Assembly: GCA_029582155.1 (NCBI GenBank)
Contig: CM055901.1
Location: 52,643,206 to 52,707,205, forward strand
Direction of reading: 5' to 3'
Length of the DNA stretch: 64,000 bases
Origin: Panopea generosa
Taxonomy: Eukaryota > Mollusca > Bivalvia > Adapedonta > Hiatellidae
A model generated the notes under the pieces. That model had not been told where the DNA came from, made no database searches, and saw only the letters and a program-made list of their open reading frames with translations. Below, in pieces: positions 1-64,000 of this stretch; positions within the stretch are counted from its first letter, which is position 1, and every line of letters starts with the position of its first letter. Made by a program: the position numbers and the translations under genes.

Positions 1-470
1 ACATTATAATGTCATTGTCAAATAACAACAGTTCTCTGTGAAACAATCCATCAGATGTAACTGTTTATCTAATACTCTCTAAATGGGTGAACAAACAGCA
101 ACACCAATGTCCACTTCAGTTAGTGGCAGATGATTGTCTACTGATTACTGTAGTCATTAGGTGCTCTCAACAGACAATAAACGGTCAAACAAACCTTATA
201 TTAATCAATGACAAACAATATGGAAAACAAATGTACAATTTTATGACATTGTCCCGATTCATTCAGATTTACTTTTAAATGATCCTCATTTCAAAGGTTA
301 TTTCGCAACTTTGCTCCTCCAATTTAATTGGATAATTATGATGTCAGGCAGCGGGTTACAAACAATATTGGTCTGAAGCAAGCAAGTCAGACAGCAGGAC
401 TGGTAAGCAAGGTAACTGTTCATTTAAAAGGAATCACAGACCAGAAGAAATTCAAAGAATGAATGAATAG
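1..470. other. intergenic, nothing recognised
   Basis: AT-rich sequence with only a 63-codon open frame that has no recognisable domain. I see no gene, RNA or clear repeat here. Confidence 0.4.
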
Positions 471-472
471 GG

Positions 473-610
473 TTTTATGGCATACCAATACATATAGGTT
501 ATTCAACACCAACAGGAAGGAAGATTCCATGTTCACTTTACATGTACAAAAACAATAAATTAACATACAGATTAAAAAAATACATCAACGGAAATTAAAA
601 TCAGAAAATC
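473..610. repeat. dispersed repeat, copy 1
   Basis: This block shares a run of similar sequence with 18018-18155: both have an ATAGGGTTTTA start, a CCAACAGGAAGGAAGATTCC core and a run ending near AATACATCAAC. The family is not named. Two copies about 17.5 kb apart suggest an old interspersed element. Confidence 0.55.
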
Positions 611-870
611 AACCACTGTGTTACCACAAGGTGGATTAGGATTTGACCTGTGTCTCAACGTATGAACTCTGGGATTTGTTTATATTAAATCTTTTTTTAT
701 ATCTAATTATTTTGTAACAAGTCAGGAGCACCACCATGAAGCCTTTCTTCTCTCTTTTGTCTCTCATCATTGAAGCACTTCATTTGTGCTACTGTACGTG
801 GTTTGGTGAATCCGGGAGATACTGCAGTCTCTAGCTTCTCTAATACCTGCCATGGCCAGCACTAATACTA
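596..870. repeat. diverged repeat, copy 1 (pair at 1715-1975)
   Basis: Several short blocks occur in the same order here and at 1715-1975: CACTGTGTTACCAC, a CACCATGAA/ACCACAATGAA block followed by TCTTTCT, GTGGTTTGGT, and a CCTGCCATGGCCAGCA/CCTGTCATGGTCAGCA block. This looks like an old duplication or two copies of one interspersed element. No coding content is seen. Confidence 0.5.
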
Positions 871-1012
871 ATATGAATGAACCGAGGGCAGAGTAATTCA
901 TTATACTACCAAACATTCAAAAATATCCATCCATTTATTTAAAACAATTACGAATGAAGTTTATGAACATTCTGTTTGAAGGAAATGTGAAATAATAGAA
1001 AATTTATGAGTA

Positions 1013-1155
1013 TCTGAACACTTCCTGCACTGTTTTCCACTCTGTCAGTTATTGTAAACATAATTTACCCAATAATTCAAAAGCCTTTTATATTAGGTAT
1101 CCAAAGGCATCTTTATTAGAGGTGTCCACAGGCGTCTATATGAAGTAAAGGGTTA
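1013..1155 (-). mobile_element. half copy of TTAA-flanked foldback MITE
   Basis: The sequence is the reverse complement of the left half of the foldback element at 21433-21654. It contains the CACTTCCTGCACTGTTTTCC arm and ends in GTAAAGGG followed by TTAA. Only one half of the palindrome is present. Confidence 0.5.
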
Positions 1156-1349
1156 ATTTCACTACGCACTTCTGACCATTCAATGGTATAAAACTTGCCC
1201 ATTATAATGATCAGGTTGGGCTGTGTCATGGGTCTGGCCAAGATACCGTAGTTAGTATATTTATTATTCCACAAAAAATTATCAGGAAAATACATTATTA
1301 TAGTGCACTATAAGGACTGTTGTAACAAAATTTCCAAATAATATCAATA

Positions 1350-1513
1350 CAGTCAAACCAGTCAAGGGAATGAGCAAAAGTGGTATTTTAAGACAGTTTG
1401 TTGCTTAATACAGGTTAATTTACTCTGAACATATAGAAATGGAAAATAGAAAATGTGGTTGTTTAAATGAAGTGGCTGCTTAATAGAGGTGACCACTTTC
1501 ACAGGTTTAACTG
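1350..1513. mobile_element. short TIR element with TA flanks (Tc1/mariner-pogo-like MITE)
   Basis: The left end reads TA|CAGTCAAACC and the right end GGTTTAACTG|TA, so the ends are inverted and flanked by TA. The inside (GAGCAAAAGTGG, GTGGCTGCTTAATAGAGGTG) is shared with 25432-25597 and 27728-27885. TA target sites and CAGT ends are typical of Tc1/mariner/pogo MITEs. No transposase is present. Confidence 0.55.
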
Positions 1514-1714
1514 TATATCAGAAGAAATATTAAGGTAACAATTTTGACATTTTAAAGCCAATAACTAAACATCAATTAGTCAATGAGATCTTCTGGTTAT
1601 ATAATTATAAGTGCTGTTTAGATAAGGTAAAAATCCAATCCCAAGTGGCTTACAATGAAAACACATGAGGTTAACTGTATGTGTCAAGTGACTTGTCCAG
1701 TAAGCCCACAAACT

Positions 1715-1975
1715 GATTCACTTCACAGCACTGTGTTACCACTAAGTTGCATCACACTGACCTTTGTCCCAATGCATGAACCCTGGTTATGTTTAAATAA
1801 GCTATTAAACTATTTTATTTCAAACTTTTCCTGCTACAAGTTCCAGGTACCACAATGAAATCTTTCTCCCCTGAAACAGCATTCAAAAACTGAAATAGTT
1901 CTTATCTAAGTGGTTTGGTTGGTGAATTCATCCCTTGTAGAAAACCTGTCATGGTCAGCAATATTTCTGGTATGA
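1715..1975. repeat. diverged repeat, copy 2 (pair at 596-870)
   Basis: Matches 596-870 in block order, see that entry. A 67-codon open frame overlaps it but resembles no known protein and is treated as chance. Confidence 0.5.
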
Positions 1976-2143
1976 AAGATTTGGGAAGGAGGTTTGGCAG
2001 GTGGGGCAGTTTATATGTTTGTTAAAATACTATTTATTTAAAAATATGTCTTTATTCAAAATATTTATATAAATTTTAGAGACAATTCATGAGCATATTT
2101 CTATTAAAATAAAATAAAATATCATTTAGTGATGTGTCTCAAC

Positions 2144-2257
2144 ACACACACATCAAATGGAACTATTGATGTCATCTGGGGAAACACTGGGAGACATAAT
2201 ACACACACATCAAATGGAACTATTGATGTCATCTGGGGAAACACTGGGAGACATAAT
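2144..2257 (+). repeat. perfect 57-bp tandem duplication
   Basis: Two adjacent 57-bp copies, each starting ACACACACATCAAATGG and ending GGGAGACATAAT, look identical by eye. A CA-rich stretch lies at each boundary, which fits a recent slippage or unequal-exchange event. Confidence 0.85.
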
Positions 2258-2493
2258 ATGTCCATTAGCAACATAACACTAGTGGATTGAACAAATCACC
2301 TGTACGTTATCTAAAATGTATTAAAGGCAGCATGTAGTTGATCGTCAATCTGACCAGTGAAAATTTAAAACAGAAAAATGTAATTATGTCATAGGCCAGA
2401 CATTTTTAATATTAATGTATGGGCTTTACAAATGACCATCTGGATCACTTTTATGGAACAGTCTAAGTGTTGTAATTTTTCTTCTTCTTAAGC

Positions 2494-2650
2494 TGGGCCC
2501 CGGTCAGCTCAGTCTGTAGAGCGTCTTGACCATCAATTCAGAGGTTGTGAGTTTGAATCCGTAACCAGCCACAGACTCTGTGGTGATTGATATATAACAT
2601 TGCATATCACTGTCATCTGATGTAATATTGATATTTGTGTTTTGTCTTTC
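2494..2650 (+). mobile_element. tRNA-derived SINE fragment
   Basis: A tRNA-like head (GGTCAGCTCAGTCTGTAGAG, A-box-like; GAGTTTGAATCC, B-box-like) is followed by the GTGGTGATTGATATATAACA body seen in the fuller SINEs at 25843, 29553 and 3942. It is diverged and 3'-truncated compared with those copies. Confidence 0.6.
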
Positions 2651-2754
2651 AGTATTCAACATAAACCAAACCTTAACTCTAACCTTCTTTATCTCACATA
2701 TTGTTGGAAAGTAATCAGCTGTGCCCCCCTGACCCTCAGACGAAAACGATGAAG

Positions 2755-2965
2755 ACCGCTCTGTGTGGTCCAGTGTTTGAGCACCAAACCCATGATCGGA
2801 CGGTCATGGGTTTGATCCTCTGCCACAACTATGTGAAGTGTCCTTGAGCAAGACATTTTCTGCATATGCTAAGTACTGGTTCTAACCAGGAATACTTCAA
2901 GAATGATTTGCCTAAGTTGTAAGAACTTGTTTCACAATTCAAGTAAAATAAATAAGTTTAAACTA
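2755..2965 (+). mobile_element. second SINE-like family, copy 1
   Basis: A tRNA-like segment with the B-box-like GGGTTTGATCC leads into a tail with GAGCAAGACATTTTC, AGTACTGGTTCTA and CAAGTAAAATAAATAA. The tail is shared with 51235-51366, so it is a dispersed family distinct from the main SINE. Confidence 0.5.
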
Positions 2966-3294
2966 ACCTGCTCCACGTCCTGAAAATTTCAATGAACGCA
3001 GCGGTGCGTGGTAAAAATATGCAAATTTTCAAGTTCATACTAAGTCCATACTATGTCCCTGCCAGGTTCTCACTGCATCTAACACATCCCCACTAATTTC
3101 TCATCACATCCAATGCATTCTTACTACGTACTTACTACATTCTTGAAAATAAGTGTGTTTATGTCAGTGTGATTTCTTTGATCATGCTGATCTTACTGGA
3201 ATAGCAAAATCACGCTGTGAGAGTTCTTGCTTTGCTTAAATGTTTTTATTGTATACTTAAAATACATGTTCATTGTATTGTCACAGTGTGTAGT

Positions 3295-3660
3295 AGCTTA
3301 CCAGGAGAGAAAACCCAAACCCGGAACCCTTCGCTTACAGAGTGAATGCTCTACTGACTGAGCTTACCGGCCCGCTTACATATATTTCTCTCCTAGAAAG
3401 TCACTACACACTGTGCCATATTCCCTCACAAATTTGTAATTCATCCCCGATTTTCCAAAGAGACCAGAGAATCATGTGAATGATTCTCAGAACATGATAT
3501 AAAATTCACAGTCCCTCGTTGTGTGCCAATGTAACAGGACAAGAAAAATATGCAGCTAGTCCAGGACTTGAACCCAGGACCTTTCGCTTATTCCGAATGA
3601 GCTTACTGGAACGCTTGCATGCACTTTTCTCCTAGTAGGTTACGTACACACTGTGACAGC
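3295..3660 (-). mobile_element. two tRNA-like SINE heads of a third family
   Basis: On the minus strand, 3310-3400 and 3560-3640 each read as a tRNA-like head (for example GGTAAGCTCAGTCAGTAGAG with GGGTTCCGGGTTTGG) with a shared flank CTCCTAG...ACACACTGTG. They lack a complete cloverleaf and are not taken as tRNA genes. Confidence 0.45.
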
Positions 3661-3941
3661 ATAATTGTTAAACACCACAGGGAAGACTTGTAAAACTATC
3701 TGTGTAACACTCATTAAACATATAATTATTATTCTTATGTTCATTTATATATTGTGGCATTTTTCCAAACATAGCCTATGAACCTGCTGTCAACTTGACT
3801 GCATTTCATTTCATGAAATTGAAAGAAATGATGCTGTCGGAGAAGTTATTCAATATTTTAGAATAAAAAAAAACACTTTGCCTTACTGTCTTTTGACAGT
3901 ATTTAACAATTAACTCAAATTCAATACTTCAAATGGAAGAC

Positions 3942-4233
3942 AGATGGTTGATTGGTTGGTTGAATATTTAGCGTCATTTTTATGCCATCGAGGGTTAACA
4001 GACGATCAGTTAACCTAACCACTGTTTCCAGTGATTAACCAGTACTCAAGCACACCCCATCTTGGCAAGTAACTGATAACTTTCCCACTTGAATCAGTGG
4101 TGAGAGATGAATGATAATGAGACACAATGTCGTATATCAATCATCACGGAGACTGTTGCCGGGCGGGGGATTCGAACTCACGACCCCTGGATTGATAGTC
4201 AGACGCGTAACCGACTGAGCTAATCGGGCCCGG
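3942..4233 (-). mobile_element. tRNA-derived SINE, near full length
   Basis: Read on the minus strand, the head GGGCCCGATTAGCTCAGTCG and B box GAGTTCGAATCC begin a body of about 290 bp. The body includes GTGTCTCATTATCATTC, GGAAAGTTATCAGTTACTTG and a tail with GCCATAAAAATGACGC near the 3' end. The tail is a short TCAA-type run. The same layout occurs at 18737, 25843, 29553, 49380 and 51800, so this is the commonest SINE of the window. Confidence 0.8.
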
Positions 4234-4509
4234 CTGGAAGACAAAATAACTGATTAGACTGATCTGGTACACACCTCACCTGGTGATGACCTCACTAAGA
4301 TGATCTAATCAGCAATTGATATTGGTTGCTAACTGACATTTTCCTTAGATAAGCTAATAATGTCTACGTAAACACTTCACTGTATTTACTTTGGACAAAT
4401 GCCACCTGGCTAGTGTGTGAAGTGATAGACATTCTTGCTCACCAATGAAACATATTTTTACAAGGTCCTGGCCTTTTGACACAATACCTCCAGGAGAGAT
4501 TTTCTGCCT

Positions 4510-4516
4510 TATATAA
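4510..4516 (+). promoter_or_regulatory. possible TATA box of the first receptor gene
   Basis: TATATAA lies about 140 bp upstream of the start codon at 4657. Position and sequence fit a TATA element, but AT-rich DNA yields such matches by chance, so this is tentative. Confidence 0.25.
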
Positions 4517-4656
4517 TCAAGAGATTAACCATTATGGCATACTGGGCAGTGATCACAATCACCTGCATGATACTGGCTTTACCATACTTGAATTGATTAT
4601 TTAACTACCATAGTCAATTCACCACGAATGCATTAATCTATTTCTACTATGAACAA

Positions 4657-5940
4657 ATGAAAATGGGTGTACATTTTGGATGCTTTTTGATTTTATTTAA
4701 TATTTTTGTATACTCTAACGGACAAACATATGAAAATGTGTCAAGTTTACGAACAGCATTGTTCACAGACTATAATGTTGACATACTCCCTGTCAACAAT
4801 CAGTCTCATGTCTTGGACATAAATGTTGGAATGAGCTTGTATGCAATACAGATGATGGATACTATGAACGGAATTATACATTTATATGTTGGCTTGAATT
4901 GTACTTGGTATGATCAGAGACTGACATGGACCCCGTCAAGCTACGATGGTATTGACAATATTGTAATAAAGCAGGAAAATCTATGGATACCCCCAATAGC
5001 AGTTACCACATCGGTGAATTATGAAATATTTGGAACAACAACATGGTCACATGTGGAGATTCAGTCTGATGGTTTGGTTTATTTTAAGCCAGTAAAGGTA
5101 ATAAAAAGCGCATGTTCATTCAACATGCAATTTTGGCCATTTGACAAACAGGTCTGTGATTTAGGCCTTTCTGTCCTTGATTATCGTGCCGATCAAATCA
5201 ATCTCCAAATTCTAGCAAATGGTTTCATTTCACAGATTGCCAATCCAAGCGGTGATTGGGCATTGGAAGAGATATCGACATATGTGAAAAACACAGACGG
5301 CAAATCAGAGACAATGTTTAGACTAAAACTGAAGCGGGCACCCCTGTTTTTCATAATGACTATAATTTTTCCTCTAGTTGGGATCGGTTTCATGAACCCA
5401 TTTACATTTTTGCTTCCTGTTGATGAGAGACTTGGATACTGTATCACCATGTTATTGACCATTACAGTATTTTTAACAGTTATCGGCGCCATGATGCCTA
5501 CAGCCTCCAGCCCTACTCCCATAATGTGTGTTATTGTGTCAATTGGATTGACCTTTAGCATTGCGACATCAATAGCTGTCATTCTCAACATGGTACTATA
5601 TAACAGGAAGGACGATGTTGAAATTGGTTCATTCTATCGAGCCATAGTGCGTTTGACATCATTTAAGGGTTGCGCACCTTGTTGGAAGACCAAAGTAACA
5701 ACCTTACAAAATACAAAAAATGACAAAAGAGAACAAATTGATACGGAACGGGCAACCACCACAAAAACACTGCCAGAAGAGGAAACAGATGAATCTGTGA
5801 ATGATGATAATATCTGCTGGAAAGACGTCTGCTATGCCTTCGATAAGATATTTTTAATGTGCACCATTTGCTTCATGATTCTCCCAGTGATGATTTTACT
5901 GATATATTTATCTGCGGCCTCCTCATACACGGAACCATGA
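4657..5940 (+). CDS. intronless Cys-loop receptor subunit, nAChR-like (non-alpha), 427 aa
   Basis: Pentameric ligand-gated ion channel subunit of the nicotinic acetylcholine receptor family, expected in the plasma membrane. Visible parts: signal peptide about residues 1-22, extracellular domain with the Cys-loop C153-C167 (FWPFDKQ between), M1 after LKLKRAP, a cation-type M2 (DERLGYCITMLLTITVFLT), M3, a short cytoplasmic loop of about 80 residues, and M4 close to the C terminus. It is shorter than typical 450-550 aa subunits, mainly in the M3-M4 loop. It lacks the vicinal Cys-Cys of alpha subunits, and the loop A WxPD site reads WIPP. The loop B tryptophan region is also unlike classical subunits, so acetylcholine binding is doubtful. 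The whole frame is one exon, which fits retroposition. Its paralogue is at 23659-25017. Start chosen at the first ATG in front of the signal peptide; a second ATG follows two codons later. Confidence 0.9.
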   Translation: MKMGVHFGCFLILFNIFVYSNGQTYENVSSLRTALFTDYNVDILPVNNQSHVLDINVGMSLYAIQMMDTMNGIIHLYVGLNCTWYDQRLTWTPSSYDGIDNIVIKQENLWIPPIAVTTSVNYEIFGTTTWSHVEIQSDGLVYFKPVKVIKSACSFNMQFWPFDKQVCDLGLSVLDYRADQINLQILANGFISQIANPSGDWALEEISTYVKNTDGKSETMFRLKLKRAPLFFIMTIIFPLVGIGFMNPFTFLLPVDERLGYCITMLLTITVFLTVIGAMMPTASSPTPIMCVIVSIGLTFSIATSIAVILNMVLYNRKDDVEIGSFYRAIVRLTSFKGCAPCWKTKVTTLQNTKNDKREQIDTERATTTKTLPEEETDESVNDDNICWKDVCYAFDKIFLMCTICFMILPVMILLIYLSAASSYTEP

Positions 5941-6510
5941 TCCAGAATAATACTCACATCAGCACTCACTCAATTAAACAAGTGAAGTGAATTTTTGATT
6001 CAACAACCGGCCCCCCTCTCCCCATAAATACTTTCAATTGTTAAATCCGCTACTGACATCCTACAACTTTCATACAATACATGTATTATATATTTACCAA
6101 CATTTTGATATTGTGCAGTTTTAGTACTGATAATGAGTTTATGGTCATTATTCACATTTGATAATATCTAACACTGCTCCTGTGCAGGAAAATAGATTTT
6201 TGGAAAATAGATTTTTGGTGGAACACTATGCATTTTGATTTTGTAGTCTTTGGTTGTGCTATTTGCCTTGTGAATTTTCATAATGCTATATTTCTGTATG
6301 GCAGGGTGTTTTGTTAGTGGATGGGTGGGAAAAGTGCTCATGTATGTATGATATGATCTGTTTTGAATGATTGACTTTGGTAACATTTGCTTGATTTTAC
6401 GTTCAACCCATGTACAATATTATACTTAGCTGCTAAGATAGTGTAGGTGAGACACCTGAAATGGTGCAGCCTCTTACTTAATTCACTTAATATTATAGCA
6501 TTCTATGTAC
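5941..6510. other. 3' flank of receptor gene, no gene
   Basis: AT-rich sequence. I see no canonical AATAAA within 300 bp of the stop, so the 3' end of the transcript is not placed. A 72-codon minus-strand frame has no recognisable content. Confidence 0.35.
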
Positions 6511-6514
6511 ATTA

Positions 6515-6960
6515 ATTATGGATGAAACTCCTTTAAAAAGAAAATCGTACTCTTGAAAAAAAATTATGGAAATTATTGAGTTTTATAAAAACTGTAGAAA
6601 CCAATATAAAACTTGTAAACAATTTAATTTAACAATAAAACTTTAATGAGAATGCTGAAATCGGAGAGTAAAATTCTTGAGTCACCGAAAGCAGCTTGTA
6701 AAATAGGTAATGGCAGAACGGCGTTTTATCTATTAATTGAGAAAAGGTTAAATGAGGAGATTTTATAAATGCCCGCTAAAGGATTAAAGACTAAACACAG
6801 GTGGTTTTGTACAAGATCAGAGCATATTCTGCTACGGCTGACAGAGATGAAAACAATATCCCATTGGCATCTCTTATCAATCGTGATCAAAATAGAGCAA
6901 CATAGAAACAATGTGGACCTAAAATTGTGTTGAGCTGTATTGAACTTATTCATGTTTATA
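6515..6960 (+). pseudogene. decayed pogo/CENP-B-type transposase fragment
   Basis: Plus-strand frames around 6560-6760 give pieces such as IMEIIEFYKNCRNQYKTCKQF, then segments resembling the N-terminal helix-turn-helix of CENP-B/pogo-family transposases. Frame changes and stops occur at several points (for example a TGA at 6577 before the helix region), and the DDE catalytic part is not found. Only the DNA-binding half is suggested, by pattern memory and not by search. A 39-bp minisatellite starts about 120 bp downstream. Confidence 0.4.
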
Positions 6961-7080
6961 CTGTTTACATTTGATAAATTTTATATTTGTGAAATCAGTT
7001 AAAATAAACAGAGGTAGCACCCACACATGTCAGTTAATACTAGTATTTTGCTTTCGTAATAAAAGTGTCGAAAATGGGCG

Positions 7081-7600
7081 CATAGCGCTTATGTATAAGT
7101 GCATAATCAAATATAGGAGCATTGGGCTTATGTATAAGCGCATAATCAAATATAGGTGCATAGGGCTTATGTATAAGCGCATAATCAAATATAGGTGCAT
7201 AGGGCTTATGTATAAGCGCATAATCAAATATAGGTGCATAGGGCTTATGTATAAGCGCATAATCAAATAAAGGTGCATAGGGCTTATGTATAAGCGCATA
7301 ATCAAATAAAGGTGCATAGGGCTTATGTATAAGCGCATAATCAAATATAGGTGCATAGGGCTTATGTATAAGCGCATAATCAAATATAGGTGCATAGGGC
7401 TTATGTATAAGTGCATAATCAAATATAGGTGCATAGGGCTTATGTATAAGCGCATAATCAAATAAAGGTGCATAGGGCTTATGTATAAGTGCATAATCAA
7501 ATATAGGTGCATAGGGCTTATCTATAAGTGCATAATCAAATATAAGTGCATAGGGCTTATGTATAAGTGCATAATCAAATATAGGTACATAGTTTAGTGG
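7081..7600 (+). repeat. 39-bp minisatellite, about 13 copies
   Basis: Unit of 39 bp with the core AAGCGCATAATCAAATATAG and GGTGCATAGGGCTTATGTAT. Copies near the middle differ by single bases; the edges are more diverged. Because 39 is divisible by 3 and the unit lacks stops in several frames, long open frames (13-residue periods) appear on both strands. They are by-products of the repeat and not genes. Confidence 0.9.
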
Positions 7601-7959
7601 TTCAGTATAAGTGCATACCAGCATACCAATTATGAGTGCATAAAAGTGTCACTAAAATTAATATAAGCGCATATGCTTATTTACCAGATTCTACAGTATT
7701 TAATATGTTAATATTGTTGTTGTAATTGAACAAGTGTAACATTTTAATGATGCAGCTTCTTTTTCTATGTAAATCTAACTCTTGTATTACAATTAGGCAT
7801 GCGTTATGTTCGAGGTTTCGCCCTAGACAGCATCAGGTCAAGCTACCTTGGTTGGTCTATATTCTTTTTTAAGGGGTGACATTTCTTGGTAGTTGGTTAT
7901 AACTGATGTTGGAACTTTTATTAGGCATGGGGTTAATGTTAATATCAGAGTAGGTGCTG

Positions 7960-8365
7960 CACTTGTGGCTGGGACCGGATAGTTCAGGTAGCATGTCTGA
8001 CCAAGGGTCCAGGGGTTGTAGTTCAATTCCCCACCCGGTTATAGAGATATATCTGTAGATTTCACAAACAGTTAAATAAGATAAAAGTTTAACTTTCATG
8101 TTACACTTAAGACGTGTTGTTTAATTGTTGAGTTTATAACTCAATTGCATCAGGTCAGGCTACCTTGATGGGTCTATTTGTCTTTTTTGGGGGGCAGTTA
8201 TGGTAGTTGACATTTACCAGATGTAAGTAAGCATGGATTAATGTTAATATGAAAGTAGGTATGGCATCTTCAGCCGTGCCCAGTTAGATCAGATGGAAGC
8301 GCATCTGTCTAGATTCATACAGGGGTGGTGAGCTTCTATCTTGTCCCGGTTCAATCTCCATGATT
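7960..8365 (+). mobile_element. two tRNA-like SINE fragments
   Basis: At 7970-8040 and 8275-8365, A-box-like (GGATAGTTCAGGTAGCATG; AGTTAGATCAGATGGAAGCG) and B-box-like (AGTTCAATTCC; GGTTCAATCTCC) motifs are followed by short tails. The pair share ATTAGGCATGGGGTTAATGTTAATAT-type flanks upstream (shortened in the second), so they belong to one family. Confidence 0.4.
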
Positions 8366-8398
8366 CGAACAAGCAAATATAATATTGGTCTATTTATA

Positions 8399-8540
8399 TC
8401 TTACGACAACATTACATATGCTAATACTCGATTTGCCATAATCCACGAAAACAGAAAGACTTAACTATCCTCTATAAGTAACGAGTTACTATCCTTTGCT
8501 ATAAATATGCGCATGCGCGAAAGCAACTTCCTCTTTCTGT
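8399..8540 (+). repeat. left inverted terminal repeat of the DIRS element
   Basis: About 140 bp, starting TCTTACGACAACATTACATA and ending AACTTCCTCTTTCTG. It is the reverse complement of 14378-14516, with no difference seen by eye. The outer 17 bp (8382-8398) are not in the right repeat but recur in the internal complementary region. Confidence 0.9.
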
Positions 8541-11500
8541 TTTTGTAACCTCGTGTGAGGTAGGTAATTCGAATTCACTCGTAAAAATTGCTAATTTTCC
8601 ACGGTTTCTTCGTTATATAGTGCGTTTTATTGTTTTATTAAGAAGCACATTCATTAGTTTGTAGTTGTGTTACTTCTTTTCAGCGAATAAATTCGCTTTA
8701 CAGTTTTAATTCTCAATTTAATTTCGCGAGAATTTCACTGTTAAATTATTAAAAAGTAAATAGTTGACGAGTTTCTTCGTCATTTAACTGTTTTTTACAA
8801 ATAATATGTGCAAACTAACCGGCGAAATTGTTCGCCAATTTTGTTTTATATTTCAGGATATTTGTACAACCTGCGTTTGTACAAAATGTCCTAACAAAGC
8901 TCAGTCTTGGAAATCAAGGGATATCTCTTAACCCAGGTATCTTCACCACGGGGAGATATCCCTCAGATTCCAGGGGCCTTCCCATGGAGCAATGTCACCG
9001 GGAGGAAGGCACCGTTGGTGTTAGAGCTACACCCTCCGTAGACCTTCGACCTCCGGGTCAGTTTACAAGGAGTCTCAATGGGCTAGGTCTAGTACCAAAA
9101 CCCAGAGAGTGACGGGTGGACGAAGACGCTCCAGGAGCTCCTCCACATTCGCTAGCTATCACTGTCCCAGCAGCTCTCTGTAGCAGCACAAGGACTTGAA
9201 CAGCAGACGATCGAGAGATTTCCCTCAAAATCAGCTATCACTGTCCCAGCAGCGCACAACAGCAGCACAAGGACAGGAACAGAGGGCGATCGAGGGAAGA
9301 CTACTACTAAGAGTGGAAGGGAACATAGAGAAATAGAGGTAAACTTTCGGTTTTCTTTTTCCCTTCTTATTAAAGGGACAGATCTAAGGGAGTCTCTACA
9401 CTAGTTCTAATAGTCTTGGAAACTAACCAGTGGAATTCCAATGACATATCTATACATTAGCCCCAATAATATATGTATACCTTACCGGAATTACCAGAAT
9501 CAAATTTACAAAGGCACGTGGGGGGTGCCCTTTAAATAAAACAATGGTGTTTTAACCATGAGGAGTTTTCCCTAATTATTATAAGGGTCTTCCAATGGAG
9601 CAATGTATCTTGAAAGAAGGCATCTTTGGTGTTGGAGTTACACCCTCAGTTAGACCTTCAACCTACGGGTCAGTCTAAAAGGAGTCACATAGGGCTAGGG
9701 CTGGTACCACAACCCAGAGATCTCGAGTACTTTCTCACTCAACTAGATCTAATTTTTCCAGGGGTTTCACTCCTGACCACGTAGTCCCTTCACTCCCTGC
9801 TAACCAACTGCCAGTCCCCTTTCCAGGGGCGATGGTTGCTTCTCTTTCCATTGATGACAAGGCTATTTGGTCGAGAAATTGGGAACACCCTTTCCCCATT
9901 ACTCAGAGATGTTTTCTCTGCTTAGAGATATATTTGGCCCTGAACTTTGTCTCACAGTGGTTTATACTTACACTACTGTTCAGGGTTACTCAGCCTTAGA
10001 ATTTTATTTAAGACTCACACTCCACCTAACTCTATCCTTTCGCTACCACAGAGTAGTCAGGTACCTCATTTGATGACTATTTTACATCAGAGCTTAGAGA
10101 GGAAGAGATGGTCCCTTATGGCCCTTCCTCTCACTTTTCTAAGGCTATTACGTCAGACAGGTTGGGCACGTATTTGAAGTACTGTAATTAATTCTTTACA
10201 TTCGTTGGCATGTTAAGAAGTTCAGGCCCAATTTCACTCGGATATTATGGGGGCGGAGGTTGCTCTTCCGAGAGGGTTCGCCAGTCAACAGCACTCGATC
10301 GGTGTCCGCTTCCCTGAGGATGGTCGTTCGCACTCCTGTTACAAGGAGGGGAGAACCCGTCGCTTTATAGCATCTGTGGTATCTTGTCTATCCGGCAGGA
10401 CCATAAACTTACCTGAAGCTCTCATCGAGCTGCATCTATTCCTATAGTCAATGGTTAAGGACAACACCAATATGATGGAGTATTTCGTCAGGCTTTCAAT
10501 ATTTCCTTTCTTTAAGGAGTCAGACTTTTCTGTTGGAGTAGAGTTCTCTAAACCAACAGCTGGTTTCTAGTCTGTAGGATGGACCATTTAACTCTTATAC
10601 ACTTCTTGGACTTAATTTCCAAGAAGTGGTTAAGATTCGTAGAATAGAGTTTGAGAACCCCTCTTTTCAGCGGTTAGCCATGGCCAAACTTCATACCAGA
10701 CCTCCAGTATGGTTCCATTTATAGCTCCTCAAGCTCCATTCAGTAGGACTCCAGTAGTTGGGTCTTAAGGCCCCATTTTACTCAGGATCTTTCTTCCAGG
10801 GTTACTTTTAACCATAAAGGAAGCAAGTCATACAGAGGCAGGGGCGAGGGCAGAGGAGGTCTAGTGCCTGACCATTAGGGGTGCCCTTTCTGGAAATTTC
10901 CAGGCTCTTTCCAGTTTTGCTGGGTTCTTCCATCTTAAATTTGAAGATCCCAAGGCTAGACATTCTCTCAAGAGGTAGACTTTCTACCTTCTCAGAGTCC
11001 GGGGAAAATTATTTTTCGCAGACCCTTAGACCCTTTCGGTGATCCAGAGGGGTATCTAATGCTTTTTTGGGTCAATCCCCAACGGTTTCTTTTCACCCAA
11101 GATGCTTAGTAATTCTCTGGGATCAAATGAAGCAGTAGATTTCGACACATATGTCTAGAATTTTCTGTCTCACTGCAATTGAACCGGTATCCCCCTCCTC
11201 TCCCAAGCAGGGGTGCTACAGTCGTCTTTTCATAGTTCCAATAGAACAGGGGTATGGAGAACCTTTATCGATGGAACTACAAGAACGAGTGGGTAACTTC
11301 GCTTGATCTGTTAGTTGCTTACATTCACTTTCCTATACAACCAGATTCAGACGATACCTTCGCTTCCCTTGGCAAGGTTCAACCTATCAGTTCGAGCTCT
11401 TCCCTTCAGTTTAGCACTAGCACCTTACGTTTTCACTAGAATAGTAAAGTGCTCATGATTCCAGGTGCATTATACAGATATTTGTCTCCATTCTTATCTG

Positions 11501-12240
11501 GAGGACTGGCTCCTAACCTTCAATTCCAGGGACTTGGCTCTGCAACACTCAAGACATCTTCTATGTCTAATTCTAGAGCTGGACTTCTTTCCCTATGGGA
11601 ACAAGTCGGTATTGGTTCTTTGTCAAATATTTACTTGCCTAAGAGCACATTTCCAACTACAGGAAGCTTTTTTGGATCCTTCTCTAGAAAGATTAAGGTT
11701 ATGTCAGGTAAAACTGGAACATCTTCTTTCAGTTCCCTCTGCCTCAGCCAGGGAACTTCTTTCATTCTTTCATTCATTCATTCAGTTATTAACGAGCCAT
11801 ATAAACATATTGCAGATGAGGGCAGTATTTCCGTCCCTACATCCTTTCTAGTGTCAGTACGAGGTCACTTGGTCACGCTAACCACGGACAACACAACCTT
11901 AGGGGGGGGGGGGGGGTGCTCATGCTAAGGAGCTCTCGAACTTTGCAAAGGAGACTCTGACTTGGTACTCCCAAGTAAGGATCTCTCTCAGAGCCAGGTA
12001 TATTACAGGCAAACTGAATATTCTGGTATATTCCCTTTCCAGGAAAACCCAGATATTTCACACAGAAAGGATGGTACATCGATCTACACTAGATCAGGTG
12101 TTCCATCTTTGGGACACACCTTGTAGATCTATTTGCTACTCGGTTGATCAATCAACTCCCAACCTTGTTTCTCCAGTTTCAGATCCTCTGTCAGGGGCAG
12201 TAGACGCTCTGTCAATTCCTTGGCAGGGTCTGTTCAAGTA

Positions 12241-12336
12241 ATACTGTCTTTCGTGGTGTAATGGTTAAGGCGTCCATCTCGAAAGCAGGTGGTCAGAGGT
12301 TCAAACCACCTGGGAATTCCGGGTGCTTTAGACTAA
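12241..12336 (+). mobile_element. tRNA-like insert nested in the DIRS element
   Basis: A segment of about 96 bp contains A-box-like TGGTGTAATGGTTAAGG and B-box-like GGTTCAAACC. It is flanked on both sides by sequence of the host element. It looks like a short tRNA-derived SINE or retroposed tRNA and not a working tRNA gene, since the acceptor stem does not close cleanly. Confidence 0.55.
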
Positions 12337-14266
12337 AATGCATACCCTCCACCTCCACTTCTATCTTGGGTACTTCTGAAAGCACAGAGAGAAGACGGTT
12401 TGCTGCTGATGATAACACCATTTTGGACTGGACATCCATGGTTTCCTACACTGTTATCTCTATTAGTGGCTCCTCCAGTAGTATTCCCTCTCAGACGAGG
12501 CCTGGTGTGTCTAGCTCTTGATCGGCTAGTTCACGCCAAGACAAGTGTTTCATCTTTACTCCTGTCTCTTATCTAATGACATCTCGAAACAGAATGATTT
12601 GCTACTCAAGTTCTTTCAGTCGGTATTTCTAGAAGTTTTTCTACAAATGTCTTTATGAGTACAGATGAAAAGGTTGGTTGGAAAAGGGTGAGTCAGGGTC
12701 ATTGGATCTATGCAATCACACTTTTCAGTTATCTATCAGATTTCTTGTGTCACTTTCAAAGATAAAGGTCTTTCACCATCTTCAGTTTAAGATTATTGTT
12801 CAGCCATTTCTGTAACATTTAGGCAGGTTACAGGAAAGTCCGATAGTCGTCTACTGTCTAACATAGAGAATCCCGCTTCTTTTTATGTCACTCCAGAAGG
12901 GGACTGTCTCCAGGTCCTGTAGGCTATTTCAGGTCCTACATCCGAACCACTTATATCTTGTTTGAGATTGGGATTAACTTTTAAAACTACTTTCCTGTTA
13001 GCTATAACTTCAGGTATTGACATAGTGAGCTACATGCATTATCAGGAACTTAAGACTCCATTTACTTCGCGGTAGGTGGCCCTTCCATTACGTTGCTTTT
13101 CTTTCCAGGGTTTCTCTCATAGCATTAACCTCCTTTGGTTGCTATTCAACAACTGGTTATTCCAGCCCTACCTACAAACACCTCAGGTAACGAGATTTCT
13201 TCTTCTGGTTTATGTCCAGTGAGAACATTAAAATCTACTGAGATAGCTCTAAGGCATGGCGCAAGTACAGGAAACGGCTTTTCGTTGCTTATCTTCCAGA
13301 AACCACAAGAGATTTTTCTCTTGCTTTCATATCAAGAAGGATTGTAGGGACAATTATGTCTTCTTATGAGTTAGAAGAAGTAGTACTTCCATGAGCAAAC
13401 CCAACAGCACACGAAGTTAGAACATTGTCTTCTTATCTTGCTTGGCTGAATTCTAATTCTCAGGATCGTATCCTATGAGCATGTTACTGGAGTTCCCATA
13501 ACTCCTTAACTAAGTTCTATATAAGAGATTACTCATCTTTTTATATTTCCTGACTCTAAGTTCTGTTGTGGTAGCTCAGTTTGTGATCAGAGGTGAACCT
13601 CTAGATTGAGTTTGTTTTTAACAAACTTTATGGTTTTAGACTACATAATCTAGCTCCTTTTGGTGGGTGTTTTATGTATTAGGATTCTTGATCAAATAAA
13701 TTTATTTACATTTTAATTTTCATCTTACTGATATTCGTTAATCTAGGATTTATGTTATGTTTCTCTAACATAATATATCAATATATCAATACATGGATCT
13801 CCTAATCAACTTCTGCAGTTCTGATTTTGTAGATTTATGTAAGTATATAATTATATAAGATAGATATATATTACTTAAAATATTTTGACCTTTTGACTGC
13901 CGTGTCTCCAGGTATCTTTGACTAGAGTTTCTTCAGTCTACACAGGCAGAGTAAGTTATTTCTGCTACTTTATAATATGGAATGGATTACAAGCTGTACT
14001 TGTTGGAATGAAGGTCTTCTACAACTAGACACTTTGGTCATCTCCTATTTCGGAGATGTTACAGCACTTCCAGATGGTTCTACAAAGTACCGTATGTAAG
14101 TTTTGTAGCACTGTTAAAGTTTATTTAGTTTAGTTCTATGTTAAAATTCATAACTGATTTTTACATGACTTATCTTAGTTTCTTAAGATAATTTTTTACA
14201 GGCTCCCCTGTTCCCTTTTATTTTGACTTATCTATCCTCTCCTCCCCAGGCTTTTATGTTAAAGTC

Positions 14267-14362
14267 AGCATATGTAATGTTGTCGTAAGATATAAATAGA
14301 CCAATATAGAAAATTTGAGTTAATTTTACTATTTGTCTATAGTATACTTACGACAACATTAC
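14267..14362 (+). repeat. internal complementary region of the DIRS element
   Basis: The first part is the reverse complement of the element's left end (8382-8420), and the second part is the reverse complement of its right end (14502-14558). The two join near 14305. In DIRS elements this region serves as the bridge that restores the ends during copying. Confidence 0.85.
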
Positions 14363-14377
14363 AAGCCCTCCCCTCCT

Positions 14378-14558
14378 CAGAAAGAGGAAGTTGCTTTCGC
14401 GCATGCGCATATTTATAGCAAAGGATAGTAACTCGTTACTTATAGAGGATAGTTAAGTCTTTCTGTTTTCGTGGATTATGGCAAATCGAGTATTAGCATA
14501 TGTAATGTTGTCGTAAGTATACTATAGACAAATAGTAAAATTAACTCAAATTTTCTAT
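14378..14558 (-). repeat. right inverted terminal repeat of the DIRS element
   Basis: 14378-14516 mirrors 8402-8540. The outer 42 bp (14517-14558) are unique to this end but match the internal complementary region in reverse, forming a palindrome of about 57 bp with 14304-14362. Confidence 0.9.
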
Positions 14559-16680
14559 TTCTCATAGAAAGGTACCCCACTCTTCTTTGTAGACTTGTAT
14601 CTGTGGTAATCCACATATATCAGAATGATATTCAACACTTTAGTGTTTCTTTCATGTTTGATTGTTATTTTCATCTTTTAATGATACTCTTATTATTTTT
14701 TTTTATTATCTCATATGTAGAAAAACGTCTTTACCAGTAACTTATGTTAATTTCATTAGGGAAATTGCTAAGATAACTGAAACTGTCATATCATTCCACC
14801 CTTGTACAAATATGTAATAGCCGACCGCATAGCAACTATTTAGACTTGTTAATTGATATTAGGCCTATTTATTTAACAATAAAATAAATGTACGTCAATC
14901 ATAAATTTAATTCGATACTTGAAATTCTGACTATAAAGCCCGTAACATAAGTAAGTGTTTAAAAGTAAGCTATGGAATTCAGTTGAGTATGGTCTGCTTA
15001 TAGAGCAGAAATCTGGCTGTTTTTATTTGAGATTTTATTGTATAAACTGCGCATTGTTAATTATTACTTTTGTTGTTTAATTAAAATATGTAAATTGATG
15101 AACTTGCGTCAAACTTAGTCCTTATTGCCTTTTATAAAAAGTTGTTCCCCCATTTGAATTCATTATCAGAGGTGTCCTTGAAAGGAAATGAGATGAAGTA
15201 ATCATACGACAGTGTATGCGCTGTCCTTATCTGGATAATGTATTGCGCATATATTGTCTTTGCATTTTAGCCAATTATGAAATTGTTTATTTATAAAAAG
15301 AAAACTTCTATTGTGTTTAACTTAGTCAGCTCTTAAACTCATTGATTCATTCATGCTCATTTTTCAGCTAAAATGAAGATCAAAATAAGATCACTTTATG
15401 TACATGTTCTCTGGAGTCTGTATTTGTGTGATAACGTGATTGCACCGGTCTGAGTGATTTTGTAGTTTAGATTCTATATAGGGACACGTAGTCAGGATTA
15501 TGTGATTCACACGCAAGTTCGCGTCAACTCCAGGGTTCTAGTAGGAAAGTGTCATGCGGTGTACACAGACGTCAAATTATATTATGTTAGAATGCATTAG
15601 TTGTCATGGAAACCATGAGTGGAAAACGGGTTACAGTTCTTGGTGTGGAGGTTGGTTAAATGGCAACAGTGTCAGTCTGATTGGACATAATGCAAGTTTG
15701 GGTCTCTGTGTATTATGTTGAAGAGCTAACTATGGTCCGGCTACTTGTCTATCCTGAGAGACATGAGGTGTTGGTGGTGATGATGATGATGATGATGATA
15801 ATGATGAAAAGTAGTGTTTATTATTTCGCAAAATGAGGCTTGCTGTGAATAGTAATTATACCATGTGTCAATAGTTATAAATATCCGTTATGATATTGGA
15901 TTAAGCGAAGGTTAAAGTTCTTTTCTTGTTGCCTTTGGCATGCACAAATCCAGAAAAAATACTTAAAAAGGCCCACACGTGTATGAGCGCGGGCATCAAT
16001 ATGTTCATTTTTCAGCATGTGTTCGTGGGCATGTCGGGACTTGTTATGTGTGAGGGACCTAATGTGCAGGGTCCAACAATGCAACCCTCCCTTTATTTGC
16101 CAAGTTCGCTTCACAAGCATAAATGATCTTTCAGGACAGGACATTGTTAAATACAGGTTCATTTATGTATGTGTGAAAGTTTCGTGTTGCGTATGACAGT
16201 GTTGTGGTTTCAGTGTAAATTGTATTAAACATTTAAATTGCTTTGTCATTAAGTGACTGGGACAATGCTGTTTGGACAACATACCATGTGTTTTAATCAG
16301 ATCATTCTGTGAACCATTCAGTTTGGGATTTTTAATCTGACAAAATAGATGAAGAACTTAACCTGAATGGTTTTGGATTAAATAAATGTTAAAATTGTGA
16401 AAATCAGTACTGCATTAAATATTAACAAAGAGCGTATTATATTGTACTGATTGTTCAACAACTGAAAAAACACTTTACACTGGATTTAATATTCATTGAT
16501 TAAACAATTTGCCTTGGATTATATATTTATTAATAAAATTTTCATTGAAAGAAACCTTAAATCTGTTTTGAACTTTTTCCAGATATTAAAACTATTCTTA
16601 AAAGCATTTAATTAGCAGGTATATTGGGTCAACAAAATTGGTCAATCCAGGATTTGTAGTCAAGGGAGGTTTACAGATAA
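14559..16680. other. intergenic, no gene recognised
   Basis: AT-rich DNA. A GAT/TGA microsatellite runs at about 15775-15806. Overlapping 66- and 95-codon frames at 15875-16162 lie on opposite strands, resemble nothing known and are taken as chance. Confidence 0.4.
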
Positions 16681-16885
16681 GGCCGTAATAAATTAATTGC
16701 TAGATTATCATCCCCACCTATCCCCTTATTTTCATGCCGCCCCGACCCTTTTTATTTTCAAAAAAAATCAAAAAAATCAACAAATTCAAAAATGAAAATA
16801 AAAAGTAAAAAAATAAAATTCTCCCGCCCTCCCCATTTTTTAAGAAAAATTTGGATGATAATCTAGCAAGTAATTTATAATGGCC
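16681..16885. mobile_element. Harbinger-like MITE, copy 1
   Basis: About 205 bp with imperfect inverted ends of about 33 bp: the left end has GCTAGATTATCATCC and the right end GGATGATAATCTAGC, starting GGCC and ending GGCC. TAA flanks both sides (16678-16680 and 16886-16888), matching the TWA target duplication of PIF/Harbinger elements. The second copy is at 26677-26882. There is no coding capacity. Confidence 0.75.
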
Positions 16886-16888
16886 TAA

Positions 16889-17814
16889 CAGATATACTAC
16901 ACTCTTGTGCTAAAAAAAAGTCTTATTAAATTTGGTTCCAAATGGTTCATAGGGACTTTCATTTCTTGCTTCAGATGAATACAGCAAAATGTTGCATACC
17001 ATAAATGACTGCAATAAGACATCACTGGTGTTAAAAAAGTGACTTTTTTTGGGTTAGGTCGCTCGGTCGCATGACCGACCAGACCCTATATAAGGGCCAG
17101 TTAAGAAATTGACTCTGGGCACTGCTTTATTGAAAACATGGCATATTAGATACAAGGAGGTCACCATTGCTTTTCAAAACAGTGCATTATGGGAATGTAC
17201 AAACCGCAATTGATACTAAAACCTGGCCATATGTACCGTCTGACCTGACCACTTTACGGCTGCAAGGAAAATGCAACTGTGGTGTGTGTATTAATTGCTA
17301 TTGGCGTTTTAATGCACTAATTGGAATCATTATACATTGCCCTTTGCATATTCAATAAGAAAATATTGAAAAATAAAAATGCCTTAATTGAGGTCTTGAA
17401 ACTGATATTTTTTTGAAGATTTATCGCCATTTTTGAACAACAATTCCTCCTGAGTTTATGTAAATCCTTTTCAAATAACCACCTATTTAATCTATTATTA
17501 TATGCTGAACCCATAACAACAGAAATAATAACAAAATAAAGCAGCTACAGCTGTTTATTTTACTTGATATAACAGAAATATATTTTCTTTAAAAACACGA
17601 TTGAAAAACAAGGCGAGTTTACCGGTGTGGCGTATTTTCAGCACGTCGCAAACTCAAACATATACATTTATAAAATCTATTTACCACATCTTTTATAAGA
17701 CCTAACCATTGGATGCTTTTTAAAAACAGCCATCTTGTTTAAAATTAACATATAGATATATTTTAGAACATCTTTAGAAAATAAAATATTGATGTCACTG
17801 CTCTGTCTTAAAAA
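16889..17814. other. intergenic, no gene recognised
   Basis: Contains a small palindrome (TCGGTC/GACCGA) near 17060 and 63-65-codon frames with no recognisable content. Nothing else is supported. Confidence 0.35.
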
Positions 17815-17935
17815 TAATCAAGAGGCCTAAAGTTGCTCATCCTGTTTCACATGCCACTTCCTTTCAAATTGTGAATAGGCTAAGTCTATCAAGTCCCTTT
17901 TTGGGTCCCTGCAGGCCCTTTATGGACATTAATTA
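17815..17935 (+). repeat. fragment of dispersed repeat shared with 28060-28765
   Basis: Shares GTTGCTCATCCTGTTTCACA and TGCCACTTCCTTTCAAATT with 28095-28145, and more weakly with 29390-29440. It is a short old copy. Confidence 0.55.
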
Positions 17936-18017
17936 CTCTTTAAAAGTTCAGGCTTAGCTGTTATGATTAAACAATACTCCAGACCTCAGGATCATTAAAA
18001 TAATTACTCAAATAATG

Positions 18018-18155
18018 AATAGGGTTTTACAGGGTACCAACACATTATAGGTTATTCGATGCCAACAGGAAGGAAGATTCCAGGTTCACTCTACATGTAG
18101 TTGTACAAAAAACAACAAATTAACAAACAGTTAAAAAAAATACATCAACAAATGA
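18018..18155. repeat. dispersed repeat, copy 2 (pair at 473-610)
   Basis: See 473-610. The two copies share GGTTATTCRAYRCCAACAGG and the A-rich end. Confidence 0.55.
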
Positions 18156-18736
18156 ATATGCAGAATGAACCTTGAACCTTGATACCTGCAGAACTGCAGA
18201 GTTTCAACAAATTCCATCGTATTATTCAAATTGCAGCTTCCTACGACATGCATGAACCACAGTGAGTTTGAAATGAGAGTCTAGGTGTTATGCATGACAT
18301 GTCGCCATGGTAAATTGATCATTTGAAGCAAGTGGTTATAAAATCCATCTATGGATGTCGAAGTTACAGGTCAGACACGAAATATCGAACGGAAGGATGG
18401 ATGGACAGATACTGCGATTACTATATGCCACCCAAAAAATTGTGGGGATGGAGCATAAAAATGCTCTACGTTTTTTAATAACACAATTATGGACCAAGGT
18501 TGGTGGCTCTAGGACAAACAGTTTAAAAGAAACAAAGATAAGTATAAAAAAAAGACATAACATTTTGTGGGTTAATTTAATTATTCAAAGATGTCAAAGT
18601 TACCTTAAGGAAGTCTGCATCATTTTGAGTAATACAACCCGTAACACAGCTATAGACTGAATTGGGAAACTTCAGACTAAATAGTTTAAGAAACAGAGAC
18701 AAAGGCAAAAACTCAACATGCTAAGTTAACTATGCA
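18156..18736. other. intergenic, possible old repeat
   Basis: The segment 18355-18480 (AAGTTACAGGTCAGACACGA and a following GGATGGATGGACAGAT run) has the style of bivalve dispersed non-coding repeats. The 101-codon frame over it has no recognisable domain. Confidence 0.3.
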
Positions 18737-19036
18737 TGGATTGATTGATTGATTGAATATTCAACGTCATTTTTATGCCATCGAGGGCTAACAGGCGATT
18801 AGCTAACCTAATCACTGTTTCCTGGGATTCTTAAAGGTTACTCAGTACTCGAGCACACCTCATCTCCGCAAGTAACTGATAACTTTCCCACTTGAATCAT
18901 CAGTGAGAGATTAATGATAATGAGACACAATGTTGTACATCAATCATCACGGAGACTGTTGCTGCGCGGGGATTCAAACTCACGACCACTGGTTTGATAG
19001 TCAGATGCGTAGCCGACTGAGCCAATCAGGTCCGGC
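18737..19036 (-). mobile_element. tRNA-derived SINE, near full length
   Basis: Same family as 3942-4233, in the same orientation. The 3' tail (minus strand) is a TCAA run at 18737-18755, and the tRNA-like head GGCTCAGTCGGCTACGCATC lies at the high-coordinate end. It is about 300 bp and moderately diverged. Confidence 0.8.
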
Positions 19037-19387
19037 AACTATGCATGGAATTACTCATCAAGGTAATCTGCAATATGTTGGCCATGTTTTGAATAATACT
19101 ATCCATAACACAGCTATGGATCATTAAAATTTGGTGACACTACGGTGCCTGGAGCTAACCAAAATGAAGTTCATTTCAATAAAATGTACCGAAATAAGTC
19201 TTTAAATTAATTATTTTGACAATTATATAATAAGATTTAACTTTAATATAATAAATATGTTTGTTTGTCAATTTTCAGTAAATTTAAAAGTTAACTTTAA
19301 AGTTTAACTGAGTTTTTACCTGGTCGATGCCAGTCTTGGCTTGATTACTTCCCTTGTCTGCCTTTAAACTTACAGGAGTAATTTTCC

Positions 19388-19897
19388 TTGATATTTAGAA
19401 ATATAGATTATGTAATATTTAAGAAACCTTGTAAATTCTATTTAACGAATCTCGATACTATGTATAATTATGTTCCATCAAATGCTTCTTCTAAGTCTAT
19501 AATTCTAATGTATAAACATAGTGTTGAATGTTTTGGATGTTGGTATGTACAATTATTAATGTACGAATTTTTATATGCATGTTATTGTGCCACGAATAAA
19601 ATGATTCCGAAACAAGTAAATCATGATCTGTTTTTGAATATGATCTTATTTTTATCAGGATTCACTTGTAATCCCCATGCTTTACAACAAACATTTAAAT
19701 ATTCAGCTCTATGTTGTAGACCTCATGCAGTTTTAACAAATATTATTAAAATGGATGATATAAGAGGCCATGTCAAACCACTGTCAACACCATCTTACAG
19801 AAATAATTCTAAATCTTCCAAAAAGAATGAAAATAACACTAGAGAAATACCTTCCGTTTGTTATCAACTTGATGTACATAAAGAAATATCTGGATAA
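19388..19897 (+). CDS. unrecognised 169-aa open frame
   Basis: An open frame from ATG at 19388 to the stop at 19897, long for DNA this AT-rich. The product is cysteine-rich in its middle (CFGCW, CYC, CNP, CCRPH) with a basic, asparagine-rich end (NNSKSSKKNENN). I do not recognise a family and see no signal peptide, splice sites or promoter. It could be an element-derived fragment, one exon of a gene, or chance. Confidence 0.25.
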   Translation: MIFRNIDYVIFKKPCKFYLTNLDTMYNYVPSNASSKSIILMYKHSVECFGCWYVQLLMYEFLYACYCATNKMIPKQVNHDLFLNMILFLSGFTCNPHALQQTFKYSALCCRPHAVLTNIIKMDDIRGHVKPLSTPSYRNNSKSSKKNENNTREIPSVCYQLDVHKEISG

Positions 19898-20689
19898 CAT
19901 TTTAGATATACAATCAAAACAAAGCTTTAAAATCAATAAAGGCACATACTTAACATCCCTTACACTAAGAATTTAATGTAATTATAGCATTTAACATGAA
20001 AATTTCATCAATGGTTGAATGACCCTTCCTAAAATCTAACTCAGCACTGTTTTGCTATTATTTGCAATCAAAGTATTGCAAGGGATGAAAGTGGCATCTT
20101 TAAACTAGCCCTTTCGGGAAGCATAAAAGTGTTGGGGTTATTTAAGCATTAAAATGTCTGAAAAGCATTAAAATTAAAATTCAAAAGTAAAATATGAATA
20201 CTGACAATTTGGATGTTGATTAGTTTATTTTATATAGAAATTTGATTAAAATGCTCATTTTTATCCATAGCATTTTAAAAATAAGCATTGCATTCAAATT
20301 TCAGTAAAATACTCATTTGATGAAATTATCTGTGGTAACATTTTTTTTTTGTTGAAAAATTAAACATGTTGGTGGGTATGTGAGTGCGCGTGTTGATGGG
20401 GGCTTTTATTAGGGAGCAGGGCTTTAATAGGGATATTGTGGAAGATTCAAATTAGCCTCCTAGTAATTTAGTCTGATTAGGGTCGACCTTGTTAGGCTTT
20501 CAGTCAGACAGATTTTTCTTAACAACTCTCGAAAAAGATAATGAAATGGCTCTAAAATATTTTTGGGCTTTGTATTTTTTTTAGACAGTATTTCAATCAC
20601 ATAATCTTATCAATGTGTATGGGAACTGTTACGTTTTTAACCAGTCCTAGACACATATTATCTCTGCAAGAGATTTATGGCCATAGTCA

Positions 20690-20990
20690 ACAAAGTTAGT
20701 GACCAATCAGTACAGAGCTTGTGGCTGAGCAGGTATATCAAATCACGACTCCTGGATTGACAGGCAGCTGTTTAGTTTACACTTATTCATTTTAGCCCGG
20801 TTGCGAAGAAAGCTCTGAGCTTCAGTGAAACACTCTCGAATCCACTTCCTGGGTAGAACCAGTACTGAGCGTTTTTTTTTGAGAGGCATCTGGTCAAGCT
20901 GGGGATCAAACCTGCAACCTCTGACTCAAGCAGCCAACACTCTATCCACTATACTACCACCCCGCTTATTTACCAGCTGAGCTAACTCGG
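20690..20990. mobile_element. tRNA-like SINE remnants
   Basis: Contains B-box-like stretches in minus orientation (GGGGATCAAACCTGCAACC, with CCACTATACTACCACCCCGC as the A-box side) and a body with GTAGAACCAGTACTGAGCG. It seems to be two fragments joined, different from the main SINE. Confidence 0.35.
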
Positions 20991-21249
20991 ACCCTAAAAT
21001 AGATACTGAAAATTATTTAATACAATTCAGCAAGCTAATGGCTAAATAAATGCTTAATAACTGAACTAAAGCATTCAGTTTCATATAATGCTCCTACAGG
21101 AGCCCAGACAATCTATTCAAAAGCATTCAGCTGTTGATTAAATAATGGTCTACACTGGCATTGTTGACAAAACATAATACCTTACAGTTTATATAATGCA
21201 ATCTAATCTTCAAATTAACTGTTCTAAATCAATGGATATTTTTTTAAAC

Positions 21250-22350
21250 AAGAGGGCCAAAATGGCCCTTTATTGCTCGCCTTTGACAGAAAGTTCATGA
21301 CACAACAGCCAAACAAAAACTTTTGTCTGAGATCTTACTGATGATATTAATGCATATATTTCATTAAGATCTTGATATGATAAGTGAATAACATACCAAA
21401 TATGTACTTTTTTTTACTGCAATCTGTCTTAACCCATTTCTTCATATAAAAGCCTTTGGACACCTCTTATATTGAAAGCATTAATTCACCACATATCAGC
21501 AATGGGTGAATTATGTTTATATTAACTGACAGAGTGGAAAACAGTGCAGGAAGTGTTCAGATTGCTCGTTACAAGCAATCTGAACTCTTCCTGCACTGTT
21601 TTCAAAAGCCTTCTGTGATTGGTGCAGGAAAACACGTATCTATGGAGTAAAGGGTTAAACGAACATTAAACTGGTCTGATGTTTTTCATTACCTGATGAA
21701 AACTAAAAATGGTATTTTAATCCTTAAATAAAAGATCTCCATGGTCAAGTGGTACTGTCTATATTTGATAAAGATTTTATGTGCAATTTTTGATAATTCA
21801 AGTGCCATAACTCAGACATTAATTATTTTATTTGGCCAGTTAAAAAAATTATCTGGAATTTAATGGCTTTAATACAACTGTATACATTTGTAGAGGATCC
21901 AATTAAAACTCCACATGCTAGAGTACAAACAAAGGGCTGTAACTCCTGCATTAGTAACCCTATCTGCCAAGTTCAAACTATTATGTATTGACAATCAAAG
22001 GGTTGTTACTCCAACTTTAGCTATCAGATTTGGCTAATTTTCAAACATGTTTGAGATACTATTGCTGTATTACTACTGTTTATATTTGATGAGAATCAAA
22101 TAAAAATTGTGGGGGCTGGATTGCACACAATGTCAAATAACACATTTTTTGAAGGGCCATAACTTTGACAATCATTACCCAATTTTACCAATTCAAAAAA
22201 ATTGTCTGAGTTATCATTGTTATATTACTACTGTATAAATTTGATGAAGCTCCAATGTAAAATGCAGGTGCTACATTGCACAAATTTAAAGTTAATGGAT
22301 TGACAACACACACAGGGCAAATCAATATAGCTGACCTTTACCTTTGCTTA
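21250..22350. repeat. old dispersed repeat region hosting a foldback element
   Basis: Repeated phrases of the GGGCCATAACT type and AGAGGGCCAAAATGGCCCTT resemble common bivalve non-coding repeats also seen at 37787-38440. It contains the complete foldback MITE at 21433-21654. No gene is supported. Confidence 0.45.
21433..21654. mobile_element. piggyBac-like foldback MITE with TTAA flanks
   Basis: 222 bp flanked by TTAA at 21429-21432 and 21655-21658. The ends are CCC.../...GGG, as in piggyBac elements. The core holds a 29-bp inverted repeat (21537-21565 against 21575-21603, one mismatch) with a 9-base loop. Half copies lie at 1013-1155 and 27632-27721. Confidence 0.65.
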
Positions 22351-22797
22351 GGTGAGCTAAGAAGTGTTTTCATAATTTCTCCTGAACAAAAGCATAAACT
22401 ACATAAATCATGTCCAACAATTTCTTTTCTTTATAATCATTCAAATGGTCCACTGTCATAAATAACACAACATTTAAATCAGTGGTAAATGAATACAAGG
22501 TAGAAAAATGTTCAAGTAATTTGATTAAAGACCGATATCTAACAATGTTATTACAACCGTGCACTGCTTAAATACTTCATGCTGAGTTGATTAGCCCTTA
22601 CAGAAATTTAAATACCATATCGTCATTTCATTCTTAGTAGCTATTAATAATCTTGTCTTTGACCAGTCTTTTCATTTTTACAATGGATAATAAAAGATAT
22701 TTGAATACTTTCTCAAAAGAAATAAAAACAGATAACAGAAATGTATATACATACAGATCACAATTATAACACTTGAATATCTGTATAGGCCAGAAAG

Positions 22798-23060
22798 TGT
22801 GGCATCTGGTCAATAAGTGAGGCATCTGGCCAATAAGTGAGGCATCCGGCCAATAAGTAAGGTATCGGACCAATAAGTAAGGTATCCAACCAATAAGTGA
22901 GGTATCCTGCCAGTAAGTAAAGTCCACCAATAAGTGACGCAACCAGCCAATAAGTGGAGATCTGGCTAATCAGTGAGGCATCTGGCCAATAAGTGAGGCA
23001 TCTGGCCAATAAGAGGATATCCGGCCAATGAATGAGGCAATCCGGCCAATATGTGAGGTA
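22798..23060 (+). repeat. 20-bp minisatellite upstream of the second receptor gene
   Basis: About 13 units of roughly 20 bp around GGCATCTGGCCAATAAGTGA, with several degenerate or shortened units. It ends about 600 bp before the start codon at 23659. Minus-strand frames with YWPDASLIG repeats are products of the array. Confidence 0.85.
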
Positions 23061-23658
23061 TCCAGTTGTAACATAATTAACCACATTGGGTTGAAATGAA
23101 AGACTGTATTATGGCACCAACATTGGACAACTGAACAAAGAGAGTGAAATACAAATTCAGAACACAAGACCTGCCAAAGTAAATCAATTCAAAGATGTGC
23201 CTGTAGATAGCGCATGACATTGGAACTAAGTGACTTTGAGGTTGACATTAAAGGGACATTACCATATGGAAATATTTGTTATTGAACTAGAGGAATAACA
23301 ATTGTGACTATTTAAAACTGCTACATGTGCTGGATCTGTGAAGTGTTAGAATCAGATCTATACTGACAAGTGAGTACTATGCAGTATCTATCTGCACTTT
23401 TCAAATATTATTACAATATAAAGAATTTCAAGAAAATAAACATATTCCATGGTGACTTTCTGTCTTTAATCTAAAAATGAACATTCAAAACAAAAAAAAC
23501 AGATAAAAGAAATCAATTAGGTTTGAATATCAGCTAGTTTAATCTGACATGAAAGAAAGGCAGTAATCAATTACCACTGACACGAAGGACATACATCGAA
23601 CAATAACATTGTAACATAAGAAAATGAGATAAGAAAACAAGCAAAAAGTAGGAGAAAT

Positions 23659-25017
23659 ATGGATCAAACAATTGCCATAAGCCTTTCTTTTTTTGTTTTA
23701 TGGATCATATTTTCACAAACTTGTGGACAAACGTATGACAACACAATACAGCTACGATCTGACTTGTTGTCAGGATACGATGCTGATGTCATTCCCCTCA
23801 ATGATCAATCCCAAATCATGACTGTCAATATAACCCTGGTCCTGTACGCGATCATTGAAGCCGATTCAGTCAATGGGATTCTGACTACGGTCTCGGGCTT
23901 GATTTGTACTTGGTTTGATGAGAAATTAGTCTGGACGCCTTCTAACTATGGGAATACCAACTCGATGTTGATTAAAAAGACGTTAGTTTGGACACCGCCA
24001 GTATCCCTTGGAAATCCAATAGAATTTGTATCAATGGGCAAGCCATGGATGCACCTGGAAATTTATTCAAATGGTTTAGTTGATTTTCAACCTGGTGACA
24101 TAATTAATAGTGCGTGTACATTCAACATGAAATTCTGGCCGTTTGACAAACAAGTTTGTGATATAAGTTTTTTCACTTTTGGACATGGGCTAAATAGAGT
24201 AAATATACAAATTGGGGGATTCAATACCAACTTTCTGGCTTCAAATGGCGAGTGGACACTGGAAGAAACTTCAACCAATTCCAGAAGTAAATATGGTTTC
24301 TCTGAGGGCGTGTTCAGAATAAAGCTAAAGCGTCGTTCAATGTTTTATGTGTTAACTGTAATACTACCAATAATAGGTCTGGGTATATTGAATGGCTTGG
24401 TCTATGTTCTGCCATGTGATTCTGGTGAAAGAGTAAGTTACTCAATAACTATATTACTGGCAATGACAGTTTTCTTGACTGTAATAAGTGATTTGATGCC
24501 CAAAACATCAAACCCGCTGGCCCTTGTTTGTATCTTCATCACACTTGGTTTGTCTGCCAGCGTCTTGTGTACCTTTACGGTGATTCTTAATTTAGCCATC
24601 TATAATCGCAGTTCCAAAGTAAAAATAGGCCCGTTTTATCAAACGCTTGTACGAGTGACCTCAACCTCAAACTGTACAAAAAATCGCGTTTCAGCTATTA
24701 CAATAAAACAAGATGAAGAAGAAAATGTTATTAAATATAACTCTGTGGATAAAAATGCAAACAGGAAATTCTACAAGATAAAATCAACCAAACTCTTCAT
24801 GCTTGCAAAAAACAAACCAAAAATTGTGAATTCAAAATTAGAAGAAGCAGTTCCAAAGCTGAATGATTCTAGTGACAGAGATTTGGATATCACCTGGAAA
24901 GATGTCAGCTATGCCATTGATAAAATATTGTTTTTCGCTGTATTTTTGTCCATGATTGTACCTACAGCAGTATTTCTCATCTATTTGCCAACATCATCTG
25001 ACTATGTTGAACCATAA
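23659..25017 (+). CDS. intronless Cys-loop receptor subunit, nAChR-like (non-alpha), 452 aa
   Basis: Paralogue of 4657-5940, with the same layout and the Cys-loop at the same residues (C153-C167, FWPFDKQ). Signal peptide about 1-23 (ends TCGQ), extracellular domain, M1 after LKRRSM, M2 (GERVSYSITILLAMTVFLTV), M3, a longer lysine-rich M3-M4 loop of about 100 residues, and M4 ending near the C terminus (YVEP; the first gene ends YTEP). It has no Cys-Cys pair in loop C, and loop A reads VWTPPV in place of WxPD. It is a single exon. Expected role: subunit of a cation-selective ligand-gated channel; the ligand is not predictable. It shares strand and architecture with the first gene, so duplication followed or preceded retroposition. 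Start is the only ATG in front of the signal peptide. Confidence 0.9.
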   Translation: MDQTIAISLSFFVLWIIFSQTCGQTYDNTIQLRSDLLSGYDADVIPLNDQSQIMTVNITLVLYAIIEADSVNGILTTVSGLICTWFDEKLVWTPSNYGNTNSMLIKKTLVWTPPVSLGNPIEFVSMGKPWMHLEIYSNGLVDFQPGDIINSACTFNMKFWPFDKQVCDISFFTFGHGLNRVNIQIGGFNTNFLASNGEWTLEETSTNSRSKYGFSEGVFRIKLKRRSMFYVLTVILPIIGLGILNGLVYVLPCDSGERVSYSITILLAMTVFLTVISDLMPKTSNPLALVCIFITLGLSASVLCTFTVILNLAIYNRSSKVKIGPFYQTLVRVTSTSNCTKNRVSAITIKQDEEENVIKYNSVDKNANRKFYKIKSTKLFMLAKNKPKIVNSKLEEAVPKLNDSSDRDLDITWKDVSYAIDKILFFAVFLSMIVPTAVFLIYLPTSSDYVEP

Positions 25018-25230
25018 CGTCCATATTCATGTTTCATTATTTATTCATGTTTCATTTTTTATGAAAATGTTAATCTAAAAGTATTTCTATAGTTGATTCT
25101 CATTAACTAAAATTTCAACAGACCTTGAAAATAACTCGATATAAGCTGAAGTTGACTTAAAAAATAATATTTTCATCACCCCACCCATAGCAGATTAGTT
25201 AAGAAAATTGAATATTAAATTATAGATATT

Positions 25231-25236
25231 AATAAA
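25231..25236 (+). terminator. possible polyadenylation signal
   Basis: AATAAA lies about 215 bp after the stop of the second receptor gene. It is plausible as its poly(A) signal, but the DNA is AT-rich. Confidence 0.3.
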
Positions 25237-25431
25237 AAAACTGACCAAGTAATTATAAACTATGTGTAGGTTTATGTGTCTATTAACTATAACACTAACA
25301 CATAATAAGTATTTTATAAGCAAAAAGATAAATGCCTTAATACAAATTTAAACTCCCCAGTTGGATGCCATGTAGCTATTGGACATATTTTCCACCGCCA
25401 ACCGTACACTTCCATGCAATACAGTTAAACC

Positions 25432-25597
25432 TGTCTTAAGCTGCCAGTCAAGAGAAGGAGCAAAAGTGGCCCTTTAAGAAAGGTTGTTGCTCAATACAGG
25501 TTTATTTGCTCTGAAATCATAGAAAAGGGAATCAGCAAATGCTGTTGTTTAAGACAAGTGGCTGCTTAATATAGGTGACCACTTATACAGGTTCAAC
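25432..25597. mobile_element. short TIR element, copy 2 of the 1350-1513 family
   Basis: Starts TA|CAGTTAAACCTGTCTTAAG and has GAGCAAAAGTGG, AAGTGGCTGCTTAATATAGG and an eroded right end (CAGGTTCAAC). It shares its interior with 1350-1513 and 27728-27885. Confidence 0.55.
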
Positions 25598-25842
25598 AAT
25601 ATTTTGTTTCTTTTTTTAACATTTTAATACAGGACCTCCAAAATTGTATGTTGTCAGTGGGCATGATTATTGTCAATAAAAATGAGCCTTCTCTTCAGTG
25701 ATATATGACGTGTGATGCATCTGCAAATGTAAGTGTCAATGCATGGTTGTTGTTAGATGTACAGGTAAATGTTTAGGTGAAACACTGTAACAGTCTATAA
25801 TAACATTGGCTTTTGCCTTGCATATGAATTGTTGACCTGTCC

Positions 25843-26128
25843 GGGCCCAATTAGCTCAGTCGGTTACACGTCTGACTATCAATCCAGGGGTTGTGTGTCC
25901 AAATCTCCCGCCCAGCAACAGTCTCCGTGATGATTGTGTCTCATTGTCATTTGTCTCTCACCGCTGATTCAGGTGGGAAAGTTATCAGTTACTTGCAGAG
26001 AGGGGGTGTGCTGGAGTACTAGTTAACCTTTTAGGATCCCAGGAAACAGTGGTTGGGTTATAACTGATACTGTTAACTGATAATTGTTAGCCCTCGATGG
26101 CATAAAATTGATACTAAATATTCTATCA
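25843..26128 (+). mobile_element. tRNA-derived SINE, near full length
   Basis: Head CCCAATTAGCTCAGTCGGTT, anticodon-arm-like GACTATCAATCCAGG, then the family body and a tail with CCTCGATGGCATAAAATTGA. The B-box region is diverged (GTGTGTCCAAATC). Confidence 0.8.
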
Positions 26129-26199
26129 ATATTGACCTGTTGACTCCAATGAATGTTTAATAAGCCAAGTAGGTCAAGGTTATTTGATACGAAAGACAA

Positions 26200-26271
26200 G
26201 CTTATTTTACTACTATATATAGTAACATTTATGAGGCTTATTTTATTACTATATATAGTAACATTTATGAG
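26200..26271 (+). repeat. 36-bp tandem duplication
   Basis: Two adjacent 36-bp copies (GCTTATTTTA...ATTTATGAG) with one difference seen. Each contains the palindrome ACTATATATAGT. Confidence 0.8.
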
Positions 26272-26676
26272 AGGGCATGTCACAACTACTGAATATAGTT
26301 TAACGTAACAGCGAGGGAAGTGACGGTAAAATGTGCATTAAGTATAAATCAACAACTCTGACATTGGTACTGAAGTGGTTTCATGGATTGGCTGCTTGGT
26401 CCAGACTGTCTTTCTGTCATTAAAGTTTGAACAAAGGAAAATTTTCATTTAATGGAAAACCAAAGAAGGAAATATATTATGATGCATATAACCTCAGCGT
26501 TTTGCCTAATACAAAACTATAACAGAACTGACAGAGTATGTATCTGACATCTCATAACAAAACCTGTTTGTGCCTTGATATTTCATAATGTACTGTTTTA
26601 ATGTTCAATTCTTTTCATTCACGTTATTATTTAGCAAATATGTGCTCCCTTTATATGTCTGACCTATTTCTTATTA

Positions 26677-26882
26677 AACCATAATAAATCAATTGCTAGA
26701 TTATCACCCCACCCGCCACCTTATTTTCATGCAACCCTGACCCTTTTTTATTTTCATAAAAAAAAAGAAAAAAATTGATAAGATAAACATCAAAAATTTT
26801 AAAACTAAAACTAAAATCCTCCCGCCCTCCCCGTTTATTAGAAAAATTTGGATGATAATCTAGCAATTGATTTATAATGGCC
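26677..26882. mobile_element. Harbinger-like MITE, copy 2
   Basis: 206 bp, same family as 16681-16885, flanked by TTA at 26674-26676 and 26883-26885. The left end begins AACC where copy 1 has GGCC. No coding capacity. Confidence 0.75.
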
Positions 26883-26899
26883 TTATGTGAAAGTATATT

Positions 26900-27455
26900 A
26901 AATCCCACTTATATAATTTAGTGTGTATCAGTGCTTCTAAAACCACTAATTTTGCCAGTTTTCATCTAATTTTTGTTGGTCAAAACCAGTTTCTATTACT
27001 ATTGTACAAGCTGGAAAAAAAATATTTAAATTTTTTTGCCAATTTGATATTCTAAAGACATGATAAAAGATACAAAATTTCATTTATAGTCATCATGAGA
27101 TATAACACACTAGCTATGTAAAGCTATTGAACGACATAAAACATGAACTTTTTACAAGAAGTCAATAAAAGCCAGATAAATTTTAGAACAAATATTTAAT
27201 ATTAATAATCTGATAACACAACTAATTAGGGAACTTGAAAGAAATCAATTAATTCATTACTGTAAATAAATGTTTTGTAAAGCTTGATTGAATATGTATT
27301 GTTTGTTCAAGTTTTTGATAATTCAAACAGCTTAAAATGTTTTTATTTTGTTTTGCTATTGTATTTTGTAAATAACATGTAAATGTATCATTAGAGGGCC
27401 CCAAGGAAGACAAGTTTCAAACTAATTGGGCTACTCTCTTTAAATAAAGACTTCC
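26900..27455. other. intergenic, no gene recognised
   Basis: AT-rich sequence without supported features. Confidence 0.35.
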
Positions 27456-27566
27456 ATTTCATTCCATTTCATTCCATTTCATTCCATTTCATTCCATTTC
27501 ATTCCATTCCCATTCCATTCCATTCCATTCCATTCCATTCCATTCCATTCCATTCCATTCCATTCC
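27456..27566 (+). repeat. CATTC pentamer satellite tract
   Basis: A tract of about 110 bp first alternates CATTC and CATTT-type units (10-bp period), then becomes pure (CATTC)n. The complement is GAATG, the unit of classical pericentromeric satellites in vertebrates; here it is only a short simple repeat. Confidence 0.9.
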
Positions 27567-27631
27567 AGTTATCATATATTTATAATCTATTTTACAGTCT
27601 TGATTTCAAATAATAGTTATTGAGTCTTTGT

Positions 27632-27721
27632 AGCTCGTTACAAGCAATCTGAACTCTTCCTGCACTGTTTTCAAAGGCCTTCTGTGATTGGTGCGAGAAA
27701 ATGCGGATCTATGGAGTAAAG
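27632..27721 (+). mobile_element. half copy of the foldback MITE
   Basis: Matches the right half of 21433-21654 (CGTTACAAGCAATCTGAACT through GGAGTAAAGGG). It directly abuts the next element at 27728. Confidence 0.55.
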
Positions 27722-27727
27722 GGCCAA

Positions 27728-27885
27728 GCAGCCAGGCAAGAGAAGGAGCAAAAGTGGCCTTTTAAGACAGGTTGTTGTTTAATGCAGGTTGATTTACCCT
27801 TAAAACATTTAAATGAGAAATAACAAATCTGGCTACTTAAGACAAGTGGCTGCTTAATAGAGGTGACTGCTTATACTGGACTGCA
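27728..27885. mobile_element. short TIR element, copy 3 of the 1350-1513 family
   Basis: Interior matches 1350-1513 and 25432-25597 (GAGAAGGAGCAAAAGTGGCC, AAGTGGCTGCTTAATAGAGG). The ends are eroded, so the borders are approximate. Confidence 0.45.
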
Positions 27886-28059
27886 CTGAAAATCACTTTA
27901 ACATAATTTTTGAAATATGTGTGAAATAAATAAATCTAGATGAATAACTGTCTTGTTTAACTTCATTTACTTATCCTTTTCAGTCATAAATCAATCTACA
28001 GATAGCAACAATTCAACGTATGTTATAACTACCATTTTCTTGTATATTCTATATTGATA

Positions 28060-28765
28060 ATATAAGAAGTGGCCGCCCAAGATGGGCCCAAGTCGCTCAT
28101 CTGGTTTCACATGTCACTTCCTTTCAAATTTTGTATGGACTAAGCGCCTATTAAGAACTTATTTTAGTTATAGATGAGAAAAAATGAGAATTATCTGTTT
28201 TCTCATAGCATTTCCATGTAAAGTGAAAGTCACCCTGCAGGACTCAAATGAACCACTGTACCTAATTTCCAGCAGACTTTTTACATACTAGTATAAGTCC
28301 CCTTACTGGACCCCATTCAATCCTAGCCCCTTTATTTTTGAAACTCCCAGTCAAAAGAATTATTAATACCAAATATGAACGAATTTGATTGGACAGTTCT
28401 TGAGGAGATGATTTTTTAATGTAAATTTCCCTATGTTTAACTGACATGTTTCCGAGGCGGGGCCAATTTTGATCCTATGGTCATGGCTTGAACAAATTTG
28501 ATAGAAACTCATTAGATGATACTTCATGTAAAATATCAACGCTCCAGGCTCTGCACTTTTGGAGAAAAAGTACTGGTAAACCCCTAGGGCGAGGCCAAAC
28601 TTGACCCCAGGGTCATCATTTGAACAAACTTGAGAGACCTTTGTGTAAGAATGCTTCACACAAATTTTGGTGAAAATCTGTCAAGTGGTTTCAAAGAAGT
28701 CGTTTGAAGCAAAGTTAGCGACGGACAACAGACAGACGACTTTGGATGAAGGTAGATCACAATAA
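28060..28765 (+). repeat. long dispersed non-coding repeat
   Basis: Begins with AAGTGGCCGCCCAAGATGGG and ends after GACGGACAACAGACAGACGA. Contains repeated phrases on parent values (CATTTGAACAAACTTGAGAG, GGGTCATC) typical of bivalve interspersed repeats. Parts recur at 17815 and 29390. Minus-strand frames of 61 and 98 codons inside have no protein character. Confidence 0.5.
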
Positions 28766-28969
28766 CTCTAAATAACTCATCAGAATGCAGATTAAAATTA
28801 ATGCACACAAACCTGTCTTTTTTGGTAAAATTAAATTGTTTACAACATGCAATAGTTTAAACCACTGAAATAAGTGAACAAAGTTAAATGTAGCATTATA
28901 ATCAATTTTCATACATTCTGTTGTAAATGAATTATTGTAAGGAATAAATTGTTTATACTGTGCCCTCTT

Positions 28970-29215
28970 TATGTGGGTAACATTTTTAAATTTTTTGTAT
29001 AATGGAGTTCAATGCCATTTTCATTTAAGGTGTGGAAATCCTCCAGTTTTATTGGTGGAGAAAGTCCTCAGAATGAGTCTGAGAAGAACTGCTGTCCTTC
29101 TGCAATTTACTGGCAAACTTTCTCACATGAGGTTTTTTAACCGAACAGGACTCAAAGTAGATAATGATAGAATTAAGTTGTGCATGTTCAAACAATGATA
29201 CAAGGTATTTCCCAC
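28970..29215 (+). repeat. dispersed repeat sharing a 20-bp core with the 40-kb array
   Basis: Contains ACTGGCAAACTTTCTCACAT, exactly the core of the minisatellite at 40085-42115. A 75-codon frame covers it but shows no domain. It may be the source or a relative of that array. Confidence 0.4.
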
Positions 29216-29552
29216 AAACAAAAAATCATTGTGCTGTATTCTAGGCCAAAATTTATCAATCTGGATAGATCTCGGACAATTCAAACAAATACCTGATAAC
29301 AGTTTTGGCTCAAGAGTGAATAAGATACTAAACCAGAAAGTAATAATTTCTATATTATATTATACAAAATGATAATAAAAAACAAGTCCAAAGTAGCTCA
29401 CCTGATTCCATCAGTCGCTTCTTTTCAAATTTTGTTATACTTATATATATATAACCGTAAACATGCACAGTAACAGTGACCTTTTCACCCTGTAATATGA
29501 TCTTAACTTTCAATTTAGGAGCTCAATATGTTGCATACTGTCTCAAAATATA

Positions 29553-29818
29553 AGCCGGGTCCAATTAGCTCAGTCGGTTACGCGTCTGACTATCAATCCA
29601 GTGGTCGTGAGTTCGAATCCCTGCCTGGCAACATTCTCCGTGATGAATGATATATGACATTGTGTCTCATTATCATTCGTCTCTCACCCCTGTTCAAGTG
29701 GGAAAGTTATCAGTTACTTGCGGAGATGGGGTGTGCTCGAGTACTGGTTAATCCAAGAAAACAGTGGTTAGGTTAACTGATCGTCTGTTAGCCCTCGATG
29801 GCATAAAATGATGCTAAA

Positions 29819-29862
<44 letters not shown>
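29553..29862 (+). mobile_element. tRNA-derived SINE, full length with TCAA tail
   Basis: The best-preserved copy of the family: head TCCAATTAGCTCAGTCGGTT, B box GAGTTCGAATCC, body, CCTCGATGGCATAAAATGAT near the end, and a (TCAA)n tail of about 40 bp at 29822-29862. Confidence 0.85.
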
Positions 29863-29864
<2 letters not shown>

Positions 29865-31113
29865 GCTTGAGTACTTAAGGCATCCATAAAGATGCAAGCA
29901 ATACACACTTACAAACAGCTTGCACCCAAAAGTTTAATGGAGGTAGGACGAGGACACCGATACCAATGCCGGAGTGAGTATAATAAATCCTCTATTCATA
30001 GAATAGCTGAGTTACAGCCATAGGACATGTCTGAATTTAATTTGAGATGCTGAGTTGAATTCTAATCTCATGTAGTGTCACAAAGAAATATTGTGTACCA
30101 GTTTAAAATGAATAGGGCTTCATTGTGACAATGTTACATGGATGACATTGATGAATGGAAGATTACAAAAGCTCACCTATTTATAGACAATAGACAAAAT
30201 GCTCCGCAACTTTTACCTTCTAATTCAGATTTTTTCAAAGATGATCCAAATTCAAAATTGACTATTAAAATTATTTTAATGTGGTTTTACGCCATTTTTA
30301 ACACGCAACAGTACAGAGTTTTACTAGTGCAGGAAAACCTAAATGAATCGGAGTAGAAGTACCATCCTTCTGAAAGTTTTCTCAAATAAATCTTTTGGAC
30401 AGATGTCGGCTCAAACCTTCATGGTCAACGGTGAAAAGTAAGAGGTCACTAAATGATAGCGCCTCGGCCACAAAGGACCACAATGACTGATCAAAATCAA
30501 TATCAATCTGAAGTGCGACTTGTTCCGTACATCATATTAATGACTGCAATTCTAAGTGGGAAAATAATTTTAGTCCATCGGTGCATTAACCAAGTAAGGA
30601 AACCTCTTTCAATATATTAATTTGGTATGTTTTAATATATAGCCTTGTAGAAATAAGGATACAGTCAGTATATCTACAGGGTTCATACAGATAAGGACTG
30701 ATAAAAGTCAAGCACTTTTCAAGGTTAAAATTTTCAATTTCAAGCACTAAAATATATGAAATCTACATACATACTTACTGTACCTTACAAGTTCCTAACC
30801 AGCTATCCACAGGAACTAGTTACAATACATAATTTATATTCTATTTCCCTATATATACATAGTATAACAAATATATCTCCATTACTATTTTTTAAATTCA
30901 AACTCTTTTTTGTTAATTTTCAAGCACTTTTCCCACTGACATTAAAAAATAAGCACTATTCAAGGAGGTTTTTAAGAAATAAGCACTTCTCATATGAGAT
31001 GTTGAAAAGAATGTTTTTCTATAAATTTTGAAAATAAAGATATAGTGCATAGGAGTAAATCATCAGACAGGCCAGACTTTCACACAGGACAATATGAGGA
31101 TAAAATTACTTAC
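29863..31113. other. flank or intron of SLC38A9, no exon recognised
   Basis: A 72-codon plus frame at 30138-30356 (starts MDDIDEWKITKAHLFIDNRQ) looks codon-like but resembles nothing known. The stretch 30640-31030 repeats the words AAGCACTTTTC and is probably an old interspersed element. The next SLC38A9 exon was sought here on the minus strand and not found. Confidence 0.35.
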
Positions 31114-31220
31114 ATTATTTTCTGGATATTTCTGTGTGCGAGTGATGGACAGTACACTATTCTGGATAAAGTAGGCAAGGGCCGCCACACCAGTCAGAGC
31201 TGGGAATGTGTTCTTATACT
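31114..31220 (-). CDS. SLC38A9: SLC38A9 exon 10
   Basis: 107 bp, acceptor ATTACAG, donor AAT|GTAAGT. YKNTFPALTGVAALAYFIQN then SVLSITRTQKYPENN; human FPQLTGVLTLAFFIHN and QENN. Its first 42 bp are repeated with the acceptor about 24 times upstream. Confidence 0.92.
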
Positions 31221-34200
31221 CTGTAATATTGACATACATTATAACTATGATCAATAGTAACAGGGCCGCCACACCAGTCAAAGCTGGGAATGTGTTCTTA
31301 TACTCTATAATATTGACATACATTATAACTATGATAAATAGTAACAGGGCCGCCACACCAGTCAAAGCTGGGAATGTGTTCTTATACTCTGTAATATTGA
31401 CATACATTATAACTATGATCAATAGTAACAGGGCCGCCACACCAGTCAAAGCTGGGAATGTGTTCTTATACTCTGTAATATTGACATGCATTATAACTAT
31501 GATCAATAGTAACAGGGCTGCCACACCAGTCAGAGCTGGGAATGTGTTCTTATACTCTGTAATATCAACATACATTATAACTATGATCAATAGTAACAGG
31601 GCCGCCACACCAGTCAGAGCTGGGAATGTGTTCTTATACTCTGTAATATCAACATACATTATAACTATGATCAATAGTAACAGGGCCGCCACACCAGTCA
31701 GAGCTGGGAATGTGTTCTTATACTCTGTAATATCAACATACATTATAACTATGATCAATAGTAACAGGGCTGCCACACCAGTCAGAGTTGGGAATGTGTT
31801 CTTATACTCTGTTATATCAACATACATTATAACTATGATCAATAGTAACAGGGCCGCCACACCAGTCAGATCTAGAATGTGTTCTTATACTCTGTGATAT
31901 TAACATACATTATAACTATGATGAATAGTAACAGGGCCGCCACACAAGTCACAGCTGGGAATGTGTTCTTTTACTCTGTAATATTAACATACATTATAAC
32001 TATGATGAACAGTAACAGGGCTGCCACACCAGTCAGATCTAAAATGTGTTCTTATACTCTAATATCAACATACATTATAACTATGATAAACAGTAACAGG
32101 GCCGCCACACCAGTCAGAGCTGGGAATGTGTTTTTATACTCTGTAATATCAACATACATTATAACTATGATCAATAGTAACAGGGCCGCCACACAAGTCA
32201 CAGCTGGGAATGTGTTCTTATACTCTGTAATATTGACATACATTATAACTATGATCAATAGTAACAGGGCCGCCACACCATTCAGAGCTGGGGATGTGTT
32301 ATAATACTCTGTAATATTAACATACATTATAACTATGATGAATTGTAACAGGGCCCCCACACCAGTCAAAGCTGGGAATGTGTTTTTATACTCTGTAATA
32401 TTAACATACATTATAACTATGATCAATAGTAACAGGGCCGCCACTCCAGTCAGAGCTGGGAATGTGTTCTTATACTCTGTAATATCAACATACATTATAA
32501 CTATGATCAATAGTAACAGGGCCGCCACACCAGTCAGAACTGGGAATGTGTTCTTATACTCTGTAATATCAACATACATTGTAACTATGATAAATAGTAA
32601 CAGGGCCCCCACACCAGTCAGAGCTGGGAATGTGTTCTTATACTCTGTGATATTAACATACATTATAATTATGATAAATAGTAACAGGGCCGCCACACAT
32701 GTCAGAGCTGGGAATGTGTTCTTTTACTCTGTAATATCAACATACATTATAACTATGATCAATAGTAACAGGGCCGCCACACCAGTCAAAGCTGGGAATG
32801 TGTTCTTATACTCTGTAATATCAACATACATTATAACTATGATCAATAGTAACAGGGCCCCCACACCAGACAAGCTGGGAATGTGTTCTTATACTCTGTA
32901 ATATTAACATACATTATAACTATGATCAATAGTAACAGGGCCCCCACACCAGACAAGCTGGGAATGTGTTCTTTTACTCTGTAATATTAACATACATTAT
33001 AACTATGATCAATAGTAACAGGGCTGCCACACCAGTTAGAGCTGGGAATGTGTTCTTATACTCTGTAATATCAACATACATTATAACTATGATCAATAGT
33101 AACAGGGCCGCCACACCAGTCACAGCTGGGAATGTATTCTTATACTCTGTTATATCAACATACATTATAACTATGATCAATAGTAACAGGGCTGCCACAC
33201 TGTCAAAGCTGGGAATGTGTTCTTATACTCTGTAATATTAACATATATTATAACTATGATCAATAGTAATATTGATTCTGCAGTTTCATTGATAAATGCA
33301 ACGAATAAGTCCACCACTTTACTTATTTAGGGCCACACATATACCATGTTGTACATTTTGTGGACAACTCAAACACATCAGTCCACTATTGTACTTACTG
33401 TGAACATATAAGTACACCACACATATACCATATTGTACATTTTGTGGACAACTCAAAACACCTCAATCCACTTTTGTACTTAATGTGGACATAAAAGTAC
33501 ACCACACGTATACCATATTGTACATTTTGTGGACAACTCAAACACCTCAGTCCACTATTGTAATTACTATGGACATATAAGTGCACCACACATATACCAT
33601 ATTGTACATTTTGTGGACAACTCAAACACCTCAGTCCACTTTTGTACTTACTGTGGACATATAAGTACACCACACATGTACCATATTGTACATTTTGTGG
33701 ACAACACAAACACATCAGTCCACTATTGTACTTACTGTGAACATATAAGTACACCACACATATACCATATTGTACATTTTGTGGACAACTCAAACATATC
33801 AGTCCACTACTGTACTTACTGTGGACATATAAGTACACCACACATATACCCTTTTGTACATTTTGTGGACAACTCAAACACATAAGTACACTATTGTACT
33901 TACTATGGACATATAAGTAAACCATACATATACCATATTGTACATTTTGTGGACAACACAAACACCTCAGTACACTATTGTACTTACTATGGACATATAA
34001 GTACACCATACATAAACCATACTGTACATTTTGTGGACAACTCAAACACCTCAGTCCACTACTGTACTTACTATGGACATATAAGTACATCAAACATATA
34101 CCATATTGTACATTTTGTGGGCAACTCAAACACATCAGTCCATTTTTGTACTTACTGTGGACATATAAGTACACCACACATATACCATATTGTACATTTT

Positions 34201-37200
34201 GTGGACAACTCAAACATTTCAGTCCACTATTGTACTTAATGTGGACATATAGGTACACCATACATATACCATATTGTACATTTTGTGGACAACTCAAACA
34301 CATCAGTCCACTAGTGTACTTACTGTGGACATATGAGTACACCATACATATACCATATTGTACATTTTGTGGACAACTCAAACACATCAGTCCACTAGTT
34401 ACTTACTGTGGACATATGAGTACACCATACATATACCATATTGTACATTTTGTGGACAACTCAAACACCTCAGTACACTATTGTACTTACTGTGGACATA
34501 TAAGTACACCATACATATACCATATTGTACATTTTGTGGACAACACAAACACCTCAGTCCACTATTGTACTTACTGTGGACATATGAGTACACCACACAC
34601 ATACCATACTGTACATTTTGTGGACAACTCAAACACCTCAGTCCACTATTGTACTTACTGTGGACATATAAGTACACCACACATATACCATGTTGTACAT
34701 TTTGTGGACAACTCAAACACCTCAGTCCACTATAGTACTTACTGTGGACATATAAGTACACCACACATATACCATGTTGTACATTTTGTGGACAACTCAA
34801 ACATTTCAGTCCACTATTGTACTTACTGTGGACATATGAGTACACCACACATATACCATATTGTACATTTTGTGGACAACTCAAACACCTCAGTCCACTA
34901 TTGTACTTACTGCGGACATATGAGTACACCACACACATACCATATTGTACATTTTGTGGACAACTCAAACACCTCAGTCCATTATTGTACTTACTGTGGA
35001 CATATAAGTACACCACACATATACCATGTTGTACATTTTGTGGATAACTCAAACACCTCAGTCCACTATTGTACTTATTATGGACTTATAAGCACACTAC
35101 ACATGTACCATATTGTACTTACCTGAGACATTTACAACACAATAGCATGTTATAGACAAGTCCTAGGGTAAAAAAAAAGTTATATTATGTACTTACCATG
35201 GACATATTCAGGACTGGATGTATCATGAATATCCATATGTACTCCCCAGTCTATGGCATTCCTCATAACAAAGACTACCAGGTATGTGACAGAAACAGTC
35301 CCTGTATCATAAAGTAAACACAAACCTTGCTACAGCTTTATTTACAGATCTGAAGTAACGGAGATGGTAATTAATGTCTATTAAATATGACGTCTACTAA
35401 CTTAAAGGCTAATCAGACACTGGTATTAAATCCAACTGACTTAAAATGACAAATCAAAACAGTATATACTATTGAATAAAAATATAAATTACTTTTTAAC
35501 CAAAAATATCTGAATATGAATTTGATAATTAAATGCAAAATACTTATTTATGAATTTAGGTTAAGGCTTAAATATTAAAACATTTGGTGGAACAATTTTA
35601 GATATAAATCTAAACAATCCAAACCTTGTCCAAAATCTGTGATTCAAGATTTAAAAAAACAGGAGTACATCAATGAAAAATATTTAAAACATGGTATATT
35701 TCGTTTTTAAAATAAATATAAAATAAAGTGAAATAAATATTACCTAATGCATTAAATTTTGTGAAGAATGTCGGAGATTTAAAGTTGATGACAGGAAATA
35801 TAACAGCCACCAAAAACAGGGGAACCGTATTCTGCTCGTCCCAGTATTTGGCAAATGTTGCATCATGGGTGTGAGTATGATTGTTGCTTGTCGATGTAAA
35901 TGATAGAGACAGATTGGCATGAGGTGGTGATGGTGACCTTGAAGGGCAGATGGGATCTGTAATATATCATGTATAATCATAATAATGTAAAATACATCAA
36001 TTAGGCCATCCTTAAAAAAATTTGTTGCAGTGCTCCAGCCCATTTTTTTTTCATGTGGGTAGACAGGCAGCAAAATTTTTTTTTTGGCCAAATTTTACTT
36101 TTGCATAGTCATTTTAAAGAAAAATGGACATAAATAATGAAAAAATAAATGCTTTGAAAGTCAATAAAAATGTTTGGGAAGCTGCAATTTTGAGCGAGTA
36201 GGTAGGAGCACGGCAAACAATATGTTTTTTTACGGACAGCCTTAGTGACAGAATAACCTCTATATTTAACGTCAATAAAATAAGCAAATTAGTTTCCATC
36301 AATCATCATATAAGGTTATGTCTCAAAATAACTTCATTTTACCCAAACAAATTGATGTCATTAATCTAAAGTGATATTACACTATGTTTTAACCAAAAAT
36401 ATATCATGGCATTTTTGCATTGTAATTTACCGGTATGTGATAAAATTAACTATGATCAAGTTGTTACCAAGTTATGACAAGCCTCCAAAATTTGTTTCAC
36501 AAAGATAATCGATTTGTATTTCATTCTGACAGTATTGTATTTCTCTTATTTCTTGCCTACCACATTTACACAATAATTTCCAACAGTTGTTGTGGTTAGT
36601 TAATTGAATGGATGGTAAAAGGGAGATAACTAGTAATTATCTGTAATGTAAATGGTGAAACTTCATACTTAATGATTATGTTGCAAGTTATACTTTATCA
36701 TTAAACAGAGAGGTGTATTGACTGTGTGTGGTGATTTAATTGTGAAGTATTTCAAATAATAATTAAAAGAGAAACTGATAAATAAAATGGTTGAGGAAGA
36801 TTTCTGTTTGGGCAATTTTACTAATTACAATAAACCAGCCCTTGGGCTTTGAACTACACTAATAAATTATCTGGATTTAGTGGGCACTGTGTGTTACTCA
36901 TTCAATTCTCACAGACAGTGAGACACTCAATAGCCAGTAGAACTTTTTAAATGTATATATACTTGTCATGAACTATTGTGCATCAATATTCCTGATTTTG
37001 TATAGCTAAATTGAAATAAAGTTACAAAAAAAAAACCCAAAAAACAAGAGATGTGGAAATTCCCCGGAAACCATGTTTTTCAAACATTTTAGCTGTTCTG
37101 TAACTTTAACTCTAAATGTACATATGTACTTTATGTACATTGAAGCAGAAAATAAAAAAGCATACAATTCAAATTTTGTTTTTTTATTTGTAAAACACTG

Positions 37201-40200
37201 ATGCAATATTTTTGTTAAAAAAGCACGAAATAAAGTTTTTCTCTTGTTTCTGTGCTATTCACTAGTTGTTTGGCTAAAATATTACTTCCGTAATTCACAT
37301 TATGAAAGATGTAATGGGATTACACTCAGAAATAAACATGCAAATTCATAAAATAATACATCAATATTTTCACATTTTGCATTGAGGCTTAAGTGGTGGT
37401 ATTGTTTCCAGTGCCCACCGATAAGAGGTAAGTCACACATGCTCAACTGATAGCAACAATTTTTTAAACACGATGTTTGATTCTACAAATATATTACAAA
37501 ATGCATCAAACATGGCAAATTCAGCTGTGTTGTAAAAATTTTAAACGGACCTGTACATTTCTCTTATAAATCATTTGTATTTTTTTATAATATTTTTTGC
37601 CCCATGGCTATCAACTGAGCAAGGGCAGCGCAAAACATTTTCAAGATAAAATGTGCATGTTAATGGAGTTTCATTTTAATATATATCAGTACATCAATCC
37701 AAACTTTTTTAGTATCTTCATTAAAATAACAAAAGAAAAAGATTATATTTACTTTACCGCTAGAAAAATTGTATACGTTTGGTTGGGTAAACAATCAATT
37801 TTAGCATTTTTGACTACGTTAAGGGCCATAACTCTTAAGATAATGGTCAGAATTGGCTGGTTATCAAACTTGGCTCAGATTTTATAGAGTTACAGACTTT
37901 GTGTAAGTTGGCTTCAGTTCAGATAAAGAATACTCTAGTTCTTGAGTGGAAACAGTAAATTTGAGCATGTTTGACTATTAAAAGGGCCATAACTCTAAAT
38001 TTAATGGTCCATATTGGCTGGTTATCAAACTTGGCTTAGATTTTATAGAGAGGCACACTTTGTGCAAGTTTGCGTCAGTTCTGATAAAGAATAATCTAGC
38101 TATCGAGCGGAAACAGTAAATTTTAGCATTTTTGACTATTTAAAGGGCCATAAATCTAAAGATAATAGTCTGAATTGGCTGGTTATTGAACTTGGCCTAG
38201 AATTCATAGAGATTCATACGTTGTGTAAGTTTGCTTGAGTTCTGATAAAGAATAGTTTAGTTATTGAGCGGAAACGGGCAATTTTTGACTAATTAAAGGG
38301 CCATAACTCTGAATATAATGGTCTGTATTGGCTGGTTATCAAACTTGACCTCGATTTTATAGAGGTACACACTTTGTGTAAGTTTGGCTCAGTTTCAATG
38401 AAAAATGCTCTAGTTATTAAATGGAAACGAAAAACTTGAGGCCACCTATCCGCTTGATCGCCTACTTCCCCAATCTAATAACCAGGTTTTCAACTTTGAA
38501 AAACCAGGTAAAAAATAAAAATTTCTAAAATGTATATATGAAGTTGTGAGTTCAACAGCAGGAAACATGAACAGACTATAAATAGGAGAATCATGACAAT
38601 ATAACAAGAGCCAGATAACCGGTGTAAAAGAATCAGAAAAATGACATCCAAAAATGAGAGTTTAAGCAAACATTCAAACTACTGATTTCTTTGCAAACAC
38701 TCTCATCATTGGCACAAGGAAATTGTTTTTTATTGTTTTTTGGATTTGCTTTTTAATAGGATTTAACACCATTCTCTCAAAACATTACAGCTCTCACTTC
38801 ACAGTTGAATTTTGTTCTTTGTTCTTTCCACGGTAAAAAAAGAATTCCACATAGAATTTCTTTTTCATAGCAAGAATGTATACCCACATAAAAATGCACA
38901 ATAATTGATAGGTTGACCAGATTGTTTTTTTTTTAAAGAGGATGAATTGACACTCTGAGATATTTAAAAAAAAAAAAAGTCCTCAAATGCTCATAAATAC
39001 ATGCATCTGTTGAAATCCTATAAAAGTCCCTTTTTTAAAAGCAGTGATGTCTAATTGCAGTATATGCTATGTCACCTTTTGCTATACTCATCTGCAGCAA
39101 GAAATCACACAAAAAATTTCAAAACCAAATTACATATGTCTTTTTTAAGTGAAGAAACATGTTACCATGGGAAAAAAGGGGCATTATTGTGTAGCAAAGA
39201 CGTTCAGGTTCATGACCTAAACAGTGAAAGGTTAGTGATCTTGAGCTTTAGCCTACAAACACTAGAATGAGCAGGTATTTAGCCATTTAAAGGTTTTAAA
39301 GTGAAATCCTATTACAGAGGTCTGCTGCATACCTCTACATGTTCAACAACATACAAAAGCAAACCAGCTAGTTGAATCAGTATGGTATCAATCCAGGGGT
39401 TGTGAGTTTGAATCCCTGCCCAGTCACAGCCTTTGTGATGACTGACCAAGTACTTTGCTCTATGGTCATGAACCTCCAATCTCTGTATATGTGAGATAAG
39501 ATGTACCTAGTACTGGTCAACTGCCAAGCAGATTCCAGTAATGACAATTACATGTACTGACCGCCATTATATAACTGAAATACTGGAGAAAAAAAGGCCC
39601 AGAACAATATGCAATAATCAACCCATCTGGGCAACCCCACCCTGATTCTCAACCAATAGGTATAACAATTACACATTCAAATCAGATAACCAAAACGTGA
39701 GGTGAACCCAGTTGAGTTGTAGTTAATAAATGTTAATTACATAATTATCTACTTTAAAGTGCAAAAAAGTAACTAAAATAAGCATATACAAACCATAACT
39801 GCTAGAAGAAACAGCACCTTCTCCGTTAATCTGATCTGAAAATATATTCAAACTCTGAAAATGATTTTGCAAAATTATAATACATGTAGTTAATAATTCA
39901 TTTTATTAAAATCTATTTTAACTGTAGTGACAATCGAGTATTTTAACTGTTATATATTTCCTCCAAAGCCAATTGGACATTACTTTGAATAGGGTTAAAT
40001 GTCATTTTAACACATTACAGGTTACATGTGGCAATCAATTGTACTGGAAGAGGGAAACATCAGACATGTGAACAAGAATCTGAGTAGATCAATCAACCTT
40101 CAACAAGTAACTGGCAAACTTTCTCACATCCAGTAGAACCATCAACCTTTAAAAAATAATTGGCAAACTTTCTCACATCAGCAGAACCATCAACCTTCCA

Positions 40201-43200
40201 CATGTAACTGGCAAACTTTCTCACATCAGTAGAACCATCAACCTTCAACAAGTAACTGGCAAACTTTCTCACATCCAGTAGAATCATCAACAAGTAACTG
40301 ACAAACTTTCTCACATCAGCAGAACCATCAACCTTCCACATGTAACTGGCAAACTTTCTCACATCCAGTAGAATCATCAACAAGTAACTGACAAACTTTC
40401 TCACATCAGTAGAACCATCAACCTTCCACAAGTACTTGACAAACTTTCTCACATCCAGCAGAACCATCAACCTTTAACAATTAATTGGCAAACTCTCTCA
40501 CATCCAGTAGAACCATCAACCTTTAAAAAATAATTGGCAAACTTTCTCACATCAGCAGAACCATCAACCTTCCACAAGTAACTGGCAAACTTTCTCACAT
40601 CCAGTAGAACCATCAACAAGTAACTGACAAACTTTCTCACATCAGCAGAACCATCAACCTTCCACATGTAACTGGCAAACTTTCTCACATCCAGTAGAAC
40701 CATCAACAAGTAACTGACAAACTTTCTCACATCAGTAGAACCATCAACCTTCCACAAGTACTTGACAAACTTTCTCACATCCAGTAGAACCATCAACCTT
40801 TAACAATTAATTGGCAAACTCTCTCACATCCAGTAGAACCATCAACCTTAAAAAAATAATTGGCAAACTTTCTCACATCTGCAGAACCATCAACCTTCCA
40901 CAAGTAACTGGCAAACTTTCTCACATCCAGTAGAACCCTCAACAAGTAACTGGCTAACTTTCTCACATCCAGTAGAACCATCAACAAGTAACTGACAAAC
41001 TTTCTCACATCAGTAGAACCATCAACCTTCCACAAGTACTTGACAAACTTTCTCACATTCAGTAGAACCATCAACAAGTAACTTGCAAACATTCTCACAT
41101 CCAGTAGAACCATCAACAAGTAACTGACAAACTTTCTCACATCAGTAGAACCATCAACCTTCCACAAGTACTTGACAAACTTTCTCACATTCAGTAGAAC
41201 CATCAACAAGTAACTGGCAAACTTTCTCACATCCGGTAGAACCATCAACAAGTAACTGACAAACTTTCTCACATCAGTAGAACCATCAACCTTCCACAAG
41301 TACTTGACAAACTTTCTCACATTCAGTAGAACCATCAACAAGTAACTGGCAAACTTTCTCACATCCAGTAGAACCATCAACAAGTAACTGACAAACTTTC
41401 TCACATCAGTAGAACCATCAACCTTCCACAAGTACTTGACAAACTTTCTCACATCAGTAGAACCATCAACCTTCCACAAGTACTTGACAAACTTTCTCAC
41501 ATTCAGTAGAACCATCAACCTTCAACAAGTAACTGGCAAACTTTCTCACATCCAGTAGAACCTTCAACAAGTAACTGGCAAACTTGCTTACATCCAGTAC
41601 AACCATCAACCTTCCACAAGTAACTAGTAAACTTTCTCACATCAAGTAGAACCCCCAACCTTCCACAAGTACCTGGCAAACATTCTCACATCCAGTACAA
41701 CCACCAACCTTCCACAAGTAACTGGCAAACTTTTCACATCCCGTAGAACCACCAACCTTCCACAAGTAACTTGCAAACTTTTCATAGCCAATAGAACCAT
41801 CAACAAGTAACTGGCAAACTTTTCATAGCCAGTAGAACCATCAACCTTCCACAAGTAACTGGCAAACTTTCTCACATCCAGTAGAACCATCTACCTTCCA
41901 CAAGTAACTGGCAAACTTTCTCACATCGTGTACAACCACCAACCTTTCACAAGTAACTGGCAAACTTTTCACATCCAGTAGAACCACCAACCTTCCACAA
42001 GTAACTGGCAAACTTTCTCACATCCAGTAGAACCATAACAATTCCACAATTACTGGCAAACTTTCTCACATCCAGTACAACCACCAACCTTCAACAAACA
42101 ACAGGCAAACTTTCTTACACGAACATGAAGTACAACATGTCTGTAAAGTTTCATGAATATCAAACCAATAGCTCGGAAGAAGTCGCCACAGACAAAAGTT
42201 CAATAAACAGGAAGTGAAGTGGGTAGTGATGGCTGCTCACACTAGAGGTTGGTGGCCAACTTCATCGTTGAGATAAAACATATTAATATAAACCAGACTT
42301 AAGATCCTGAAAGATGAACACTATTGTTAACTCGACAGATTTTTTTATATTGTTATTGTGATGCAGCTATAAAGAGAAATTTGGAGAATTGTATTCCACT
42401 TATATTAGACTACAAAGATTACAAAAGTTTTACAAAACTCCAAGAAATCAATATAAAAAATTCAATTAGTATTAAATTTAACCTATTTATTGAAGGAAAT
42501 ATAATGAGTAAAAACTTCTAACAGTTTAATAAATGGGAAAGTAACGCTCTGAAATAGAAATCTTCTTTATCAAAAAATTTACCAAGTTTCATTAAAACGA
42601 TTCAAGTCTGTCTGTCAAATTAAAGATTTGTTTGAAATTAAAACAAATTGGAAAGACAAAAAGAAGTTCCTCTGTATTTTAATACAAAATCAATGAATGT
42701 TATTCTGTTCAAAACAAATGCTACCTACGGTAAATATATGAGACTATGTTATACATAAAGTTTGACATCAGTATCCAGTACACAATCATGCCCCCTAGCA
42801 GCGTGAGAAGGGACGAGACGAAAGCCAAACCTTCCGCCCACCGACCCAAATATTCTCGGCATACATCTGAAAACTCTATAACTTCATTATCAAGCTCTGA
42901 AAAATGAAGAAAAGTAACAAATTAAAATACAACGTTTTCAAAAATGCTTTTATATACAGTAGAACTTCGATCGCTGGAACTCCACAGGGCTGGTGGAATC
43001 AAGCCTGGTACAACAATCATCGTACATGGTGTACAAGTACGTTTGTGAGCGTGTTGTTGAATCCCATGTGTACGCTTTAAACAGGTGCAACAAATGATGT
43101 AAATGATGCATATTCTTGTTTACTTAGAAAATCAAATACACAAGAAAAGATAATTTTCAAATATAATTAATTGTATTACACAATAATTAATTAATTTACC

Positions 43201-46200
43201 TTTTTAACATCATATATTTTACATGAATAAATAGCTATATTTAGCTTTTGATGTGCGTGAGAATGTTAATAACATGATAATCACACTCCGGTTTTACCAG
43301 GTCCTTCCCAAAGTTGCTTGGCAACAGTCAAAGAGGCTGACATAGTTATCCCCACCCGTTACCGGGTTCTTCACTAAGTTGCTCAGCCGTTTCTTCTTTA
43401 GGTAAATGTGTTAATAAGACTGAACATTCGCATGTTATATACATTTATAGGGTAAAATTATATGTGATACTCTTTACTTTTTAATGTTTGTAATATAAAT
43501 TGGTTTTTAATTTAATTTCACCTCAAATTACAAATAAACATCAAAATTTAATTAAGAATCAAATTAATTTCTCTGATTTTCTTTAACTTCGAACAGCTGT
43601 TCGATTGAAAGGTGTGAAAAATACAGGCAAGTGTGTGGGCGGGACCTAATTTCTAGTTCGACTGTTCCACCTATCAGTGTTCTAGCTATCGTTGGTAGAA
43701 CAATAGAAATTAAATAGGAATTTGACAGGGACCGGGTAAGTTGTTCAAGCTATCTGTGGTGTTCCAGCCAACTTAGTTCGAGCTATAGAAGTTATACTGT
43801 AGTTATTTTGTCATTACATTATTTCTATAAAGCTTCCAGCTAATGCTCGTGACATTGAAACAGACAACAAAACATTTCAAAGTGTTATAGCACCTGTATA
43901 ATGTGTATGTACATGAGACATGAAACTACATGTAAAGGTATGTCACAAACTTGAACTTTGCAATGTGACCGCAGCTGAAGTTGACTTTGTATGCTGGGTT
44001 CTGCATGTTGACTCCATGTGATGAATAAATGTGCCATGCACCTATGCAAACCAGAGAGAACATCATTTTCTTTTGTGTAATAAAAAAACATATGTCTTTA
44101 AATGGCTATTGTATATTTTTCTTTTCGAAATAAATAATACATATATTTTGATAACGATTCAAGAATGTTTCATTTAAAAAAAACATGTATACACTTGTTC
44201 AACTTACATCTGAAGTCCGACTAATATATACTTACTAAGGCCCCTGAGAGAGTGGAGAATTCTGTAACTGGTATACAGCATAAGTAAGCCCATCAGAACC
44301 AATAATACAATGCCAGTCGCAAAGCCAGCCTGTAATGTATTAGTAGGAACAACTGATGAAACAAACAGGGTAGAAATCATAAACAAGATGTATACTATAA
44401 AGAAATATAATGTTATAAACATGAACAATGTAATAAACATGAACAAGTAATAAACATATTGAATAATGTAATAAAGCATAGACTTAATAAAATAATAAAC
44501 ATGAACAATGTAATAAACATTAATAAGTAACAAACATTTTGAATAATGTAATAAAACAAACAATGTAATACAAATAAACAATGTAATAAACAGGAACAAT
44601 GTAACAAACATGACAAAGTGATTAACCTGAACAATGTAATGAAAATATTGAATAATTTAATAAATATAGACAATTGTATACAAATAAACAATGTAACAAA
44701 CATGATCAAGTGATTAACATGAGCAATGTCATGAACATATTGAATAATGTAATAAACATAGACAATGTAATACAAATAAACAATGTAACAAACATAACCA
44801 AGTGATTAACATGACCAATTGACTAACCTGAACAATGTCATAAACATATTGAATAATGTAATAAACATAGACAATGTATGCCAAAATGCAATCTAGAGTT
44901 ATGGCTCTTGTCTGTGTGTGTTCCATTGATGATGGTGAACACACATGCGTAGTTTCATTCACATCCAATGATTGGTTGCATAGATATCTTAAGCTTAAAG
45001 GCAAAAGTTTAACCTTGGTGTCCACAGACGATGACAACACCGGGGTCATTGCAATATCTCTCCTTGGACTTCGTCCCACCAACGTAACAAGTATCGATGC
45101 CTCAAACAAGTGTGTTTTAAAGGAAAAGGAATGTAAAGGGAAGATAAATCTGTTATTAGTCAAGACAAAGTCTCTGCACTTTCACACACTGCTCAACATC
45201 ATGTTGGATTCCCGTTTTACTTTTGAAAATATGCTTTATTTGGAAGGTAGAATATATCAAACGCACCTGGTTTATTTGGAAGGTAGAATATATTAAACTC
45301 ACCTGGTTTATGGGGAAGGTAAAATTTATTAAACTCACCTGGTTTATGGGGGAAGGTAGAATATATTAAACTCACCTGGTTTATTTGGAAGGTAGAATAT
45401 ATTAAACTCACCTGGTTTATGGGGAAGGTAGAATTTATTAAACTCACCTGGTTTATGGGGGAAGGTAGAATATATCAAACTCACCTGGTTTAGGAGAAAG
45501 GTAGAATATATCAAACGCACCTGGTTTATTTGGAAGGTAGAATATATTAAACTCACCTGGTTTATGGGGAAGGTAGAATATATTAAACTCACCTGGTTTA
45601 TGGGGAAGGTAGAATATATTAAACTAACCTGGTTTATGAGGGAAGGTAGAATATATTAAGCTAACCTGGTTTATGAGGGAAGGTAGAATATATTAAACTC
45701 ACCTGGTTTATGGGGAAGGTAGAATATATTAAACTAACCTGGTTTATGAGGGAAGGTAGAATATATTAAACTCACCTGGTTTATAGACCAGGGCATGCTC
45801 AACAAAGAGGTCCCCATCATAGTGTTCCACAAGGAAAATCTACAAAACATCAACCATCTTTCAATTCATGTTGTTTATTTTACAAAAATAATTATCAATA
45901 TATTAAAAGTAATGATAAAATAGGTAGAATTAATGGTTAATTCTAGTTTTTCCAACACTTAAGTAGGCACGAATATTTTATTTTTTATTCTCTTCAGTTT
46001 TCTGATATTTAAGTAGACCTAATTCACAGTTAATTCTTGTGTTTCTGATATTTAAATATGAAACCAACAATAAACAGTTTAATTTATAACTGGTTTCTAT
46101 TAATACGTTTTAATGATGTCATTTATTCCAACAAGTGGCTTAATTCAAGTAACATAGAAGAGCTGGAATTGAACCCACATCCTTAGCAATGAGAGCTGAG

Positions 46201-49200
46201 TGATTTTGAGATGGCACCTTAAACTACTCAGCCATAGCGGATCATTACAGACTTTCTATTAAAATATTACATTATATTGTATCAAAAGAGAACCAGCTTG
46301 GATGAGATCTTACCATTTGTATCAATATTACTTATATTGTATCTATAGAGAACCAGCTTGGTTGATATTTCAGTATTTATATCAAGATTACTTATCTTGT
46401 ATCTAAAGAGACCCAGCATGGTTGAGATTTCACCATAATGTATCAATAGTACTTATATCGTATCTACAGACAAACAACTTGGTTGAGATCTCAGAATTTG
46501 AATCAAAATTGCATATACTGTATCTACAGTGATCCAGCTTGGTTGAGATCTCAATATATGTGTCTATATTACTTACACAGCGATCCAGCTTGGCTGAGAT
46601 CCCAATACATGTGTGTCTATATTACTTACACAGTGATCAAGCTTGGTTGAGATCCCAATATATGTGTTTAAATTACTTACACAGTGATCCAGATTGGTTG
46701 AGATCCCAATATATGTGTGTCTAAATTACTTACACAGTGATCCACCTTGGCTAAGATCCAAATATATATGTGTGTAAATTACTTACAAAGTGATCAAGCT
46801 TGGCTGAGATCCCAATATATGTGTCTATATTATTTACTCAGTGATCCAGCTTGGTTGAGATCCCAATATATGTGTCTAAATTACTAACACGGTGATCCAG
46901 CTTGGCTGAGATCCCAATATATGTGTCTAAATTATTTACACGGTGATCCACCATGGTTGAGATCCCAATGTATGTGTCTAAATTACTTACATGATGATCC
47001 AGCTTGGTTGAGATCCCAATATATGCATCTTAATTACTTACACAGTGACCCAGCTTGGCTGATATCCCAATATATGTGTCTATATTACTTACACAGTGAT
47101 CCAGCTTGGCTGAGTGAGATCCCATTATATGTGTTTAAATTACTTACACAGTGATCCAGCTTGGTTGAGATCTCAATATATGTGTCTAAATTACTTACAC
47201 AGTGATCCAGCTTGGTTGAGATCTCAATATATGTGTCTAAATTACTTACACAGTGATCTAGCTTGGTTGAGATCTCAATATATGTGTCTAAACTACTTAC
47301 ACAGTGATCTAGCTTGGTTGAGATCCCAATATATGTGTGTCTAAATTACTTACACAGTGATCGAGCTTGGTTGAGATCTCAATTTATGTGTCTAAATTAT
47401 TTTCACAGTGATCCAGCTTGGTTGAGATCCCAATATATGTGTCTAAATTACTTACACAGTGATCCAGCTTGGTTGAGATCTCAATATATGTGTCTAAACT
47501 ACTTACACAGTGATCTAGCTTGGTTGAGATCCCAATATATGTGTGTCTAAATTGCTTACACAGTGATCGAGCTTGGTTGAGATCTCAATATATGTGTCTA
47601 AATTACTTACACAGTGATCGAGCTTGGCTGAGATCCCAATACATGTGTGTCTAAATTACTTACACAGTGATCGAGCTTTGCTGAGATCCCAATATATGTG
47701 TCTAAATTATTTACACAGTGATCCAGCTTGGTTGAGATCCCAATATATTTGTCTAAATTACTTACATAGTGATCCAGCTTGGTTGAGTTCCCAGTATATG
47801 TGTCTAAATTACTTACACAATGATCCAGCTTGGTCGAAATCTCAATGTATGTGTCTATATTACTTACACAGTGATCCAGCTTGGTTTAGATCCCAATATA
47901 TGTGTCTAAATTACTAACACGGTGATCCAGCTTGGCTGAAATCCCAATATATGTGTCTAAATTACTTACTTAGTGATCCAGTTTGGTTGAGATCCCAATA
48001 TATTTGTCTATAACTCTTACACAGTGATCCAGCTTGGTTGAGATTCCAATATATTTGTCTAAATCACTTACTCAGTGATCCAGCTTGGTTGAGATCTCAA
48101 AATATGTGTCTAAATTACTTACATAGTGATCGAGCTTGGTTGAGATCCCAATATGTGTGTCTTAATTACATACACAGAGACCCAGCTTGGCTGAGATATC
48201 AATATATGTGTCTTAATTACTTACACAGTGATCCAGCTTGGCTGAGATCCCAATAAATGTGTCTAAAGTACTTACACAGTGATCAAGCTTGGCTGAGATC
48301 CCAATATATGTGTCTAAACTACTTACACAGTGATCCAGCATGGTTGAAATCCCAATATATTTGTCTAAATTACTTACTTAGTGATCCAGTTAGGTTGAGA
48401 TCCCAATATATTTGTCTATATCACTTACACAGTGATCTAGCTTGGTTGAGATCCCAGTATATGTGTCTAAATTACTTACACAGTGATCAAGCTTTGCTGA
48501 GATCCCAATATATGTGTCTAAATTACTTACACAGTGATCCAGCTTTGCTGAGATCCCAATATATGTGTCTAAATTACTTACACAGTGATCCAGCTTGGTT
48601 GAGATCTCAATTTATGTGTCTAAATTACTAACACAGTGATCCAGCTTGGTTGAGATCCCAGTATATGTGTCTAAATTACTTACACAGTGATCCAGCTTGG
48701 TTGAGATCTCAATTTATGTCTAAATTACTTACACAGTGATCCAGCTTGGCTGAGTGAGATCCCATTATATGTGTCTATATTACTAACACAGTGACCCAGC
48801 TTGGCTGAGATCCCAATATATGTGTCTATATAACTTACACAGTGATCCAGCTTGGCTGAGTGAGATCCCATTATATGTGTTTAAATTACTTACACAGTGA
48901 TCCAGCTTGGTTGAGATCTCAATTTATGTGTCTAAATTACTTACACAGTGATCCCAATATATGTGTCTGTATTACTTACATAGTGATCCAGCTTGACTGA
49001 GATCCTCGTATTCGTATGACACTACTAATAAGAAACACACTGGGTACCACATGGTCAGGCATCGTCTGTAATTAAACAATAATGGGTTACAGTAGTGACA
49101 GATTAGCACAAACAAATAATGAAAAGGTGTTTTATAATTAGGCCTATGTGCCCAGGCCAAAATACTTCAAAACTTAATTTAATTAAAAGGCTATATAAGT

Positions 49201-52200
49201 TCTTCAATAAAAATCAATGAAACCATAAATGACTTGCAGTTTTTATGGAGCCAGTCTAAAATCATGATCACTTGAACGCTTATCATACATTAAACATACT
49301 TAAATATTACTTCTGAATGAAGATGAACAGGTCATTAAGCAGTGATATTTATTATTAGAAGCCAGCATATTATTCTAATAAGCCAGGTCTGATTTGTTCA
49401 GTTGGTAATGCATCTGACTATCAATCCAGGGGTCGTGAGTTAGAATCCCCACCTGGCCAGTCTTGGTTGTGATTGATATACTACATTGCATCTCAATATC
49501 ATTCATCTCCCTCCGCTGATTCAAGTGTTATCTGTTATCAGTGAGATGGTGTGTGCTCGAGTACTGGTTCATCTGCCAGGATTCCAGAAAACAGTGGTCA
49601 GTTATCTAATGATCTGTTAGACCTTGAGACAATATTTTGAGTGCTGCCACACTGCGGTATCATGCTGCAGATACATGGTATGATACCTCACCCAGTCACA
49701 TTATACTAACACTGGGCAGACAAGACCCGAGGGCTAAGCTAGGAAGTACCAATTTTGCAAGTCTTTGATATGACCCAGTTGGGGATAAAATCTACAACCT
49801 TCCACACTAGACCCCTTTTCATTATAACTTGAATTTGAATACTAGATGTAGTATAAAATTACCATTAGTACTAAAGGTAACGGGTGAAGGAAATGTCCAA
49901 CTGAAGAATACCAAAAGAGGATCAGTCAGTGGGGGAGGGAGTTTTTAATCCAAAATTCACCCCAACAGAGTTATCCCACTTATCCCCTTGGGTTCCTTTT
50001 ATGGTAGAACAAACATGTGAAGAGTTCAAATGTTGTTTAACTGTTTTCCTATATATATTTTCTTCACTGGGGAGTATTGTAATAGTAACATACATTAATA
50101 TAATAGTAAACTTTTGTAGTTTGTTGTTGTGATGGTCGTGAAAATTTGAAATAAATGATTACTGTACAAATATTTTATTGAAACAAATGTTTTAAACATT
50201 ATTTTTATCACATTTATTGGTGGAGGACCCATATATTTATAACATAACATAACATGACATAAAAAGCATAATATAACATGACATGACATAACATATAAAA
50301 CATGACATGACATATAAAACATTACATTACATGGCATGACATATAAAACATTACAAAACATGACATTAAAACATTACATAACACAACATGGCATGACATA
50401 CAAAATATTACATAACATGACATGGCATGACATATAAAACATTACATATCATAACATGACATATAAAACATTACATAACATGGCATGACATATATAACAT
50501 TACATGACATGACATATAAAACATGACATGGCATGACATATAAAACATTACATGACATGGCATATAAAACATTACATATAAAAACATGACATATAAAACA
50601 TTACATGACAGTCATGACATATAAAACATTACATGACATGATATATAAAACTTTAAATAACATAACATGAATAACATGACATTGAAAACATTACATAACA
50701 CTGCATGACATATAAAACATTACATTACATGACATATAAAACATTACTGTCATGACATATAAAACATTACATAACATGACATGACATATAAAACATTACA
50801 TGGCATGACATGGCATGACATATAAAACATTACATAACATGGCATGACATATAAAACATTACATAACATGGCATGACATATAAAACATTACATAACATGG
50901 CATGACATATAAAACATAACATCAAAGGCTTTTAAAAACAGATTACCACTTACTAAGGTACTTTCACTATGTGGTGCCAGCCTGCTGTAGTATTTATATC
51001 TGCTGACAACAGCAGATGTGTGACTGTCATGGCTGTCATAACTGTTGCTTGTACTATTTATAGATGCATAAGCTACTGGCTGTCTCAGGAGTCCATCAGA
51101 TACACGTCGGTCTGGTCTGGGTCTTGGAGGATTTCTGTAACAAAGAATACAAAAATAGTAAAGTAATGCAATGTGGTACTGTATAATTAATGCAAAATGA
51201 GATGAGAAGAAACGAGACAAATACAATATACTTAACACCTCTGAACAAGACACTTTTTCCTCATATGATTAGTACTGGTTCTACACAGTAAGATTTTAAG
51301 CGTGATTTGTCCAAGTTGTACAAACTTGTTTCACAATCAAAGTAAAATAAATAAATTCAAACTAAACTTATAGCCTTTAATAATGCATGGTTTTGAATAT
51401 TGAATAGATTTTTCACCCAAGATCTACTATCATTTTATTGGTTCATATTTCATCTAGAACACAATTAATTTGTTAATTTTGTTTAAATATGAAAAAATTG
51501 TTGGCATAAAATTGAAAATAAGGTAAAAAGTTTTTAGTTATTTTATTCATGTCAAATCTTGATTTGATACAATACTCCCACTTGCGTTTTTAATGGCGTT
51601 AAGTGTACAACCCCTTAACATGTGGAATATAATATAATTTACCATTTCTTTAATCCATACAATATGAGTTTACATGGCAAGCCAGGAGCTCAATGTTACA
51701 GTTTTAGGTTCTGTGACACATGGATGATCTTTTAAATTGGACAGCCAGCCAAACACAGTACGCATACTGTACAGTCATGTATTTAGATTCCATTTGTACA
51801 CAGGGGTCATGAGTTCGAATCCCCCGCCCGGCAACAGTCTCTGTGATGATTGACATACGACATTGTGTCTCATTATCATTCGTCTCTCACCACTGATTCA
51901 AGAGGGAAAGTTATCAGTTACTTGCAGAGATGGGGTGTGCTCGATTACTGGTTAATCCCAGGAAACAGTGGTTAGGTTAACTGATCGTCTGAAGGAGGAG
52001 ACATCACAATGAACTTGAGTAGACCATCGTCCTTTCACTTTCTTACATAAAGCCAAGGTCACTAGACACAATAAAACTGATAACAATATATACAATATCA
52101 CACAAGTAAACATGGACAATACAACTGCTAACGATAACCCATCTAATAAAACATTGTTAACAAAAATTTTAAAATTTTATTTACATCTCACTCTCATTAC

Positions 52201-54813
52201 AAGTTGATGTGACATGTTATCAACTCACCTGAATTGTAAATTATGTTCATGTATCTTTCAAACCTGATTTCAACACAAATGATAAGATAATGTTTTTTTT
52301 TATTATACAACATCTGCACGTAAATATACACACCATGTTTCATTATAGAACGCCTGCAGTGCAATGTATATTTACAAACCATTTTTTTCACTATACTATA
52401 TTACATGTAAAGTTACATACCATTTTTCATTATATAACATATTCATGTAAATTAACACACCATTTTTCATTATATAACATATGCATGTAAATTAAACACA
52501 CCATTTTTTTTATTATATAACATATGCATATAAATTTACACACCTTTTTTCATCATATAACATATGCATATAAATTTACACACCATTTTTCATTATATAA
52601 CATATGCATGTAAATTTCCACATCTTTTTCATTACACAACATATGCATGTAAATTTACAAACCATAAAGAAAATAGGAACCTAGTAAGTACTATGCTCAT
52701 CTGTTATCTGATGATAGCCAATTCCTTCAAGATAATATGAGAGCTGTTGAAGACTGGGGAAATAGTAAAGAGTTTCAATGTTTTCAGTGATATACCGTTA
52801 GAAAAGGAACTCACGAGTCCTCCTACCCATAACATGGCCACATACTGAGACAGTTGAAGGTAGCAAACACAATTGGAGATCTGGAGTCTGCTGTTGTAGA
52901 AAAATGTAACAAAACTAGGGGTGTAACAATTCATCAATGCATCGATGGATCAAGATTCAACTTTCCGCTGATATGTGTATCAGGTGTTAAATGGAACTTC
53001 CAATATATCATGACGCAATGCATTTTTGAGACCTACAATGCATTGATACAATTGTCAGATATAGTGCATCGCAATTCCATTCTTGATGAAACATAAAAAC
53101 TACCTAATAAAAACTAACAAACAAAAAAGAACGGGTTTTTAAACAAGCAAGACGGATAAATACTGGTAAACATGTGACAAATATCACAGACAGCATAATT
53201 ATAAATGTCGTAATCTCCTTCCCATCAGGTACTATCCCATTATGTTTATTTCATCACTCTCGCAGTTATGCAGTGTAACAAGTTCTGTTGTTCTCTGTTA
53301 ATAATGATACTTTTAGGTTGCATACAAGCATAGTTATTACATACACCTTATTAAACAATCATGGTGATTGAATAAGATACTGGCATTGCATCCTGATTTA
53401 AATATTGCATTATGCATCACCTTTTATTTTCACAGGCAATATGTATAGCGATACGTATTGTTCTGCAAATGAAGTATTGGTATTGTTTTGATGAGAATTT
53501 CATTTTGCAATGTAACAATTTTGATTTATGCTCCTGAGATCAATAGAAGTTAAGATAATTGATAACGAGATAATGCAAGCTTTTGCATGATTACGCAAAT
53601 GTTCACAAAATATCAATCAGTTGCCTTTCCTTCCCTATATTATTTCCTTGCCCATATTATTATTTTAGAGGGATCTTTTATAGGGATTTCCATAACTCTG
53701 TTAGGCTTTTTTTCATCATTTTTTCATGAGATCTGCATAAGGATGAAACATATATGGTCTTCAGGGCCATGGCCACACTGGGACAAATGGGGACATTTGA
53801 GGAATTTTAATTTTTTTAATTGTATTTTTGTGGGAAAAACTCCACATGCAGTTAGTTTTACTGATCTAAAAGGCTTAACAAATAAAATTTATCACAGATA
53901 TTGAAAAACTGCAGTAGATCTTGGTCTATATGTGCATTCTAGGCTGTAATATTTTACTGGAAGGTGGCATACCCCTGGACCCTCTTTCCCCTCCCTGTAT
54001 AATCAAAATTTGGCTACGACCCTGATCTTTACTCCTATAATGCTGATTTAAGCCCAGATGATATTATCCCTTGTATATCTAATACCACAATATACCTATT
54101 ACGGAGAATGCCCGTCTAATAACAATATCCAAAGACATGCACAAAGCTTGAAATTTTGTTAGGATCAGCATTTGTTTACATTTCAGACCAGCAACAGTTT
54201 ATTACTCAACACACTCAAGTAACTTTATAACTGTTTATTGTTGATGCCATTATCTACATGGTTGACAAAATTTTAGACTCGCTGTAATAGGTATGTTCAG
54301 TATACAATCTGTTTTGGGAGCTAGCTGTTCTTCACAGATGAGCAGCTTGGACATCACCTCCTTTCCAATGGTATGGTCAGTAACATGAAGTCTACTCCTC
54401 TGAAATATTCCCAGATGATCTTGGCTACAAAGTGACCCATGATATTGTTCAAACCAAGTTTTGGTGCATGCTATGATGTCTGGTTTTGTTTGGTTAACTA
54501 CTTGCTGCAAGTTTGGTATTTTGTTTTTCATTGAACTACAGTTTATGTTCAAAATATATGATTGATATGCTGAAAAATGTCCACAGCATTCATATTAAAT
54601 TAAGTCCTAATACTGAATATAAAGGTCAATTAGACAAACCTAATGACACCAACAGTTCTGAGTCACACTCACTGGCTTCTCACAGATTGTCACATTTGAC
54701 CGGACTTCACACACAGATATGTTTCAAATGGCTTACCTGAATGATTCATCTGTTTGATAAGATGACAAAATGGGACTCGTGTCATCCTCTACACTATTAA
54801 TTGAACCGTTCAT
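31114..54813 (-). CDS. SLC38A9: SLC38A9 orthologue, lysosomal arginine sensor/transporter, exons 1-10 (3' end not found)
   Basis: Amino-acid transporter of the lysosomal membrane that senses arginine and activates mTORC1 through Ragulator-Rag. Ten exons join in consistent phase (54737-54813, 50954-51134, 48980-49065, 45776-45839, 44236-44329, 42729-42896, 39794-39835, 35744-35956, 35197-35301, 31114-31220) to 379 residues; human is 561. The cytosolic N terminus keeps YYSRL (74-78) and PDHVVP (89-94), equivalents of human Y71/L74/P85/P90 that contact Rag-Ragulator. TM1 has WNTMMGTS (119-126). Exon 6 carries MIVYWILMSNF, exon 8 a luminal loop with NLS and NHT glycosylation sites followed by NFKSPTFF, and exon 10 LTGVAALAYFIQN. 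All these have close human counterparts. The C-terminal 180 or so residues are missing from the window or unrecognised. The start is supported by an in-frame TAA nine bases upstream. Four introns contain junction-derived arrays. Confidence 0.93.
31178..33270 (-). repeat. 84-bp array built on the exon 10 acceptor junction, about 25 units
   Basis: Each unit (minus strand) is about 42 bp of intron end, including AATATTACAG, followed by the first 42 bp of exon 10 (AGTATAAGAACACATTCC, then CTGACTGGTGTGGCGGCCC). The unit next to the exon is the real junction; the others lie inside the intron. Period 84 keeps the frame, so long open frames arise on both strands and the one at 31063-31860 (minus) runs into exon 10. 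Copies differ by single bases (TTGACA/TCAACA, GCCGCC/GCCCCC); one or two lack the CAG. Confidence 0.95.
33335..35115 (-). repeat. 84-bp array resembling the exon 9 donor junction, 21 units
   Basis: Each unit (minus strand) holds TATGTCCACAGTAAGTAC. The real exon 9 end is TATGTCCATGGTAAGTAC, so 16 of 18 positions match. About 18 of 21 units keep GTAAGT. The rest of the unit (TTGTCCACAAAATGTACAAT, TATATGTGTGG) is intron-like. The array starts about 80 bp into the intron. Open frames of up to 382 codons in three plus frames and two minus frames are by-products. Confidence 0.92.
35197..35301 (-). CDS. SLC38A9: SLC38A9 exon 9
   Basis: 105 bp, acceptor TACAG, donor CATG|GTAAGT. Encodes GTVSVTYLVVFVMRNAIDWG (human GTVSVLYLIFLV) and ends SSPEYVH. 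Confidence 0.9.
35744..35956 (-). CDS. SLC38A9: SLC38A9 exon 8 (luminal loop and next TM)
   Basis: 213 bp, acceptor TTACAG, donor TTAG|GTAATA. Encodes PICPSRSP, NLS and NHT glycosylation sites, FAKYWDEQNTVPLFLV and INFKSPTFFTKFNAL. Human has WDKSRTVPFYLV and NFKSPSFFSKFN. Confidence 0.92.
   Translation of the reverse strand: MPSALQGHHHHLMPICLYHLHRQATIILTPMMQHLPNTGTSRIRFPCFWWLLYFLSSTLNLRHSSQNLMH
36004..36241. mobile_element. second Harbinger-like MITE family
   Basis: 238 bp with imperfect inverted ends of about 40 bp: GGCCATCCTTAAAAA on the left and the complement GGCTGTCCGTAAAAA from the right. TTA lies on each side (36001-36003, 36242-36244). Sits in SLC38A9 intron 7 just upstream of exon 8. 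No coding capacity. Confidence 0.6.
37787..38440 (+). repeat. about 160-bp repeat, four diverged copies
   Basis: Four successive copies (starts near 37787, 37947, 38110, 38269) share GGGCCATAACTCT, ATTGGCTGGTTATCAAACTT and a GATAAAGAAT block. Lies in SLC38A9 intron 7. The motif is like common bivalve interspersed repeats. Confidence 0.75.
38441..39369. other. SLC38A9 intron 7, nothing recognised
   Basis: AT-rich intron with poly(A/T) runs and a 71-codon plus frame with no domain. Confidence 0.35.
39370..39560 (+). mobile_element. SINE fragment in SLC38A9 intron 7
   Basis: Contains TATCAATCCAGGGGTTGTGA and GTTTGAATCCCTGCC with part of the body. The 5' head is degraded (GTTGAATCAGTATGG). Confidence 0.6.
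39794..39835 (-). CDS. SLC38A9: SLC38A9 exon 7 (small)
   Basis: 42 bp, acceptor TTTCAG, donor ATG|GTTTGT (weak). Encodes QINGEGAVSSSSY, in the position of the human HHINDTDTILSTNN loop. It is accepted because it fits the phase on both sides. Confidence 0.7.
40085..42115 (+). repeat. minisatellite with higher-order structure in SLC38A9 intron 6
   Basis: Basic phrases ACTGGCAAACTTTCTCACAT, CCAGTAGAACCATCAAC and CTTCCACAAGTA alternate with 30- to 50-bp spacing. A higher-order period of about 327 bp is visible (the phrase AATTAATTGGCAAACTCTCT recurs at about 40480 and 40807). Minus-strand open frames with DVRKF repeats are by-products. Unlike the junction arrays it carries no exon edge. Confidence 0.9.
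42729..42896 (-). CDS. SLC38A9: SLC38A9 exon 6 (TM3)
   Basis: 168 bp, acceptor TTTCAG, donor ACC|GTAGGT. Contains FSDVCREYLGRW and GGMIVYWILMSNFMYN; human PDVCRHYFG and GAMIVYWVLMSNFLFN. Confidence 0.9.
42957..43799. mobile_element. pogo/Tigger-like non-autonomous element
   Basis: 843 bp, left end TA|CAGTAGAACTTCGATC, right end GAAGTTATACTG|TA, so inverted ends with TA on both sides. No transposase seen. Sits in SLC38A9 intron 5. Confidence 0.6.
44236..44329 (-). CDS. SLC38A9: SLC38A9 exon 5 (TM2)
   Basis: 94 bp, acceptor TTACAG, donor TTA|GTAAGT. AGFATGIVLLVLMGLLMLYT then SYRILHSLRGL; human [20 protein letters not shown]. Confidence 0.92.
44395..44875 (+). repeat. irregular AT-rich minisatellite in SLC38A9 intron 4
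   Basis: Units of about 18-22 bp around AACAATGTAATAAACATGA, interspersed with ATATTGAATAATGTAATAAA. The order is irregular. No exon edge is recognisable in it. Confidence 0.8.
44880..45235. other. less AT-rich insert with open frames on both strands
   Basis: A plus frame (44874-45296) and a minus frame (45163-44729) are both open across this block, which is more GC-rich than its surroundings. Neither resembles a protein I know, and human SLC38A9 has no exon here. It may be a fragment of an interspersed repeat. Confidence 0.3.
45236..45790 (-). repeat. 36/37-bp array built on the exon 4 donor junction, 15 units
   Basis: Each unit (minus strand) contains ATAAACCAG|GTGAGTTTA followed by ATATATTCTACC. 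The unit at 45775 is the genuine end of exon 4; fourteen more lie in the intron. Variants include GGTTAGTTT in the units near 45630-45740 and CGTTTG in others. All keep CCAG|GT. Confidence 0.95.
45776..45839 (-). CDS. SLC38A9: SLC38A9 exon 4 (TM1)
   Basis: 64 bp, completes ATA then FSLWNTMMGTSLLSMPWSIN and Q, ending AACCAG|GTGAGT. The human segment is WNTMMGTSILSIPWG. The last 9 exon bases plus donor are repeated in the array that follows. Confidence 0.92.
46110..46245 (-). mobile_element. tRNA-like SINE fragment in SLC38A9 intron 3
   Basis: On the minus strand CTATGGCTGAGTAGTTTAAG and GGGTTCAATTCCAGC resemble A and B boxes of a serine/leucine-like tRNA with an extended arm between. It is not closed into an acceptor stem, so it is taken as SINE-derived. 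Confidence 0.4.
46290..49020 (-). repeat. 51-bp array built on the exon 3 donor junction, about 50 units
   Basis: Each unit (minus strand) has GGATCTCAGCCAAGCTGGAT and CACTGTGTAAGTAA, that is about 26 bp of exon 3 and about 25 bp of intron with the donor. The high-coordinate end merges with the real exon (48980-49065, GGATCTCAGTCAAGCTGGAT and CACTAT|GTAAGT). Most units keep GTAAGT. Plus-strand frames with a 17-residue period (MCLNYLHSDPAWLRSQY) are by-products. Copies at 46290-46500 are the most diverged. Confidence 0.95.
48980..49065 (-). CDS. SLC38A9: SLC38A9 exon 3
   Basis: 86 bp, acceptor TTACAG, donor CACTAT|GTAAGT. Encodes TMPDHVVPS at its start and GSQSSWIT at its end. The donor-side 26 bp of this exon are copied about 50 times in the downstream intron. 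Confidence 0.88.
49380..49640 (+). mobile_element. tRNA-derived SINE in SLC38A9 intron 2
   Basis: Head GTCTGATTTGTTCAGTTGGT, GACTATCAATCCAGGGGTCG, B box GAGTTAGAATCCC and the family body, more diverged than the other copies. Confidence 0.75.
49641..50233. other. SLC38A9 intron 2, nothing recognised
   Basis: Contains GGTATGATACCTCACCCAGT-type sequence and a 67-codon frame; no supported feature. Confidence 0.3.
50234..50920 (+). repeat. ACATGACATATAAA-type minisatellite in SLC38A9 intron 2
   Basis: Irregular repeats of ACATGACATATAAAACATTA and CATAACATGGCATGACATAT, period about 25-40 bp. It stops about 35 bp before exon 2's donor and holds no exon sequence. Confidence 0.85.
50954..51134 (-). 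CDS. SLC38A9: SLC38A9 exon 2
   Basis: 181 bp, acceptor TTACAG, donor TTA|GTAAGT. Arginine/proline-rich start (NPPRPRPDRR), serine/threonine-rich middle, then SRYKYYSRLAPHSESTL. The YYSRL block matches human HYYSRL. Confidence 0.88.
51235..51366 (+). mobile_element. second SINE-like family, copy 2
   Basis: Tail matching 2825-2965: AGTACTGGTTCTA, GATTTGTCCAAGTTGTA and AAGTAAAATAAATAA. Confidence 0.5.
51800..51992 (+). mobile_element. 5'-truncated tRNA-derived SINE in SLC38A9 intron 1
   Basis: Begins inside the tRNA-like head (CAGGGGTCATGAGTTCGAAT) and carries the body to GGTTAACTGATCGTCTG; the 3' tail is absent. Confidence 0.75.
52280..52665 (+). repeat. about 38-bp minisatellite in SLC38A9 intron 1
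   Basis: About ten units with CATTATATAACATATGCATG, TAAATT and ACACACCATTTTT. It lies away from any exon. Confidence 0.85.
52912..53095 (+). mobile_element. possible hAT-like MITE
   Basis: AGGGGTGTAACAATTCATCA followed by ATGCATCGATG, and a partial inverted counterpart GTGCATCGCAATTCC near 53060. This style is typical of hAT-type MITEs. The far end is not clear. Confidence 0.35.
53096..54249. other. SLC38A9 intron 1, nothing recognised
   Basis: AT-rich intron. A 105-codon plus frame at 53587-53904 has low-complexity hydrophobic content and no family resemblance. Confidence 0.3.
54250..54575 (-). pseudogene. LINE endonuclease fragment in SLC38A9 intron 1
   Basis: The minus frame reads ILNINCSSMKNKIPNLQQVV then NQTKPDIIACTKTWFE, the start of an APE-type endonuclease domain of non-LTR retrotransposons (typical NINCNSI...KPDII..TETWL). 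E of TETW is K here (CTKTW). Only this domain start survives; no reverse transcriptase adjoins. Confidence 0.6.
54737..54813 (-). CDS. SLC38A9: SLC38A9 exon 1 (start codon)
   Basis: 25 codons plus two bases, MNGSINSVEDDTSPILSSYQ then TDESF, ending at CAG|GTAAGC. Human has a longer N terminus of different sequence, as is usual for this disordered part. Confidence 0.8.
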
Positions 54814-55278
54814 GTTTATTTATCTCCGAATATCATTTTCGTTCTAAAATAACAACTCCTCTTGTTGTGATATGAAAGGTCGTTATACTGGTATTCTGTT
54901 TCATGAGATCTCTTTAAATACATGATTTGCAGGATGGAGACCAGTACTATGTATTTCCGGTTCAAATCTCTGTCCCAATGTCAGTTCGACCTGGTAAAGA
55001 TAATTTTAATATTTTTCATAATAATTTATACCATTTAGCAAACAAAACCCAACAAAATAAATGAAAGAAAGTTTAATTATTACGAAATGACTAAAATATG
55101 AAAATAATAGATGTTTGTGACGGTAAAGGATCCTGATTTTTTTTTTCTGAAACGAACTGATAAAAGAGCGAAACTCAATTTTGTTGTGTGTCCTTGTAAG
55201 GTCAAGGTCGTTTGCAGACGCTTATTCGAAGTCTGACGTTTAGTCTTTGCTGAATAAATTCTTAAAAAACTGCTTAAT
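54814..55278. promoter_or_regulatory. divergent promoter region SLC38A9/PGM1
   Basis: 465 bp between the two start codons, which point away from each other. No obvious TATA box in a useful position was seen. The arrangement suggests shared regulation; transcription start sites cannot be placed from sequence. Confidence 0.5.
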
Positions 55279-55524
55279 ATGGCATTCACGAGTAAAACAG
55301 TGTCCACATCGCCTATTGATGGTCAGAAACCAGGAACAAGTGGACTGAGAAAGGCTGTCAAAGTCTACCAACAGGAGAATTACACAGAGAATTTTGTCCA
55401 GTGCACTTTGTCAGCAGCCTTGGGTGACAAGTTGGCAGGAAGCACCGTAGTGGTAGGTGGCGATGGTCGGTACTTCATGAAGGAAGCTACACACACGATT
55501 ATCCAAATATGTGCAGCAAATGGG
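55279..55524 (+). CDS. PGM1: phosphoglucomutase-1, first coding exon
   Basis: Cytosolic enzyme interconverting glucose 1-phosphate and glucose 6-phosphate. 82 codons: a variable start, then DGQKPGTSGLRKAVKVYQQE, NYTENFVQ, and VVVGGDGRYFMKEATHTIIQ ending AANG. Human PGM1 has QKPGTSGLRKRVKVF, NYAENFIQ and LVVGGDGRFYMKEA. The exon ends in phase 0 at GGG|GTATGT. The catalytic TASHNP serine and the rest lie in later exons, which I could not find in the remaining 8.5 kb. The start is the only ATG in a suitable position. Confidence 0.92.
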
Positions 55525-58427
55525 GTATGTTATGTTAACTAACAAGATACAAATATTTTAAAATAAGTACATATAACTAAATTGCATTAAAACCACAGTG
55601 TATGAATAATTTCGGTTCAAAGTTTTTTTTAGCCTATAATGATATCATCCTGATGTCACTGTTTTTCACGTGTATAAGAGGATATTAATCGCACAATTGG
55701 CAATATTTACAAATAGTTTCCACGTGGTCATTGAATGAAATGAAAAATGTAAAAAATAATGGTTCCGATACAAATAAGGAAGTCATTTTATGATACAGAC
55801 CTGAAAAAATGTATTTCTCACTATGTCCATTTTTCAGTTTACATAAAACCTCGACAAATGCTAGATTTGTTTAGGAATGTCAATTTCACACTGTCTGCTG
55901 AAAACAGATGCAATACAGGTCAACATCAAATGTTATAAAAATATTTTGCTTGTGCATGTCAGAAATTATAGAGGTTCCAGTGACCTTCTTATAGATGTTT
56001 TGTAAAAAAAATGAGTTTAAAATTAGCACAGGGCCACATGTTAAATGTAGAATAAAAGTAAGTAAACAGTTAAAGGTTTGTTATACAAAGTGGATGAAAA
56101 GAGGTGGATATATAAAGATGCATTAACAAAAGTATACAATAAAAAAAGATATATATATTTTTTTAAATTCAGTGTTTTTATTTGGTTATTATGATATTTT
56201 TAAAAAATAAAATTAGAAAAACTAAAAAACCTCATGCTGTTCAGTCAGTTGATATTGTTATGGAATAAACCCATTGAGAAATATTTATTCATGTGAAAGG
56301 TAAGCGCATTTTATCAGCTTTCATTTATTTGCACTTTCACAGCCTCATGTCATTTTAGTTTGACACATTGCTTCATCCCATCATGTGCTGGAAATCAGGT
56401 ACCGCCATCTTGTTGGATATATATTAGGTCACCATGATCTAACGTGAATTGTGAAGTCAGTGGACATATATTTGTTATCTTTTTGGTAGAATATTATTAA
56501 TTGATAGTTTTTTAAACGTTATATACAAGCATTTGATGTCAACATCTGCTTTGCATTGAAATAATTAGCGGCAATTCCTAAGTGCTCGAAAACCGATAAC
56601 ACCATCATACTATGGACAACATTCAGTTTGAAATCTGTTGTTCTCTCATCTGCTTTGCTGTTTTAATGAAAATGTCTGCATGGTTATAGTTCTGCTTAAA
56701 CTTACTGGGTTTTAATAGTGTTTGAAATTAGATGTGCGTGAAAAGCACGTATATGGCGATACAGTAGTACTATAAAGCTTTATGCTCTTGCAGTATAAAC
56801 ATCTCCACAAGTGCCATAGAAGTGCAGAAATTTAATTTGAAGTAAAAATAGCTGTGATTATAGCAATGCTTTCTTTCTTGAACTGGAGTTACTCGTAAAT
56901 TGTCTTTTATTATACTTGATTATGGGTATGTGATACAGCACTCTCATTTTTCAGTGGCACATAACCTAATGCACATATTAGTCATATAACCATATTAATT
57001 GGTCTCAGGGGGAAAAATATATTGATATTAAGCAGCGCTTTTACCAACAAAGTGTGACTTTTACCTGGGCTCCTCAGAGAGGAAAGTCAAGTCAAAGAAC
57101 TTGTACTGTCTGATAATTCACTGTTCAAATGGTCCAACAATTGTCAGTACTGAATGTGAACAAATCCGGACAATAGTTGAGCTTTGCATATGTGTGAGAT
57201 ATTGTTATTACACAGGCATTCACAGAAATATATATAGATATAATGCGGCATTAGCTATATATAAAATACTATGAATAATATATGCAGCCGGAAGTAATGT
57301 GTTAATAGTGTATATAATATAACTGTGACCAGGGCTATCTTTTGGCCACATTGTGTATTATTATTTATAGTTGCGAGCCTCCTGGTTACAAGCACTCTGA
57401 CATATAGATATAAATTCATGGTCTGTTTCAGTTGTTTGTGTTGTGATATGAGTGTATCAGTATACATACATGTATGTATTGCACAAAGTTATAGAGTGAA
57501 GAAGTGAGTGATTGAGAGAGTAATTTTGTTGTATGATGGGTAAACTAACAATTTCTAATTCCCGCAAAACTAACCATCTAGGCACTTTTCTTCTAACAGC
57601 CAAAACGATATCAACTCTTATAAAGTCTGCAAAGATTTACTCTATATTGATATGTTAACTACTTGCTGATCAGGTTGGTAAGGAATTACTTGTATTTCAA
57701 TTTATCTTGTTAGGAAAGTATTTGTGAAATGTATATCGCGTGAATTGATTGGTGTTTTGTTGTTATTGTTGTTTTCATGTTTTGTAAATTATGTATTGAA
57801 CTGTATCGTTACAGGTTATTGTCTTGTATTATATTTAATAATACTTTCTAAGGAAATACTGCATATTAACCCTTAAAACCCTCACATGATCTTGTGTTAT
57901 TGACTCCAACGACCATCGGTCACATTACAAAATATAATACTATGAAAATGACTCGATATGGATTCTTAGATGATATTACCATTAAATATATTGCACATAA
58001 ATGTTGCCAATGTTTCATTTCAATAATTGAATATTATGATCCTACAATTATTGAAGATGACATTTTAATGACAAAAGATTACAAAAAAAAAATATCGGTA
58101 ACATGATAGAATATTTTGTTTCATTTAGTCTGGCAAATTCAGCACTGAACCTTGCATGGAAGTGTATAGTAAATAGTTTTGGTGATTATGCTAGTTTAGG
58201 CATTGCTTATGAAAAATAAGCTTGACATCTTGTTATCATTGAGCATATTGAAATATTCAAGATGGCTGCCAATGTTGCGGCATGAATTGAAAATTATATT
58301 TTCCGCACATTTTGGTTTTTAAAGTGCAAGTGCAATGTTTTAAATTATTTGATTTTATTTATTAAATATGTCACTACCATCTAAAATATAAAACTTTGAT
58401 AATATATGCGAATAAAATATTCTTAAA
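55525..58427. other. PGM1 intron 1, nothing recognised
   Basis: AT-rich DNA. A 70-codon frame at 57894-58106 (starts MLLTPTTIGHITKYNTMKMT) has mixed composition but no known family. No exon of PGM1 was seen. Confidence 0.4.
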
Positions 58428-59190
58428 AAATGTAATAATAATGATATCTTTATTTATAGAAGGTAACACATTAATATGACATAATACAAATGAATTCAAG
58501 GTACACATCATATTTTCAATATAGCCTTCTGCAACAACATTTAAAATATTACAATATAATATTACAAATAACAATGTATAAATACTTGTGACAAACACTC
58601 AAGTTAGCAAAGCATGCAAATTAGCCTTTATATATTTGTACATTTATACTATTTTATTCAAACAATAACAAAAATCATTTATTAGTTGATTGGAGAAGGT
58701 TATTTCTATATTTACATTTAAATGAGTGAATATTTGAAAGATGTCTTATAGATACTCGTATAGCATTCCATATTAGTGTACTAATATAATTAAAGCTATT
58801 TTTTAAATAATTGGTGCAAGCCTTTTGGGTAACAAGATCTTTTCTATCAATAGATCATAAGTTATATGATGTATTATTTGAAATTGCCAAAAGGTTTGAT
58901 ATATAGGGTGGTGCTATATTTTAAATAGCTTTAAATACTAAAACAGCAGTGTGATAAAAACATCTTTTGGGAAATGGAAGCCATTGCAGTTTATTGAACA
59001 TTTCTTGAGAATTTGTTTTTAATGGCCTATTTAGTATTATTCTCGCTGCTCTTTTCTGAGATTTATATATTGTATTTTGTATATGTTTACCTTTTCCCCA
59101 AACAATACAACAATAATTAAGTGTTGACATTATGTAGAAATTGTAAAACAATACTTTCATATCATTTATACATTTCCACATTTTCCATTA
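58428..59190 (-). mobile_element. 5'-truncated LINE (non-LTR retrotransposon), 3' end
   Basis: Minus strand: reverse transcriptase C-terminal region with YIMSTLNYCCIVWG, SQKRAARIIL, LQWLPFPKRCFYH and, further on, LVTQKACTNYLKNSFNYI and IWNAIR, ending at a stop at 58675. An in-frame TGA interrupts the segment before SIDRKD. The 3' UTR is about 240 bp ending in an ATT-rich tail. The clade is not certain (jockey/CR1-like). Lies in PGM1 intron 1, antisense. Confidence 0.75.
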
Positions 59191-59319
59191 CAACAATATA
59201 GGCATTTATACCGCTGTTGTAATACCTTGGAGCAGTCTAACTCTGTTTTGTTTTATAGAAAAGTTAAACATAATGTTCATGTTAATGATAAGTAAACAGC
59301 TGTCGTCATAATGAATATA

Positions 59320-59687
59320 CAGTCTAAACTCGTTATCTTGATAATTATTGCTTGAATCGGTATTCCGTTTGATTACAGAAGTGAACTGAACGACATGTTC
59401 GCTTTAGACGTTTGCTAACAGATTAAACACCTCCGCGAGCTGTTTGCATGCATTTAATCATGTGACTTAATGGGAAGTGATGGGACAACATCGAGTAGAC
59501 CGATTTCCGTTTACTTTTCGTATGTAGCTCACCGTTTGCGTTATAAACAAAGTAAACATGTTTAACTGTGCTGAGCGCAGCCCAGGTGATGAAAATAATT
59601 ATTGATTTTGAGACAAAATCTATGTCGATATTTGGATATATCGAGTTTTTCTGGCAGTCCCTCCAATATCGAGATGAGTTTTGACTG
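59320..59687. mobile_element. pogo/Tigger-like MITE in PGM1 intron 1
   Basis: 368 bp, left end TA|CAGTCTAAACTCGTTATC, right end GATGAGTTTTGACTG|TA. The complement of the right end starts CAGTCAAAACTCATCTCGA, so the ends are inverted with TA on each side. No coding capacity. Confidence 0.6.
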
Positions 59688-59689
59688 TA

Positions 59690-61140
59690 CTATTATTTAA
59701 TGGGGTAGCGAAAATGTTGGATGGAAAGAAGTTCCCTGAGCATGTCATATCATTATTTAAGCAGTGGAGTTGTTTATGCGGAACATTTTAAAGATTAAGA
59801 GTTGGAAACTGATCTGAACAATTTCGCTGAGAGAAGTAAAACAACGAAGTTGTGGGTAGATGATGTAATAAAACCTTGTTTATTTTGATTTTTTACATAA
59901 GAGCTGAGAGAAAAGCTGACTGGCCTTTGCATTCAGTAGCAGTTAAGCTTATGATGCCATTTTTTTGCAGCTAGCCATATAAATAATGCACAATATGGAA
60001 TCTACAACCTCAGGTCCATGGAAAGTACTTTCATAAGTTTATGAAAAGTGTATGATTATTGAAACCACGTTTGTGAGATATAGGCATGACATGATACTTG
60101 GAAGTCAGAATAACTGGACATATGGGGATTGAGTTTGTATGTTTGCAGTAGAGTTGAAGATATTTTGTCACGTATGAGTACCATTGATGATTGACGCAAA
60201 GTCCTATACAAGCACGATTATATACATGTATTGAAAAATGCGACTAAACTAAACATCCATATACGTTGTATTATTATGTTAATATCGTCAGTGGTTAAAT
60301 AGCTCCACAAAAGTAAATGCTGATGAAGTAGTTTCCCATGGTAGTAAGCAAATATGAAAGAAATTGCCTGACAGCAGTTTCCATTAAAATATTTCTTAAA
60401 CTGTTGGGCATAGGCTGTATCAAAGAGACAAAGGTAAATTATTTGATATACTCTTGCTATACTAAAGAGTTGTAGGATTGCAGACAAGTTCACATGATAT
60501 AGATATTACAAACCTTCTAGCTCATGAACTAGTTTCAGTACTGACATCATTGTTCACTGATACAGCAGATCTCAGAATTGTTAAATCAACAACATTATTG
60601 CAGAAAGAAGTATTTGAGACTTAACTCCAATCAACTAACAGACAACAATGCATATTCATAGACTAGCCTGCTTTTCTGTACTGGCCAATAGATGGTACAT
60701 GGAAAGATTATTTTAAGATTTTTTAGCTCTACATAAAGACTAAGATGTTTACATAGTTTTCGATAGATATTCGCCATTAAGCACAAAAAGTATCACATGC
60801 GTTAGTAGAGAAAACACAAGCATTCAGGATACACCAACTCAACCTTAATATGCCAATTCCAGCTCAGAAAATAGTTTGAATAGTTACAGAAATGATGCCA
60901 ACTGATAGCAATCATGTAGTTCTGTGAAAGACATACACATGCTCATACACTTGATGTTACATGTATCGAAGAAAATGACATACCAGTTGAGATTAATAAA
61001 TATATTGTTATTAAAAGGAATGTCATTAAGATCACACCCAGAAACTATTTCAGATCCAAAAGTGACTCAAGTTTGAGTTTATTATTTTGTAATGCCTTTC
61101 TTTAATTTTGTGTGAAATAAAATGAAAAATATTGATTTCT
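59690..61140. other. PGM1 intron 1, nothing recognised
   Basis: AT-rich intron with a 91-codon minus frame that has no recognisable content. Confidence 0.35.
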
Positions 61141-63180
61141 GCACTTCCAAAATAGTCTGCAAATAGTCACTCTCACTTCTGAACTTGTCAAATAGTGTAA
61201 ATAAGTCTGTAAGTAAATACTCTCACTTCTGAACTTGTCTGATAATGTCAAATACTCACTGTATTTAGGTAAATTATACTCTCACTTCTAAACTGGTCAG
61301 ATAATGTCAGATAGTATGTAAGTAAATTATACTCACACTTCTAAACTGGTCAGATAATGTCAGATAGTATGTAAGTAAATTATACTCTCACTTCTAAACA
61401 TGTCAGATAGTTGATAAGTAAATTATACTTTCACTTCTAAACTTGTCAGATAATGTCAAATAGTCAGTAAGTAAAAATTATACTATCACTTCTAAACTGG
61501 TCAGATCATGTCAAATAGTTGATAAGTAAATTATACTCTCACTTGTGCATATCAAATAAGGTCAAAAGGTCTGCAAGTAAATATTCTCATTTCTGAACTT
61601 GTCAAATAGTATGTAAGTCAATACTCTCACTTCAGAACTTGTCAAATAGTGTCAAATAGTATGTAGGTAAATGATCTCACTTCTGAACTTGTCAAATAGT
61701 GTCAAATAGTATGTAAGTCAATACTCCCACTTCAGAACTTGTCAAATAGTGTCAAATAGTATGTAGGTAAATACTCTCACTTCTGAACTTTTCAAATAGT
61801 ATGTAAATAAATACTCTGACATCTGAACTTGTCAAATAGGTTATAAGTAAGTAAATGCTCTCATGTCGGAACTTGTCAAATAGTATGTAAATAATTACTC
61901 TCACTTCTGAACTTGTCAAATAGTATATAAGTAAATACTCTCACTTCTGAACTTGTCAAATAGTATGTAAGTATAAAATAATCTCACTTCTGAACTTGTC
62001 AAATAGTATGTAAATAAATACTCTCACTTCTGAATGTGTCAGATAGTATATAAGTAAATACTCTCACTTCTGAACTTGTCAAATAGTATGTAAATAAATA
62101 CTCTCACTTCTGAATGTGTCAAATAGTATGTAAGTAAATCCTCTCACTTCTGAACTTGTCAAATAGTATGTAAATAAATACTCTCACTTCTGAACTTGTC
62201 AAAGAGTCTGCAAATAAATACTCTCACTTCTGAACTTGTCAAATAGTATGTAAGTATAAAATAATCTCACTTCTGAACTTGTCAAATAGTTTGTAAATAA
62301 ACACTCTCACTTCTGAATGTGTCAAATAGTATGTAAGTATAAAATAATCTCACTTCTGAACTTGTCAAAGAGTCTGCAAATAAATACTCTCACTTCTGAA
62401 CTTGTCAAATAGTATGTAAGTATAAAATAATCTCACTTCTGAACTTGTCAAATAGTATGTAAATAAATACTCTCACTTCTGAACTTGTCAAAGAGTCTGC
62501 AAATAAATACTCTCACTTCTGAACTTGTCAAATAGTATATAAGTAAATACTCTCACTTCTGAACTTGTCAAATAGTATGTAAGTATAAAATAATCTCACT
62601 TCTGAACTTGTCAAATAGTATGTAAATAAATACTCTCACTTCTGAATGTGTCAGATAGTATATAAGTAAATACTCTCACTTCTGAACTTGTCAAATAGTA
62701 TGTAAATAAATACTCTCACTTCTGAATGTGTCAAATAGTATGTAAGTAAATCCTCTCACTTCTGAACTTGTCAAATAGTATGTAAATAAATACTCTCACT
62801 TCTGAACTTGTCAAATAGTATGTAAATAAATACTCTCACTTCTGAATGTGTCAAATAGTATATAAGTAAATACTCTCACTTCTGAACTTGTCAAATAGTA
62901 TGTAAGTATAAAATAATCTCACTTCTGAACTTGTCAAATAGTTTGTAAATAAACACTCTCACTTCTGAATGTGTCAAATAGTATATAAGTAAATACTCTC
63001 ACTTCTGAACCCCTCAAATAGTATGTAAGTATAAAATAATCTCACTTCTGAACTTGTCAAATAGTATGTAAATAAATACTCTCTTCTGAATGTGTCAGAT
63101 AGTATATAAGTAAATACTCTCACTTCTGAACTTGTCAAACAATTTGTAAATAAATACTCTCACTTCTGAATCTGTAAATA
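61141..63180 (+). repeat. 40-bp minisatellite with higher-order repeats, PGM1 intron 1
   Basis: About 50 units of 38-43 bp around CTCACTTCTGAACTTGTCAA and ATAGTATGTAAGTAAATACT. Variants (GAATGTGTCAGATAG; AAATCCTCTC; ATAAAATAATCTC) recur in the same order about 0.61 kb apart (for example AAATCCTCTC at 62136 and 62748), so blocks of many units have been duplicated. The array lies far from any recognised exon. Confidence 0.95.
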
Positions 63181-64000
63181 GTCACTTTGATGTCACTATC
63201 TAGCAACAGTGTAGTTAGGTTCCATGCCAATTTATACAATGTTTGAAGAAATTATATTATGAATTTTATGTAATTTAAATGAACTTTATATAATTACGAA
63301 CTTTATTTGCTGTGCTATATTTGATAGTATCAATGTTATACTTGTACACAGCAAACATGTGTGTTATGTCATAAATATGTAAGAATGGTGTGTATGGAAT
63401 GTTCTGACATCATGTTGCACGACACTGATAAGTGTACAATAAACTAAATGGTTCAGCAAAATATGTTTTTTTAATGTTGTTGCATATTGTACATATCTGG
63501 CTATGAAGAATTTATCTTGCTACCATGTAAAATACAATGTTTGAATTCCTTTTCTAGCTCTACCATTCAAAGCATAAGAGGGGTTACTATCGCTTCCCAT
63601 ATGTTGCTGTTGACGTTTTTTAGGTGTAGCTTTTAGCAATCTCATATCTCACTAACCGCTGGCAATACATCACTGATGTCAATTCTTTACTACTTGCATT
63701 CTTGGAAATATTAATCTTTAGCCTGCTGGCCATTGACAGCTGTTGTTGTGCTCTTACCGTCATTTATGGGGTAACATTTTTACAGAGGCTGCAGTGTTTC
63801 ACTTACAGTTCTGATCAATGGCATCATTCTACCAGTCCATTCCTGTCAATTTGACTGAAACAGTTCTTCTGTGTATGTAAAATTATTAATGAGTCCAATT
63901 GGGCATTTTACTACAGATAAATAAATCACTATAAAGGTTGTATAATATACTAAAAATATATATTATTCCTTTTGTGACTCAGAACCTTCATACCACACTG
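63181..64000. other. PGM1 intron or beyond, nothing recognised
   Basis: AT-rich sequence without a PGM1 exon, RNA gene or clear repeat. Confidence 0.35.

Follow-up and report, generated by a model that had tools for sequence, protein, structure and literature searches.

Tandem arrays related to the flanking exon edges make up most of intron 9 of SLC38A9 in the mollusc Panopea generosa

Intron 9 of the SLC38A9 gene of Panopea generosa consists almost wholly of two tandem arrays, one at its 5′-end that resembles the donor edge of exon 9, and one at its 3′-end that is built from copies of the acceptor and of the start of exon 10. It is likely that both are neutral minisatellites that are removed by splicing, i.e. 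"mirages", a name given to tandem repeats spanning exon-intron boundaries in amphioxus Adh3.

The analysed stretch of DNA (the window) comprises 64,000 nt, and the assembly that was searched has 1.47 Gb in 39 contigs. The features are compiled in Table 1. The numbering of exons 9 and 10 is that of the first-pass annotation; the present gene model does not include the first exons and perhaps one small exon. The real donor GT occupies 35196-35195 and the first base of exon 10 is 31220, and thus intron 9 extends from 35196 to 31221 on the minus strand (3,976 bp). All but about 160 of these bases belong to regular units, which makes about 96% of the intron array. It was verified that the gene, the junctions and the coordinates had been annotated correctly. 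The expected 21 donor-like and 24 acceptor units of 84 bp were also counted, the latter in addition to the real junction, and the spacer, anticipated to be shorter than 100 bp, measures 52 bp. The equal period of two differing sequences was likewise confirmed: the same-strand similarity of the arrays was reached by 853 of 1,000 shuffles and the opposite-strand similarity by 915 of 1,000, showing that they are unrelated. The neutral reading offers no explanation for the period of 84 bp that they have in common.

Table 1. Positions of exons, arrays and splice-site features of SLC38A9 in the window (a slash marks an exon edge or the corresponding position in a repeat unit).
Feature	Position	Strand	Details
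Upstream exon, source of the 51-bp donor-edge array	48980..49065	-	end ..GGATCACTAT/GTAAGTAAT
51-bp array	46526..48954	-	about 47 copies of exon end and donor; 5′-end of the intron after exon 48980..49065
Next mapped exon	45776..45839	-	end ATAAACCAG/GTGAGTTTA
36-bp array	45235..45784	-	15 copies; crosses the donor of exon 45776..45839
Exon 9	35197..35301	-	105 nt, end ..TATGTCCATG/GTAAGTAC
Strongest donor-like GT of intron 9	35121..35122	-	CAG/GTAAGTAC, 74 nt into the intron
Array 1, donor-like	33324..35088	-	21 units of 84 bp, consensus TATGTCCACA/GTAAGTAC..
Spacer between arrays 1 and 2	33272..33323	-	52 bp
Array 2	31179..33271	-	25 units of 84 bp; unit = last 42 nt of intron 9 (..ATATTACAG) and first 42 nt of exon 10
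Exon 10	31114..31220	-	107 nt; first 42 nt are the origin of the exon half of array 2

Exons 9 and 10 read through as ..SSPEYVH/EYKNTFPALTGVAAL.., and their product is colinear, apart from one residue, with the zebrafish SLC38A9 chains of structure 6c08. The closest protein matches of a 314-residue part of the gene are from bivalves (top entry 74%, Mya 73%, Ruditapes 72%, Mercenaria 71%). In 17 homologous proteins the two exons are plainly joined, with a few differing residues just before the join, and a unit-sized insert at this join was found in none of the 17.

The first unit of array 2 is partial and the last one is the real exon 10 junction, and therefore 24 extra acceptor copies are present. 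The array reaches 43 nt into exon 10. The exon halves of the upstream units match the real start of exon 10 at 40.0 of 42 positions on average (at least 37 in each of the 23 units that remain without the partial first one). The acceptor AG is kept in all 25 units, and 23 of them have CAG. The unit is not a doubled half unit (1,861 of 2,000 shuffles). On this alignment the link between the acceptor array and exon 10 is beyond doubt. Because the start of exon 10 is conserved in the relatives, which carry no unit-sized insert there, the exon came first and is the source of the copies.

In array 1 the 21 regular units are accompanied by a half unit from about 35122, and the consensus reads TATGTCCACAGTAAGTAC, compared with TATGTCCATGGTAAGTAC at the real donor edge (18 bases). 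Of these 18 bases, 17 are matched in 3 units, 16 in 11 and 15 in the remaining 7. When a 40-base donor edge was aligned locally with the consensus, only 11 of 3,000 dinucleotide shuffles reached its score, and the match of the 12 exon-side bases was equalled by 13 of 20,000 random 12-mers. A search with the 23-base exon 9 donor edge yielded 14 further near-copies (at most 5 mismatches) between 33200 and 35300, while each of 100 shuffled edges yielded 0, so the units are indeed closer to the exon edge than to shuffled edges. Each unit of array 1 consists of a half unit of 42 bp that has been doubled (2 of 2,000 shuffles). Tandem Repeats Finder did not extend the array across the exon 9 edge. 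The match of no more than 15-17 of 18 bases and the start of the regular units 108 bp inside the intron count against the mirage explanation. Taken together, the link of the donor array to exon 9 appears good but weaker than that of the acceptor array to exon 10.

A mechanism that could account for this layout would start with short tandem duplications that by chance spanned the donor and the acceptor junction, and that grew into the 84-bp arrays by slippage or unequal exchange. Each such duplication would leave one intact exon with its splice site at the outer edge, and thus all extra copies would lie inside the intron and be removed. The cell would then mostly join the outermost donor, that of exon 9, to the last acceptor, which adjoins exon 10. 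The neutrality, the order of events and the choice of splice sites are what we infer here; by analogy with the amphioxus mirages, neutral growth and splicing at the outermost sites would be the simplest reading.

Both arrays recur, at C8:52423793-52429092, in a second gene copy at a distance of about 250 kb, which also contains the next exon. Only these two SLC38A9 copies were reported by the unit search of the assembly, the numbers of which are lower bounds. The two copies differ in unit number: array 1 has 41 units in the second copy and 21 in the window, and array 2 has 22 and 25, respectively. In the second copy, the exon halves of the upstream array 2 units match the start of exon 10 at 37.2 of 42 positions on average (minimum 35; 20 units), and 23 of the 41 array 1 units match 16 of the 18 donor-edge bases, the remainder 13-15. 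Its array 1 contains a repeated block of about 12 units; at this spacing, 83-84 of 84 positions are identical in 12 of the 29 unit pairs. The divergence of the gene copies is 0.0-1.0% per kb at 7-27 kb and at 46-75 kb (2.2% at kb 62), and 1.3-8.6% at 28-46 kb, which includes intron 9, with 21% in one repeat-rich kb (kb 39 is without a value). Short stretches farther away are 98.8% identical near -1 kb, 98.0% near -7 kb and 100% at 82.6-83.2 kb. Array 2 units are slightly closer to their own array than to that of the other copy (81.5 versus 80.4 and 81.5 versus 79.9 of 84). For array 1 this is true in the second copy (83.1 versus 79.5) but not in the window (80.5 versus 80.9). The real exon 10 unit is identical to the array 2 consensus in the window and differs from the consensus in the second copy. 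The two gene copies may be either alleles or paralogues.

An alternative to neutral growth is that the acceptor array is a source of isoforms of variable length, in which the use of an upstream acceptor would add n × 28 residues (EYKNTFPALTGVAALLLLIIVIMYVNIT), each unit with a stretch resembling a membrane helix. The unit length of 84 is a multiple of 3, so that the added residues are in frame; upstream of exon 10 this frame stays open over 7.9 units in the window and over 16.9 in the second copy, every unit has its AG, and the best 19 residues of the 28-residue unit have a mean hydropathy of 2.59. However, a stop interrupts this frame in 5 of the 25 units in the window, several units have 1-bp deletions, and the 17 relatives are devoid of a unit-sized insert. 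The distinct substitutions in the exon halves also fit no coding constraint. Among those of 45 upstream units of array 2, taken from both gene copies, 10 were silent and 22 were not, compared with 8.9 silent changes expected, and 410 of 1,000 draws reached 10. Thus, by distinct changes, no clear coding constraint was found on the upstream exon 10 copies, as it would characterize a protein-coding repeat (VNTR exon). Counts by occurrence, which repeat shared variants, gave 41 silent changes for the whole unit in the window (28.7 expected; 300 draws, range 16-42), 68 for both gene copies (54.2 expected, range 35-70), and 27 for the second copy alone (25.1 expected); most of them were in the intron half (26 of 41 in the window, 42 of 68 in both copies). 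The surplus by occurrence in the window and in both copies, and the good conservation of GT and AG, were counted against neutrality. Taken together, isoforms of variable length are improbable. It is also quite improbable that the intron end is a live cassette bank, in which a lax choice between the 25 nearly equivalent acceptors would insert membrane-helix-like cassettes of 28 residues stepwise; if it were, the number of cassettes would be bounded by an unstable array that differs between the gene copies (7.9 versus 16.9 open units).

Alternatively, the arrays might have been seeded by an agent that targets splice junctions, such as an introner-like or mobile element, or the repair of breaks that are coupled to transcription. 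SLC38A9 alone contains four junction-linked arrays, two of them at the donor edges of exons upstream of exon 9 (Table 1). For the 23-base edge at 48980, 46 near-copies including the real one were found, with a maximum of 1 for 100 shuffled edges; for that at 45776 there were 15 including the real one, with a maximum of 0. Units of the 36-bp array alternate between CCAG/GTGAG and CCAG/GTTAG where they were read. The mapped SLC38A9 exons have 10 donors and 11 acceptors; judged by Tandem Repeats Finder, which does not count the exon 9 donor, an array crosses 2 of these donors and 1 of these acceptors. Between 52500 and -9500, 23% of the sequence is array.

SLC38A9 had been chosen in the first-pass annotation for its arrays, and it was kept out of the count of exon edges in other genes. 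The sample for this count comprised 71 exons, namely the best 30 of 81 myosin-head matches and the best 41 of 91 dynein AAA matches. The edges were placed by an automatic rule, which failed to place four acceptors and one donor of the 71 exons, and the flanks of the dynein stretches were mostly about 330 bp long, a few at most 100 bp. Arrays crossed 4 of the 137 edges, two among the 70 donors and two among the 67 acceptors. All four cases are plain to the eye; in one of them (L028), for which the second GT of the array was taken as the donor, 31 nt of exon and 10 nt of intron are repeated about five times. All four are in myosin exons and none in the 41 dynein exons, which was counted against the mirage explanation. 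As a control, 807 intron positions at distances of 60-260 bp from the edges were scored, and 59 of them were inside arrays (22 of 415 on the donor side, 37 of 392 on the acceptor side), compared with 1 of 426 exon interior positions; up to six control positions belong to one edge, and therefore they are not independent. Thus, among the 71 sampled exons, no targeting of splice junctions was seen: the edges do not look targeted, and minisatellites do not stop there. In addition, many dispersed similar copies, as expected of introners, were not found: the search listed the array units at the two SLC38A9 copies and nowhere else (lower bounds). A junction-targeting agent is therefore unlikely. The two further donor-edge arrays of SLC38A9 and the sampled rate were counted in favor of mirages. 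The small sample suggests that junction-crossing arrays are not rare in this genome.

The first-pass annotation had stated that the intron offers many potential donors and acceptors. This holds for the acceptors, all of which have retained AG, while the array donors turned out to be weaker than the real one, with one exception. Scored with a weight matrix, the real exon 9 donor reached 9.8 bits and the GTAAGT donors of array 1 in the window, which have A instead of G at position -1, only 5.7-6.7 bits. The sole intron site that outscores the real donor is 35122 (CAGGTAAGT, 13.0 bits). As read from the letters, splicing there would add 74 nt with an early stop, and the site is lost in the second gene copy, where it reads CAGATAAG. 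Masking of the array donors by RNA structure was rejected as a candidate, because the reverse was seen: the average accessibility was 0.43 versus 0.31 for the real donor, and 0.54 versus 0.37 in the second copy.

It could be argued that the redundant splice sites are kept by selection as a buffer against losing the real site, as GT is present in 59 of 62 donor units and AG in all 47 acceptor units of both gene copies. However, the rate of GT changes (3 of 124) is not clearly below the array mean of 0.037, and the real donor outscores most of those in the array. Invariant columns are common in both arrays (35 of 84 in array 1, 37 of 84 in array 2), so the two invariant AG columns of array 2 say little. 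Neither the GT change rate nor the invariant columns gave a clear sign of selection on the splice positions, and a selected buffer is very unlikely. An assembly error might be suspected because the region is present twice, at a distance of about 250 kb and with very similar sequence, and the pair may be two alleles placed one after the other. Such an error is extremely unlikely, as both copies carry both arrays with different unit numbers and private variants, and as junction arrays were found in unrelated genes, too.

In classic experiments a splice site was duplicated once or a few times. Besides its real acceptor, intron 9 contains 24 that are nearly equal to it, and about 18 predicted donors of lower strength, and it is thus suited to ask by which rule the spliceosome chooses among equals: proximity to the donor, proximity to the next exon, or chance. 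The sampled rate points to minisatellites extending to exon edges with some frequency where a genome is rich in repeats. This is relevant to gene prediction and to the possible origin of new introns from boundary duplications.

A minisatellite of the human gene IFI6 (G1P3, 6-16) reportedly has a 12-bp unit and is confined to the donor side. It contains multiple splice donors (Turri, 1995), and according to a citing paper two downstream repeat units are used as donors. Both this repeat and intron 9 thus supply donor sites, but the use of extra donors is reported for IFI6, while those of intron 9 are predicted. In human genes that lie in segmental duplications, internal tandem repeats of the minisatellite type have been described at exon-intron boundaries, where they are able to alter introns (PMC2812944). 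Unlike the arrays of intron 9, they comprise about four repeats of 30 bp on average, vary between paralogues, and many are retained in exons. The polyubiquitin array of UBC is similar in having tandem copies of splice signals within one gene, but its repeats are coding and have AGGT dual-specific sites that are used in both ways (PMC10809524), while the consensus donor of array 1 is not AG/GT. For cone-snail genes the available sections of PMC3862624 describe microsatellites in introns and do not speak of junction arrays. Extracts of PMC4526556, PMC3087553 and PMC3902484 and the reference entry of PMC2572611 were also used. A mollusc case of junction-spanning arrays was not found among the open-licence papers listed by the literature searches.

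The closest known systems are the mirages of amphioxus. The statement of the first-pass annotation that no described system with this layout was known did not hold, because boundary-spanning mirages have been published for amphioxus globin, Adh, TnC and PGBD5 genes, and thus this kind of repeat was already known. According to these sources, both boundaries of globin genes can be duplicated, RT-PCR is said to show regular splicing, and PGBD5 and TnC of lancelets are given as further cases. Like the arrays of intron 9, the amphioxus mirages (BflGb6, BflGb9, Adh3, TnC, PGBD5) are minisatellite-like and lie at 5′ or 3′ boundaries, and many have AG/GT. The units of intron 9 share the composition of part exon and part intron (42 + 42 nt on the acceptor side, on the donor side by similarity at 15-17 of 18 bases), and they have the AG and GT signals (47/47 and 59/62). 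The number of amphioxus units differs between two haplotypes, as it does between the two SLC38A9 copies (21 versus 41 and 25 versus 22). In contrast, BflGb6 has 6 and 3 units, compared with up to 41 in the intron 9 arrays, and the present case differs in the mollusc genome, in the occupation of both ends of one intron and in the sampled rate of 4 in 137 edges. What the present case adds to a known kind of repeat is an intron with arrays at both ends, high numbers of units and a rate sampled in a mollusc genome.

The two copies of the region, which lie about 250 kb apart on one contig, were very similar outside an 18-kb island (window 28000-46000). Within this island the divergence from the second copy was raised, and it amounted to 1.3-8.6% per kb and to 21% in one kb. 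Possible explanations are gene conversion, a haplotype mosaic, or the assembly of two alleles.

The coordinates of further features are compiled in the table. Both Cys-loop receptor frames were unbroken, and they were located within intron 10 of SLC38A9 (about 32 kb), on the strand opposite to that gene. The comparison with the second copy also revealed an inverted repeat, which flanks about 6 kb, 4 kb of which have a raised G+C content. This structure is possibly a DNA transposon.

GTAAGTAAAT was present on the plus strand in one of the two large arrays. In L042, a myosin-exon stretch sampled in the survey of exon-edge arrays, the 36-bp array covered the region preceding the acceptor and left out the AG, with the acceptor edge placed by eye.

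Coordinates of the additional features (window positions unless L042 is given)
Feature	Position	Strand	Remark
Cys-loop receptor open frame 1	4600-5937	+	Neur_chan_LBD; Neur_chan_memb in part only
Cys-loop receptor open frame 2	23623-25014	+	Neur_chan_LBD and Neur_chan_memb
Inverted repeat	8380-8539 and 14378-14537		arms ~160 bp, 96-97% identity
Large array	50239-50922		near or upstream of SLC38A9 5′ exons
Large array	61150-63182		near or upstream of SLC38A9 5′ exons
36-bp array	L042 1742-2164		ends ~7 bp before myosin acceptor (by eye)
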